This document shows positions 1 to 43,408 of a stretch of DNA of 43,408 nt, one piece after another. The translations under genes were made by a program, and so were the position numbers. The notes under the pieces are model-generated. The model searched no databases. It saw nothing but the letters and a program-made list of their open reading frames with translations, and was not told the DNA's origin. The stretch spans positions 1 to 43,408 of the forward strand of contig JADYZV010000120.1 in NCBI GenBank assembly GCA_020852965.1, in the 5' to 3' direction. Within the stretch, counting starts at the first letter, position 1. Every line of letters starts with the position of its first letter. The stretch is from Pirellulaceae bacterium (lineage in GTDB: Bacteria > Planctomycetota > Planctomycetia > Pirellulales > Pirellulaceae).

Positions 1-133
1 GAAGCAAGCATTGGGACACTCCATTTTGATACTAGACTCAATCCGTTCCCATGCATCCTTCGCGAAACTCTTGCCTAAGACAAGCCCCACGCTAATATTC
101 TCATACAATTTTGATGCGATTGCCGTGCCGCTT

Positions 134-172
134 GAGCCGAGAGTCGCTGCCTTGACGACTCTCGGCTCTTTT
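134..172 (+). terminator. Rho-independent terminator of an upstream plus-strand gene
   Basis: A perfect 13-bp stem (134-146 GAGCCGAGAGTCG pairing with 156-168) surrounds a 9-nt loop and is followed by TTTT at 169-172. The T run lies only on the plus-strand 3' side, so it should end transcription entering from left of the window. The gene it serves is not recognisable: short open frames run to stops at 29, 78 and 283, but none has family features. Confidence 0.8.
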
Positions 173-198
173 CGTTGGTGCTGGTGTGCGAGGGAAAG

Positions 199-221
199 CC
201 GACGGCGGAGCGTCGGGCCAC
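199..221 (-). repeat. Dispersed 23-nt repeat, single copy (family A)
   Basis: Reverse-complement copy of the element that starts GTGGCCCGACGCTCCGCC and ends GTCGG. Identical copies lie at 10035-10057, 10175-10197 (inverted), 42111-42133, 42154-42176 and 42197-42219. The unit is itself palindromic: CCGACG and CGTCGG flank a short loop. Here it sits between the upstream terminator and the stop of the minus-strand peptidase gene. Confidence 0.85.
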
Positions 222-240
222 ATTACTGGGAACTGCTTGC

Positions 241-1071
241 CTATTTGCTGATATTGACAACGGCAGCTAGTTCAGCAAAGTGAGACAGGAATTCTCCATT
301 GGCATCGTCGGTGATGTTGGCCATCTGCCGCGAAAGTGGCAGCGGCTGGGCTCCACTTCGTAGCTCGGCCAAATAGCGTTTCAGAATTTGCCGAGTCATC
401 GTGCTGCGGTGTAGTAGGAAGTGAACCCAGGCCCAACTGTCGCGATATTGTGGCTCTTTGAAGTCTTGTAGTTGCTCGATATCTTCCAACTGCTTGAGCG
501 AAGGGACGATTCCCTCTGCAGCGCGTCGGGTGACTTCGGCAAGATAGACATTTCCATCAAGCCGCTGTTGCCGCTGGACTTCGAAGTATTCTGCCAAGCC
601 TTCGTCAAGCCACAGTGGGAGCGGCTGTGAACTATCGTTAAGCAGAGCGTGGGTGATTTCATGGCGCAGATCACTGATCACATCTGCGTGCCAATGAGCG
701 AACAACATGCCCGGCCCACGATCTTGAATGAACAACGCTCGGCGCTCCGGGAGCTGCGGAAAATAGTTGTGCATATAGCGTTGGTACTCGTGCCCGGTCG
801 CAAACAGCACCACGTGAACGGGTTGCTCGCTGGCGTTGATTTCCAGCAATTCTTGAAGGTCCGAGGCTAGATTGGACAGCTCGGGACGCAGTTGAGGAGC
901 CGTCGACACATCAAAATCGGCATGAATCTCGAAGCGTCCCACCTGCAGTTCGACCGGCCACTGTCGCGGCTCTTCTCCCCACCCCGTTGCCCCCAACCCT
1001 GCTGCTAGCAAAAGGCTTAAAGTAGCAAGTACACTCCATGCGCTGTAGCCCAACGAAACCAAGGATTCCAT
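241..1071 (-). CDS. Secreted gluzincin-type metallopeptidase (MA-like/DUF1570-like)
   Basis: 276-aa protein with an N-terminal hydrophobic segment (about residues 9-30) that looks like a signal peptide or anchor. The zinc motif HEITH is at residues 137-141, and WLDEGLAEYFE at 154-164 follows at the distance expected for the third, glutamate ligand of gluzincins. This arrangement is typical of the small 'peptidase MA-like' proteins common in planctomycetes; substrates are unknown. The ATG at 1071 is chosen because the open frame further upstream uses only a TTG start and would put 26 polar residues before the signal. AGGA lies just before the ATG. The gene is single and ends next to a family A repeat. 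Metallopeptidase class is well supported; the biological role is not. Confidence 0.8.
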   Translation of the reverse strand: MESLVSLGYSAWSVLATLSLLLAAGLGATGWGEEPRQWPVELQVGRFEIHADFDVSTAPQLRPELSNLASDLQELLEINASEQPVHVVLFATGHEYQRYMHNYFPQLPERRALFIQDRGPGMLFAHWHADVISDLRHEITHALLNDSSQPLPLWLDEGLAEYFEVQRQQRLDGNVYLAEVTRRAAEGIVPSLKQLEDIEQLQDFKEPQYRDSWAWVHFLLHRSTMTRQILKRYLAELRSGAQPLPLSRQMANITDDANGEFLSHFAELAAVVNISK

Positions 1072-1078
1072 AATCCTG

Positions 1079-1105
1079 CGGACGGCACACGGGCCTATTC
1101 CTGCT
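1079..1105 (-). repeat. 27-nt 5'-leader motif shared with 12452-12478
   Basis: This stretch, just upstream of the peptidase start, matches 12452-12478 at 23 of 27 positions in the same orientation. The shared core on the minus strand is CCCGTGTG followed by CGTCCG. At 12.4 kb the copy is one arm of a long hairpin in front of the small lipoprotein gene. It could be a dispersed repeat or a shared leader element; two copies do not distinguish these. Confidence 0.4.
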
Positions 1106-1277
1106 CGTTTTTGAGCCGTGCTATTTGCATTAATGCTTGCTTCCTCCAACTTCGACTGGCAGTTTAGCCCATCGCCGCCAACAAACCAAGATGGATTCGG
1201 GGCAACCAGAATTTCCGTCTGGTGTTGTTGGCTACGGATGGGTCAGAAGCTATAGATTCTCCGGACCAAGCGCTCGA

Positions 1278-2507
1278 TCAGATCCGTACATAGATTCGCT
1301 GTCGGTGCATCCATGCCACGATAAGCCAAAGGACTAGGAGCACCGACAAACGTTCAACGACAGGAACAAAATCGTCTCCCATAAGATGGAAGATGTTGGC
1401 ACCCAAATGGATTTGCAAACTGCGATTGATAAATCCACCCAGATTATGCCACAGACAGTATAGGGTGATTGGATTCATCCCCGCCACGATCAGCGGATAG
1501 GGCCACCAGCAACTTGCTACTTTCGGCCCACGACCATCGACAAGCACTACAAAAACTGCCAACAGCCAACACACCCAGCCAGTGCTAAACAGCGTCCAAC
1601 TCGGAGTCCAAATCGGTTTAGCCATAGGGCACAGGCCGCTCATCTGCAGCAGTAATCCCGCAGCAACTCCAGCTAAACCACTCCCCATCAACCACTTTAC
1701 CTTGCTGGGGTAGCTGCGTTCGGAGCGAAGTAGCTCGCCGGCCAGCAAGCCGAACACCATGGTCGCAATGCTGGGTATAAAGTTCAGCGTTTGGTAGCCC
1801 CCCAGGCTGAAAATATAGGGCTGATCTCGGGGAAAGATATTGAGAAACCAGCGATCGAACCACGCCGCTGCGTTGGTATGAATATCCCAATGAGCAGCAA
1901 ACCCAGATAGACGATTCCAGTGGCTGGGCAGCGCCGCCTGTGCCGACGCCAGTTCAGCTTCAGTTGGGACGTACATTGCGAAGAACATCCAATAGCCAGC
2001 TAGAATGACGAGCGCTGCAATAAACTGCCAAGTTGGCCGAGCGTAGGCCAAGGCAAACACGAAGGGATAGCCCAAGCCGATTTGTGCGAGCACGTTGGTG
2101 AATACCCATTGCGTCGATTCACTCCAAGTTGAGGTAAGGAACACGGCTAACAAAACCAACGTCATCGAACGCAGCAGGGCATGGCTCATCAGCCTGACGA
2201 CTCCAGCCCCTTGGCTTTGGCGTTTGGCTAGTGAATAAGGAATGGCTACGCCGACCATGAACATAAACGAGGGCTGAATCAAATCCCACAACGTGCAGCC
2301 AACCCAGATCGAGTGACCGCATTGATGCGCGAGCCATTTCCAAAAGGGACTATCGGGATAGCGGCTGGCGGTCAGTTGCGCAATGCCCATACCGCTGGAA
2401 GCCATCAATAGCATGGTCGCGCCACGAAACGCATCGAGCGAATGTAAGCGGCGAGAATGACTCGACGTGGCTGCTAGGAGGGTTGCACGGCTGCTTGTTG
2501 TTTCCAT
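1278..2507 (-). CDS. Multi-pass membrane acyltransferase, DUF5009/HGSNAT-like
   Basis: 409-aa protein with about ten hydrophobic segments. It opens with SLDAFRGATMLLM, the hallmark start of the first membrane helix in heparan-alpha-glucosaminide N-acetyltransferase-like/DUF5009 proteins, and WVGCTLWDLIQPSFMFMVG after about 60 residues also fits. Members transfer acyl groups to sugars across a membrane, but substrate cannot be predicted here. The ATG at 2507 is preferred over an in-frame GTG at 2543 because the SLDAFRG helix then lies close to the N-terminus. It is transcribed away from the glycosidase gene at 2735, so the 227-bp gap between them holds both promoters. A link to de-/re-acetylation of the polysaccharide handled by the neighbouring cluster is only an inference. 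Confidence 0.8.
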   Translation of the reverse strand: METTSSRATLLAATSSHSRRLHSLDAFRGATMLLMASSGMGIAQLTASRYPDSPFWKWLAHQCGHSIWVGCTLWDLIQPSFMFMVGVAIPYSLAKRQSQGAGVVRLMSHALLRSMTLVLLAVFLTSTWSESTQWVFTNVLAQIGLGYPFVFALAYARPTWQFIAALVILAGYWMFFAMYVPTEAELASAQAALPSHWNRLSGFAAHWDIHTNAAAWFDRWFLNIFPRDQPYIFSLGGYQTLNFIPSIATMVFGLLAGELLRSERSYPSKVKWLMGSGLAGVAAGLLLQMSGLCPMAKPIWTPSWTLFSTGWVCWLLAVFVVLVDGRGPKVASCWWPYPLIVAGMNPITLYCLWHNLGGFINRSLQIHLGANIFHLMGDDFVPVVERLSVLLVLWLIVAWMHRQRIYVRI

Positions 2508-2734
2508 CGACGTCTCACATCCCAATAGTCGACCAACAGTCACTTACCGAAGTACTGCGCAGCGCATATTGTAATCCGCAACGATCGTAGGGCAGCACCT
2601 TCAAACAGAATGTTCCAATCCGATTTTTAGCGCAAGCATACCCATTTTTTGACGGGTGGTCGCAATTGCACCCTGGCCTGTGTAGGCTGAACCTGTCCAT
2701 GTTGCTTTGTTGCGTCTCTTGTTACTCACTTGCA

Positions 2735-4204
2735 ATGACTAAATACTTGTATCGAGCAATCATGTCCGGAACCTCGATATTGCCGAACTATCAAATATTC
2801 TCAGGGCTGGTACTAGTGCTCGTTGCATGCGCTATAACTACGGCCAATGCGTTCGCTCAGGAGCGGCACTCGACCAACTCGCGCTATTTCATCGATAATT
2901 CGGGCCGAGCAGTTTTTCTCTGTGGATCGCATACCTGGGCCAGCTTGCAGGACTGGGGAACGCCCACTCCCAAGTTCGACTACGCTTCCTACCTCGATCT
3001 CATGACCCGCCACAATCACAACTTCATGCGACTGTGGATTTGGGAATCGAGCGATGGCGGCACGTCGACACACAATTCGATAACGCCGTTACCTTGGTCA
3101 CGTACTGGAGAGGGATTGGCCGCCGATGGGCTACGCAAATTCGATCTCGATCGGTTCGACGAACGGTTCTTTGAGCGACTGCATCAACGCGTTCAAGCGG
3201 CGCGCGAGCGCAGGATTTACGTCTCCGTGATGCTCTTCCAGCAATACTTCAATTGGAAGACGCATCCCTTCGCAGTGATGAACAATTGCAATAATGTTGG
3301 TGCTAGTATTGCCCAAGACGGAGACGGCAGGGAAATCCATACGTTAAACCATCCTGACGTGCTGGTTCGTCAAGAAGCATTTGTTCTCAAAGTCGTAGAC
3401 ACGCTCAATGATCTTGACAACGTATTCTACGAAATCGGCAACGAGTTTGAGCGTCACACGCTGGCGTGGCAGTATCACATGATCGATTTCATCCACGAAT
3501 GCGAACGAGGGAAGCTACGCCAACATCCGGTAGGTATGACGTCGACGGGCAGGTCGGGCACCGCATCTCCGTTGATTTCCAACTCGGAACTATTTGCCAG
3601 CAACGCGGATTGGATCTCGCCACACAACGAACCTGGTCAGAACTATGTTTCAAATCCACCCGCCGCCACAGGCGAAAAGGTAGTCATCGTTGACACCGAT
3701 CATTTGGAAGGGATATTGGGAACGCGTGATCCGCAGGCATTTCGAATTTGGGTGTGGAAATGCTTCACGCGTGGTGTGCATCCAATCGTGATGGACGCGA
3801 TCCAAATTGGCATTCCAGGTTGGGAGAAGGAGGGCTGGAATCAACCCGATAACCCTGCGTTCGCAGCAGCCAGGGAAGCCATGGGCCAAGTGTGTAGCTA
3901 TTCCGAGCGACTCGAATTGGCGGCGTTGATACCTCACGAGGAATTGTCGTCGACCGGCTTTTGTTTGGCGAACCCCGGTCGTGAGTATATTGTTTTCAGT
4001 ACCATTGACGAACCGTTCATAGTAGACCTGTCTGCGACGCACGGTCAGTTTGAAATCGAATGGTTCAATCCACGCAACGGCGCGAGCATTCAACAAACGG
4101 CGATCGCTGGTGGTGCAGATCGCAATTTTACGTCCCCTTGGCGGCAACAAGAAACTGTCTTGCGACTTCTCCGCCTTGAAGATTCGTCCGCAGGCAGTCG
4201 CTGA
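2735..4204 (+). CDS. Secreted GH140-like (DUF4038-type) glycoside hydrolase
   Basis: 489-aa exported protein. After a signal peptide ending near ANAFAQ comes a TIM-barrel-type catalytic region with RYFIDNSGRAVFLCGSHTW, HNHNFMRLWIWE and FYEIGNE. The Asn-Glu pair (Glu about residue 237) is the expected clan GH-A acid/base. A C-terminal beta-sandwich (CLANPGREYIVF...FEIEWFNPRNG) resembles the 'putative collagen-binding' domain that ends DUF4038/GH140 proteins. It is clearly paralogous to the N-terminal half of the fusion protein at 16769-20680. Start: ATG 2735 gives a signal peptide with basic residues; ATG 2699 or 2762 are alternatives. It heads a same-strand run of carbohydrate-active genes. 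GH140 enzymes cleave apiosyl linkages, but specificity here is unproven. Confidence 0.8.
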   Translation: MTKYLYRAIMSGTSILPNYQIFSGLVLVLVACAITTANAFAQERHSTNSRYFIDNSGRAVFLCGSHTWASLQDWGTPTPKFDYASYLDLMTRHNHNFMRLWIWESSDGGTSTHNSITPLPWSRTGEGLAADGLRKFDLDRFDERFFERLHQRVQAARERRIYVSVMLFQQYFNWKTHPFAVMNNCNNVGASIAQDGDGREIHTLNHPDVLVRQEAFVLKVVDTLNDLDNVFYEIGNEFERHTLAWQYHMIDFIHECERGKLRQHPVGMTSTGRSGTASPLISNSELFASNADWISPHNEPGQNYVSNPPAATGEKVVIVDTDHLEGILGTRDPQAFRIWVWKCFTRGVHPIVMDAIQIGIPGWEKEGWNQPDNPAFAAAREAMGQVCSYSERLELAALIPHEELSSTGFCLANPGREYIVFSTIDEPFIVDLSATHGQFEIEWFNPRNGASIQQTAIAGGADRNFTSPWRQQETVLRLLRLEDSSAGSR

Positions 4205-4263
4205 CTTTAGTATGGTCCGAACGCTCCACCGTCGGGTCCGGCAATTTTTACAAGAATCGATCT

Positions 4264-5673
4264 ATGTGGCACGACTCCCGACGCAACTTTCTAAAACTCA
4301 GCGCCTCAGGGCTTATCGCCACTGGCGGTCTAAGGCAAACCTCCTTAGCACAACAAGCTGGCGATCGCCCCGCCCCGCTGGCTGGTGTGACGGTCGAGAA
4401 CCCTCGCTTGCGCGTTCCGCTGTCGTTCATTATCGATGACTCGACGTGTCTAGTGAATTTGAATAAATTCTCCATCCCGCAATTCGCCGAGGCCTGGGGC
4501 AAGGAAGGAAACTTCCAACAAGACTGGCGATCATGGCCAGCGGAAATCCCCGATAGCTTCGTAAGGAAATTCGGCGAGTGGTCTGCAGAAAATGGCGTCA
4601 AAGGCAAATACAGCATCGTCCCCTACCCAGCTTGCGTGGGACGCATGGATCGCTTGCTACCCGGTTGGACGCGCCGAGAACTCGATGACAGCCTGAAACT
4701 AGTACGCGAACTAATGCTCCCCAACTGGGACATCCACCCAGAGATGGTCACGCATACCTGGGTGATCGATACCAAAACCGGTCAACCTGCGCCCGAGCGC
4801 ACTCTCGACTATCAAGAGAATTGGAATTGGACCAACGGTCGTTCGGTAGACGAATTGGCTGACTATATGAGTTACGCGCTGCAGATACTGAAGAACGCTG
4901 GTCTTCCGTGTGAAGGGGTTACAACGCCCGGAGGTTTCGCCGTTCGCGTATTGCCGGAGTTGTCGCAGGCTACCTTGCAAGCCTGCCGCGATGTCTTTCA
5001 AGCGGAGATACCACACTATTTTCGGCACCTGTACGACTCGGGAGAGCAAAGCGTTGCACCGAGAGTTGAGAACGCAGCGGGCCTCGACACGGATGACCCA
5101 CGCTGTGTGGTCTCGATTGTCGGCTGCACGGGAGATTGGACGGGAGGCTGGGACTGCACGACGCGCGGCGATGTCGATCGCTTTATCACCGCAGATCTAC
5201 AACAGGGGAGAATGGTCGATGTCATCGAGCGCGGCGAGCCAGCGTGTATGGTTTGTCATTGGACGGGCATATACTACAATGGCGAAGAAGAGGGTTTTAG
5301 AACCTTTCAAGAGGTGGTCGGACGACTTCACTCGCGGTACGATCATTTGTCGTGGATGAAGCTCAGCGAGATTGCCCGCTACTGGGCCGCCAAAGAATTG
5401 ACCCAGTTTCGTGCCCCAAATAGCGAGCAGAGCAATCAACTGAGTGGTGGGCACGTCGAGATCGACGCTCCCTTTGCCACGCCGTTGTTCACCGTGCGCA
5501 TCGCCACCCTAGCTACGCGTTTCAAGTTGACCTCAAGCGACGGAAAACAAATGGAGTTTCGCCGTGTCGGCAACTCCAACGCGTTGGAGTCTGGCTGCTG
5601 GTTAGGCGACGCAGAATCGGCGGTAGTCTGTTTCGATCTGCCGCGTGGCAAGTCGACTATTCAGCTTTTGTAA
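4264..5673 (+). CDS. Tat-exported polysaccharide-deacetylase-like protein
   Basis: 469-aa protein whose N-terminus carries a twin-arginine signal (RRNFLKLSASG, then an Ala/Gly-rich stretch to LAQQ). The mature part has PLSFIIDDSTCLVNL, a beta-strand with paired aspartates, and later HPEMVTHTWV, placing Asp and His residues as in carbohydrate esterase 4/polysaccharide-deacetylase-like barrels. A C-terminal small beta domain (about 390-469) follows. Tat export suggests folding or cofactor loading before secretion. It starts 59 bp after the glycosidase and ends 36 bp before the esterase, consistent with one transcript. The family assignment rests on overall pattern and is less certain than for neighbours; a related metal-dependent hydrolase is possible. 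Confidence 0.65.
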   Translation: MWHDSRRNFLKLSASGLIATGGLRQTSLAQQAGDRPAPLAGVTVENPRLRVPLSFIIDDSTCLVNLNKFSIPQFAEAWGKEGNFQQDWRSWPAEIPDSFVRKFGEWSAENGVKGKYSIVPYPACVGRMDRLLPGWTRRELDDSLKLVRELMLPNWDIHPEMVTHTWVIDTKTGQPAPERTLDYQENWNWTNGRSVDELADYMSYALQILKNAGLPCEGVTTPGGFAVRVLPELSQATLQACRDVFQAEIPHYFRHLYDSGEQSVAPRVENAAGLDTDDPRCVVSIVGCTGDWTGGWDCTTRGDVDRFITADLQQGRMVDVIERGEPACMVCHWTGIYYNGEEEGFRTFQEVVGRLHSRYDHLSWMKLSEIARYWAAKELTQFRAPNSEQSNQLSGGHVEIDAPFATPLFTVRIATLATRFKLTSSDGKQMEFRRVGNSNALESGCWLGDAESAVVCFDLPRGKSTIQLL

Positions 5674-5709
5674 ACACAGAGGACTTGAGTTAGAAAAGCG
5701 AGATGCCAC

Positions 5710-7716
5710 ATGAAACGAAATAGAATCTATCAGCTTGTTAATTCAAGCTCACTTGGCCGAGCAATCTATCGTCTTCGGCTGTTTTATTGTCTTCTGCCGT
5801 TAGCTGCTGGACTAGCACTCTTTTTCGAAGGCGCGCCTTGCCGAGCAGACGATGCCGCGACGCTGCGCCTGTCTTGGGAGAACAATCTACTCACCATTCA
5901 TGGCGATCATCTACCTGGAAAATCGCTTGTGATTTGGTATTTGGAAGCCTACTGCCGTCCCGGTTCTACCAACCGCGACTGGGGGAAAACAGTCATCCCG
6001 CATCATACCGAACTTGTTTCTGCCAGCGACGACGGGCACCAACTGCGGTTGCGATGTACGATTAGCGACGGTGTGGTTGTCGATCACGTCATCACTGCCA
6101 CGCATGATGAGATCGATTTCCGCATCGCCGCCCACAACCCCACCCAAGTTGCCAGTGAAGTTGAATGGGCTCAACCGTGCATTCGCGTCGACAAATTCAC
6201 TGGGCGGAATCAACAAACGTATCTCGGAAAGTGTTTTGTATTCCTAGATGACAAACTGGAGCGTTTTCCAACGCAAGATTGGGCCACGCAGGCTTTCTAC
6301 ACTCCGGGTCAAACTTGGGCCGCCCCTGGAATCGACCGCAAGGATGTCAACCCTCGGCCATTGAACGAGCATACCCCGAGCAAGGGACTCATCGGTTGCT
6401 TTTCCGAGGACGAATCGATGATCTTAGCCAATGCCTTCGAGCCGTACCAAGAGCTATTCCAAGGAATTATCACTTGCATCCACTCCGACTTTCGCATCGG
6501 TGGACTCTCACCCGGTGAGACGAAGCATATACGGGGCAAATTATATATAGTGCCGTCGGACGTCGATGCGCTGCTCGAGCGTTACCACCGTGATTTTCCG
6601 GAACAGAGTCACCACCAGGCAAGTCTCGATGGGGAAAACGAAGATACTCCATGGAGTGACATGCAACAATTCTTCGAAGCACCGGCCGAGTACCAGGCTC
6701 AGTTGGGGGACTATCGATCACTGTTGACCTTTGACACCGTTGGGAAAAAACCGGTCGAAACTGCCGAGGACTGGAAGCTTCGGCGCGAGGAGATCCGCGA
6801 CTATTGGCAAACCGTGACCGGACGATGGCCCGAGCTACTTGAGCAACCACGTATCAAATACCTGACGGAAGAGCACGTTGAGAATTTCACGCGCCACACC
6901 GTCGAGGTGGAGGTCGCCAAAGACGAGTTCGTCGGGCCGCTGTATTTGCTAGTCCCCGATGGGCCCGGTCCATTTCCAGCCGTGATCGTAACTTGGTACA
7001 ACTCGGCCGATAGCGCCGGATTGACAGAAAAGTCCCTTGGCACTCGCGACTTCGGTATTCAACTTGCGCGACGTGGCTTCGTCACCTTGTGCCTGGGGGC
7101 TACCAACGGAGTCGACGTGCGCAAACCCGACCACTACGACTCGTTGCAACCACTGACTTACTTGGCTTACACTGCGGCCAACAGTTGCAATCTGCTCGCC
7201 AACATGCCACAGGTTAGAGCCAACCGCATTGGTATCATCGGCCATTCGTATGGCGGAAAGTGGGCCATGTTCGCTTCCTGCCTATACGATAAATTTGCAT
7301 GCGCGGTCTGGAGCGATCCAGGCATCGTGTGGAATGAACTGGACCCGAGCGCCAACTATTGGGAGCCCTGGTATCTCGGCAATGATTTCGATCGGCCCGC
7401 CGATCAACAGCGTCCACCAGGATTGGTGACATCCGACAACCCACGCTCAGGCGCCTATCGCACTTTGCTCGCAGAACATCACAATCTGCATGAGCTACAT
7501 GCCTTGATGGCACCCCGCCCGTTTCTAGTTTCCGGCGGAGCGCAGGATCGCCCCGACCACTGGACGGCGCTCAACCACACAGTGGCGGTCAACACGTTGT
7601 TAGGTTATACCGATCGCGTTGGCATGACCATGCGCGACGGGCACTCGCCCACCGCCGAGTCGAATCGCCAGGCATATAGCTTCCTAGAGCATTTCTTGAA
7701 GCCCGATAGTCGCTGA
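5710..7716 (+). CDS. Two-domain secreted esterase (beta-sandwich + alpha/beta hydrolase)
   Basis: 668-aa protein with a basic N-terminus and hydrophobic segment up to about residue 46 (signal peptide or anchor). Residues about 48-310 form an unrecognised, strand-rich domain. Residues about 340-668 are an alpha/beta hydrolase of the acetyl-xylan-esterase/dienelactone-hydrolase type: nucleophile elbow GHSYGG with Ser513, SGGAQDRPDHW supplying the likely acid, and DGHSPT with His645. Such enzymes remove acyl groups or methyl esters from polysaccharides. It lies 36 bp after the deacetylase-like gene and 92 bp before the lyase-like gene, so co-transcription is likely. The fused N-terminal domain is the odd part; it may bind substrate. 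Confidence 0.75.
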   Translation: MKRNRIYQLVNSSSLGRAIYRLRLFYCLLPLAAGLALFFEGAPCRADDAATLRLSWENNLLTIHGDHLPGKSLVIWYLEAYCRPGSTNRDWGKTVIPHHTELVSASDDGHQLRLRCTISDGVVVDHVITATHDEIDFRIAAHNPTQVASEVEWAQPCIRVDKFTGRNQQTYLGKCFVFLDDKLERFPTQDWATQAFYTPGQTWAAPGIDRKDVNPRPLNEHTPSKGLIGCFSEDESMILANAFEPYQELFQGIITCIHSDFRIGGLSPGETKHIRGKLYIVPSDVDALLERYHRDFPEQSHHQASLDGENEDTPWSDMQQFFEAPAEYQAQLGDYRSLLTFDTVGKKPVETAEDWKLRREEIRDYWQTVTGRWPELLEQPRIKYLTEEHVENFTRHTVEVEVAKDEFVGPLYLLVPDGPGPFPAVIVTWYNSADSAGLTEKSLGTRDFGIQLARRGFVTLCLGATNGVDVRKPDHYDSLQPLTYLAYTAANSCNLLANMPQVRANRIGIIGHSYGGKWAMFASCLYDKFACAVWSDPGIVWNELDPSANYWEPWYLGNDFDRPADQQRPPGLVTSDNPRSGAYRTLLAEHHNLHELHALMAPRPFLVSGGAQDRPDHWTALNHTVAVNTLLGYTDRVGMTMRDGHSPTAESNRQAYSFLEHFLKPDSR

Positions 7717-7808
7717 CCGCTCCGACGGCCAGTCGCTCCTACATCGCCAATCCGCTGCGTTGACAACTCCATCATTTCATCTTGTCTGCTGATTCCGAAA
7801 GCAACCCA

Positions 7809-8750
7809 ATGGGCAACACACCAACGTTCTGCAATCTGCCGATCTATTTGTTGCTTATATCGATGCTCAGTACTATTTCCAATGCCGCCGAGAAGTTCGG
7901 CCAGGAAAATGCGCGCGGCATCGCGGCCGGCTACCCAGGTGATGAACAGATCGCCAGCGACGCGCGCGTTCTGTTTGCCGACAACTTTGAATTGGGCGAT
8001 CTTAAACAATGGGACGAACCTAGAGGTTCCATCGCGACCTCCAACGAGGCACCGCACGCTGGAAAGTATTGTGCCTATGCTCCAATGCAGCGAGGAGAGA
8101 ATCAAGGTGGCGACGCGATCAAGTGGTTCATGCCCGGCGCAGATAAAGTCTATGTGCGATTTTATGTTAAATTCTCGATAGACTACCAATACAACCATCA
8201 CTTTGTCACTCTGCTAGCCAATCAGCAAAATAATCGCTGGTCGGCCTTTGGCAAAGCGGGGATGAAACCCAACGGCACCTACTATTCGACTGGCATGGAA
8301 CCTTGGTTTGCTTGGGGTAGCAATCCACCCCCTGGAGAAGTCAATCTGTACAGTTACTATCTCGACATGGAACCGGACCCCAAAATGGACAAGTACTGGG
8401 GGAACGCCTTCTTCCCTAGTGGTCCAGGCAAAGGTGTGGCGGCCAGTGACCAGCGCGTGATCCCACCACGCAATCAATGGCAGTGCTGGGAGTTCATGCT
8501 GCAAGCCAACACCGCGCCCGAACAAGCCGATGGAGAACAGGCTATGTGGGTCGATGGAAGGCTGGTGGGCAAGTTCACAGGCATCCGCTGGCGCAATGAC
8601 ATGGAGTTGAAAATCAATTGCCTGTGGTTGCAACACTACGGATATGATGGCGGGGATCCTACCAAACAATACTGGAAACAAGACCAAGCGGTTTGGTTCG
8701 ACGACGTAGTGGTGGCAACCGAGTACATCGGCCCACAGGTAGCGCTTTAA
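7809..8750 (+). CDS. Secreted polysaccharide-lyase-like jelly-roll protein
   Basis: 313-aa exported protein: signal peptide MGNTPTFCNLPIYLLLIS... to SNAAEK, then a single beta-rich domain. Features such as LFADNFELGDLKQWDE, KVYVRFYVKFS and the terminal AVWFDDVVVATEYIGP are typical of concanavalin-A/jelly-roll polysaccharide lyase-like proteins seen widely in planctomycetes. No catalytic residue can be assigned with confidence, so lyase, hydrolase or binding protein are all possible. ATG 7809 is preferred because the only longer frame begins with TTG at 7782 and adds polar residues before the signal. Context in the glycosidase/esterase run supports a role in polysaccharide handling. Confidence 0.6.
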   Translation: MGNTPTFCNLPIYLLLISMLSTISNAAEKFGQENARGIAAGYPGDEQIASDARVLFADNFELGDLKQWDEPRGSIATSNEAPHAGKYCAYAPMQRGENQGGDAIKWFMPGADKVYVRFYVKFSIDYQYNHHFVTLLANQQNNRWSAFGKAGMKPNGTYYSTGMEPWFAWGSNPPPGEVNLYSYYLDMEPDPKMDKYWGNAFFPSGPGKGVAASDQRVIPPRNQWQCWEFMLQANTAPEQADGEQAMWVDGRLVGKFTGIRWRNDMELKINCLWLQHYGYDGGDPTKQYWKQDQAVWFDDVVVATEYIGPQVAL

Positions 8751-8844
8751 AATAGGCTTGACTTCGAATCGGTCGCTCGGGCGTAGACTTAGTTTAGTCG
8801 ATGCGTTTTACTGTCTGGCGACGGTAGCTACAGAGTTGGCCGCT

Positions 8845-11826
8845 ATGGACATCATGATAATGTCGAGTCACAAACGAACCAAGCGCGATGCGCGAGACAT
8901 GCTCAGGGCCGAGGCGAAGACTGCCGGCCATCGATCCGTTTTACCGCCGCAATCACCCAAAAGGTTTTGGCTATGGCTGTTGATGGGAGGCGTGTGCATA
9001 GGTTGTACAGTACTTGGCTTGGCTGTGGTCAATTGGAAGAATAGGGAACCGCGTGAACTACGATCGAATGTAGCGAGCGCTATCCGCGCGGCAACACAAG
9101 GGCGGCTGACGAGCTCCGAGCCTGTTTTGCGTCAAGCCTTGGAACTCGATCCTAGCAACGAAGAACTTCTTAGGGCGTATGCCTCGGGCTTGCTACAAGC
9201 TGAGCGACTAGACGACGCACTCGAAGTTCTCGACCAATGGTGCGCCGCCCATTCCGCCACAGCCGAACCCTTTCGCCTGCGAATGGGAGTATATCATGCC
9301 CAAGCCCAGCAACTCATTCCAAGCGATGCCCAGGATCGATTGAAGCAGCAAGCATTGAAAGATGGCCTGCGGGTATTGGAATTGGCACCGCAGGATGCAG
9401 CGATCGCACAAAACGTCGCGCTATTGCTGTTGGCCACTAGTCGGTTTGATGAAGCCGATGCAGTATGCCGCAGCCAGCTTCAACGGTCCCCCAACGATCC
9501 CACTTGGCTCTTCCTTCAAGCGCGCGCCAGCCATTCGTTGGGAGAGCCGGCAGAAGCGTTGACCCTGCTCGACAAACTCCTCGCGATGCGACCGCAGTAT
9601 CAGCCGGGGTTGCTGCTAAAAGCCATCGTTCATTACGAAGCTGATGAGGCACCGCAGGCGATCAAGCTATTGCGGACTATATTGGCCAGCGAGAGCACCC
9701 CACCCGCTGAGGTGCGCTATTATCTCGGACTTGCTTTGTCGCGTGTGGGGCAAGTCGACGAAGCGAATCGCTTATTAGCAGAAGTCCAACGTGACAATTT
9801 CGAACGCGATACACGAGCCATGGACAGCCAAGCCGTGCGCATACGTCGCGCTGAATTGTTGTACGATTGCGGCAGTGCTCAGCCAGCCATCGAATTATTG
9901 AATGCAGTATTGCGCGATGATCCTCAATCGATCGCCGCCCATCGACTACTCGCAGACTACTACCGCCAAACTGGCCAAACGGCGCAAGCAGACAAGCATC
10001 AATCGCTTGCAGCCGCCTCCGTAGTGACACCAATGTGGCCCGACGCTCCGCCGTCGGAAAGTGCTTCTGCTTCTCACTCTACTCTGCTCTCTACTTCTAC
10101 CCAACTCTCCCCTTCTTCTTCTCCCTCTTCCAATCCTGCCGAGCTCCCTAATTCCCCATTGTCCGAAATAATCACCGACGGCGGAGCGTCGGGCCACTTT
10201 GGTACGCCCCAGTTTGTCGACATCACAACTGCCAGTGGGATCGACTTTCGACACTTTGACCCAGCTACCCCGCAGAACAATATCTTGGAGACGATGGGGA
10301 GCGGCCTGGGCTGGATCGACTACGACGGCGATGGACTGCTCGACCTATTCTGCATTCAGGCTGGGCCACTCCCCGGCGCGCCCGGCCCCACACCGCTTCC
10401 AACCAGTCGGCTGTACCGAAACAACGGCGATCGAACCTTTCGCGACGTTACGCAAGCGGCAGGTCTGGATCAAGCTCGTTTCGGTATGGGGTGTGCCGTA
10501 GGCGACTTCGACAACGATGGTTTCGACGATCTAGTGTTGACGTATTGGGGAGGGGTCAGTCTGTATCACAACGTGGCGGACGGTGACGCGCATAGGAAAT
10601 TTGTCGATATCAGCGCGGACTCGGGAATCTACAATCCTCATTGGGCCACGAGCTGCGGTTGGGGAGATATTGATGGCGATGGCGACTTAGATCTTTACGT
10701 CTGCAACTATGTCGAAGTCGATCTGCAGCGATATCCGCTGTGTGAGCATCCAACTCTAAAAGTCAAATTTAGTTGTCCACCTTGGTCCTTCGACGCTGTA
10801 ACGCATCGGCTCTATCGCAACGATGGCGAGTGCAAATTTACCGACGTATCGCATGATGCTGGAATCGACGCCGTCTCAGCGGCCCCTGGGTTGGGAGTTG
10901 TTCTCACCGATCTGGACGATGATGGACGGGTCGATATCTATGTCGCCAATGACCTGCGTCCAGCCTATCTGTTTCACAATCAAGGCGCGGGGCGTTTTGT
11001 TGAACAAGCCGTATTGAGCGGCTGTGGGCTCAACGGATCGGGAGAAGCCTTTGCCGGAATGGGAGTTGATGCGGCCGACGTATGCGGCACTGGTTTTCCC
11101 AGCCTGTTCGTTACCAACTTCCATTTCAAGCAGAACCTGCTTTTTCGAAACGAAGGCAACCTACTATTCAATTATTGGACACATCGTTCCGGTTTGGGCA
11201 CTCCCAGTGTAGGACGCTTGGGATTTGGCGCGGTTTTCTGCGATGTCGACCTCGATGGGCAGCTCGACTTGGCCGTTGCCAACGGACATGTCGAGCGGAC
11301 GGCACCCACGATTTACGACGCTCCCTACGCGCAGCGGGCCCAGTTGTTCATCGCGCACAGCGCTGGGAAGTTTGACGACGTTTCCGCTATGTTGAGTGGA
11401 TACTTCAATGAAGAAAGAGTCGGTCGCGGCGTAGCGTGGGGAGATTTCGATAACGATGGGCGTCCCGACCTCGCCTTTAGCCATTGCGGCGGACCTATCG
11501 CGCTCCTGCACAATCGCACCCAAACAGAAAGCGCTTGGCTAAGTCTTGAGTTAGTAGGTGACGGTCAGAAGAGCAATCGCAATGCGATCGGTGCCAAGGT
11601 CGAAATAGTCGCTTCCAATGGCAAGCAGACTCGCTTTATCAATGGGGGGGGCAGCTACTTGTCGGCAAGCGATCGCCGTTTGCTAGTCGGACTTGGGAAA
11701 GACACCCAGGCCGAACGTGTGGTGGTGCACTGGCCATCAGGCGGTTTGGATACTTGGCTTCAGTTGCCCGCAGGGCAAAGATGGCGATTGGCAGAGGGTC
11801 AATCCGCTCCGCAACCGCTCGATTAA
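8845..11826 (+). CDS. Membrane-anchored TPR / FG-GAP / ASPIC-UnbV protein
   Basis: 993-aa protein. A cytoplasmic basic tail is followed by one membrane helix (about 41-63). Residues about 75-390 are TPR-type helical repeats (LELDPSNEELLRAYASG, LEVLDQW...). A Ser/Pro linker (about 397-453) follows, then a beta-propeller of FG-GAP/VCBS repeats with calcium-binding DYDGDGLLD, DFDNDGFDD, DIDGDGDLD and DFDNDGRPD, and a C-terminal ASPIC/UnbV domain ending in VVVHWPSGGLDTW. Family members are extracytoplasmic scaffolds or adhesins of unknown partner. ATG 8845 is preferred over TTG 8758. The linker is encoded by an inverted pair of dispersed repeats plus a pyrimidine-rich core, so the gene seems to have absorbed a repeat element in frame. 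It ends the plus-strand run. Confidence 0.85.
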   Translation: MDIMIMSSHKRTKRDARDMLRAEAKTAGHRSVLPPQSPKRFWLWLLMGGVCIGCTVLGLAVVNWKNREPRELRSNVASAIRAATQGRLTSSEPVLRQALELDPSNEELLRAYASGLLQAERLDDALEVLDQWCAAHSATAEPFRLRMGVYHAQAQQLIPSDAQDRLKQQALKDGLRVLELAPQDAAIAQNVALLLLATSRFDEADAVCRSQLQRSPNDPTWLFLQARASHSLGEPAEALTLLDKLLAMRPQYQPGLLLKAIVHYEADEAPQAIKLLRTILASESTPPAEVRYYLGLALSRVGQVDEANRLLAEVQRDNFERDTRAMDSQAVRIRRAELLYDCGSAQPAIELLNAVLRDDPQSIAAHRLLADYYRQTGQTAQADKHQSLAAASVVTPMWPDAPPSESASASHSTLLSTSTQLSPSSSPSSNPAELPNSPLSEIITDGGASGHFGTPQFVDITTASGIDFRHFDPATPQNNILETMGSGLGWIDYDGDGLLDLFCIQAGPLPGAPGPTPLPTSRLYRNNGDRTFRDVTQAAGLDQARFGMGCAVGDFDNDGFDDLVLTYWGGVSLYHNVADGDAHRKFVDISADSGIYNPHWATSCGWGDIDGDGDLDLYVCNYVEVDLQRYPLCEHPTLKVKFSCPPWSFDAVTHRLYRNDGECKFTDVSHDAGIDAVSAAPGLGVVLTDLDDDGRVDIYVANDLRPAYLFHNQGAGRFVEQAVLSGCGLNGSGEAFAGMGVDAADVCGTGFPSLFVTNFHFKQNLLFRNEGNLLFNYWTHRSGLGTPSVGRLGFGAVFCDVDLDGQLDLAVANGHVERTAPTIYDAPYAQRAQLFIAHSAGKFDDVSAMLSGYFNEERVGRGVAWGDFDNDGRPDLAFSHCGGPIALLHNRTQTESAWLSLELVGDGQKSNRNAIGAKVEIVASNGKQTRFINGGGSYLSASDRRLLVGLGKDTQAERVVVHWPSGGLDTWLQLPAGQRWRLAEGQSAPQPLD
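10029..10203. repeat. Inverted pair of family A repeats inside the TPR/FG-GAP gene
   Basis: Arms 10029-10057 and 10175-10203 are inverted copies of 29 nt with one mismatch (ACCAA, then T or A, then GTGGCCCGACG...). The 23-nt core equals the copies at 199-221 and 42111-42219. The 117-nt centre is strongly CT-rich (for example CCCCTTCTTCTTCTCCCTC) and codes Ser/Thr/Pro. The whole block reads through without a stop: the left arm gives MWPDAPPS and the right arm gives ITDGGASGHF. It resembles a MITE-like palindromic insertion tolerated in an inter-domain linker. Confidence 0.8.
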
Positions 11827-11850
11827 AAGAGTGTTCGACCATTTTTAATC
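11821..11850 (+). terminator. AT-rich hairpin over the stop codon of the TPR/FG-GAP gene
   Basis: GATTAAAA at 11821-11828, which includes the TAA stop, pairs with TTTTAATC at 11843-11850 across a 14-nt loop. The stem is weak. The neighbouring family B repeat (11863-11919) may be the more effective transcription stop between these two convergent genes. Confidence 0.35.
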
Positions 11851-11862
11851 TTAGGGTTTGGT

Positions 11863-11919
11863 GTAGTGGACGAGGTTACGAGTCCTGGACCTCTAAGTCA
11901 GAAGGACTCGTCTCACTAC
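11863..11919. repeat. Family B palindromic repeat between convergent genes
   Basis: The left part is GTAGTGGACGAGGTTACGAG plus TCC, the same core as in 36371-36527 and 40481-40575. The right part GGACTCGTCTCACTAC is a shortened inverted match (both ends give GTAGTG and GAGTCC). It lies between the plus-strand TPR/FG-GAP gene and the minus-strand lipoprotein gene, a usual place for a bidirectional terminator-like hairpin. Confidence 0.65.
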
Positions 11920-11942
11920 CCCAACTTTTAATGTGGCCGAAG

Positions 11943-12377
11943 TTACTTCTTAACCGGTTCCATGACGATAGTTAGGTCGTTAGCCTCTTTGGCTTCGATC
12001 GTATATTTTTTCTTGAGTGTATAGGAGCCCCGACCGCCGCCTGCTCCACCGGGATAGGGATAGATATTGACAAAGTACTCTCCGGCCGGAGCACGACCGG
12101 CGAATAACTTGCTTTCAGCATCGTCGGCCATCGAAATCGTGTTTAGAGTAAAAGTACCGTCGGTCCCAATACTACCTGTACTTTTAGCTTCGGGATCGGT
12201 GGCGAGCACAAATGTGATCAATCCCGATGTGTGCGGCTGGCCACTTTTCGTGACGACTTTTCCTGTGACCGGATACGTATCGGGCCACGAATGTTGTTTG
12301 CAGCCGCAGGAGAGCAAACAGGCTAAGCTGCTGGCGACGATCACGGCAGTTCGTTGACAGCGAGTTCCAAACAGCAT
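11943..12377 (-). CDS. Small transthyretin-like lipoprotein, DUF1559 partner
   Basis: 144-aa protein with a lipoprotein signal (hydrophobic stretch then LSCGC lipobox, Cys about 26). The rest is a carboxypeptidase-regulatory/transthyretin-like beta-sandwich: TYPVTGKVVTKSGQPHTSG, DGTFTLNT, AGEYFVNIYPYPGG and a final YTIEAKEANDLTIVMEP. Such lipoproteins commonly sit just downstream of DUF1559 genes in planctomycetes, as here (118 bp after the stop at 12496). The gap holds a long hairpin that could set different levels for the two. A close paralogue is at 27033-27458. GTGAG directly before the ATG is the probable ribosome site. The function is unknown; a periplasmic or surface structural role is the usual guess. 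Confidence 0.8.
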   Translation of the reverse strand: MLFGTRCQRTAVIVASSLACLLSCGCKQHSWPDTYPVTGKVVTKSGQPHTSGLITFVLATDPEAKSTGSIGTDGTFTLNTISMADDAESKLFAGRAPAGEYFVNIYPYPGGAGGGRGSYTLKKKYTIEAKEANDLTIVMEPVKK

Positions 12378-12408
12378 CTCACAAAGCTCCGGTCAGTTAT
12401 TGAACAAG

Positions 12409-12477
12409 GCAGGCACAATCCGTGTGGTAGCTAACGGATTCGAATCGCTTACGGACGACACACGGGACTGTGCCTGC
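12409..12477 (-). promoter_or_regulatory. Long intercistronic hairpin between DUF1559 and lipoprotein genes
   Basis: Arm 12409-12426 (GCAGGCACAATCCGTGTG) is nearly complementary to arm 12459-12477 (CACACGGGACTGTGCCTGC), with one small bulge and a 32-nt loop. It lies between the stop of the DUF1559 gene and the start of the lipoprotein gene on the same strand. There is no T run, so an RNA-processing or stability element, or a dispersed palindrome, is more likely than an intrinsic terminator. One arm overlaps the motif shared with 1079-1105. Confidence 0.6.
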
Positions 12478-12495
12478 TTCTTTTGATTCTAGATG

Positions 12496-13488
12496 CTATT
12501 GCCAATCCGCAACGACAAGACCGTCGCTGGGGTCGCACAGATTTCCCCAAACGTTATCGTCGACACTGCCGCTGATAAAGTGGATGCTACCATCTCCCAA
12601 AGCAACTTGCATGCCTCCGGTATGCCCAGATTGTGCCCGCGCGGGGTCACAGCCTAGGTTCCAACGAGCCCCGACTTGGAACTTCAAACAACGGCTATGT
12701 GGGGTCGTTAGATCCCATGGCTCGCGATACGGCACGTTCATACAGAAAATTGGACGCCAGCTCGAATTGGAACCTGACCAAATGTTGGCACCCGTGTTGT
12801 ACCCCGCCAAGTCACCATCGACACTGCAGGTGGCAAACATTTCACCAAAGAAGACGGAGTTGCTAAGCCCATCGGTGATACTCCCGAATTTGTTGTATGG
12901 CTTTGGAAATTGCGCCCAGCCTGTCTCGCTGACGATGCCGTCTCCAAAGACGTTGATGTTAGCAGCATAGGATCCAGCCGCCGCATTTCTAGTGAAATTA
13001 TAAGCGGTCCATTGGCTCTTGCCTCCTGCCAACGACGCGTCTTCGGGGCACACGTAGGCCGGCACGACGTTTTGGTATTGCCCCCCCGCTTCGAGAAGCG
13101 GATCCATTTTGTTGTACAAATTCCCCTGTTCGATGAACGGCAAAAGGTGCGAGAAAACAGTGTAGTTTTTGCCGTAGTAGGGGCCCTTGGTCTTCACGAA
13201 GTACCAGGGTGGAGTGGGATTGGTGAAGTCACCGGGCTGGTAAGGAAACTGCACCGGTGAGACGGCAGGAGGCAATAGGTTGTAGGTGTCATGCAGATTG
13301 TGCACTGACAATCCAATCTGCTTCAGATTGTTCGAGCACTGCATGCGTCTAGCAGCCGCTCGAGCCGCCTGGACGGCGGGGAGCAATAACCCCACCAAGA
13401 TCCCAATGATCGCAATGACCACCAAAAGTTCGACCAGCGTAAAACCGCTATAGGTTTTCGCAGTCCTAATACTACGACTCGCAACCAT
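12496..13488 (-). CDS. DUF1559 protein with type IV prepilin-like N-terminus
   Basis: 330-aa planctomycete DUF1559 (SBP_bac_10-type) protein. The N-terminus has the prepilin cleavage/methylation motif [19 protein letters not shown], with the conserved Glu five residues after the cleavage point. It continues into [18 protein letters not shown] and [16 protein letters not shown], both hallmarks of the family. The C-terminus ([16 protein letters not shown]) is the usual ending. These pseudopilin-like proteins are exported and may form surface fibres; genomes carry many copies. The ATG at 13488 has AGGGAG six bases upstream; the frame upstream of it has only a TTG start. It is divergent from the XylR-type regulator, and the following lipoprotein is probably in the same operon. 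Confidence 0.93.
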
Positions 13489-13646
13489 GTGAAACTCCCT
13501 GCAAAACGAAAGTGGAAAAGAAGACGGAACCGTCAGGAAACACGGCAAGAGAAAAGTCCGGTTTGGTAGTGCATTCGGCGCGAACGCGACGCTAAACAGG
13601 AACTCACTTCCTTCGCCATCCGAAGTTTAGGTGATAGCTAGTGGCG

Positions 13647-13702
13647 GAACAATCCACTTGTTGGAATAATGATTCCAATATTTAGCTGCGAACAATTCCA
13701 CT
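13647..13702. promoter_or_regulatory. Candidate operator between DUF1559 gene and XylR-type regulator
   Basis: The 384-bp divergent gap (13489-13872) contains a palindrome TTGGAAT-AATG-ATTCCAA at 13661-13678. It is flanked by two near-identical direct motifs, GAACAATCCACT at 13647-13658 and GAACAATTCCACT at 13690-13702. Direct repeats are typical of AraC-type binding and palindromes of LacI-type dimers. The position suits autoregulation by the adjacent regulator. No convincing -35/-10 pair was identified. Confidence 0.45.
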
Positions 13703-13872
13703 GCCGGCTCGCGACGGGGACTTAACGCCCCTAGCGCTTTGTCAAATAGATAAGCGTGGAATCCATTGTTAGCCGTTTGGGTGCTAGCTCCATTTATTTG
13801 TGCTCAACACAAAACTCGCGTTCCTGCCGGACAAGCCGACGAAGGGACGGAAGAAGGACAAACTGCAGTCCC

Positions 13873-15027
13873 ATGAAACATATACCACACGTAGCTCTAC
13901 TGATCGAGACGTCGCACGGTTATGGCAGGGCGCTGTTGCGCGGTGTCAATCTTTGGTTGAAGGAGAATGGTCGGTGGTCACTCTACTTCCGGCCCCAGGG
14001 GCTCGAAGCGCCGCCACCCAAATGGCTCAAGAATTGGCGCGGTGACGGAATACTGGTACGCATTGAGGACGCAAATATGGCCGAAGCCGTTTATCGTTCC
14101 GGCATTCCCGCTGTAAATCTGCGACTCGGATTTGACGAGTTTCCGTTGCCAATCGTTGGCATGGACAATTTGGCGCTGGGTGAGATGGCATTTCAACATC
14201 TGCGTGGTTGCGGTTTTGACCACTTCGCATTTTGCTGCAGCCCACGCGAGGGCTATCCATGGGTCGCCGATCGCTTGAACTCATTCCGCGAGGCGGTACA
14301 CAAATCGGGACGCGAGTGTCACATCTACGGTGGACCGACGCGGCGGCGCAAGCTGGATTGGGAAGCCGAGGAGAATCAGCTCGCCGAGTGGGTAGCGCGC
14401 CTACCGCATCCGGTCGGCATCATGGCCTGTACTGATGATCATGGTCTAGAGCTTCTTGAAGCTTGTCGCCGAGCGAATGTGCTGGTGCCTGAAGAAGTGG
14501 CAGTGATAGGTGTCGATAACGACGAATTTGTATGCACCATGTCCCATCCGCCGATGAGTAGCATTTCCTCCAACGCGGAACGGATCGGCTACGAGGCTGC
14601 CGCATTGTTGGATCGCATGATGGCCGGTGAGCCGGTCCCTGAAAAGCCACTACTACTGCCACCTGGAGGCGTGGTTACGCGAGAATCGACCGATATACTT
14701 GCGACCGAAGACCGCGAGATCGCTTTGGCCATTCGACATATCCGCGAACATGCCTGCGAAGGATTGCAGGTGTACGAGCTGACGCGGGTCACCAAGTTGT
14801 CGTACAAAAAACTGGAGCGACGTACGCGCGCGATCTTAGGTCGCTCCCCCAAAGAAGAGATCATCCGCGTGCAAATTGAGACCGCCAAAAAACTATTGGT
14901 GGAAACAAGCCTTTCGGCCGCCGCCATTTCCATCCGCTGCGGCTTTTCGGAGCCGAAGTATTTTAGTCAAGTATTTCGTGCCAAAGTCGGCATGCCTCCA
15001 GGTGCCTTTCGCCGATCGCACGCTTGA
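13873..15027 (+). CDS. XylR-type transcriptional regulator (LacI-like sensor + AraC HTH)
   Basis: 384-aa regulator. Residues about 1-275 are a periplasmic-binding/LacI-type sugar sensor (HVALLIETSHGYGRALLRGV at the N-terminus; PEEVAVIGVDNDEFVC and SSISSNAERIGYEAA late in the domain). Residues about 283-384 are an AraC-type double helix-turn-helix (IRHIREHACEGLQVYEL, ETSLSAAAISIRCGFSEPKYF, SQVFRAKVGMPPGAFR). This order is that of Escherichia coli XylR, and planctomycetes carry many such genes next to carbohydrate loci. The effector is unknown, probably a sugar. ATG 13873 is chosen because the sensor domain begins immediately; upstream codons from 13756 are not domain-like. It is the only recognisable regulator in the window and lies between the two catabolic blocks, so it is the best candidate for controlling them. 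Confidence 0.9.
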   Translation: MKHIPHVALLIETSHGYGRALLRGVNLWLKENGRWSLYFRPQGLEAPPPKWLKNWRGDGILVRIEDANMAEAVYRSGIPAVNLRLGFDEFPLPIVGMDNLALGEMAFQHLRGCGFDHFAFCCSPREGYPWVADRLNSFREAVHKSGRECHIYGGPTRRRKLDWEAEENQLAEWVARLPHPVGIMACTDDHGLELLEACRRANVLVPEEVAVIGVDNDEFVCTMSHPPMSSISSNAERIGYEAAALLDRMMAGEPVPEKPLLLPPGGVVTRESTDILATEDREIALAIRHIREHACEGLQVYELTRVTKLSYKKLERRTRAILGRSPKEEIIRVQIETAKKLLVETSLSAAAISIRCGFSEPKYFSQVFRAKVGMPPGAFRRSHA

Positions 15028-15123
15028 TTGCGGTTGCCCAAATGTATGGGAAGCACAAAAAAGTTCCCCCATAAGCCAGCCGACAAGTGCTCCATCCGTT
15101 CTTATTTCGGCTCTTCAGAAGAA

Positions 15124-16731
15124 TCAATCTGCATTCGCTTTCTGAATCAAGTCCTCCCAAACTCGTTTTGCCTCGAAGTGTGGTCTGAGGACTTCGGCAA
15201 GTTTCTCCTGGTCTTTCAATGTCGACCGCAAATGTTGGATGCGATCATTGGTCCAGTCCCGGAAGAACGTCGCGCTGGCTATCGAGATGCTCGCCTTGTC
15301 CTGGCCCACTTCAACGTAGAATGGCGCGCTCGATGCGAAACGAAAGGTATCTGTGACATCTGTCACCGCACGAACGAGAAACCAGCCACTCTTTGTAAAT
15401 GAAACCGTCAAGTTTCCGTTGAAATCAGCGGAATTGTCTACCTTTAGCTTTTCGGTCACTGCACCGTCGCGAACAATCTCAATCGCAGACACAGGGTCAA
15501 GCGACATCAACCGAACGTCGATCTGGATTTCGGTTGGTCGGCCATCGAGGGAGCGGAAGACCGCCCCAGGCAACTCACCATTGCCTGTCACTAGCAACAG
15601 GGGGCCATTGGTGACGAAGCTGCGACCAACCTTCAAACTGGCCCACCATCTGTCCCAACTGAGTTCACCGTCGACGTGGGCATAAATGCGGTTGTATCCA
15701 ACGGGATTCGGAAGTACGCCCGATGCGCTACCCGCCGAGGGTGGAATGCGAAAACCACAGTTCAGAACATGGTAATAGATCTCCTGTGTCCATTGGCCAT
15801 TGCCGTGCGGTGGCGGCAAACGTTTTTCATCGCGGGCTTTACCCCACGCTTCCCCTGGGTACATCTGCCGACGATACATGTGGTTGTTGGCGATTCCAAT
15901 TGAATCAATCTTGCCGCTGGCAATCCAGGTCGGGGCGTCCCACCAAAATGGCTTCTCTACATCGATCCAGACTTTTTCATCCATCCTCCTCGCTTCGTCA
16001 GCGAAGCGTAACGGCGAGGGAAATTCTTGCTCAGCTTTGGCGATCGCCAGTGGTTCAGCCAAGTGAAAGTACAGCAGGGCACCACCGCCACGTTCATCCT
16101 CACCCGCCATCACGTCAACGAGTCGATTCCCGTCAAAACTCTTCACCGCAGTTCGCGGAAGCTCACGGTCTGTCCACTGATTGTGTTGATTCCACCAAGT
16201 AATCAATGGGCCAACGTGCAGATCCTCGGCCATCATCAACAACTCAATATCGGCGATTGACCGGTGAATGTGCAAGTCGCCCGAATACCAGCCTAGTTTC
16301 GCCAGTTCGGTGAATCGTTCGAGTTGTAAACTCAACTTGCGAGCCACCTTCAGATCAATGTCGCCGCGCAATCGTTCATGTTCGTGGCCACGTTCAATTT
16401 CGTAGCGATACTTGCCCGTTGGTATTCGCAGTGTTGCCTGTCCGTCGCAGACAAAGTGATCCCACCATGCGGGATAGCCAGTTGGCAAGACGGGCTTTTC
16501 GTTAGCGTCGAAGAGATGGATACGACACGGAAGAGGTTTGCCAGCAGCGTCATTGACGGCGATGTGCAGTTCGACCGACTCGCCTCCAACTTCGATTGGG
16601 CCGTGATCGAGCGGACTAGGCTTGTCCGTTACGACGATCCCATCCTGTCCGCAAGCGAGAAAACTGCCCAAAGCGATGTTGATCCCTAGGGCTAAGCTCG
16701 CAGTGCTTGTACCAAAGCAGTATAGGTTCAT
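15124..16731 (-). CDS. Secreted CehA/McbA-type metallohydrolase
   Basis: 535-aa exported protein. After a signal segment (residues about 5-28), a beta-sandwich domain (about 45-140) precedes a PHP-like metal-dependent domain beginning WYSGDLHIHRS, with the metal motif DLHIH at 152-156 and MAGEDERGG later. This matches CehA/McbA family metallohydrolases, named for carbamate hydrolases but mostly of unknown natural substrate. The ATG at 16731 is used because GGAG lies seven bases upstream; ATG 16735-16737 is only one base from that site. It is the last gene of the five-gene minus-strand operon, 37 bp after the glycosidase-cytochrome fusion. Confidence 0.8.
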   Translation of the reverse strand: MNLYCFGTSTASLALGINIALGSFLACGQDGIVVTDKPSPLDHGPIEVGGESVELHIAVNDAAGKPLPCRIHLFDANEKPVLPTGYPAWWDHFVCDGQATLRIPTGKYRYEIERGHEHERLRGDIDLKVARKLSLQLERFTELAKLGWYSGDLHIHRSIADIELLMMAEDLHVGPLITWWNQHNQWTDRELPRTAVKSFDGNRLVDVMAGEDERGGGALLYFHLAEPLAIAKAEQEFPSPLRFADEARRMDEKVWIDVEKPFWWDAPTWIASGKIDSIGIANNHMYRRQMYPGEAWGKARDEKRLPPPHGNGQWTQEIYYHVLNCGFRIPPSAGSASGVLPNPVGYNRIYAHVDGELSWDRWWASLKVGRSFVTNGPLLLVTGNGELPGAVFRSLDGRPTEIQIDVRLMSLDPVSAIEIVRDGAVTEKLKVDNSADFNGNLTVSFTKSGWFLVRAVTDVTDTFRFASSAPFYVEVGQDKASISIASATFFRDWTNDRIQHLRSTLKDQEKLAEVLRPHFEAKRVWEDLIQKANAD

Positions 16732-16768
16732 TCTCATTCTCCAATCGGTAGCTTGGCTACGATGCGCG

Positions 16769-19700
16769 TTAATTCGAATTCAGAAACGCCAGCAAATCTC
16801 GCAGCTCACCATCCGTGAGCGAATTCGCCAACTCGTTCGGCATGAGCGAGGACTTCGATGCCTTTCGTTCCACGATATCGGCTAAATCAAATGTGCGTTG
16901 TTTGCCGGTAAGATCAAGGTAGATTTCGTCGTCCGCAGAACTGAGCAAAATGCCCGTGAAAACAGTATCATCTTCAAGTAGCAGAATCGTAGGATAGAAC
17001 TCCGGAGCGACTTCGCGAGACGGTTCGAGTATCGAACGCAATATCGCATTTCGATCGCCTTGGCGCGCGATGAGACTCAGATCGGGACCGATCCCATTGA
17101 CGTTACCGCGGCCGCTATGCCGGTGGCAGGTGGCACATTGGGCTACGGTCGAATGGAAGATGCGGCGACCGGTTTCGACGTTCGGTTTACCAGGCAGACT
17201 ATCGAGGCGATTGAGCCATGCGGCGGTGTCGTCGAATGCTGGACGACCAGCGCTGATCGAGGCTGCATCCATTGCAGCTTTTACCAATGTTTCAGATTCT
17301 GGATATTGATGGCCCAGCTTGTCCAGCGACTTCCGAGCCGCCGCGTCAAGAGGTGCCTGGCGCAGCGCGCGCAGGGCCTCCTCGCGCAGGGCTACGGTAT
17401 CGTGACCAGCAAAACTCAGCAGCAGCGCGAGATGATCTGAATTGGTCGAGCCAGCGAGACCAGCAATCGCTTCGGCTCGCAGATCGATAGCGTAGGTTTC
17501 CGAGTCGGCAATTTCAGCCAGAATTTGGTTGGCCTCGTCAGTGTTTCTTGACGCCAAGTTGCGAACGACTTCAAGAGAAAGAACGGGATCGGCCATCGCC
17601 AGAAGTTCGCGGAGCAACGACACAGTGATCGTAGGGTGCGATGTCGGAGCGAGTCGCAGCGCAAAACCCTTCAAGCGCGCGGGGGTCGCTGAATTCGTTA
17701 GATACCCCAGCAGCATTTCGTCATTCGCGATGCCCGAGCTGGGTTGGCCGCGCAAAGTATTCCTGGTGGCGAGCGCGGCTTCGAACAATCGATAATCGAG
17801 ATCGGGCTGTATCAATAAGTGTTCGACATCGGCGATAAAGCTGGTGAATACGGCATCGGCAATCCAGCGCAGGCACTCGAATCGCACCTCGGGGTCGGTT
17901 TCTCCAAGTAGCAGGCGCACCCATTTCTCTTCATTGAAATCTACTCGGCGCAGTGCTACGAGCGCCCATACGCGGTCGCAGTCAGCCAACGCTTGAACCG
18001 AATGGGGCGTCCACGAGGAACTTTCACGCGCCAGCGCCGTTAGCGCCGCGTCTGACAAATACTTATCCTCCCCTCGCGCGTGTTCGAACAGTTGCGTTGG
18101 GCTCAGCTTGACCCGGCCCTCACGCAGATCTTTCGCAAGCTGTGCCGATTCGTTTAGCGGATCCCAAGCCGGTTGGACCCACGTAGCCGCGGCTCGATCG
18201 ATCTCTAGTTTCCATAATCGCCCGTGGCCGTGGACAGGGTACGAACTGAGTACCCAGTCGGTTAAATAGAATGATCCATCAGGCCCCGGCACCAGGAATG
18301 AGGGACGGAAGTAGTCACCACCACGCAGCAATTCCACCCGCTCGGAGATGTAGCCGGCCCCGTGTCGTACAAGTGGAAAGTAGTCGAGGCAATGACTGCT
18401 CCAGGACGGCACCATCACCCCGCCCCCGAGTTCGACGATGGCGCAAGGTGCTTCACTCGACGGATGAATCATCCCCAACGTTCCACGCAGCTCGCCATTC
18501 CATGCGACAAAGGGATGCACCGGCGCGGGGCCATAGGCCCGCTGATAGCCATAGTCTGCCCCCTCGATGACGTTAAGCAGTCGACACGGCGGGTGGCTAC
18601 CAGCATCGTTGTCAACGGCGAACATCTCGCCGCCTTTGCGCACCAGCAGTCCGAATGGATTCCAGAAACCTCGGGCGACTCTGCATAGTCCAGAGCCTTC
18701 GGCATCGCAGTGGAACACACCTCCTTCGCCTCGACCAGAGAGCTTGGCACCATCCCGTCCAATGAGCGTCCAATTCACTGCCGCATTCGTTCCCGCAGAG
18801 AACAACAACTCACCACTGGGAAGCCACGCCATGCCAGACAAGCCGTTGTGCGGATAGTCCGCCTTGGTATCGAGTACCGCGATGTTCTCCTCGACATCTC
18901 CCGCACCGTCGCCATCGGTGTCCTTTACCCGCAGAATCCGGTCCCGTAGCGCCAGGTAGACCCAGCCGTCACGGCCAAGTATGAGGTTCATGGTCATGTC
19001 TGTCTTGTTGTAGAATATTCGGCGGTTCTTCCCGTCGCGGTCGAACACCAGTATCTCATCATGCTCGGGCCCATCGTAGTCTGCTGGACGGAAGTGCGTG
19101 TGGGATGCCACTAGCCAGATATTCCCTTTCTGATCCACATCGAGGCCCGTTGGCGTCACCAAATCTGGCTGCTCGGCCAGCAGGGTAAGTTTTACTCCCG
19201 GCTGCAGGATCTGGATCTGCGGCGGCAATTCGTCGGTCACTTTGAGATACAGAACCGCAGGTCCCGAGAAGGGTGCGGTGAATGACTGGTTCCCTCCAGC
19301 GGCCACGACGGAACCAGTGGACGCGCTAGAACTTGTCGTCGGGTTGAACCACTCGAAAGCATAGCTCCCCGCCGTCAGTGTTACCGAGAATTCTCCTGTT
19401 TCCGGCTGATAGACCAGATATTCCTGACCGGGATTTGCGAGGCAATACTTAGTTGAAGCGAGATCCAGGGAGGGTATCATTTCTGCCAACTCAATCCGTT
19501 TAGCGAACCCGCGCGTCGCACCCAGCGCCTGCCGCGCGCCTTCCCACTGGTCCGACCGCCCCTTGCCGAGAAGGAGATGTTCGTAGGGATCCATGAAGAG
19601 CGGGTTGTACCCGCGCAAGAAGCTTTTCCACACCCAAGCTGCGTCGCCGCCGACGCCCCACAAGTGATCCGTGTCAAGCAGAATCACTTTTCTGCCATCA

Positions 19701-20680
19701 CTCACCGGTGGATTGTACTGGTAGTCGAACTTATCGGGATTGGGCGAAATCCAGTCCGCTGGGCTGTTGAGCAGAATCTCGGAGTCATCGCCGCCGCCGC
19801 CACCTTGCGAGGTCATCCCCACCGGGTGTTGCAGGGGCTTTTTCGCTTCATAATCCTCTATCAAACGGATCATGTGGTATTGCCAGTCTTGCGTGCTGCT
19901 GGCGGGATTGAGTAGACGCGCCTCATTGGAGATCTCATATAGGACATTGTCCAGATCGTTGACGGTGTCGATGACTTGGCGCACATAGGCCTCCTGCGCG
20001 GCGGTGACCTCGGGCATCGACATCGTCTGGATCTCCAAGCCCTTGCCATCGCCATTGGGATCGCCGTTGATCCCCTGTATGTTGTTCTCCAGGCGGAAGG
20101 GGTGGCCGTTCCAGGAAGTGGAATCGAAGCTCAGCTTCCAGCCTTCGAACAGCATCACCGAGACGTAGATCCCGCGCTGCTTGGCCGCTTTGACCCGCTC
20201 CCGCAAGCGCTCGAAGTACGCCGGGTCGAACCTTTCGAGATCGAACTTCGGCTTGCCGTCGAGGGCCAAGCCGGGGCCGGTGCGCTGCCAAGGCATTGGC
20301 GCGACATGATAGAGCGCTCCTGTGTCGACCCACGCCAGTGCAGACTGAGTGTCCCATATCGTCGAGTCCCAGGCCCACAGCCGGATGAAGTTGTGATCGT
20401 GCCGCTGGAGGAAGTCGAGATAGGCGTCGAAGTCGAACGCCTTTGGCGGATCGTCGCGTCCCATGTCCAGCAGATTGTTCCAAGTGTGCGAGCCCGTCAA
20501 ATAGACGGTCCGTATGGACCCGTCCGGACCCTGCGTCCCATGAGTGAAATACCGCGGGTTGGTCGGATGTACTCGGAGAGGCCCCATGCCTTCATCTCTC
20601 GCAGGCTGCTGTCCTGTAACTGTCGCTATCGTCGTCAATACGCACACGACAACTAGCAGAGTATGCAAAAGTGATTTCAT
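16769..20680 (-). CDS. GH140-like glycosidase fused to PVC-type haem-binding dehydrogenase
   Basis: 1303-aa secreted protein joining two normally separate proteins. Residues about 1-24: signal peptide. About 30-430: DUF4038/GH140-like barrel with GSHTWNNLLDM, HDHNFIRLWAWDS and LYEISNE (Glu253 the likely acid/base). About 435-535: collagen-binding-like beta domain. About 545-860: NHL/PQQ-dehydrogenase-like propeller (TPTGLDVDQKGNIWLVASHTH). About 870-1120: HEAT-like helices. About 1160-1303: planctomycete haem-binding domain with CATCH at 1182-1186 and SLMP as probable distal Met. Start: ATG 20680 has AGGA upstream and a signal peptide; the same frame is open to a GTG at 20845 that overlaps the previous stop, so a 55-residue longer form is possible. 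The domain joint was read from one continuous frame. Confidence 0.85.
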   Translation of the reverse strand: MKSLLHTLLVVVCVLTTIATVTGQQPARDEGMGPLRVHPTNPRYFTHGTQGPDGSIRTVYLTGSHTWNNLLDMGRDDPPKAFDFDAYLDFLQRHDHNFIRLWAWDSTIWDTQSALAWVDTGALYHVAPMPWQRTGPGLALDGKPKFDLERFDPAYFERLRERVKAAKQRGIYVSVMLFEGWKLSFDSTSWNGHPFRLENNIQGINGDPNGDGKGLEIQTMSMPEVTAAQEAYVRQVIDTVNDLDNVLYEISNEARLLNPASSTQDWQYHMIRLIEDYEAKKPLQHPVGMTSQGGGGGDDSEILLNSPADWISPNPDKFDYQYNPPVSDGRKVILLDTDHLWGVGGDAAWVWKSFLRGYNPLFMDPYEHLLLGKGRSDQWEGARQALGATRGFAKRIELAEMIPSLDLASTKYCLANPGQEYLVYQPETGEFSVTLTAGSYAFEWFNPTTSSSASTGSVVAAGGNQSFTAPFSGPAVLYLKVTDELPPQIQILQPGVKLTLLAEQPDLVTPTGLDVDQKGNIWLVASHTHFRPADYDGPEHDEILVFDRDGKNRRIFYNKTDMTMNLILGRDGWVYLALRDRILRVKDTDGDGAGDVEENIAVLDTKADYPHNGLSGMAWLPSGELLFSAGTNAAVNWTLIGRDGAKLSGRGEGGVFHCDAEGSGLCRVARGFWNPFGLLVRKGGEMFAVDNDAGSHPPCRLLNVIEGADYGYQRAYGPAPVHPFVAWNGELRGTLGMIHPSSEAPCAIVELGGGVMVPSWSSHCLDYFPLVRHGAGYISERVELLRGGDYFRPSFLVPGPDGSFYLTDWVLSSYPVHGHGRLWKLEIDRAAATWVQPAWDPLNESAQLAKDLREGRVKLSPTQLFEHARGEDKYLSDAALTALARESSSWTPHSVQALADCDRVWALVALRRVDFNEEKWVRLLLGETDPEVRFECLRWIADAVFTSFIADVEHLLIQPDLDYRLFEAALATRNTLRGQPSSGIANDEMLLGYLTNSATPARLKGFALRLAPTSHPTITVSLLRELLAMADPVLSLEVVRNLASRNTDEANQILAEIADSETYAIDLRAEAIAGLAGSTNSDHLALLLSFAGHDTVALREEALRALRQAPLDAAARKSLDKLGHQYPESETLVKAAMDAASISAGRPAFDDTAAWLNRLDSLPGKPNVETGRRIFHSTVAQCATCHRHSGRGNVNGIGPDLSLIARQGDRNAILRSILEPSREVAPEFYPTILLLEDDTVFTGILLSSADDEIYLDLTGKQRTFDLADIVERKASKSSLMPNELANSLTDGELRDLLAFLNSN

Positions 20681-20733
20681 GGATTTCCTGTGTCCTGATT
20701 GAAAATTGAATCGAGCAGGTATCGTCGAAAGAT

Positions 20734-20773
20734 GCTCGCGGTTCAATACGCGCGAGCTTGCTCGTTGTGAACC
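20734..20773 (-). promoter_or_regulatory. Overlapping alternative hairpins before the fusion gene
   Basis: Two mutually exclusive stems can form between the dehydrogenase stop (20842) and the preferred start of the fusion gene (20680). One pairs GCTCGCG 20734-20740 with CGCGAGC 20751-20757. The other pairs GGTTCA 20740-20745 with TGAACC 20768-20773 and encloses CGAGC-TT-GCTCG. This could be a dispersed palindrome or a translation switch; there is no direct evidence for either. Confidence 0.4.
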
Positions 20774-20841
20774 AAACACGTACGCTCTCGGCGTAAACTT
20801 AATTGACTTGTTGTAGCTTTCTTGCATGGCGTACTCGCTGG

Positions 20842-23814
20842 TCACTTCTTACTAAACAGGTATTCCAACAAGTCAGCAACTTCCTGCGTTGTGCAATCTG
20901 CTAGCTGACCTTCGGGCATGAGCGAAAGTTGCGCGGGGCGCAATTGTTCAACGTCATCGGCAACGATGGTAAACAGATTGTCCTGCGCGTCGCGCAATGT
21001 CACTTGCTTGTCGTCACGCTGAACGAGTACGCCGTTGACTAGGCGGCCGTCAAGGAGCAGCGCAGCATACGTTGCGTACTTGGGCTCGATTCGTCGCGAT
21101 GGTGCGAGGATGCTCTCCAACAAATCTTCGCGCGAACGAAGTTTGCCGATTGTGGAAAGGTCGGGGCCAACGTTCGCTCCTCGGTTGTCGATCTTGTGGC
21201 AACTAGCGCAGTTGATCGTCTTGGACCAAAACAATCGCTCGCCCCGCGCCGCATCCCCCTGCATCGTCAAAATCTCATGGGGCCGTGGATTCGCACCGAG
21301 TTTGCGTTCGCCCCGTTCGCCTGGCGGAAGGTAGCCGTCGAACAGTTCGCGCGTAAGGCTGGGTGGTAGATTGGCTACTTCAGCCAGCAGTTTTTCTCGA
21401 ACAATCGACGGCAACTCAGCCCGTCCAATTTGTCGTGCAACGATCATCGACGATGTAGAATTGGCCAACAAGGAACTCGCCGAGTTTAGATCCACATGAG
21501 GCTGCGCCGGCTGCGGCCCCATGCCGGAGATCCAGTCGTCGATGAGCTTCAATCCAACTTCGTCGGGGAGTTCCGATCCAAGATGCGGCATGCGGTCGCG
21601 ACCGAACTTCGCCATGCGGTAGTAGAGTGTGCTCGAATAGGGGTCACCGGCTTTAATGATACATGCAGCGGGCAGTCCAAAGTCACTGCGCGAAGGTCGC
21701 ACCCCAACGGCTTTTAATTCAACCAGTGCGCTCTGGAATTGCAGTTGCAGTGGCACTGCGCCACCACCCCCTTCACGATGGCAGTGACTACAGTTTACAT
21801 CCAGATAGGTTCGCGCACGATCGGAGACTGGCAAGCGGGAATCGGTTGGATCGGCCAACCGGCTTTCACTCTCTACCGATGCCTCGTCGAAGGGAGATAA
21901 TTGCTGACCGGATCGGTCCGCGCGGCGAATGAATCCCGATTCGGTGAGTGCGATCAGTTGATTGCGACCATCGGCTCCTGGGCCGTTCAATTGTTCCGGA
22001 CGAAATGCCAGCGCGGTTTCCGCCCAACCATTGTGGCACAGCAAGCACTGACTGCGGCTGTGGAACTGCCATAAGGGCTTCTGCTGCTCACCCGGCAGCT
22101 CTCGTTCAGCCCCATCGGCGGGAACAAGCTCTGCGTCTGTCTGATCGTCATTCCATGCGAACGAATAGCCTCGCCACTCAACACCGTCGAAGTGCAATAG
22201 CTGCGTTTCTATCCGCCGTCCACGCAATGAAATCGTCTTTAGAAGTGTGCTGTCCTTGGGGAAATGGACGCGAAAGCGATGCCAGTCCGTGATGCCTGGA
22301 ATCATCTTGCCTTCAGGGTAGAGCGTGGCCGATGTCAACTCCGGAAAGGCGGCCCAGTGCTCGGTCGTCGCACCATCCTGCCATTGCCGAACGATCGGTT
22401 GGAAGGGGACTACACCAACGGCTGGCGTATGGTCAGACACTGACGCGAAGAGCCCGGTTTGGGAGAGCTTTGTTGGAAATCCGGCGTTCTTCGCTCCTGC
22501 TTCGTTTCGCTCGAGCGTATGGATGGTGCCGTTGTCATAGTCGAGGAAGTACAGTTCACCCGCATTGTCCTGGCCGAAGCTGGAAATTCTCACGCTCGGC
22601 TTTGTGAGTTCGATCATCTCACGGACGCGATCGCCGTCAAAACGCGCTGCCCACATGCGACGCGATTCGAAGTCACCAAACACATAGGCACCCTGCAGTT
22701 CCGGAAACCGTTGACCGCGATAGACATAGCCCCCCGTAACGCTAGTGGCGACCGCATGAGGCAATTCGATCGAGGCAGTCAATATCGGCGTGGGACCGAC
22801 AAATTCTGGCTTAATAGGCTGCGGCCCTTCGGTGGCAGACCAACCGTAGTTGCCCCCTTTTGCAACGCGGTCGATCATCTCCCATAGCTCCCAGCCGACA
22901 TCGCCGACAAACAGGTCGCCGCTCGTCGCGTCGAAGCTCATGCGCCAAGGATTGCGAAAGCCATAAGCCCAAATTTCTGGCCTAGCATTCTTCATCGAGA
23001 CAAACGGATTGTCCGTTGGCACGGAATAAGACTTTCCTGGGTCACGATGATCCACGTCGATGCGCAGGATCGATGACAACAAATCAGAAAGATCCTGACC
23101 AGTGTTCAGTGGATCTGGCGGATTGGGGTTTCCGCTGTCGCCCGAGCTGATATACAGCATTCCGTCTGGGCCAAAGTGCAAGTCACCTCCATTGTGCCCG
23201 CCCTGTCGAAAGGTGAGCAAAATCTCTTCGCTCGCTGGATCGACACGCGGTGGCTCCGTTGCCGTGACTAAGAAGCGACTTATACGCGTCCCGTCGGCCA
23301 GATTGGCGTCTACGTTATTGCGCAGCGTATAGCAAATAAAGCACTGGCGGTTCTGTTCAAACTGCGGATGAAAGGCCAGTGAGTAAACTGCTTCGACTTC
23401 CTTGGCGCTGGGGAGTAAATGTAGCGACTTGATCTCGCTCCGCAGATCGAAGAATAATTCTGCCTCAGCGTCCGCTCGATTCGGGAACGAAACCAGCACG
23501 CCCGCTTGCTCACCAACGAAGATTCGATCCGTACCTGGAGCGCTGACGAAGAGCAGCGGGTGTTCGAGCTTGACATTCGCAAACGCGCGCACCGCTTGGA
23601 ATGCTGGCGGCGGATCGGGCGAGCCGACGACACGCGACGTGCCCCAGGGCTTGCGCGCTCCCAGCCCTATGGCTTCGTCGCGCACAGTAGGGCGCTGCGT
23701 CGAGGAGCTGACTCCTTCTTGACCTATCGAACTGAATCCAAAGGCAGTCAGCGCGACGACAGAAAACGATAGAAGACCGAGAAAAAACCGCCTGTGCTTA
23801 CTCGCCAGCTTCAT
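20842..23814 (-). CDS. PQQ-type sugar dehydrogenase with three c-type haem sites
   Basis: 990-aa exported protein. A basic start and hydrophobic segment (about 8-27) form the signal. Residues about 75-440 are a glucose/sorbosone-dehydrogenase propeller (HNGGDLHFGPDGMLYISSGD, WAYGFRNPWRMSFD, GDVGWELWEMID, KGGNYGW). A middle region carries CLLCH (590-594) and CSHCH (675-679), as in multihaem cytochrome proteins. The C-terminal haem-binding domain has CASCH (869-873), GPDLSTIGK and SLMPEG. It probably oxidises sugars outside the cytoplasm and passes electrons along its own haems. Start: ATG 23814 has GAGGCGAG directly upstream; an in-frame GTG at 23847 is rejected. It overlaps the preceding hydrolase gene by 17 bp, showing translational coupling. 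Confidence 0.85.
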   Translation of the reverse strand: MKLASKHRRFFLGLLSFSVVALTAFGFSSIGQEGVSSSTQRPTVRDEAIGLGARKPWGTSRVVGSPDPPPAFQAVRAFANVKLEHPLLFVSAPGTDRIFVGEQAGVLVSFPNRADAEAELFFDLRSEIKSLHLLPSAKEVEAVYSLAFHPQFEQNRQCFICYTLRNNVDANLADGTRISRFLVTATEPPRVDPASEEILLTFRQGGHNGGDLHFGPDGMLYISSGDSGNPNPPDPLNTGQDLSDLLSSILRIDVDHRDPGKSYSVPTDNPFVSMKNARPEIWAYGFRNPWRMSFDATSGDLFVGDVGWELWEMIDRVAKGGNYGWSATEGPQPIKPEFVGPTPILTASIELPHAVATSVTGGYVYRGQRFPELQGAYVFGDFESRRMWAARFDGDRVREMIELTKPSVRISSFGQDNAGELYFLDYDNGTIHTLERNEAGAKNAGFPTKLSQTGLFASVSDHTPAVGVVPFQPIVRQWQDGATTEHWAAFPELTSATLYPEGKMIPGITDWHRFRVHFPKDSTLLKTISLRGRRIETQLLHFDGVEWRGYSFAWNDDQTDAELVPADGAERELPGEQQKPLWQFHSRSQCLLCHNGWAETALAFRPEQLNGPGADGRNQLIALTESGFIRRADRSGQQLSPFDEASVESESRLADPTDSRLPVSDRARTYLDVNCSHCHREGGGGAVPLQLQFQSALVELKAVGVRPSRSDFGLPAACIIKAGDPYSSTLYYRMAKFGRDRMPHLGSELPDEVGLKLIDDWISGMGPQPAQPHVDLNSASSLLANSTSSMIVARQIGRAELPSIVREKLLAEVANLPPSLTRELFDGYLPPGERGERKLGANPRPHEILTMQGDAARGERLFWSKTINCASCHKIDNRGANVGPDLSTIGKLRSREDLLESILAPSRRIEPKYATYAALLLDGRLVNGVLVQRDDKQVTLRDAQDNLFTIVADDVEQLRPAQLSLMPEGQLADCTTQEVADLLEYLFSKK

Positions 23815-25033
23815 CGCTCGCCTCGTCGGAATCGATTTCACGCTCACGAAGCTTTGCCGCTAGCGTAGCCTTGGAAACGCGGTCGATCCAAGTGCCAGGG
23901 TACACGGTTCGCAGCTTCTCAAAGGCGGCGATCGCTTCTTTCGTTTTTCCAGCGGCCAGCAATGAATTCGCAGCCTTGAATTCTTCCTCGCCAACCGTCA
24001 ACATTCGAGCGAAGATGCGACCAGCCTCCTCACGACTCAATCCAACGGAGGGCAGTTTCTTTAAGCAGGGAGGATTCGACTCGACAAGGATCTGGTAGGC
24101 TTCTGGATTGCGCTCACGAAACAGCCGTGATCGCATGTCCTTTTGCTGGTTGGACGAATCGCCTCCAGCCCGTCCACCGCGAGGGTCGATGTCTGCAATG
24201 GCCAGCCCATCGACGCCCTCGGCTGTGGCGAGGATTTTGCCTCTGGGCGAAATGATCTGCGCGCCCGATCCGCGAAAGGCGACAGCCAAGTAGACGTGGT
24301 TTTCAGCAGCTCGAACACGCAGCGAGAGCATTTCGATATCGCCGTCCCCTATCGCTGCTCCGCCCATCGTCGGATGAAAGATGATATCGGCACCCTGCAA
24401 CGCCAAACAACGCGCGGTCTCAGGCATTACCAAGTCATAACAGATTGCCAAGCCGACGGTGCCCAGGTCGGGCGTGTCAAAAACAGGAAATGAATTGCCG
24501 CGTTGGCGACTGCCACTTTCAGACCAAGTTGGACAGGTCTTGTGATAGCGTCCGATCTCCATGCCGTCACGACCGAGGAAGAAGGCCGTGTTGTAGGTTC
24601 CTCCATCTGCCTCGATGTGATCGCTACAGACGATGAGGTACATGTTGTATTTGGCTGCGGCATGGCCCAAACGGTCAAGCATCCGGTGGACGGCGTCGGG
24701 CAATACCTGCTGGGCGAGCGGTTCATTCATGCCACACCAGTGGAGCAGCCCCAGCGTATCCTCTGGCAATGCCAACACATCACACTTCTGCTCGCCCGCC
24801 CTCTGGATGATCTTCTCCAGCGCATCGAGATTTTTGTCCACGGCCACAAAGAATTCGGACGCGTCCACGATGCGCCAGTCGATGGTGTGGCTCTGCGCCT
24901 GGCATGTCGCCACGCGAACAGTACTAGCTGCGGCTGCCGGTTCGTCAGCCGCAGACGGTGTTGCTGCAACGGCTAGCGCCAAGTAGAACATGCCGACTTG
25001 TATTGAAGGGCTCGTCATTAACCAAATCTTCAT
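23798..25033 (-). CDS. Exported carbon-nitrogen hydrolase (nitrilase superfamily)
   Basis: 411-aa protein with a signal-like N-terminus (about 1-30). The nitrilase-superfamily triad is complete: Glu91 in LALPEDTLG, Lys165 in RYHKTCPTW, and Cys198 in GLAICYDLVMPE. It hydrolyses a C-N bond (amide, carbamoyl or nitrile), but the substrate is unknown. An exported member is less common than cytoplasmic ones. The C-terminal about 80 residues (EEEFKAANSLLAAGKTKEAI) form a short TPR-like helical tail absent from minimal amidases. The start codon overlaps the stop of the heparinase-like gene (ATGA at 25030-25033), so translation is coupled. Amide-bearing sugars such as N-acetylated or amidated uronates would suit the context, but this is inference. 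Confidence 0.85.
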   Translation of the reverse strand: MKIWLMTSPSIQVGMFYLALAVAATPSAADEPAAAASTVRVATCQAQSHTIDWRIVDASEFFVAVDKNLDALEKIIQRAGEQKCDVLALPEDTLGLLHWCGMNEPLAQQVLPDAVHRMLDRLGHAAAKYNMYLIVCSDHIEADGGTYNTAFFLGRDGMEIGRYHKTCPTWSESGSRQRGNSFPVFDTPDLGTVGLAICYDLVMPETARCLALQGADIIFHPTMGGAAIGDGDIEMLSLRVRAAENHVYLAVAFRGSGAQIISPRGKILATAEGVDGLAIADIDPRGGRAGGDSSNQQKDMRSRLFRERNPEAYQILVESNPPCLKKLPSVGLSREEAGRIFARMLTVGEEEFKAANSLLAAGKTKEAIAAFEKLRTVYPGTWIDRVSKATLAAKLREREIDSDEASDEAGE

Positions 25034-26547
25034 TTCCAGATCTCCTCGGTATCGAAGCGCTGTGGGACGACGAGCGTCGTGAGCGGCTGATCCAGCTTGA
25101 TTTTGCCATCACCGGAGTGAAGTTGTATATGGGCACCCACCGAACCACCAACCTTCGCTGTCCGAGATTGGATTGGTAGTAGCGTCTGACAGAATAAACG
25201 CCCTTGCTGGTGAGTTACTGTAGCGAGGTGCTGGTCGATCGTAGGTTCGTCGATCGTGTGCAGCAGCCAGCGTTTTTCCAAAGCGGCGTCGGTGGATGTC
25301 ACTCGATCGAAAATGACAATGCAACCTGGCCTCACATGCAAAAACTGTCGCGTAAAGAGCGAAACTTTGTCGCTGCTGTGCGCTTTGGTCGCATCGCCGG
25401 CGGCGCAGGTAAAGTCTGCAGCGGTTTCGAAGGCAATAATACCATCCAGCCCGAGCGGTTCGCGAATCAGCGCTCCGTATTGGGCCGAATCTAAACTCCC
25501 GTCCGACTGCAATGTACGCACCCAACTTCCGCCGATCTGTCCACCGTCATTCCCCGGACCCAAGGCAAAAACCTCGCCAGGTTGAGTTAATGTAATCGTG
25601 TTGTGTGCGACGCTCCGCGTGAAATAGGATGAGTAGTGTGACGAGTCGCGATCGTCCGACCCCGAATCAATGGCCAGAGAACCGGCGCGGTCTATGACAA
25701 ACGAATTTTCATCAGCGTGATAATGGGTGCCAGGGGTGTAGGCTCTGCCAGACTTAAAGATGGCTACCACATCATCGTTATTCCAACCGGATCGCGACAC
25801 GACCTGCCCCACTCCCTCGAGATGTCGTCCCAGCGGCATCGATTGTGGATACACAAAATCGGTGGCCACTGGAATCTCAGGGTCGTACCACAAGACAGCC
25901 TTCCAAAGCTGAGCAACCGACCAGTGGTCGGGGCCCGCCATGGCCACGTCTATAGTCTCGCGCGCTTGGCGCTGCGCGAAACGATCGAGTTGATGTTTGG
26001 CTTCCTCGAGAAATACCGCATCCTGCGACAGGCTCCAAGCGATTCCAAGCGAAATCCAATGCTGCGCAACTGCAAAGGCATTGGTGTTGTCTCGAATTGC
26101 ATCGAAACCCGCTCGACGTCTGAAGTTGACGATGTAGTATTCATAAATGTGTTTGATCTCGGGATCACTCTCGATTCGTTTGCGAGTCAGCATTTCCCAC
26201 TCAGACCATTGCCCCGGGAGATTGCGACCAGGCGGCGAACCATCGTGAGCCGTACGGACAAAGAACTTCAGCTCACCCTGACCTTCAAACTGCAGTTCGC
26301 GAAACAGGGGTGACAGGCAACATGTATTCCAAGGCGCCGCGAGAAAGCTGCCCTTCCCCGAAGCCGTCCCAGCATGCGCTGTCCATTGCCTATAGTGTCC
26401 CCAGTCGAATTGGACTCCCTCCGAACTTTCAATCTGATCGGGTGCGCACAGATCGTAAACATGCCGTGAATCGTACTCAAACTCATCGGCATAGAGCTGT
26501 GCGGAAAGTACAATTAAAGCAATCGTCGGGATGCAATACCTTGTCAT
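25030..26547 (-). CDS. Short heparinase II/III-like polysaccharide lyase
   Basis: 505-aa exported protein (signal MTRYCIPTIALIVLSAQLYA). Residues about 215-500 match the C-terminal beta-sheet domain of heparinase II/III-like lyases: GVGQVVSRSGWNNDDVVAIF, THYHADENSFVIDRAGSLAIDSG, SVAHNTITL and RPGCIVIFDRV. The preceding alpha/alpha-toroid is much shorter than usual: only about 130 residues (75-205) separate the N-terminal part from that domain, whereas typical members are 600-750 aa. The toroid usually supplies catalytic Asn/His residues, so activity is doubtful, or this is a compact subtype. It is the first gene of the minus-strand operon, which points to acidic polysaccharide as substrate. 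Confidence 0.75.
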   Translation of the reverse strand: MTRYCIPTIALIVLSAQLYADEFEYDSRHVYDLCAPDQIESSEGVQFDWGHYRQWTAHAGTASGKGSFLAAPWNTCCLSPLFRELQFEGQGELKFFVRTAHDGSPPGRNLPGQWSEWEMLTRKRIESDPEIKHIYEYYIVNFRRRAGFDAIRDNTNAFAVAQHWISLGIAWSLSQDAVFLEEAKHQLDRFAQRQARETIDVAMAGPDHWSVAQLWKAVLWYDPEIPVATDFVYPQSMPLGRHLEGVGQVVSRSGWNNDDVVAIFKSGRAYTPGTHYHADENSFVIDRAGSLAIDSGSDDRDSSHYSSYFTRSVAHNTITLTQPGEVFALGPGNDGGQIGGSWVRTLQSDGSLDSAQYGALIREPLGLDGIIAFETAADFTCAAGDATKAHSSDKVSLFTRQFLHVRPGCIVIFDRVTSTDAALEKRWLLHTIDEPTIDQHLATVTHQQGRLFCQTLLPIQSRTAKVGGSVGAHIQLHSGDGKIKLDQPLTTLVVPQRFDTEEIWK

Positions 26548-26683
26548 CTTTTATCCGTCGTCCTTTGTCTCCGCGCAAGGTCGAACTGCTCTCGACATCA
26601 CCTAGCAGCCTCATAGATAAGATGCGTTAAACTGCGATCGTTGGCCGGATGTTTGTGAAGTGGTCCCGTGGACTGAACTTCCA

Positions 26684-26755
26684 CTACTTCTGTTCGAAAA
26701 CAAAAGTCGCGATCAACCATGCAGCGACGAGTATTGAACCGCGAAGCGCTTTCAT
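26684..26755 (-). CDS. 23-aa hydrophobic mini-ORF upstream of the operon
   Basis: A 23-codon frame begins MKALRGSILVAAWL and ends FEQK. It has a basic start and a hydrophobic core like a signal peptide or single membrane helix. GGGGAG (complement of 26764-26769) lies eight bases before the ATG, a good ribosome site. It is 136 bp upstream of the heparinase-like gene on the same strand. It could be a leader peptide, a tiny membrane protein, or the remnant of a lost exported protein. Confidence 0.35.
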   Translation of the reverse strand: MKALRGSILVAAWLIATFVFEQK

Positions 26756-26916
26756 TTCAATCGCTCCCCAAGGGGCACAAAGCAGCTCGAATTCGCTTAG
26801 CGTAGTTTCTCTGCGGCGCGTTGTCTAGTAACAAACCGGCAATGGAAATCGAGCGCTGGGGAACTATTGCTACCGATTTTTTTCCTATTGATCTAGGATT
26901 CTGGCCTCGCGTTCTC

Positions 26917-26979
26917 TTACAAGTGGCAAGATGCCAAAGATGCTGACGCCAAAATGGTTGCGAAGTAAAGTTGTCTCAT
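26917..26979 (-). CDS. 20-aa lipoprotein-signal-like mini-ORF
   Basis: The frame codes MRQLYFATILASASLASCHL followed by a stop. LASC is a correct lipobox, so the product would be almost only a lipoprotein signal peptide plus two residues. No clear ribosome site precedes it. It sits 54 bp after the stop of the lipoprotein at 27033, on the same strand. It may be a decayed lipoprotein gene or chance. The rest of the 485-bp gap (26548-27032) shows nothing further. Confidence 0.25.
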   Translation of the reverse strand: MRQLYFATILASASLASCHL

Positions 26980-27032
26980 GGCTGCGGAGAACTGGAAGCT
27001 TAGACGCGTAGAGAGCCGCGTCCACTAGCTAT

Positions 27033-27458
27033 TCACTTCACGACCGGTTCCATAACCACGGTAATATCATTCGCCTCATTCGGCTCAATGGTGTACGTTT
27101 TCTTTAATGTATACTTAGCGCGTCCTCCCCCTGCGGTACCGGGGTAGGGATAGATGCTAACATGGTATTCACCCGCAGCGGCTCGACCCTTGAAAGTCTT
27201 ACTAGAGCTTTCCGACTGAACCACGGTGTTGAGCGTAAACGTTCCATCTTCACCAATGCCTCCACTGCACTTGGTTTCTGGATCGGTGGTCAGCGTAAAT
27301 GTGATCAAACCGGACGTATGCGGTTGCCCATCCTTGGTCACGACCTTTCCCGTAATGGGGTACGTTTCGGGCCCACCCTGCATATTGCAGCCTACACTGA
27401 GCAGACAGATCCCAACGCCAATGAACTCAAGCCCACGAGTACGAATTAATTTTCCCAT
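27033..27458 (-). CDS. Small transthyretin-like lipoprotein, second copy
   Basis: 141-aa lipoprotein: signal with LSVGC lipobox (Cys about 24), then the same beta-sandwich as the protein at 11943-12377. TYPITGKVVTKDGQPHTSG, DGTFTLNT, IYPYPGTAGGGRAKYTLKK and the terminal EANDITVVMEP are nearly identical. Unlike that copy it has no DUF1559 gene beside it, so it is an orphan duplicate. GGAGATA lies some bases before the ATG. It is transcribed away from the FAD oxidoreductase, and the 310-bp gap between them holds both promoters. Confidence 0.8.
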   Translation of the reverse strand: MGKLIRTRGLEFIGVGICLLSVGCNMQGGPETYPITGKVVTKDGQPHTSGLITFTLTTDPETKCSGGIGEDGTFTLNTVVQSESSSKTFKGRAAAGEYHVSIYPYPGTAGGGRAKYTLKKTYTIEPNEANDITVVMEPVVK

Positions 27459-27768
27459 CAGCGATACTATCTCCAGTTAATAATCTGACAATTGTTTCCA
27501 GACGCTATTGTAGTGGCTCAGCCGATTCCGGCAAACGTTCGCCTGCAGAAATCGCCAAAAGCGCTGGCCAACGCGTCGATGCAAAGCCATCCTGCCTGTG
27601 GCCACTGCTCAGTTAGATTAAGATTGAAGTAGACGTTCACGAGTTAGCTCGTTCGTTGGCTATAAAAAGCACAATGACCATCAACAGAGGTTTTTCGTGT
27701 TGTTGGTGTGTTTCGTGGTTCGCACAACTTCGATAATTCAACTTCACTGCTCAATACGCGGAGCGAAC

Positions 27769-30042
27769 ATGTCCAGACTATCATACATCTGTACCTTGCT
27801 GGTCGCCGTTTCCTTAGCCTTACCGGCCACCTCAGCAGAACTGCTCGTCGAGGCGGAGAGTTTCAACACATGGGGCGGCTGGAAACTGGATACGCAATTC
27901 ATCCAGCAAATGGGCTCGCCCTATCTGCTAGCGCATGGTCTGGGACGGCCTGTCGAAGATGCCGTCACCACGGTCCAGTTTCCGCAAAAGGGTACGTACC
28001 GTGTATTCGTGCGAACCAAAGACTGGGTAGCGCGCTGGAATGCACCAGGCACTCCGGGACGTTTTCAAGTATGGGTGGACGGTCAGGCCCTGAGTGAAAC
28101 GTTTGGCAAGCAAGGCAAGGATTGGTTTTGGCAGGCTGGTGGAACCGTGGAAATCTCAGAGCTCGAAGTGACCTTGAGCTTGCACGACTTGACCGGATTC
28201 GATGGCCGTTGCGATGCGATCTATTTTACTACTAGTGACCAACCGCCTCCCAATGTGGCCGAACCATTGGCCGATTGGCGACTGGCCCAGTTGGGACTCG
28301 ATAGGGAGCCCGTTCGTCGCGCGGGCTACGATCTGGTCGTAATTGGTGGTGGCTATGCGGGGATGGGGGCGGCCATCTCCGCCGCGCGCATGGGATGCAG
28401 GGTGGCCTTGATTCAAGATCGACCTGTGCTAGGGGGCAATGGCAGTAGCGAGGTCCGCGTCTGGGCGCAGGGCAATATCCGCCGCGGGCGTTTCCCGCGA
28501 ATTGGCGAGATTATCGAGGAGTTCGCCGATAGCGCAACCAAGTCGCCAGGCCGTGCCGAAGAGTTCGGAGATGATTTGAAGGAAGCGATCATTCGGGCTG
28601 AAGCCAACATCGATCTCTTCCTCAACCACCATGCCTATCAAGTTAGCGCCGCAGGTGGACACATTCAATCGGTAACCGCCTTCGATACTCGTACCAGCCA
28701 ACAATCCCAGTTCGAAGGCGCATTGTTTTGCGATAGCACGGGACATGGCACGATCGGTTTCCTAGCGGGTGCCGATTGGGACATGGAAGAAGAAGGCCGC
28801 ATGGGCATGAGCAACATGTGGACTTGGGACGAGCTCGCGGAGCCCGTCGAGTTTCCGGAAACGCCCTGGGCTCTCGATCTGACCATGGAAGATTTCCCCT
28901 ATCCTCGCGATCACCATGGCCAGTGGTTTTGGGAAAGTGGCTTCAATAAAGATGCCGTGAATGACGCCGAAGGGATTCGCGATCATAACTTGCGTGCAGT
29001 TTACGGTGCGTTCAACGCCATGAAGAATCGAGATGGTGCCGACGATCACAAGCATGCGATTCTTACTTGGATCGCTTACATCGGCGGCCCACGCGAGTCG
29101 CGGCGCCTGCTGGGCGATGTCGTACTCACGCAAGAGGATATTGTCAGCAAACGCAATTTTAACGATGGCGTCGTGCCAAGCACGTGGTCGATCGATTTAC
29201 ACTACCCCAAGAAACAATACGCCGAGAAATTCCCTGACAATCCGTTTATCAGCGTCGCTGAGTTCAACACCAGCGTCGATCGCGAGTACGGATACCCAGT
29301 CCCCTATCGTTGCTTCTACAGCCGAAATGTCGACAACCTGTTTATGGCTGGGCGCGACATCAGCGTCACGCATCAAGCGCTGGGGACCACGCGCGTCATG
29401 AAGACCTGTGGCATGATGGGCGAAGTCGTCGGTCGGGCGGCCAGCGTGTGCGCCAAGTACACTTGTCAGCCTCGGGATGTGTACGAAGAGCACCTCGATG
29501 AACTGATCGAACTGCTCCAATTGCCCGGCAAAGCGCGACGCGAAACTGTGAATAGTCCGATTACTATTCCCGACGATGCGCTGGAATTAGCCGGACCTTT
29601 TGGACCGCTCGCGGGACTAGATCCTAAGAAATTAAAGGGATTGGTAATCGACGATCGGGACGCCGAGAAAGAAGGGACTTGGACCGAAGGCAAAGGCCTC
29701 AAAGGCTTTGTCGGTCATGGCTATCTGTACTCCACCGATCCTCAAGCCACCATTCGCTTTCCATTCGAAGCACCGGCAAGCAGATTATTTGAAATTCGAA
29801 TCGCCTACCAGGCTCACGAGAACCGCGCTGCGAATGCACAAGTCGAAGTCGCCATAGGCGACCGTGTTACTACGCACGAAGTGAACATGCGAAAACCAGC
29901 TCGCTCCGAGAATGACTTTCAGTCGCTCGGCAGATTCAAGATGAAACAAGGAGAACATGGCAGCGTAGTGCTCAAGGCCGCCGGTGGCGATGGCCACGTC
30001 CACGCCGATGCCGTACAAATCATACCGGCCGATGAGGACTAG
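27769..30042 (+). CDS. Exported FAD-dependent oxidoreductase with golvesin-like C-terminus
   Basis: 757-aa protein with a clean signal peptide (MSRLSYICTLLVAVSLALPA). Residues about 25-165 are a carbohydrate-binding-like beta domain (LLVEAESFNTWGGW). The FAD domain starts at about 187 with YDLVVIGGGYAGMGAAISA (dinucleotide motif GGGYAGMG at 193-200) and LIQDRPVLGGNGSSEVR; DNLFMAGRDISVTHQALGTTRVM closes the fold. Residues about 640-757 resemble golvesin/xanthan-lyase C-terminal domains (WTEGKGLKGFVGHGYLYS...). Such 'FAD-dependent oxidoreductase' proteins are abundant in planctomycetes and probably act on sugars at the surface. ATG 27769 is favoured by GGAG six bases upstream and the signal peptide; the frame is open from 27697. 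Confidence 0.85.
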   Translation: MSRLSYICTLLVAVSLALPATSAELLVEAESFNTWGGWKLDTQFIQQMGSPYLLAHGLGRPVEDAVTTVQFPQKGTYRVFVRTKDWVARWNAPGTPGRFQVWVDGQALSETFGKQGKDWFWQAGGTVEISELEVTLSLHDLTGFDGRCDAIYFTTSDQPPPNVAEPLADWRLAQLGLDREPVRRAGYDLVVIGGGYAGMGAAISAARMGCRVALIQDRPVLGGNGSSEVRVWAQGNIRRGRFPRIGEIIEEFADSATKSPGRAEEFGDDLKEAIIRAEANIDLFLNHHAYQVSAAGGHIQSVTAFDTRTSQQSQFEGALFCDSTGHGTIGFLAGADWDMEEEGRMGMSNMWTWDELAEPVEFPETPWALDLTMEDFPYPRDHHGQWFWESGFNKDAVNDAEGIRDHNLRAVYGAFNAMKNRDGADDHKHAILTWIAYIGGPRESRRLLGDVVLTQEDIVSKRNFNDGVVPSTWSIDLHYPKKQYAEKFPDNPFISVAEFNTSVDREYGYPVPYRCFYSRNVDNLFMAGRDISVTHQALGTTRVMKTCGMMGEVVGRAASVCAKYTCQPRDVYEEHLDELIELLQLPGKARRETVNSPITIPDDALELAGPFGPLAGLDPKKLKGLVIDDRDAEKEGTWTEGKGLKGFVGHGYLYSTDPQATIRFPFEAPASRLFEIRIAYQAHENRAANAQVEVAIGDRVTTHEVNMRKPARSENDFQSLGRFKMKQGEHGSVVLKAAGGDGHVHADAVQIIPADED

Positions 30043-30239
30043 TCCAATCGTTTAGCGCCTAGCCGTAGTATTCCGTGAATCACTCAGCGTGTCGCTGCAA
30101 ATTGTTTAACAACTAGCCGGAGTAGCCGCTGGATCATAGGCGATGTCTACTATGAGGTAGAGTCATGAAGCACCGGTGATGGAACCAGCAAGAGAGTACC
30201 GGCTACGCAGGCGCAGGCAGAATTTAGGGTACAGGCTGG

Positions 30240-32015
30240 ATGAAACGTTCGCAAAGCACCGAAAGTCGCCAGCCAAAATACGCAGCTCGGCTTTCTAAAC
30301 TACTGCAGGCGAGCCGCTTGTTCGTGCTGGGGTGCGTCGTTTGGTTGATTCACTCCCAACACCAGGAGCTTTTAAGCGAAACGCAGGCTCGAACGGACTA
30401 TGAGCAACTCATGCCGATTCTCCAGGAAGTTCTACCCGACGCGCGATCGCTTCAACCGCGACGCATCGAAGATGGTACTGGCCTGCTGGCCATCGAGAGT
30501 TCGCACGGGGAGCAGATCGGCTGGGGAGCTCGCACTTCACCCATTTCTGATCGCATTATCGGTTTCTCTGGACCGACCGACGTGCTCCTCATCTTTGATA
30601 TGCAGCAACGCCTTTTGCGGGCTAGCGTATTGTCAAGTCGCGATACGCGCGACCACGTTCGGCGAGTTCTAGCAAGTCCACTGCTAGAGGAATTGCGAGG
30701 AAAAGAACTCGAGCAATTGCGAAGCACGCGACCGGTGGACGGCGTATCGGGGGCCACACTGACCAGCCTGGCTATCATCGAATCGATTCACCATCGCTTG
30801 CAACCCGCGCAGGCGAGCGAGTCCGATCGGGGTGAGCCTGCTTCTTTAAAATTTCCGTCGCTGGTTCGAATGCAAGACGTGCGAGTGTTGTTTCCAGAGG
30901 CGGAGTCGATTGCCTTCGATGCAAAACTGCAATTGTGGCGTGTACAGGACGGTCGACACAACCTCTTGGGACATTTGCAGCGCAGTTCACCCGCTTCCGA
31001 TAACGTGGTCGGCTATCAGGGGCCGACGGATTCACTGATCGCCTTGGATGCTGCAGGGCGGGTAATCGGAATTGCGGTGGGTGAGAGCTATGACAACGAG
31101 CCCTACGTGGACTACGTGCGGACTGACAGGTACTTCCGTAAGCTATTCAATGGTCAAACACTCGAAGAGCTGGCGTACCTGGATTGGGATGCCAGCCAGA
31201 TCGAGGGCGTCAGTGGTGCCACCATGACCAGTCGTGCCGTTGCCAAAGGCATTGTTACGTCAGCTTCTGTACAGCTTGAACGTCAGACAACAGCCGATTT
31301 AATTCCTGCACAAACGCCAATGCGGCCAACACTCTTCAATCCAACCACGCGGCGCGATATTTCGACGATTGGACTAGCTCTGCTGGGAGTCGTCTTTGCC
31401 TTCACGCGTTGGAAGCGCACGCGCTGGCTGCGCATACTGTTTCAGTTTTTACTCATCGGCTGGCTGGGCTTGGTCAATGGAGACCTGCTCTCGCAAGCGA
31501 TGTGGGTCGGTTGGGCGCAAAGTGGAGTACCGCTAAACAACGCACTTGGATTAGTCTGTCTAACGGGAGTCGCATTGATCTTACCGATCACGACTGGAAA
31601 GAATGTCTATTGTGCCCACATCTGTCCCCACGGTGCGGTTCAACAATTGGTACGCAATCGTTTGCCGAGCAGGTGGAGAATTCCACCGCGAATCGAAACC
31701 ATACTGCGCTGGCTCCCCGCGAGTCTACGAGCTTGGGTTCTCGTTGTCGCGATACTTCACCTTCCGCTTAGCCTGGTAGACATCGAGCCTTTTGACGCGT
31801 GGTTGTGGCCGATTGCGGGGATTGCCGCATTGAGTGTGGCCATTGTCGGGCTGGTAGCCTCGCTGTTTATACCGATGGCATACTGTCGCTACGGCTGTCC
31901 TACCGGAAAGTTGCTCGACTACTTGCGCGCGACCTCCCATGGTCGCTGGACTCGCCGCGATACCGCCGGATTTGTGCTGCTGAGCGTGGCGGTTGCTCTA
32001 ACCTTCTTCGCGTAG
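30240..32015 (+). CDS. NosR/RnfG-like membrane protein with two FMN-binding domains
   Basis: 591-aa membrane protein. After one N-terminal helix (about 24-38) come two FMN-binding domains in tandem, each ending in the covalent-flavin motif: SGAT at 170-173 and SGAT at 325-328. In RnfG/NqrC/NosR the Thr carries FMN. The C-terminal half has five or six helices and two CxxxCP motifs, C458/C462 (CAHICPHG) and C549/C553 (CRYGCPTG), as in NosR/NapH polyferredoxin-like proteins. The final ferredoxin-type 4Fe-4S domain of NosR is missing. It probably carries electrons across the membrane between quinone and extracytoplasmic partners. No flavin transferase (ApbE) is visible here. It follows the FAD oxidoreductase by 197 bp on the same strand. 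Confidence 0.8.
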   Translation: MKRSQSTESRQPKYAARLSKLLQASRLFVLGCVVWLIHSQHQELLSETQARTDYEQLMPILQEVLPDARSLQPRRIEDGTGLLAIESSHGEQIGWGARTSPISDRIIGFSGPTDVLLIFDMQQRLLRASVLSSRDTRDHVRRVLASPLLEELRGKELEQLRSTRPVDGVSGATLTSLAIIESIHHRLQPAQASESDRGEPASLKFPSLVRMQDVRVLFPEAESIAFDAKLQLWRVQDGRHNLLGHLQRSSPASDNVVGYQGPTDSLIALDAAGRVIGIAVGESYDNEPYVDYVRTDRYFRKLFNGQTLEELAYLDWDASQIEGVSGATMTSRAVAKGIVTSASVQLERQTTADLIPAQTPMRPTLFNPTTRRDISTIGLALLGVVFAFTRWKRTRWLRILFQFLLIGWLGLVNGDLLSQAMWVGWAQSGVPLNNALGLVCLTGVALILPITTGKNVYCAHICPHGAVQQLVRNRLPSRWRIPPRIETILRWLPASLRAWVLVVAILHLPLSLVDIEPFDAWLWPIAGIAALSVAIVGLVASLFIPMAYCRYGCPTGKLLDYLRATSHGRWTRRDTAGFVLLSVAVALTFFA

Positions 32016-32016
32016 A

Positions 32017-32229
32017 CTATTGCCCAGCTTCGTCATAAGATGTGTCCGATGGATCCTTGAGCACTCGACTGAACAGGCTGAAGTAATTGGCCCCGACCCC
32101 ACGATACGGTTTACCCTGCCGCCACAACTGACCCTCGCGAACCGTAAGTCCTGGCAGTTCCTGCGACGGCAGTTCTGCCGCATAGGCCGATAGGCTCAAA
32201 CTGAAAACAAGTATAACAAAGTAAATCAT
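32017..32229 (-). pseudogene. Truncated 5' remnant of a GH5/cellulase-like gene
   Basis: 70 codons: signal peptide (MIYFVILVFSLSLSAYA) then GQLWRQGKPYRGVGANYF, which is the start of secreted GH5/cellulase-like proteins. After DTSYDEAGQ the frame stops at 32017-32019, one base from the stop of the neighbouring plus-strand gene. The normal enzyme continues for several hundred residues. AAGGAG six bases before the ATG shows that the start region is intact. The simplest reading is a deletion whose junction lies at the end of the FMN-protein gene. Confidence 0.7.
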
Positions 32230-32371
32230 TCGAAACTCCTTCGAAGTTGAGGGTAGGTTAGAATTGTTGTAACCAATCACGAATATGCAGGATAGTCGCT
32301 TGGGTGCTTCCCATAACCTTTGACGCTATTCTTAGGACGATGCTACGTTTTTACTCTGGAACAACTACATC

Positions 32372-33724
32372 ATGCGTGTCCATCGAATCTTGATTGGTCT
32401 GGTCTGCTTACTGCCGGTGGCCATTCATTCACTGCCAATCGTACAGGGAGACGACGCCCAATTCCCTTGGCAGGTCGGTGCGGCGACGGCGGAGATGGTC
32501 GCAGAAGATGACATGGTCATCGGGGGTGGCATTAGCCCGGCCACGCTCGCCGGACAGGAAGGCAAACTCCAAGCAACCGCGACGGTCATCCATGGTCAGA
32601 CGCGATTGTGCCTGGTCGGCGTCGATATGCTAATGATGCACCGCGACTATCTTGATCAAGCCGCCCATGAGATAGAACTTGAGTGCGAGATACCGTTTGA
32701 GAATATCCTCATCAACGCCAGCCATACGCATCATGCGCCCTCAACGGTAACCGTACATGGCTATGAACGGGATGAAGAGTTTTGTCGGCGCACGGTGGCG
32801 GCTATTGTGGCGGCGGCCAAAGAAGCCAATCGACTAGCCACCGCATCACCTCCCTGCCGAGGCATATTTCGCTTGGGGCAAGAGGCAACCGTAGGCCAAA
32901 ACAGTCGACAATTGCTCAAGGATGGGAAGATCTACTGGATCGGTCCAATGGATGATTTCGTGCGGCCCACGGATCCGTTCGATGTCGATCTCCCCGTGCT
33001 GGCATTTCAGCAGAAAAGTGGTCAACTCGCTGCGGCACTTTTCAATCATTCGACACATTGCATCGGTGCGCGCAGCGGGAAACGCTCGCCGGGCTTCTAT
33101 GGCTTGGCCGCTCAGGAATTGTCCGGGCAATATGGGATACCCATCAGCTTCTTATCCGGTGCAGGTGGCTCGACTCATAATCTGCGGCTGAGCGCCGACG
33201 AGATGGTGATTCGTATCAAGGCGGCTTTCGATGCGGCCTTGAAAGCGGCCGATCCCATGCAGTCCACTCGATTGGCCTCCATCAAACGCGAAGTGCAGTT
33301 TCAAGTTCGCACCTTTGACGAACAGGCAGAGGACCAAGCGGTACGCGAGTATTGCCAGAAGTATGCGCCCGGCTATTCCGATGAGATCGTGCAAGTCTTT
33401 CGCGACAGTCGCGTGAAGCTAAAGCCGTTTCAGGGTGAGAGTCGTCCGATGTGGTTGCAAGCCATGCGAATCGGTGACGTAGTGTTGGTCGGAGTACCGG
33501 CCGAGTTCTTTACCGTGTTGGGGCTGGAGATTAAACGCCGCTCCCCATTTCGCTACACCTTCGTATGCGGGTTGAGCAATGACTACATCGGTTACACACC
33601 CAGTCGCCAGGGCTTTGAGAATGGCGGCTATCAAGCTTGGATGGGCTTGCACAGCTTTTCCGAGCGAGGAACCGGCGAAATGATCGTCGAAGAGTGTTTG
33701 GAAATGCTCGACCAGTTGCAGTAG
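32372..33724 (+). CDS. Secreted neutral/alkaline ceramidase-like protein
   Basis: 450-aa exported protein (signal MRVHRILIGLVCLLPVAIHS). The mature region matches the N-terminal domain of neutral/alkaline non-lysosomal ceramidases: an opening like 'VGAATAEM', NASHTHHAPSTVTVHG with zinc-type His residues, FNHSTHCIGARSGKRSPGFYGLAAQELS, and GVPAEFFTVLGLEIKRRSPF plus NDYIGYTPSRQGFENGGYQ near the end. Full ceramidases are about 650-750 aa with an Ig-like C-terminus; planctomycete 'ceramidase N-terminal' proteins of about 450 aa are usual. The substrate may be an amide lipid or something else. It is divergent from the truncated gene at 32017-32229. A CGGCAG-ATGG-CTGCCG hairpin at 33753-33768 follows the stop. 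Confidence 0.8.
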   Translation: MRVHRILIGLVCLLPVAIHSLPIVQGDDAQFPWQVGAATAEMVAEDDMVIGGGISPATLAGQEGKLQATATVIHGQTRLCLVGVDMLMMHRDYLDQAAHEIELECEIPFENILINASHTHHAPSTVTVHGYERDEEFCRRTVAAIVAAAKEANRLATASPPCRGIFRLGQEATVGQNSRQLLKDGKIYWIGPMDDFVRPTDPFDVDLPVLAFQQKSGQLAAALFNHSTHCIGARSGKRSPGFYGLAAQELSGQYGIPISFLSGAGGSTHNLRLSADEMVIRIKAAFDAALKAADPMQSTRLASIKREVQFQVRTFDEQAEDQAVREYCQKYAPGYSDEIVQVFRDSRVKLKPFQGESRPMWLQAMRIGDVVLVGVPAEFFTVLGLEIKRRSPFRYTFVCGLSNDYIGYTPSRQGFENGGYQAWMGLHSFSERGTGEMIVEECLEMLDQLQ

Positions 33725-33871
33725 GCTCGAGGTGGCATCCGCGTTTGAGCGTCGGCAGATGGCTGCCGCAAGTGCCGTCGCCTGCGATCTGCCTACTCTT
33801 TGCAATTCTGTGGGTTCGTTGGTAGGTTTATTTTGTCTCGCTGCCTTAAACGACCATCGGTGTCACCACGA

Positions 33872-36121
33872 CTACATGTCGGCGCAATCTTCGACGAGGA
33901 TCAAATTGCCGCGGACTTCCACCACGCGAACCGGAACCCCTTCGCCAATCATCTTGCCCGTTCCGACGACAGCCACAATGTCACGACCAAACTGAGCTTT
34001 GCCCGATGGGTTCAAGCGCGTGGTCGTAATTCCTTCCTGTCCAAGTAGATGCTCGCGATGCACGATCGCTTCACGCATTTCGAGTTCGTCGAGTTCGTCT
34101 GCACTGGCCGGTTCGAGTGTGACCCACCGCAGTAGCGGACTGTTTTCGAGTTGACGGTGCATGAATAATAGACCGATCATACCTCCCATGGCCATGCACG
34201 AGACCCAGAACAAGTTGGAAGCAACTTCACTCAGTTGCGCCGAGGTGGTTGGCCATATAAATGTCTGACTGGCCAATACGACGGACACCAATAGCATCAC
34301 CAAGCCACCGATGCCGAACAGTCCGAAGCCTGGAAGCACGAATAGCTCGATGCCCAGTGCGATCAGGCCGCCCACGAACAGCAGCACCTCGAGCGCTTCG
34401 ACATTCCCGTTGAGCCCTTCGATCCAAAAGAAGCCGAGAAAGCACAAACTGGCTAGCAAGCCACCGGCACTGATACCCGGATTTCCCAACTCGATCATCA
34501 GCGCGAAGAAACCAATGGTTAGCAATAGCCTCGGCAACCAGCCTTGGGCCAACACGCGTTGAATCGTCGCATCCAACCAAGGAGTCTTCAGCTCGGGGGG
34601 CATTTCTTCGACCCCCAAGCGACTCAGCGCTAGCCCGCTCGTATCGTCGATGGCATCGACCAGGCGATAACGCAGGGCGATGTCGTTGGGGAGCGGTTCG
34701 CCACCGGCCACTCGTTTTTTTGCCAGCCACTGTTGCGCGTTGGCTTGCTTAGCGATCTGCCACTCGGCAAAGATCGCGCGCTTTCCGGAGTCCTGATGCA
34801 CGTACTCATTGACGATCACACTGGGGTCGATCAAAGCGGATAGCAATGGCAAGGGGCGATTGGTCGTTTCGGCTAGGTCGCCCAGAACCAGTCTGGCTGT
34901 GGCTGCCCTTCCAGCATCGCCCACATTTCCTTCAGCCCCCAGCCCATTGGCACCTATCGCGTCGGTCATCGGCCCCAAACTTGCCGTCGAGAGCAGGACC
35001 GCCTCGTCGCAGGCCACGGGAATCAGCGAAGCGGGGCCGCTCAGCGACTGCGTCACAATGCCTAGCGAGTAGACTTGCTCGGCATTAAGCCCCGCGATGT
35101 AGCTCGCCAGCCGCGATGCGTTGCTGAAGTTGCTGGTGGTTTGCGATAACTCAACGACTAGCAGATTGACTTGTTGTTTGTCGACTGCATCCCCCACCGC
35201 GCGGATGATCTGGTTGACACGCGACGTGCTGAGCTCTCCGGACAGCGATAGCCTGACCGGACGCCAATCTCGTGGCAGTTGTTGGCTGGTCCGCAGCGCA
35301 CCGGACAGATCGAGCGCATCGCTCAACTCGGATGGGTCATCGAGGGTTCGCGCGATCCAGCGTCGATTGCGCAGTTGCTGACCACTGAACTGCGCCAGGC
35401 CGCCGCCTGCCCAGATTGTTTCTTCGCGCAAGACCTCGCCCGCTTCGCGGCGTTTGGCCGCTTCCGCGCGATCGGCTACGAGCGAGCCACCATCGGCGAG
35501 CTCCAACAAGTAGACTTCGGCCGTGCCATCGAGCATGGCTTGCACGATGGGCGGTGGCAACGTAGCGCGGCGCGAAACGACATCTCGATAAGCACCTTCG
35601 ATGGAAGCGTCGAGTGGTTCGTCAATGGCCGCGCGCCCCAGCTCGGCAGTGCTGTTCGCCAATATCTCCTCGCAGGCGAGTACCGGCAAAACCGCGTGAC
35701 CTTCAACCGTGTCGGGTAAATAGGCGACCAGCCGTACGCGAGCCGCATCGGGGCTGGTCAAAAAGCGAGCCAGCGACAAGCAGCGCTCGAACTGGCTGCC
35801 CCGCGAGCCCATGCCACTTCCTGCCTCGAGATCGACGTTGGCGATTGGGTCGACGGCGAAGCGCAGCACGACCACGGGGCGCTGCAGCGCGTCACGGTTG
35901 ACGTCGGCAATGCGACGAACCTGCCGTTTGACCAGCTCATCGCGATCGCCCACCAACGGGAGTTGCACGTCGACGACATAACCCACGCGCTCCGGCTCGG
36001 CAGAGACTGCTAAATCAGGAGCGACTTGGGGGAGGGCTCGAACGGGCAACAATAGCAGCAGCACACAGGCGGCTACCATGCGTGTCGTCGAGTCGGTTCT
36101 CCAAGTGGTGCTGTTCCACAT
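33872..36121 (-). CDS. NfeD-family membrane protein with ClpP-like protease domains
   Basis: 749-aa protein. After a signal/anchor segment (about 12-32) come two related ClpP-like serine-protease/crotonase-fold regions (about 48-230 and 285-480; LVVELSQTTSNFSNASRLASYIAGL, LIPVACDEAVLLSTASLGPM). Four or five membrane helices follow (about 545-665), with GNPGISAGGLLA. The C-terminal OB-fold NfeD domain (EGITTTRLNPSGKAQFG...GVPVRVVEVRGNLILVED) ends the protein. NfeD proteins work with stomatin/flotillin-type partners in membrane quality control; none is seen next to it. The ATG at 36121 is preferred, with AAGGA nine bases upstream; a TTG two codons earlier is possible. Confidence 0.85.
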   Translation of the reverse strand: MWNSTTWRTDSTTRMVAACVLLLLLPVRALPQVAPDLAVSAEPERVGYVVDVQLPLVGDRDELVKRQVRRIADVNRDALQRPVVVLRFAVDPIANVDLEAGSGMGSRGSQFERCLSLARFLTSPDAARVRLVAYLPDTVEGHAVLPVLACEEILANSTAELGRAAIDEPLDASIEGAYRDVVSRRATLPPPIVQAMLDGTAEVYLLELADGGSLVADRAEAAKRREAGEVLREETIWAGGGLAQFSGQQLRNRRWIARTLDDPSELSDALDLSGALRTSQQLPRDWRPVRLSLSGELSTSRVNQIIRAVGDAVDKQQVNLLVVELSQTTSNFSNASRLASYIAGLNAEQVYSLGIVTQSLSGPASLIPVACDEAVLLSTASLGPMTDAIGANGLGAEGNVGDAGRAATARLVLGDLAETTNRPLPLLSALIDPSVIVNEYVHQDSGKRAIFAEWQIAKQANAQQWLAKKRVAGGEPLPNDIALRYRLVDAIDDTSGLALSRLGVEEMPPELKTPWLDATIQRVLAQGWLPRLLLTIGFFALMIELGNPGISAGGLLASLCFLGFFWIEGLNGNVEALEVLLFVGGLIALGIELFVLPGFGLFGIGGLVMLLVSVVLASQTFIWPTTSAQLSEVASNLFWVSCMAMGGMIGLLFMHRQLENSPLLRWVTLEPASADELDELEMREAIVHREHLLGQEGITTTRLNPSGKAQFGRDIVAVVGTGKMIGEGVPVRVVEVRGNLILVEDCADM

Positions 36122-36370
36122 GCGCAATTTCCTTCAATGGCAAGATCGCAAAGTCGACTTCAGGCCAGGGCAAAATTGCTGCCGACCGAAAGTCTTCTAC
36201 CCACTCTATTTTGACGCTTGCAGCCGCCGTTGTCAGCGCACATAGGGGGGCCAGGGAGCGATTATCCCAGTGGTCTCAGCTAATAGGCCCAGAATGGGCA
36301 GGAATTGGTCACGCCATTGGATCTGAATCCATCGCCAAGTAGAAATATCGGGACGATGTTAGGGCCGTTC

Positions 36371-36527
36371 GGTGTCCTGGACGAGGTTGCGAGTCCTTGG
36401 ATGTAGTGGACGAGGTTGCGAGTCCTTGGATGTAGTGGACGAGGTTGCGAGTCCTTGGATTAAGTGGACGAGGTTACGAGTCCCTTGGATTCAACATGTG
36501 TCTGGGACTCGTAGCCTCATCCACTAC
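36371..36527. repeat. Family B array: four direct 29-nt units and one inverted unit
   Basis: Units of 29 nt (GTAGTGGACGAGGTTGCGAG, then TCCTTGGAT) run head to tail, the first missing its first bases and the last with small changes. An inverted copy (GGGACTCGTAGCCTCATCCA..., 36504-36527) closes the array. It lies in the 543-bp gap (36122-36664) between the NfeD gene and the glycine-zipper gene, both on the minus strand. The array can fold into alternative large hairpins. The rest of the gap holds nothing recognisable. Confidence 0.85.
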
Positions 36528-36664
36528 CACCAGCATTAAACATTCGCTTTGACAATCCACTAGTTTGTAACTCGACGCGCGTTGCCGCCGAGTCGTTCGA
36601 TTCGGACTGCCGTCACTGCGCAGGGCAGGCTACGGCCTACACCAGGGCTCGAATCACGCGCGGC

Positions 36665-37357
36665 TTAGAAGCCGATGTGAAAACCGCCATGGTGACCGCC
36701 GTGATGAGAGCCGTGATGGTGGTGGTGGTAGACGGGATAGGGGCGATAGTACTCCTGAACAAAAACGGGTGGTGCGCTGTACAGCACGGGGGCTTGTTGC
36801 ACAATCACACTGGGCTGCTGCACGACCATGGATTGCCGCTGCGGAGCGGGTGCAGACAATTGGGTAGCTAGCGGTGCTTGTTGCATCACGGTGATCAGTG
36901 TGTCACTGACGCCCGCTTGATGCAAAGCGATGATATCGGCAACTTCCAAGCGGCGCTGGACGCCCTTGTTTTGGAGGTGCCCCATGATCACCGACTCACT
37001 GATACCGCTGCGCGACATGTTGACCACGTCATTCAGGCTCACCCCTGTGGCAGCGATAGTTTGCTGCTGAGCATAGGCCTGTTGTTGACCTTGGTAATAG
37101 GCTTGTTCTTGATAGGCGCGCTGCTGGTTAATGCGATTGTCCTGGGAGCGACCGATCAGCCCCCCTGTAATCGCCCCAACTGCGCCACCGATCAACGCAC
37201 CTTCAGGTGTCTCGTCATTTTGATGACCGATGATGCCACCGATGATCGCTCCCGCCGCACCACCGACGGCTGCCCCACCCGTGGTTCGACCTTGTCCGTA
37301 GCTAGGGTTAGCCACAATGCTTGCAATGACAAACGTTAGCGCAAGTCGAATCATCAT
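36665..37357 (-). CDS. Exported glycine-zipper protein with His-rich tail
   Basis: 230-aa protein. Signal peptide (MMIRLALTFVIASIVANPSYG), then a glycine-zipper pair of hydrophobic segments (GGAAVGGAAGAIIGGIIGHQ, GALIGGAVGAITGGLIG; residues about 27-70), typical of membrane-inserting Gly-zipper/OmpA-like lipoproteins. A Gln/Tyr-rich linker leads to a helical region (about 106-165: VSLNDVVNMSRSGISESVIM, DIIALHQAGVSDTLI) seen in many planctomycete proteins. The end is a His-rich tail (YHHHHHGSHHGGHHGGFHIGF region) that could bind metal. Probable role: outer-membrane or envelope insertion. No operon partner is evident. Confidence 0.75.
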   Translation of the reverse strand: MMIRLALTFVIASIVANPSYGQGRTTGGAAVGGAAGAIIGGIIGHQNDETPEGALIGGAVGAITGGLIGRSQDNRINQQRAYQEQAYYQGQQQAYAQQQTIAATGVSLNDVVNMSRSGISESVIMGHLQNKGVQRRLEVADIIALHQAGVSDTLITVMQQAPLATQLSAPAPQRQSMVVQQPSVIVQQAPVLYSAPPVFVQEYYRPYPVYHHHHHGSHHGGHHGGFHIGF

Positions 37358-37614
37358 CCCTGATACTCACAATATTGATAGAGGTGGCGTGCCGAGCACC
37401 TGCCTAGGGGCCAGCGAGAATGTTGACCGCTGGGCCGCATTCTCCGTACACAATCGACATACCATTTCCAGGTTCTAAAGTAAACGCCAAGTAATCGGTA
37501 GAGTTCTCCAAGCGGGCCATGGGAGTTTTTCTCTCTGTTGACCAAACGAACAATTTGCTAACTTCAGGCGGTTGTGGCTGGTAGGAAACCAGCCACCTTT
37601 GGGAGCAATGCACG

Positions 37615-38355
37615 ATGGCGCGTTCGCGACGAAAATATCGCCGATCCACTTCTCGAAACGCGGCAAGCTTGCTTGCCCTAGCTCTCCCTGCGCCATTGCA
37701 ACGCCTGGCCGGCTCACAAGTCGGCCCGCTGCTGGTGTTTTTCGGTGTCCCCGCCATGCTCGTCGTCGGATTGCTGCAAATCGACTGGCAAAATGGAACT
37801 CCCCACTTGACGGTCAATGCCGAGAAAGCCGGCGAACTCCGCAATGTGGTTAAAGGCCAGTTGGAAAGCCTGGAAGGCCAACCCATCGTTCAGCAGTGGG
37901 AGCAGACAGCCCGCGATGCATGGCGCTCGCATCAACAAAGCACTCAACAGCAATACCCACAACAGCAATACCCCATTGCACCGGGCAGTGTAGCGGCCAA
38001 CAACTCGCCCTCCGGTTGGGCGCCGTCGGCCGCGCCATTCCCCTCTACCAGCCCACCGAATTCGCTGTACATTTCGACTCCACTACCATCGCAATCGGTC
38101 GCTGCAGTGCCGAACTACTCGCATTTCCAGTCACCATCCAGCGGGCCACCATCCAGTGTGATGGGGCAGTACCAACAACAGCAAGACTATTCACAGCAGC
38201 CGTATTCACAACAGCAGTACCAGCAGCCACAGTACGAGCAGCCACAGTACCAACAGCCACAGTACCAACAGCCACAGTACCAGCAGCCACAGTACCAACA
38301 GCCACTTTCCGCCGAGCAATCGTGGCAGGCGCACACGCCTTGGCAAAGCCGTTGA
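37615..38355 (+). CDS. Single-helix membrane protein with QPQYQ repeats
   Basis: 246-aa protein of unknown family. A very basic N-terminus (MARSRRKYRRSTSRN) is followed by one or two hydrophobic segments (about 18-58, ending in PLLVFFGVPAMLVVGLLQI), a short coiled or acidic part (about 60-105), and a Gln/Ser/Pro/Tyr-rich C-terminus. The tail is built of Gln-Pro-Gln-Tyr pentapeptides from a 15-nt tandem repeat. The basic N-terminus and 'positive inside' rule put the tail outside the cytoplasm. GGGAG nine bases before the ATG supports the start. The composition resembles adhesive or matrix-type low-complexity tails, but the function is unknown. Confidence 0.65.
   Translation: MARSRRKYRRSTSRNAASLLALALPAPLQRLAGSQVGPLLVFFGVPAMLVVGLLQIDWQNGTPHLTVNAEKAGELRNVVKGQLESLEGQPIVQQWEQTARDAWRSHQQSTQQQYPQQQYPIAPGSVAANNSPSGWAPSAAPFPSTSPPNSLYISTPLPSQSVAAVPNYSHFQSPSSGPPSSVMGQYQQQQDYSQQPYSQQQYQQPQYEQPQYQQPQYQQPQYQQPQYQQPLSAEQSWQAHTPWQSR
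38221..38304 (+). repeat. 15-nt tandem repeat coding QPQYQ
   Basis: Five full copies of CARCAGCCACAGTAC (R mostly G or A, one copy starting GAG) at 38221-38295 and a partial sixth. They keep frame and only vary at the first codon (CAG, CAA or GAG). Copy number is likely to change by slippage without frameshift. Confidence 0.9.
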
Positions 38356-38507
38356 GTGGCTGCTGCTCCGCTGTGGTAACGCTGCCGTTCTCGTCGATGA
38401 GCTCACAAGCTATCCATTCGTTATAACCTGACTGCCGTGGGCGGTTTCTTTTAACATCGCCGACAAACTACGCAAGTAAAGCTTGGAAAGCGAATGGAAA
38501 AACTCTA

Positions 38508-38569
38508 GGTTTACTCGTTGATTGAAGCACGAAGTGAGGCGTGGCTCTTCGCCAGTGCTTGGTTAAACC
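38508..38569 (+). ncRNA. Possible structured RNA or palindrome in a 650-bp gap
   Basis: Three nested pairings: GGTTTA 38508-38513 with TAAACC 38564-38569, AAGCAC 38525-38530 with GTGCTT 38555-38560, and GGCG with CGCC inside. The 38356-39005 gap has no coding features. Nearby, CTGCGT and ACGCAG pair across 38702-38727. It may be a regulatory RNA, a terminator-like element, or a dispersed palindrome. Confidence 0.3.
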
Positions 38570-39005
38570 CAGATTAGTCATCTACTCCCTGCGGGGCAGT
38601 ACATGAATAATCCGGGCTAAAGCGATAAACGAAGGTGACACTATTAGCATAAACCGTCTGGGCGCTCGATCGGCAGCGTGGCCGGGAGGTCCGGCGTGAT
38701 TCTGCGTAAACTGCAACAGGTACGCAGCTTACGTCGACGGCCAAACACCCCAGCGGACGGAGAAAACCCTTGTTTTTTGCGCCGATTCGCGTAGCATAAC
38801 TCAGGGGTGGGATGCCCCTGGTTAGAAAGTGCGAACGGAAACGTTTGTAATAGTTTCGGCTGTGGTCACAATGGTATAGAGGTCCGCCTAACGTCGGCCC
38901 TAGCTAACGTAATTGCAATCAGCCGAACCTTTGTTGCCCGCACGGATGCTTCATGTTGCACAGACCCTAATTTGCACCCTCAGTGGTGGATGTTGGAACA
39001 ACGAA

Positions 39006-40472
39006 ATGATGAAACACGTGCTGAAACAGCTTTTGCAACTTTCGATCAAACCGCTGGTGACCACAGCAGCCTGTGGGCTGATACCGGCATTGGCTAGCGC
39101 TCAAATCTGCGGCCCAGCCTATTCGGTCCAGCGGCAACAGGTGATGGAAGAACAGTTTGAAACGCGCATGCGCGTGGTCTACGAAACCGAGTATGTCGAC
39201 CAACAAGTAGTTACCAAACGGGCGGTCCCCAAGACTCGTATGGAGACGCGACAATATACGGTCAGCAAACCAGTCGTTGAAACCAGTACGGTCGAAGAGC
39301 GTTACACCGTCATGCGCCCTGTCACCACTCGCGAGTATGTCGACCAGAGCTACACCGAAACGAGCTATGTGACCGAGACCGCCGAACGTGAAGAGTCGCG
39401 CACGACCTATCGCCCCGTGACCGAGACCCAGTACCAAACACAGAACTACGTAGTGCAGCGGCCTGTCGTTGAAACACAATATCAGACGCAATCGCAGACT
39501 ACCTATCAACCGGTCACTACGTACCAGACAGCGACCGTCGACCAGGGCCAGTACTATGTGCAGCAGTATCAGCAGCCGGGTGACACTCGTTATGGCTTGC
39601 GTTATTTGCCGGGCGGATACAACACGACCCCAACGGGGGTGACCGCTTATCGTCGCGGCGGTTTCGGCTGGGTGCCCTACACATCGCCGAGCAGCAGCTT
39701 TGCGCAGTTGCAATATCGCCCCAACCCAGTTCAGGTCGCAGTACCACAGACCACGCTGATGCCTCAAGTGCAGCAAATCCAAGTCCCCGTGCAAGTGACC
39801 AAGATGCAGAGCGAGGTAGTCCAGCAACAAGTTCCTTACAACGTCACACGCTACGAACCCGTGCAAGAAACTCGTAAGGTTCCGTACTCCGTGCAGCGGC
39901 CCGTCACGCGACACATCGAGCGCAAGGTACCCGTCGATAAGACCGAGTGGGTCGAACAAGAGATGGTTCGCCCCAAAACTGTCCAACGCACCAGCTACAA
40001 ACTCGAAACAATTACCAAAGAAGTTCCGGTCCAGTACTACGAAACCGAGGCAGTCACCACGACCGTGAAAGTACCTCGTCAAGTCGCCCGCTACGAGCCG
40101 TATACCATTCGTCGTTTGGTACCACGCACGGTGCAGTCGCCAGTGGTACTGAGCTATAGCGACCCCTACTCGGTGCCGTTGAGTCTTGGCCAAAGTTCGT
40201 GGCTGCCAACGACCGGTAGTTCTTCCAACGCCGCTCCGCCGGTGGGCACTTCGCGAGAGAAAGTTACTTATGGCGACCCACGTCCCGCGTCGGAATCCTC
40301 CGCGTCGGACCCAAGCTCTTCGCCGGATGAATCCAGCAACATGCGGAAAACGCTCAAGGTGGAAACGGTTCCATCAGATAATGAGCTCCCTGAAAAGAAG
40401 CCATCCGGTGACAGCAGTAGCAGCCAAGAGCTGGAGCTCAACCCTTCTTCCGATAATGCGCCACAAGCCTAA
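39006..40472 (+). CDS. Secreted YTV-like beta-repeat surface protein
   Basis: 488-aa protein with signal peptide (MMKHVLKQLLQLSIKPLV... to ALASAQ). The mature chain is almost only alternating polar/Val-Tyr-Thr strands in units such as ETRQYTVSKPVVETSTVEER, YTVMRPVTTREYVDQ and YRPVTETQYQTQNYVVQRPV, which look like the planctomycete YTV domain. A glycine/aromatic patch (YLPGGYNTTPTGVTAYRRGG) splits it, and a second set of about ten units follows (VPYSVQRPVTRHIERKVPVD). The end is a disordered Ser/Pro/Glu tail. It is likely extracellular or envelope structural protein. ATG 39006 is chosen because it begins the signal peptide; the frame is open from 38913. Confidence 0.75.
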   Translation: MMKHVLKQLLQLSIKPLVTTAACGLIPALASAQICGPAYSVQRQQVMEEQFETRMRVVYETEYVDQQVVTKRAVPKTRMETRQYTVSKPVVETSTVEERYTVMRPVTTREYVDQSYTETSYVTETAEREESRTTYRPVTETQYQTQNYVVQRPVVETQYQTQSQTTYQPVTTYQTATVDQGQYYVQQYQQPGDTRYGLRYLPGGYNTTPTGVTAYRRGGFGWVPYTSPSSSFAQLQYRPNPVQVAVPQTTLMPQVQQIQVPVQVTKMQSEVVQQQVPYNVTRYEPVQETRKVPYSVQRPVTRHIERKVPVDKTEWVEQEMVRPKTVQRTSYKLETITKEVPVQYYETEAVTTTVKVPRQVARYEPYTIRRLVPRTVQSPVVLSYSDPYSVPLSLGQSSWLPTTGSSSNAAPPVGTSREKVTYGDPRPASESSASDPSSSPDESSNMRKTLKVETVPSDNELPEKKPSGDSSSSQELELNPSSDNAPQA

Positions 40473-40480
40473 TATCTAGG

Positions 40481-40575
40481 GTAGTGGACGAGGTTACGAG
40501 TCCCTGACGTAGTATGCGTCAAGGAATCGTAACCTCGTCCGCTACGCTCTAGGGACTCGTAACCTCGTCCGCTAC
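40481..40575. repeat. Family B inverted cluster after the YTV-like gene
   Basis: A direct unit at 40481-40504 (GTAGTGGACGAGGTTACGAG...) faces two inverted units at 40523-40545 and 40552-40575. The first pair makes a long stem with a second inner stem (TGACG/CGTCA). It begins 8 bp after the stop codon, so it probably also serves as the transcription stop of the YTV-like gene. Confidence 0.85.
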
Positions 40576-40699
40576 GGTTGCGAATCTAAGTCATAGTTCT
40601 ACATGCTGGGGTGCCTTCTGTAGTGTCTGCCGCACCGTGTTACAATGGCACGGTACATCACTTGTTTGTCCCCTCTGAATTCTAACGAAGGATGGTCCC

Positions 40700-41422
40700 A
40701 TGCGATCGTTGATTTTCGTGCTTGCCTGTTGCACATTGTTCACCTGCTGCAGCCCTAGCTCTGCACAAGACAAAACCGAGAAGAAATCGGCCGCAGTCGG
40801 AGATGGCTTTACTGCCATCTTCAATGGTTCCGACCTAACTGGCTGGAAGGGAAATGCGGATCTGTGGAGTGTTGAAGATGGCAGCATTACCGGACGTACC
40901 ACGGCGGAAGCTCCTCTCAAGTTCAATACGTTTTTAATCTACGAAGTAGGTCCGGTGGCTGACTTCGAATTGCGGCTCGACTATAAAATCAAAGCAGGCA
41001 ATTCTGGTATTCAATATCGCAGCCAAATTGTTGAAGCGGACAAGTTCATTGTGGGTGGCTATCAAGCCGACATCGACGCGACATCAAAATACACGGGCAT
41101 CAACTACGAAGAACGCGGACGTGGGATTTTAGCAGAGCGCGGGCAGCGCGTGACGATCGCTGCGGACGGTGCCAAGTCTGCCGAAGACTTCGCCGACCGC
41201 GAGGAACTAGCCAAGGAGTTCGACCCAGCAGGTTGGAATCACTATCGAGTTGTGGCCAAGGGGAATAGGCTGAGCCACTACATCAACGATGTGCTGATGT
41301 CCGAAGTGATCGACAACCAAGAGAGCGAAGCAGAGAAGTCAGGCGTATTGGCTTTTCAAGTCCACCAAGGTCCACCCATGGTGGTCCAGTTCAAAAATAT
41401 CCGTATAAAAACGCTCGACTGA
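40700..41422 (+). CDS. DUF1080 / 3-keto-disaccharide hydrolase-like protein
   Basis: 240-aa exported protein. The signal region (MRSLIFVLACCTLFTCCSPS) is Cys-rich and may be a lipoprotein signal. The mature domain is the DUF1080 jelly-roll: FTAIFNGSDLTGWKGNADLWSVEDGSITG, FELRLDYKIKAGNSGIQYRS and a final GVLAFQVHQGPPMVVQFKNI. DUF1080 members have been tied to 3-keto-disaccharide hydrolysis and are numerous in planctomycetes. GAAGGA seven bases before ATG supports the start. It stands alone, followed by a 31-nt palindrome array. Confidence 0.9.
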   Translation: MRSLIFVLACCTLFTCCSPSSAQDKTEKKSAAVGDGFTAIFNGSDLTGWKGNADLWSVEDGSITGRTTAEAPLKFNTFLIYEVGPVADFELRLDYKIKAGNSGIQYRSQIVEADKFIVGGYQADIDATSKYTGINYEERGRGILAERGQRVTIAADGAKSAEDFADREELAKEFDPAGWNHYRVVAKGNRLSHYINDVLMSEVIDNQESEAEKSGVLAFQVHQGPPMVVQFKNIRIKTLD

Positions 41423-41481
41423 TCTTAACGTGGCACGTTGGTCCAACGCGGTGAGGTAGCACGTTGGTCGCCAGCGTGATC

Positions 41482-41605
41482 CTCGGTGGGGGACCACCGA
41501 GCTACATTGATTCTCCGTGGGGGACCACCGAGCTACTTTGATCCTCGGTGGGGGACCACCGAGCTACTTTGATCCTCGGTGGGGGACCACCGAGCTACTT
41601 TGATT
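41482..41605. repeat. Four tandem 31-nt palindromic units (family C)
   Basis: Four 31-nt units start at 41482, 41513, 41544 and 41575. Each holds the palindrome CTCGGTGG-GGGA-CCACCGAG followed by CTAC(A/T)TTGAT; the second has one change (CTCCGTGG). Preceding bases 41430-41480 carry two related short palindromes with CACGTTGG. There are no unique spacers, so this is not a CRISPR array. It lies between the DUF1080 stop and the convergent GYF_2 gene. Confidence 0.9.
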
Positions 41606-41628
41606 CGCGGTGGAGGCTAGCGTGTTGT

Positions 41629-41850
41629 TTACGCAGCATCGGGATGCGTTTGCTTCCAATGCTTGATGGCGGGCTTGATTTCGCGCATCGCAATCCAGTG
41701 TCCATGGGTCTTACTCGTACTCGACATCAGCGTGTCAGGATTGATCTCTCCCTTTCCAATACGAATGAGCAACTCGCGTTCGCAAATGGGACCAATTCGT
41801 TTGTGGCGATAGAAAAAGCCACTGCTCATAAAGTACCAGTCAGCAGACAT
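41629..41850 (-). CDS. GYF_2 (DUF4339) mini-protein
   Basis: 73-aa protein: MSADWYFMSSGFFYRHKRIG, then PICERELLIRIGKGEINPDTL and a Trp (HGHWIAMRE). This pattern (WYY...GP...EL...G.I.PDTLV...W) is that of the GYF_2/DUF4339 domain, a small module usually fused to membrane proteins. Here it stands alone without a membrane segment. GGGAG upstream of ATG 41850 supports the start; longer frames upstream are not family-like. The domain is thought to bind peptides or partners; the role here is unknown. Confidence 0.7.
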   Translation of the reverse strand: MSADWYFMSSGFFYRHKRIGPICERELLIRIGKGEINPDTLMSSTSKTHGHWIAMREIKPAIKHWKQTHPDAA

Positions 41851-42110
41851 GGGTCTCTCCCTCAAAGAATAGAGGCCACCGCAATAACGGGGGAGTACGA
41901 CCGTGTACAATACACCGCAATGAGGCTCGACGTCGTGCGCCCCAATGTTAGTTGTCGAACAATCGCCATGCAAATGCAAGCGATTTTCTACCTCACCCCC
42001 CAAAAAACTGAAACTATGCAGTTTTCACTCAGGTTCCATTTACCTAGTGAACCCAGCTTTCATTCCAATGGGCCGTTGGGTTACCATGTGATACCGAATG
42101 TTACACAAAT

Positions 42111-42219
42111 GTGGCCCGACGCTCCGCCGTCGGCTACTAGTGAAACTAGCAATGTGGCCCGACGCTCCGCCGTCGGCTTCTAGTGAAACTAGCAATGTGG
42201 CCCGACGCTCCGCCGTCGG
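42111..42219. repeat. Three tandem family A repeats, 43-nt period
   Basis: Copies of the 23-nt core begin at 42111, 42154 and 42197. Between them lies CTAGT-GAA-ACTAG, a second small palindrome, then CAAT. This is the largest cluster of family A here. The gap 41851-42490 (640 bp) holds these repeats and the hairpin at 42442-42491; I see no gene in it. Translated, the array gives the MWPDAPPS peptide also encoded in the TPR/FG-GAP gene. Confidence 0.9.
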
Positions 42220-42441
42220 AATCCTAGCTTTTGCAGCAACCGCTACGATCGACAAACTCTTCGCTCCTTCGCCAATGCGAACTCGAACGAATTTCTTGCA
42301 GCACGCTGCCGCATTGCGTCGATGAATGACAAGTGCGATTGTCAACGGTGGGGATACCGCTCCGTAGATCAATCGCTTGTGACGAGCACTGCGCATGGTT
42401 GGCGGTGCATGCACCTCAATTACCCGCTCATCGCATGGAGG

Positions 42442-42491
42442 TGGCACGGCGGACTTAAAGGCTCAGCCAACAGGGCTGAGTAACTGTGCCA
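42442..42491 (+). promoter_or_regulatory. Nested hairpin ending at the start codon of the last full gene
   Basis: Outer stem TGGCAC 42442-42447 with GTGCCA 42486-42491; inner stem CTCAGCC 42462-42468 with GGCTGAG 42474-42480. The last A of the outer stem is the first base of the ATG at 42491. The structure could hide or position the start codon, or may be another dispersed palindrome from which the start was borrowed. Confidence 0.5.
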
Positions 42492-43156
42492 TGCAAAAAA
42501 GATACTCCTTGTGCCCGCGCGGCTGGGCTGTGTTCACGCTGGTAGGCGGAGTGACCTTAGCTGTGCCGTTTCTTCGTCAGCCACGAGTAGGCGTCGAGGG
42601 ATTCGAAGTCCAATCGCCGATGTCGCCCGCCAGCGGACTTGGCCCTTTCGCTGCGTCAGAGCCCACCGCCCGAAACACAGCCAACATCGGCTCAGCTTTC
42701 GGCAGCTCAGCTTTCGGCGATGCGGCGGTGGTCGATAGTGCTGATTTCTCGCAACAGATTGTTCCACCAGCCGGTACGTCGCCAACTGCACTACCCGCTT
42801 GGGCACCGACTCATTCTCCCATCGATCAATTGATTTCACAGGGGACCGCACCGCCGTGGCAGTCGGACACCGCCCGTGTCTCGACGATCAAGCCACTTGA
42901 GCCATGGACCGACGCCGCCGGAACCAGCCATCAGCAACAGGCATTACCTTCCACGCTGGCGCGCGCTTGGCCCGATGGGAGCTCGTTGCCAATAGCCGAC
43001 AACGAACCTGCACTCGGCCGAACTCCAGGTAGCTTGGCGGGCACGGCACAGCACGCGCGTCCAACGGCCACACCTCGTCTGCGCCCGCCGGCGAACCAGA
43101 CGCCAGCTCAACCGCAGTATGTATACCAGCCCGGCTTTCATGGTGCGGCGAAGTAG
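42491..43156 (+). CDS. Unknown exported Pro/Ala/Thr-rich protein
   Basis: 221-aa protein, family not recognised. A basic start and one hydrophobic stretch (RGWAVFTLVGGVTLAVPFL, about 9-27) suggest a signal anchor. The remainder is rich in Ala, Pro, Ser, Thr and Gln with no repeats and probably disordered, ending in TPAQPQYVYQPGFHG. The frame is open from 42395, but ATG 42491 begins the hydrophobic segment and lies at the end of a nested hairpin. The stop TAG is the first triplet of the heptanucleotide array after the gene. It may be an envelope or cell-surface protein. Confidence 0.5.
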   Translation: MQKRYSLCPRGWAVFTLVGGVTLAVPFLRQPRVGVEGFEVQSPMSPASGLGPFAASEPTARNTANIGSAFGSSAFGDAAVVDSADFSQQIVPPAGTSPTALPAWAPTHSPIDQLISQGTAPPWQSDTARVSTIKPLEPWTDAAGTSHQQQALPSTLARAWPDGSSLPIADNEPALGRTPGSLAGTAQHARPTATPRLRPPANQTPAQPQYVYQPGFHGAAK

Positions 43157-43252
43157 TTGCTAGTTGCTAGTTGCTAGTTGCTAGTTGCTAGTTGCTAGTT
43201 GCTAGTTGCTAGTTGGGAGTTGGGAGTTGGGAGTTGGGAGTTGGGAGTTGGG
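43154..43252. repeat. Heptanucleotide array: 8 x TAGTTGC then GAGTTGG units
   Basis: Eight TAGTTGC units (43154-43209) are followed by one TAGTTGG (43210-43216) and five GAGTTGG units (43217-43251). The first TAG is the stop codon of the previous gene. The second half has six GGG runs spaced by AGTT, a plus-strand G-quadruplex pattern. The array shows two expansion stages, the second started by a C-to-G change. Confidence 0.95.
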
Positions 43253-43338
43253 AGACAGTGGGATTGCCTTCCACCCCCGTTACATTCTCGTTGTTGATTC
43301 TTCGTTGTTGCATACTGCTTTTTGCAAATAGCAATGAA

Positions 43339-43408
43339 TTAACGTTGCGCCAGCATTTGCCGTATTTTTTCAACGGCCAGCTCGCAGGCCGGAGGTTGCT
43401 CGGCCATC
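43339..43408 (-). CDS. 3' end of a minus-strand gene cut by the window edge
   Basis: A minus-strand frame enters at the window edge and stops at 43339-43341. The visible codons read MAEQPPACELAVEKIRQMLA then QR and stop. The ATG is at 43405-43407, so this may be internal sequence or a start. The product is not recognisable from 22 residues. Composition is coding-like and it faces the plus-strand gene before the repeat array. Confidence 0.35.
   Translation of the reverse strand, partial: MAEQPPACELAVEKIRQMLAQR

What the first reader, a model, noticed from the sequence alone, without database searches (positions are those of the whole stretch)
16769..20680. Glycosidase fused to a haem-binding dehydrogenase in one secreted polypeptide
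One frame joins a GH140-like barrel plus beta domain with a propeller, HEAT helices and a CATCH haem domain. The N-terminal part is paralogous to the stand-alone enzyme at 2735-4204. A hydrolase joined to a sugar oxidase with its own cytochrome would let the freed sugar be oxidised at the site of cleavage. I do not know of this fusion as a described enzyme.
Basis: partly seen in the sequence, partly recalled or inferred. Interest (0 to 1): 0.75.

Follow-up and report, generated by a model that had tools for sequence, protein, structure and literature searches.

The report
Glycosidase fused to haem-bound propeller enzyme
A bacterium carries one secreted protein that joins a sugar-cutting enzyme to a haem-carrying propeller protein whose job is still disputed; this exact pairing was seen only here, but some relatives join the same kind of propeller protein to other sugar-cutting enzymes, so the pairing is a useful clue to what these haem proteins do.

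Summary
The fusion is in the sequence. One minus-strand frame (ATG 20680 to stop 16769; 1303 aa) holds a signal peptide, a GH140-like barrel with beta domain, a GSDH-type propeller, HEAT-like helices and a CATCH cytochrome domain. The joint (about 19240) lies at the domain boundary: the glycosidase ends as its relatives do, and the haem half starts after the signal peptide its relatives carry. Surveys of 241, 396 and 392 overlapping genomes list no other match spanning both halves. The nearest glycosidase relative carries a GH10 xylanase at that point, so this looks like a module swap. The wider architecture recurs: relatives of the haem half carry C-terminal PF06439, a 3-keto-glycoside hydrolase family (9 of 9 long frames examined in one genus), or agarase-like barrels (two genomes). 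"Sugar oxidase" is unproven. The fold is nearest PQQ sugar dehydrogenases and a catalytic-type His is kept, but the PQQ-binding Arg is Trp by motif in all 55 aligned rows, no pqqE passes its cut-off, and a protein with the same three domains was published as a beta-galactosidase. Best reading: a secreted two-step glycan enzyme, cleavage plus probable oxidation feeding electrons to haem. New variant of a known kind.

The parts
16769..20680 (-). the fusion gene, 1303 aa plus stop (longest frame reaches 20845)
20612..20680 (-). signal peptide (residues 56-78, ending ...TVTG before QQPARD)
   Evidence: sequence; similar start in L082; cleavage point inferred
19238..20611 (-). GH140-like barrel plus C-terminal beta domain (residues 79-536)
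   Evidence: DUF6298; alignment A1 of 18 rows; model pLDDT 88.6, Foldseek top hit GH140 8t9w
19922..19924 (-). Glu308 of YEIxNE after the fourth barrel strand, invariant in 18 of 18 rows; candidate acid/base
   Evidence: role and strand number inferred
19667..19675 (-). Asp391 and Asp393 of DTDH after the seventh barrel strand, invariant in 18 of 18 rows; candidate nucleophile
   Evidence: role and strand number inferred
19211..19240 (-). joint between the two halves (residues 536-545)
   Evidence: joint DNA found once in the genome
18212..19207 (-). six-blade propeller, TIGR02604/DUF7133 (residues 547-878)
18848..18850 (-). His666 of PHNGLSG, invariant in 55 of 55 rows; matches the catalytic His of GSDH enzymes by motif
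   Evidence: role inferred from PMC6881789 passages
18662..18664 (-). Trp728 of WNPFG, invariant in 55 of 55 rows, where GSDH enzymes have the PQQ-binding Arg
   Evidence: motif correspondence inferred
17252..18151 (-). HEAT-type helical region (residues 899-1198)
   Evidence: HEAT_2 below cut-off; helical in the model
16775..17182 (-). c-type cytochrome domain TIGR02603 (residues 1222-1357)
17123..17137 (-). CATCH haem-binding motif (residues 1237-1241)
   Evidence: invariant C, C, H
16841..16843 (-). Met1335 of SLMP, the likely axial haem ligand
   Evidence: aligned with the Met of Kustd1711 (7zs0) that is Cys/His in the M292C/M292H mutants 7zs1/7zs2
20842..23847 (-). upstream gene on the same strand: GSDH propeller, SO2930-type diheme region (below cut-off) and the same haem domain
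15124..16737 (-). downstream gene, 31 bp away: CehA/McbA-type metallohydrolase
23798..25033 (-). same-strand neighbour, CN hydrolase (overlaps the upstream gene)
25030..26547 (-). same-strand neighbour, Hepar_II_III_C-like
2735..4204 (+). stand-alone paralogue of the glycosidase half
40700..41422 (+). stand-alone PF06439 (3-keto-disaccharide hydrolase)

Best explanation
It is a real secreted two-enzyme protein made by a module swap. A secreted GH140-like glycosidase gene gained, at its C-terminal domain boundary, the complete mature part of a PVC-type haem protein (GSDH-fold propeller, HEAT-like helices, mono-haem cytochrome c), which lost its own signal peptide. Most likely mechanism (inferred): the barrel splits a sugar off a plant-type polysaccharide; the propeller then binds the freed sugar or new chain end and oxidises one ring hydroxyl; the electrons pass to the attached haem and on to the respiratory chain. 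Position C3 is my guess, from the 3-keto-glycoside hydrolase domains fused to relatives of the haem half. Shown: the gene, the domains, both predicted folds, conserved residues, the differing C-terminal partners. Inferred: substrate, both catalytic activities, cofactor, electron route, benefit of the joining.
For: Open frame and domains. Glycosidase half: fold nearest GH140, Glu and Asp positions invariant in 18 of 18 rows, 1 of 79 near-invariant columns departed from. Haem half: fold nearest PQQ sugar dehydrogenases, CxxCH and axial-type Met kept. Module swap: the glycosidase half is sister (support 1.0) to L082, which has a near-identical signal peptide and a GH10 xylanase after the same boundary; stand-alone haem relatives begin with a signal peptide just before the joint position. 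The same haem clade is joined to glycan-cleaving domains elsewhere: PF06439 in 9 of 9 long frames examined in genus g82, agarase-like barrels in L048 (one-contig genome) and L083. The upstream gene is a second GSDH-type haem protein. PF06439 proteins are proposed to act after a periplasmic sugar 3-dehydrogenase (PMC9007349, passages).
Against: The exact fusion is seen in one genome only. Trp sits at the PQQ-binding Arg position, by motif, in all 55 aligned rows; no pqqE above cut-off (none of its 14 control genomes passes either, so no positive control). A protein with the same three domains was published as a beta-galactosidase (PMC5342196). The fused haem half departs from the family at 6 of 116 near-invariant columns, among them E686 to T (51 of 54 other rows E) and P748 to A (54 of 54 other rows P), while the 15 rows 57-67% identical to it depart at 0-2.
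Confidence: 0.45

Rival explanations
1. The haem half is itself a glycosidase, of the Lac161_ORF7 kind, so the protein is a double glycosidase with a haem domain of another use (docking, sensing, or an internal oxidation-elimination cycle).
For: Lac161_ORF7 (AGW45552), with TIGR02604, HEAT_2 and Cytochrom_C, was purified from E. coli and released glucose from lactose with Km 1.8 mM and kcat 13.2 per second (PMC5342196). A planctomycete genome paper counts 18 homologues of it among proteins distantly related to glycosidases (PMC5352709, passages). By motif the PQQ Arg is absent and pqqE was not found above cut-off.
Against: One report; the assay read glucose, and no haem or redox test appears in the passages I saw. 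Its printed kcat/Km (7.3 x 10^4) does not follow from the printed kcat and Km (which give 7.3 x 10^3). The fold's nearest solved relatives are dehydrogenases. I could not fetch AGW45552 to compare it with this protein.
Confidence: 0.27
2. The fusion is a recent accident: the glycosidase works and the haem half is a passenger or binding scaffold that is losing function.
For: Singleton in the surveys; departures at 6 of 116 near-invariant columns in the haem half, among them E686, P748, G1293 and G1338, against 1 of 79 in the glycosidase half, where the 15 haem-half rows at 57-67% identity depart at 0-2.
Against: 1303 codons without a stop; the haem motif, axial-type Met, His666, Trp728 and Asn729 are all kept; some rows at greater distance depart as often or more, though whether those work is unknown. 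The consensus left out the window row but not the others, which leans against the window a little.
Confidence: 0.17
3. The haem half oxidises something other than a sugar and the two halves share only secretion.
For: Cofactor and substrate of TIGR02604 proteins are not settled; this genome has many of them (44 match rows; 24 open frames over the cut-off by my count).
Against: Fusions of this clade to PF06439 and agarase-like domains point to carbohydrates.
Confidence: 0.07
4. Assembly chimera of two genes.
For: Singleton; the genome is in 199 contigs; reads not available.
Against: In frame, at the domain boundary, without the second signal peptide; the joint's 181 bp are found once in the genome; G+C is even across it; the genome's next listed match to the haem half is only 43% identical.
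Confidence: 0.04

Closest known systems
GH140 apiosidase (8t9w)
   Same: Foldseek's first hit for the glycosidase half (E 3.5e-15, TM 0.62 by query and 0.65 by target): barrel plus C-terminal beta domain; weak profile hit in its C-terminal domain (E 0.0057).
   Different: 13% identity; the fused half does not reach Pfam Apiosidase (PF13204) at E 0.01, only DUF6298. Apiose as substrate is not shown.
Lac161_ORF7 (AGW45552), published beta-galactosidase of a verrucomicrobial soil clone
   Same: TIGR02604 plus HEAT_2 plus Cytochrom_C, as in the haem half.
   Different: No N-terminal glycosidase barrel reported; sequence not available here for alignment.
PQQ sugar dehydrogenases with GSDH fold (sGDH, Asd 3das, fungal AA12 CcPDH)
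   Same: Six-blade propeller fold; catalytic-type His in a matching motif; AA12 CcPDH also carries a cytochrome domain (PMC6881789, passages).
   Different: Arg of the RN motif is Trp; PF07995 not hit by the fusion; a CxxCH cytochrome domain instead of the haem b domain of CcPDH, and helices between.
Kuenenia Kustd1711 diheme cytochrome (7zs0)
   Same: Its second haem domain matches the cytochrome domain, including the axial-type Met.
   Different: The 316-residue chain has no propeller or glycosidase match to this protein.
   Same: 69% identical glycosidase half, near-identical signal peptide, same boundary.
   Different: GH10 xylanase instead of the haem protein.
L048 and L083: haem protein with C-terminal agarase-like barrel (L083 also PF06439)
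   Same: A glycosidase-like barrel and a TIGR02604/TIGR02603 haem protein in one frame.
   Different: Other end, other glycosidase family, haem half only about 33-34% identical.

Membership tests
PVC-type haem proteins (TIGR02604 + TIGR02603) | TIGR02604 above cut-off | tested here: met
   175.9 bits against 122.2
PVC-type haem proteins (TIGR02604 + TIGR02603) | TIGR02603 domain with CxxCH | tested here: met
   83.9 bits against 68.15; C1237, C1240, H1241
PVC-type haem proteins (TIGR02604 + TIGR02603) | axial Met of the haem domain | tested here: met
   M1335 aligned with the mutated Met of 7zs0-7zs2; haem binding itself not testable
GH140 apiosidases | PF13204 Apiosidase profile | tested here: not met
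   no hit at E 0.01 for the fusion; the stand-alone paralogue reaches 27.2 against 26.5
GH140 apiosidases | fold: barrel plus C-terminal beta domain | tested here: met
   8t9w first in Foldseek with a predicted model
GH140 apiosidases | catalytic acid pair at the family's positions | tested here: inconclusive
   E308 and D391/D393 invariant in 18 of 18 rows but not mapped residue by residue on 8t9w
GH140 apiosidases | activity on apiosides | not testable with these tools
   needs the enzyme
PQQ-dependent GSDH/AA12 dehydrogenases | six-blade GSDH propeller fold | tested here: met
   2ism, 3das, 6jt5, 1c9u first with a predicted model
PQQ-dependent GSDH/AA12 dehydrogenases | PF07995 profile | tested here: not met
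   not hit by the fusion at E 0.01; hit by the upstream gene at 1.7e-38
PQQ-dependent GSDH/AA12 dehydrogenases | PQQ-binding Arg before Asn | tested here: not met
   W728-N729 in 55 of 55 rows, by motif; the upstream gene has RNP
PQQ-dependent GSDH/AA12 dehydrogenases | catalytic His | tested here: inconclusive
   H666 invariant and in a like motif; correspondence by motif only
Lac161_ORF7-type beta-galactosidases | TIGR02604 + HEAT_2 + Cytochrom_C | tested here: met
   against PMC5342196 section 15; HEAT_2 is below its cut-off here
Lac161_ORF7-type beta-galactosidases | sequence relation to AGW45552 | not tested
   I had no copy of the record

The most novel reading that the evidence does not exclude
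PVC-type haem proteins of this clade are respiratory glycan 3-dehydrogenases that work with cleaving modules (GH140-like, agarase-like, 3-keto-glycoside hydrolase) in single secreted polypeptides: the bacteria couple polysaccharide cleavage directly to electron transfer outside the cytoplasm, with a cofactor bound without the usual PQQ arginine. The window protein is the GH140-like version.
Probability: 0.22. Interest if true: 0.78.

Novelty: new variant of a known kind. Interest (0 to 1): 0.5.

Why it matters
This genome has 44 TIGR02604 match rows (24 open frames over the cut-off by my count) and 25 PF06439 matches, and what TIGR02604 proteins do is disputed: named as dehydrogenases, one published as a beta-galactosidase. 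Natural fusions to cleaving modules name candidate substrates (xylan-like from the L082 kin, agar-like from L048/L083; both inferred) and give a single protein in which cleavage and oxidation can be assayed together.

Tried and rejected
Assembly chimera: considered, judged unlikely, not excluded without reads. The C149 match that seemed to cross the joint (residues 52-597) is not a second copy: its C-terminal part is another domain without a Pfam hit. Long frames around haem-half relatives were checked for a hidden glycosidase half: the extra length in the long frames of genus g82 is C-terminal PF06439, and the N-terminal stretches of L077-L081 gave no BLAST match to the query's first half at E 1e-20 (one search used 1e-10 for L031-L058). 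Alignment A3 put the glycosidase rows on the propeller; a test of anchoring rows did not cure it; I dropped it and folded the halves apart, so the relative placing of the two active sites is unknown. Two haem-half rows (L019, L056) of the 57 found were left out of A2; rows under 80% coverage were not taken. Neighbours of stand-alone haem relatives: I looked by eye at ORF lists of ten loci and compared the window's genes by BLAST; no shared glycosidase partner emerged, but no family search of those neighbours was run. Rfam and tRNA searches of the window found nothing. The upstream GSDH gene aligned with A2 only outside the propeller, chiefly in the haem domain, so the His and Arg positions rest on motifs. 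The translation was in a wrong frame and was not used. In the surveys only about 2 candidates per genome were scored under the strict thresholds, so a weak fusion could be missed. Paper searches were seen as listings; of their papers I opened those named in the report and PMC9765024 (passages), which added nothing on fusions.
Full report
Observation. The reading frame is real and lies on the minus strand. The frame from GTG 20845 to the stop at 16769 is 1358 aa; the likely start is ATG 20680, after AGGA, opening a signal peptide. A relative, L082, starts with nearly the same peptide. I keep the 1358-frame numbers; subtract 55 for ATG numbering. The bases 16769-20680 then code 1303 aa and the stop.

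Domains. Pfam: DUF6298 184-343 (31.9 bits, cut-off 28.1), DUF7133 547-749, HEAT_2 1121-1172 (below its cut-off), Cytochrom_C 1224-1267. NCBIfam: TIGR02604 550-878 and TIGR02603 1222-1357, both above cut-off. The glycosidase half (79-536), modelled with 18 rows, has mean pLDDT 88.6; Foldseek's first three hits are chains of GH140 apiosidase 8t9w (best E 3.5e-15, TM 0.62/0.65, 13% identity), and GH5 mannanase ManDH5 and putative glycosidase 4n0r fill the next ranks. The haem half (536-1358), modelled with 55 rows, has mean pLDDT 90.0; its first hits are 2ism, 3das (PQQ-bound aldose sugar dehydrogenase), 6jt5 (AA12) and 1c9u (sGDH), with the Kuenenia diheme Kustd1711 lower down. The helical stretch in the model fits HEAT repeats.

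Conserved residues. In 18 of 18 glycosidase rows Glu308 (YEIxNE) and Asp391/Asp393 (DTDH) are invariant; in the model they follow what I count as barrel strands 4 and 7, so they are my candidates for the catalytic pair. In 55 of 55 haem-half rows (window included) His666 (PHNGL) and Trp728-Asn729 (WNPFG) are invariant, as are Cys1237, Cys1240, His1241 and Met1335. Met1335 aligns with the Met of 7zs0 that is Cys and His in the mutants 7zs1 and 7zs2 (M292). In AA12 and sGDH the quinone is held by an Arg-Asn pair and a catalytic His (PMC6881789, passages). By motif, His666 fits the catalytic His but Trp728 sits where the Arg should be; the upstream gene, which hits PF07995, has RNP. This correspondence was not checked on superposed structures. 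pqqE: best 69.6 bits against a cut-off of 381 in this genome; none of the 14 control genomes passes either, so there is no positive control, and PQQ can be taken up from outside (PMC6881789, passage on E. coli).

Does the fused haem half keep the family's pattern? It departs at 6 of 116 columns that at least 90% of the other 54 rows share: E686 to T, P748 to A, L1145 to F, a gap at F1229, G1293 to D and G1338 to E. The glycosidase half departs at 1 of 79. The 15 rows that are 57-67% identical to the window depart at 0-2; rows at about 30% identity depart at up to 21. The fusion may be altering or losing function in the haem half; this counts against my reading.

The joint. Stand-alone haem relatives begin with a signal peptide and reach the aligned part about where the fusion's joint lies (L032 and L033; others). 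The glycosidase half ends where its relatives end. The joint's 181 bp are found once in the genome, and G+C is even across it. The genome's next listed match to the haem half is only 43% identical, so the fused copy seems to be its only close one.

Survey. Whole-protein searches of 60 relatives, 15 genus, 241 family, 396 order and 392 phylum genomes (overlapping sets that include the window's own genome) list no other match that covers both halves. In some searches, 43 distinct glycosidase-half matches other than the window are listed; the largest open frame among them is 968 aa. A scan of named genomes gave 18 loci, none spanning; 17 match the haem half and one (L069) the glycosidase half (which says that records of the window's own genome or very near it may be left out). 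Few candidates per genome were scored under the strict thresholds, and the list was capped, so weak or distant fusions may be missed.

Origin. A tree of the glycosidase half puts the fusion with L082 (support 1.0). L082 is 69% identical in this half and continues into a GH10 xylanase (8.3e-70). So the same secreted module carries GH10 in one lineage and the haem protein in another: a swap at one boundary. The haem half groups with assemblies labelled Limisphaerales and Akkermansia, L059 and L068 (66-67% identity; support 0.84), rather than with same-genus G013 (57%) or G009 (48%); deeper supports there are low, so transfer is only suggested.

The kind of fusion recurs. I fetched haem-half relatives of genus g82 chiefly because their frames were long. 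Of ten (L042-L047, L049-L052), nine have frames of 1181-1294 aa and all nine end in PF06439; the tenth, L052 (940 aa), has no C-terminal extension. Other g82 matches have frames of 855-1026 aa and were not examined. L048 (1416 aa, a one-contig genome of the same family) and L083 (1720 aa, same class, another family) have agarase-like barrels at the C-terminus (phmmer 6xj9 2.7e-9; 4bq4 4.8e-11); L083 also has PF06439 before the barrel. In a search of the 241 family genomes with L048, no other listed match covered haem half and barrel together. L039, from the window's own genus, is 80% identical to L083 over its 1045 residues and is cut by its contig end. Just downstream of L048, on the same strand, a frame (10597-12720) carries PF06439 plus sulfatase. 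In the window's genome C148 has PF06439 and TIGR02604 in one 1447-aa frame. I take these as the strongest evidence that this haem clade works on glycans.

What the haem half does. PF06439 proteins are proposed 3-keto-glycoside hydrolases that act after a periplasmic sugar 3-dehydrogenase (PMC9007349, passages), so repeated fusion to PF06439 suggests that the propeller makes 3-keto sugars. Against this stands PMC5342196 (abstract passage, section 15 and further passages): Lac161_ORF7, with TIGR02604, HEAT_2 and Cytochrom_C, purified from E. coli, released glucose from lactose and was called a new beta-galactosidase. PMC5352709 (passages) counts 18 homologues of it in a planctomycete among proteins distantly related to glycosidases; PMC7823827 (passages) only cites it. 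PMC5673643 (passages) links DUF1080 (PF06439) to xanthan use in a planctomycete. I had no copy of AGW45552.

Neighbours. The fusion sits in a run of five minus-strand genes: Hepar_II_III_C-like (25030-26547), CN hydrolase (23798-25033), GSDH-diheme-haem (20842-23847), the fusion, and a CehA/McbA metallohydrolase (15124-16737). Facing them, on the plus strand, is a regulator with HTH_18 and sugar-binding-type domains and a PBP1_XylR hit below its cut-off (13756-15027). A stand-alone PF06439 lies at 40700-41422. With the GH10 partner of L082 this leans to a xylan-type substrate; that is inference.

Print. A search for TIGR02604, TIGR02603, Piru_Ver_Nterm, 'PVC-type heme-binding' and 'membrane-bound dehydrogenase domain' found one paper, PMC5342196. 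A search for Planctomycetes, glycoside hydrolase, heme-binding, 'fused to' and dehydrogenase together found none. The library holds only open-licence papers.

Verdict. The interpretation as hydrolase plus oxidase is plausible but unproven, with a serious published rival. Exact pairing: a singleton as far as seen. Wider architecture: recurrent, and not found described by the searches. New variant of a known kind; interest 0.5.

Noticed in passing
L048:6337-10584 (+) and L083:4439-9595 (-): PVC-type haem protein fused to a C-terminal agarase-like barrel, in a one-contig genome of the same family and in another family of the class; L083 also has PF06439 in between.
   Followed up: partly
L042-L047, L049-L051: Haem-half relatives in genus g82 carry a C-terminal PF06439 domain in 9 of 9 long frames examined.
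   Followed up: yes
window 20842-23847 (-): Upstream gene joins a GSDH propeller, an SO2930-type diheme region and a TIGR02603 haem domain; its propeller keeps the RNP motif that the fusion lacks.
   Followed up: partly
L082:5196-7700 (+): Near-identical signal peptide and the same glycosidase module as the fusion, but followed by a GH10 xylanase.
   Followed up: yes
L031:5874-8342 (-): Paralogue in the same genome: glycosidase module plus a C-terminal domain of about 290 aa without a Pfam hit.
   Followed up: no
window 7782-8750 (+) and L087:4035-6680 (+): Gene with weak polysaccharide-lyase-14/Cip1-like hits (below cut-off); it is 29% identical to a stretch of the L087 frame that also holds the glycosidase module.
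   Followed up: no
G000:C148 around 12029-13807: PF06439 and TIGR02604 matches in one 1447-aa frame of the window's own genome.
   Followed up: no
window 27697-30042 (+): FAD-dependent oxidoreductase with a Golvesin C-terminal domain.
   Followed up: no
window 16769-19240 (-): Fused haem half departs from near-invariant family residues (E686 to T, P748 to A) that nearly all or all other rows keep.
   Followed up: partly
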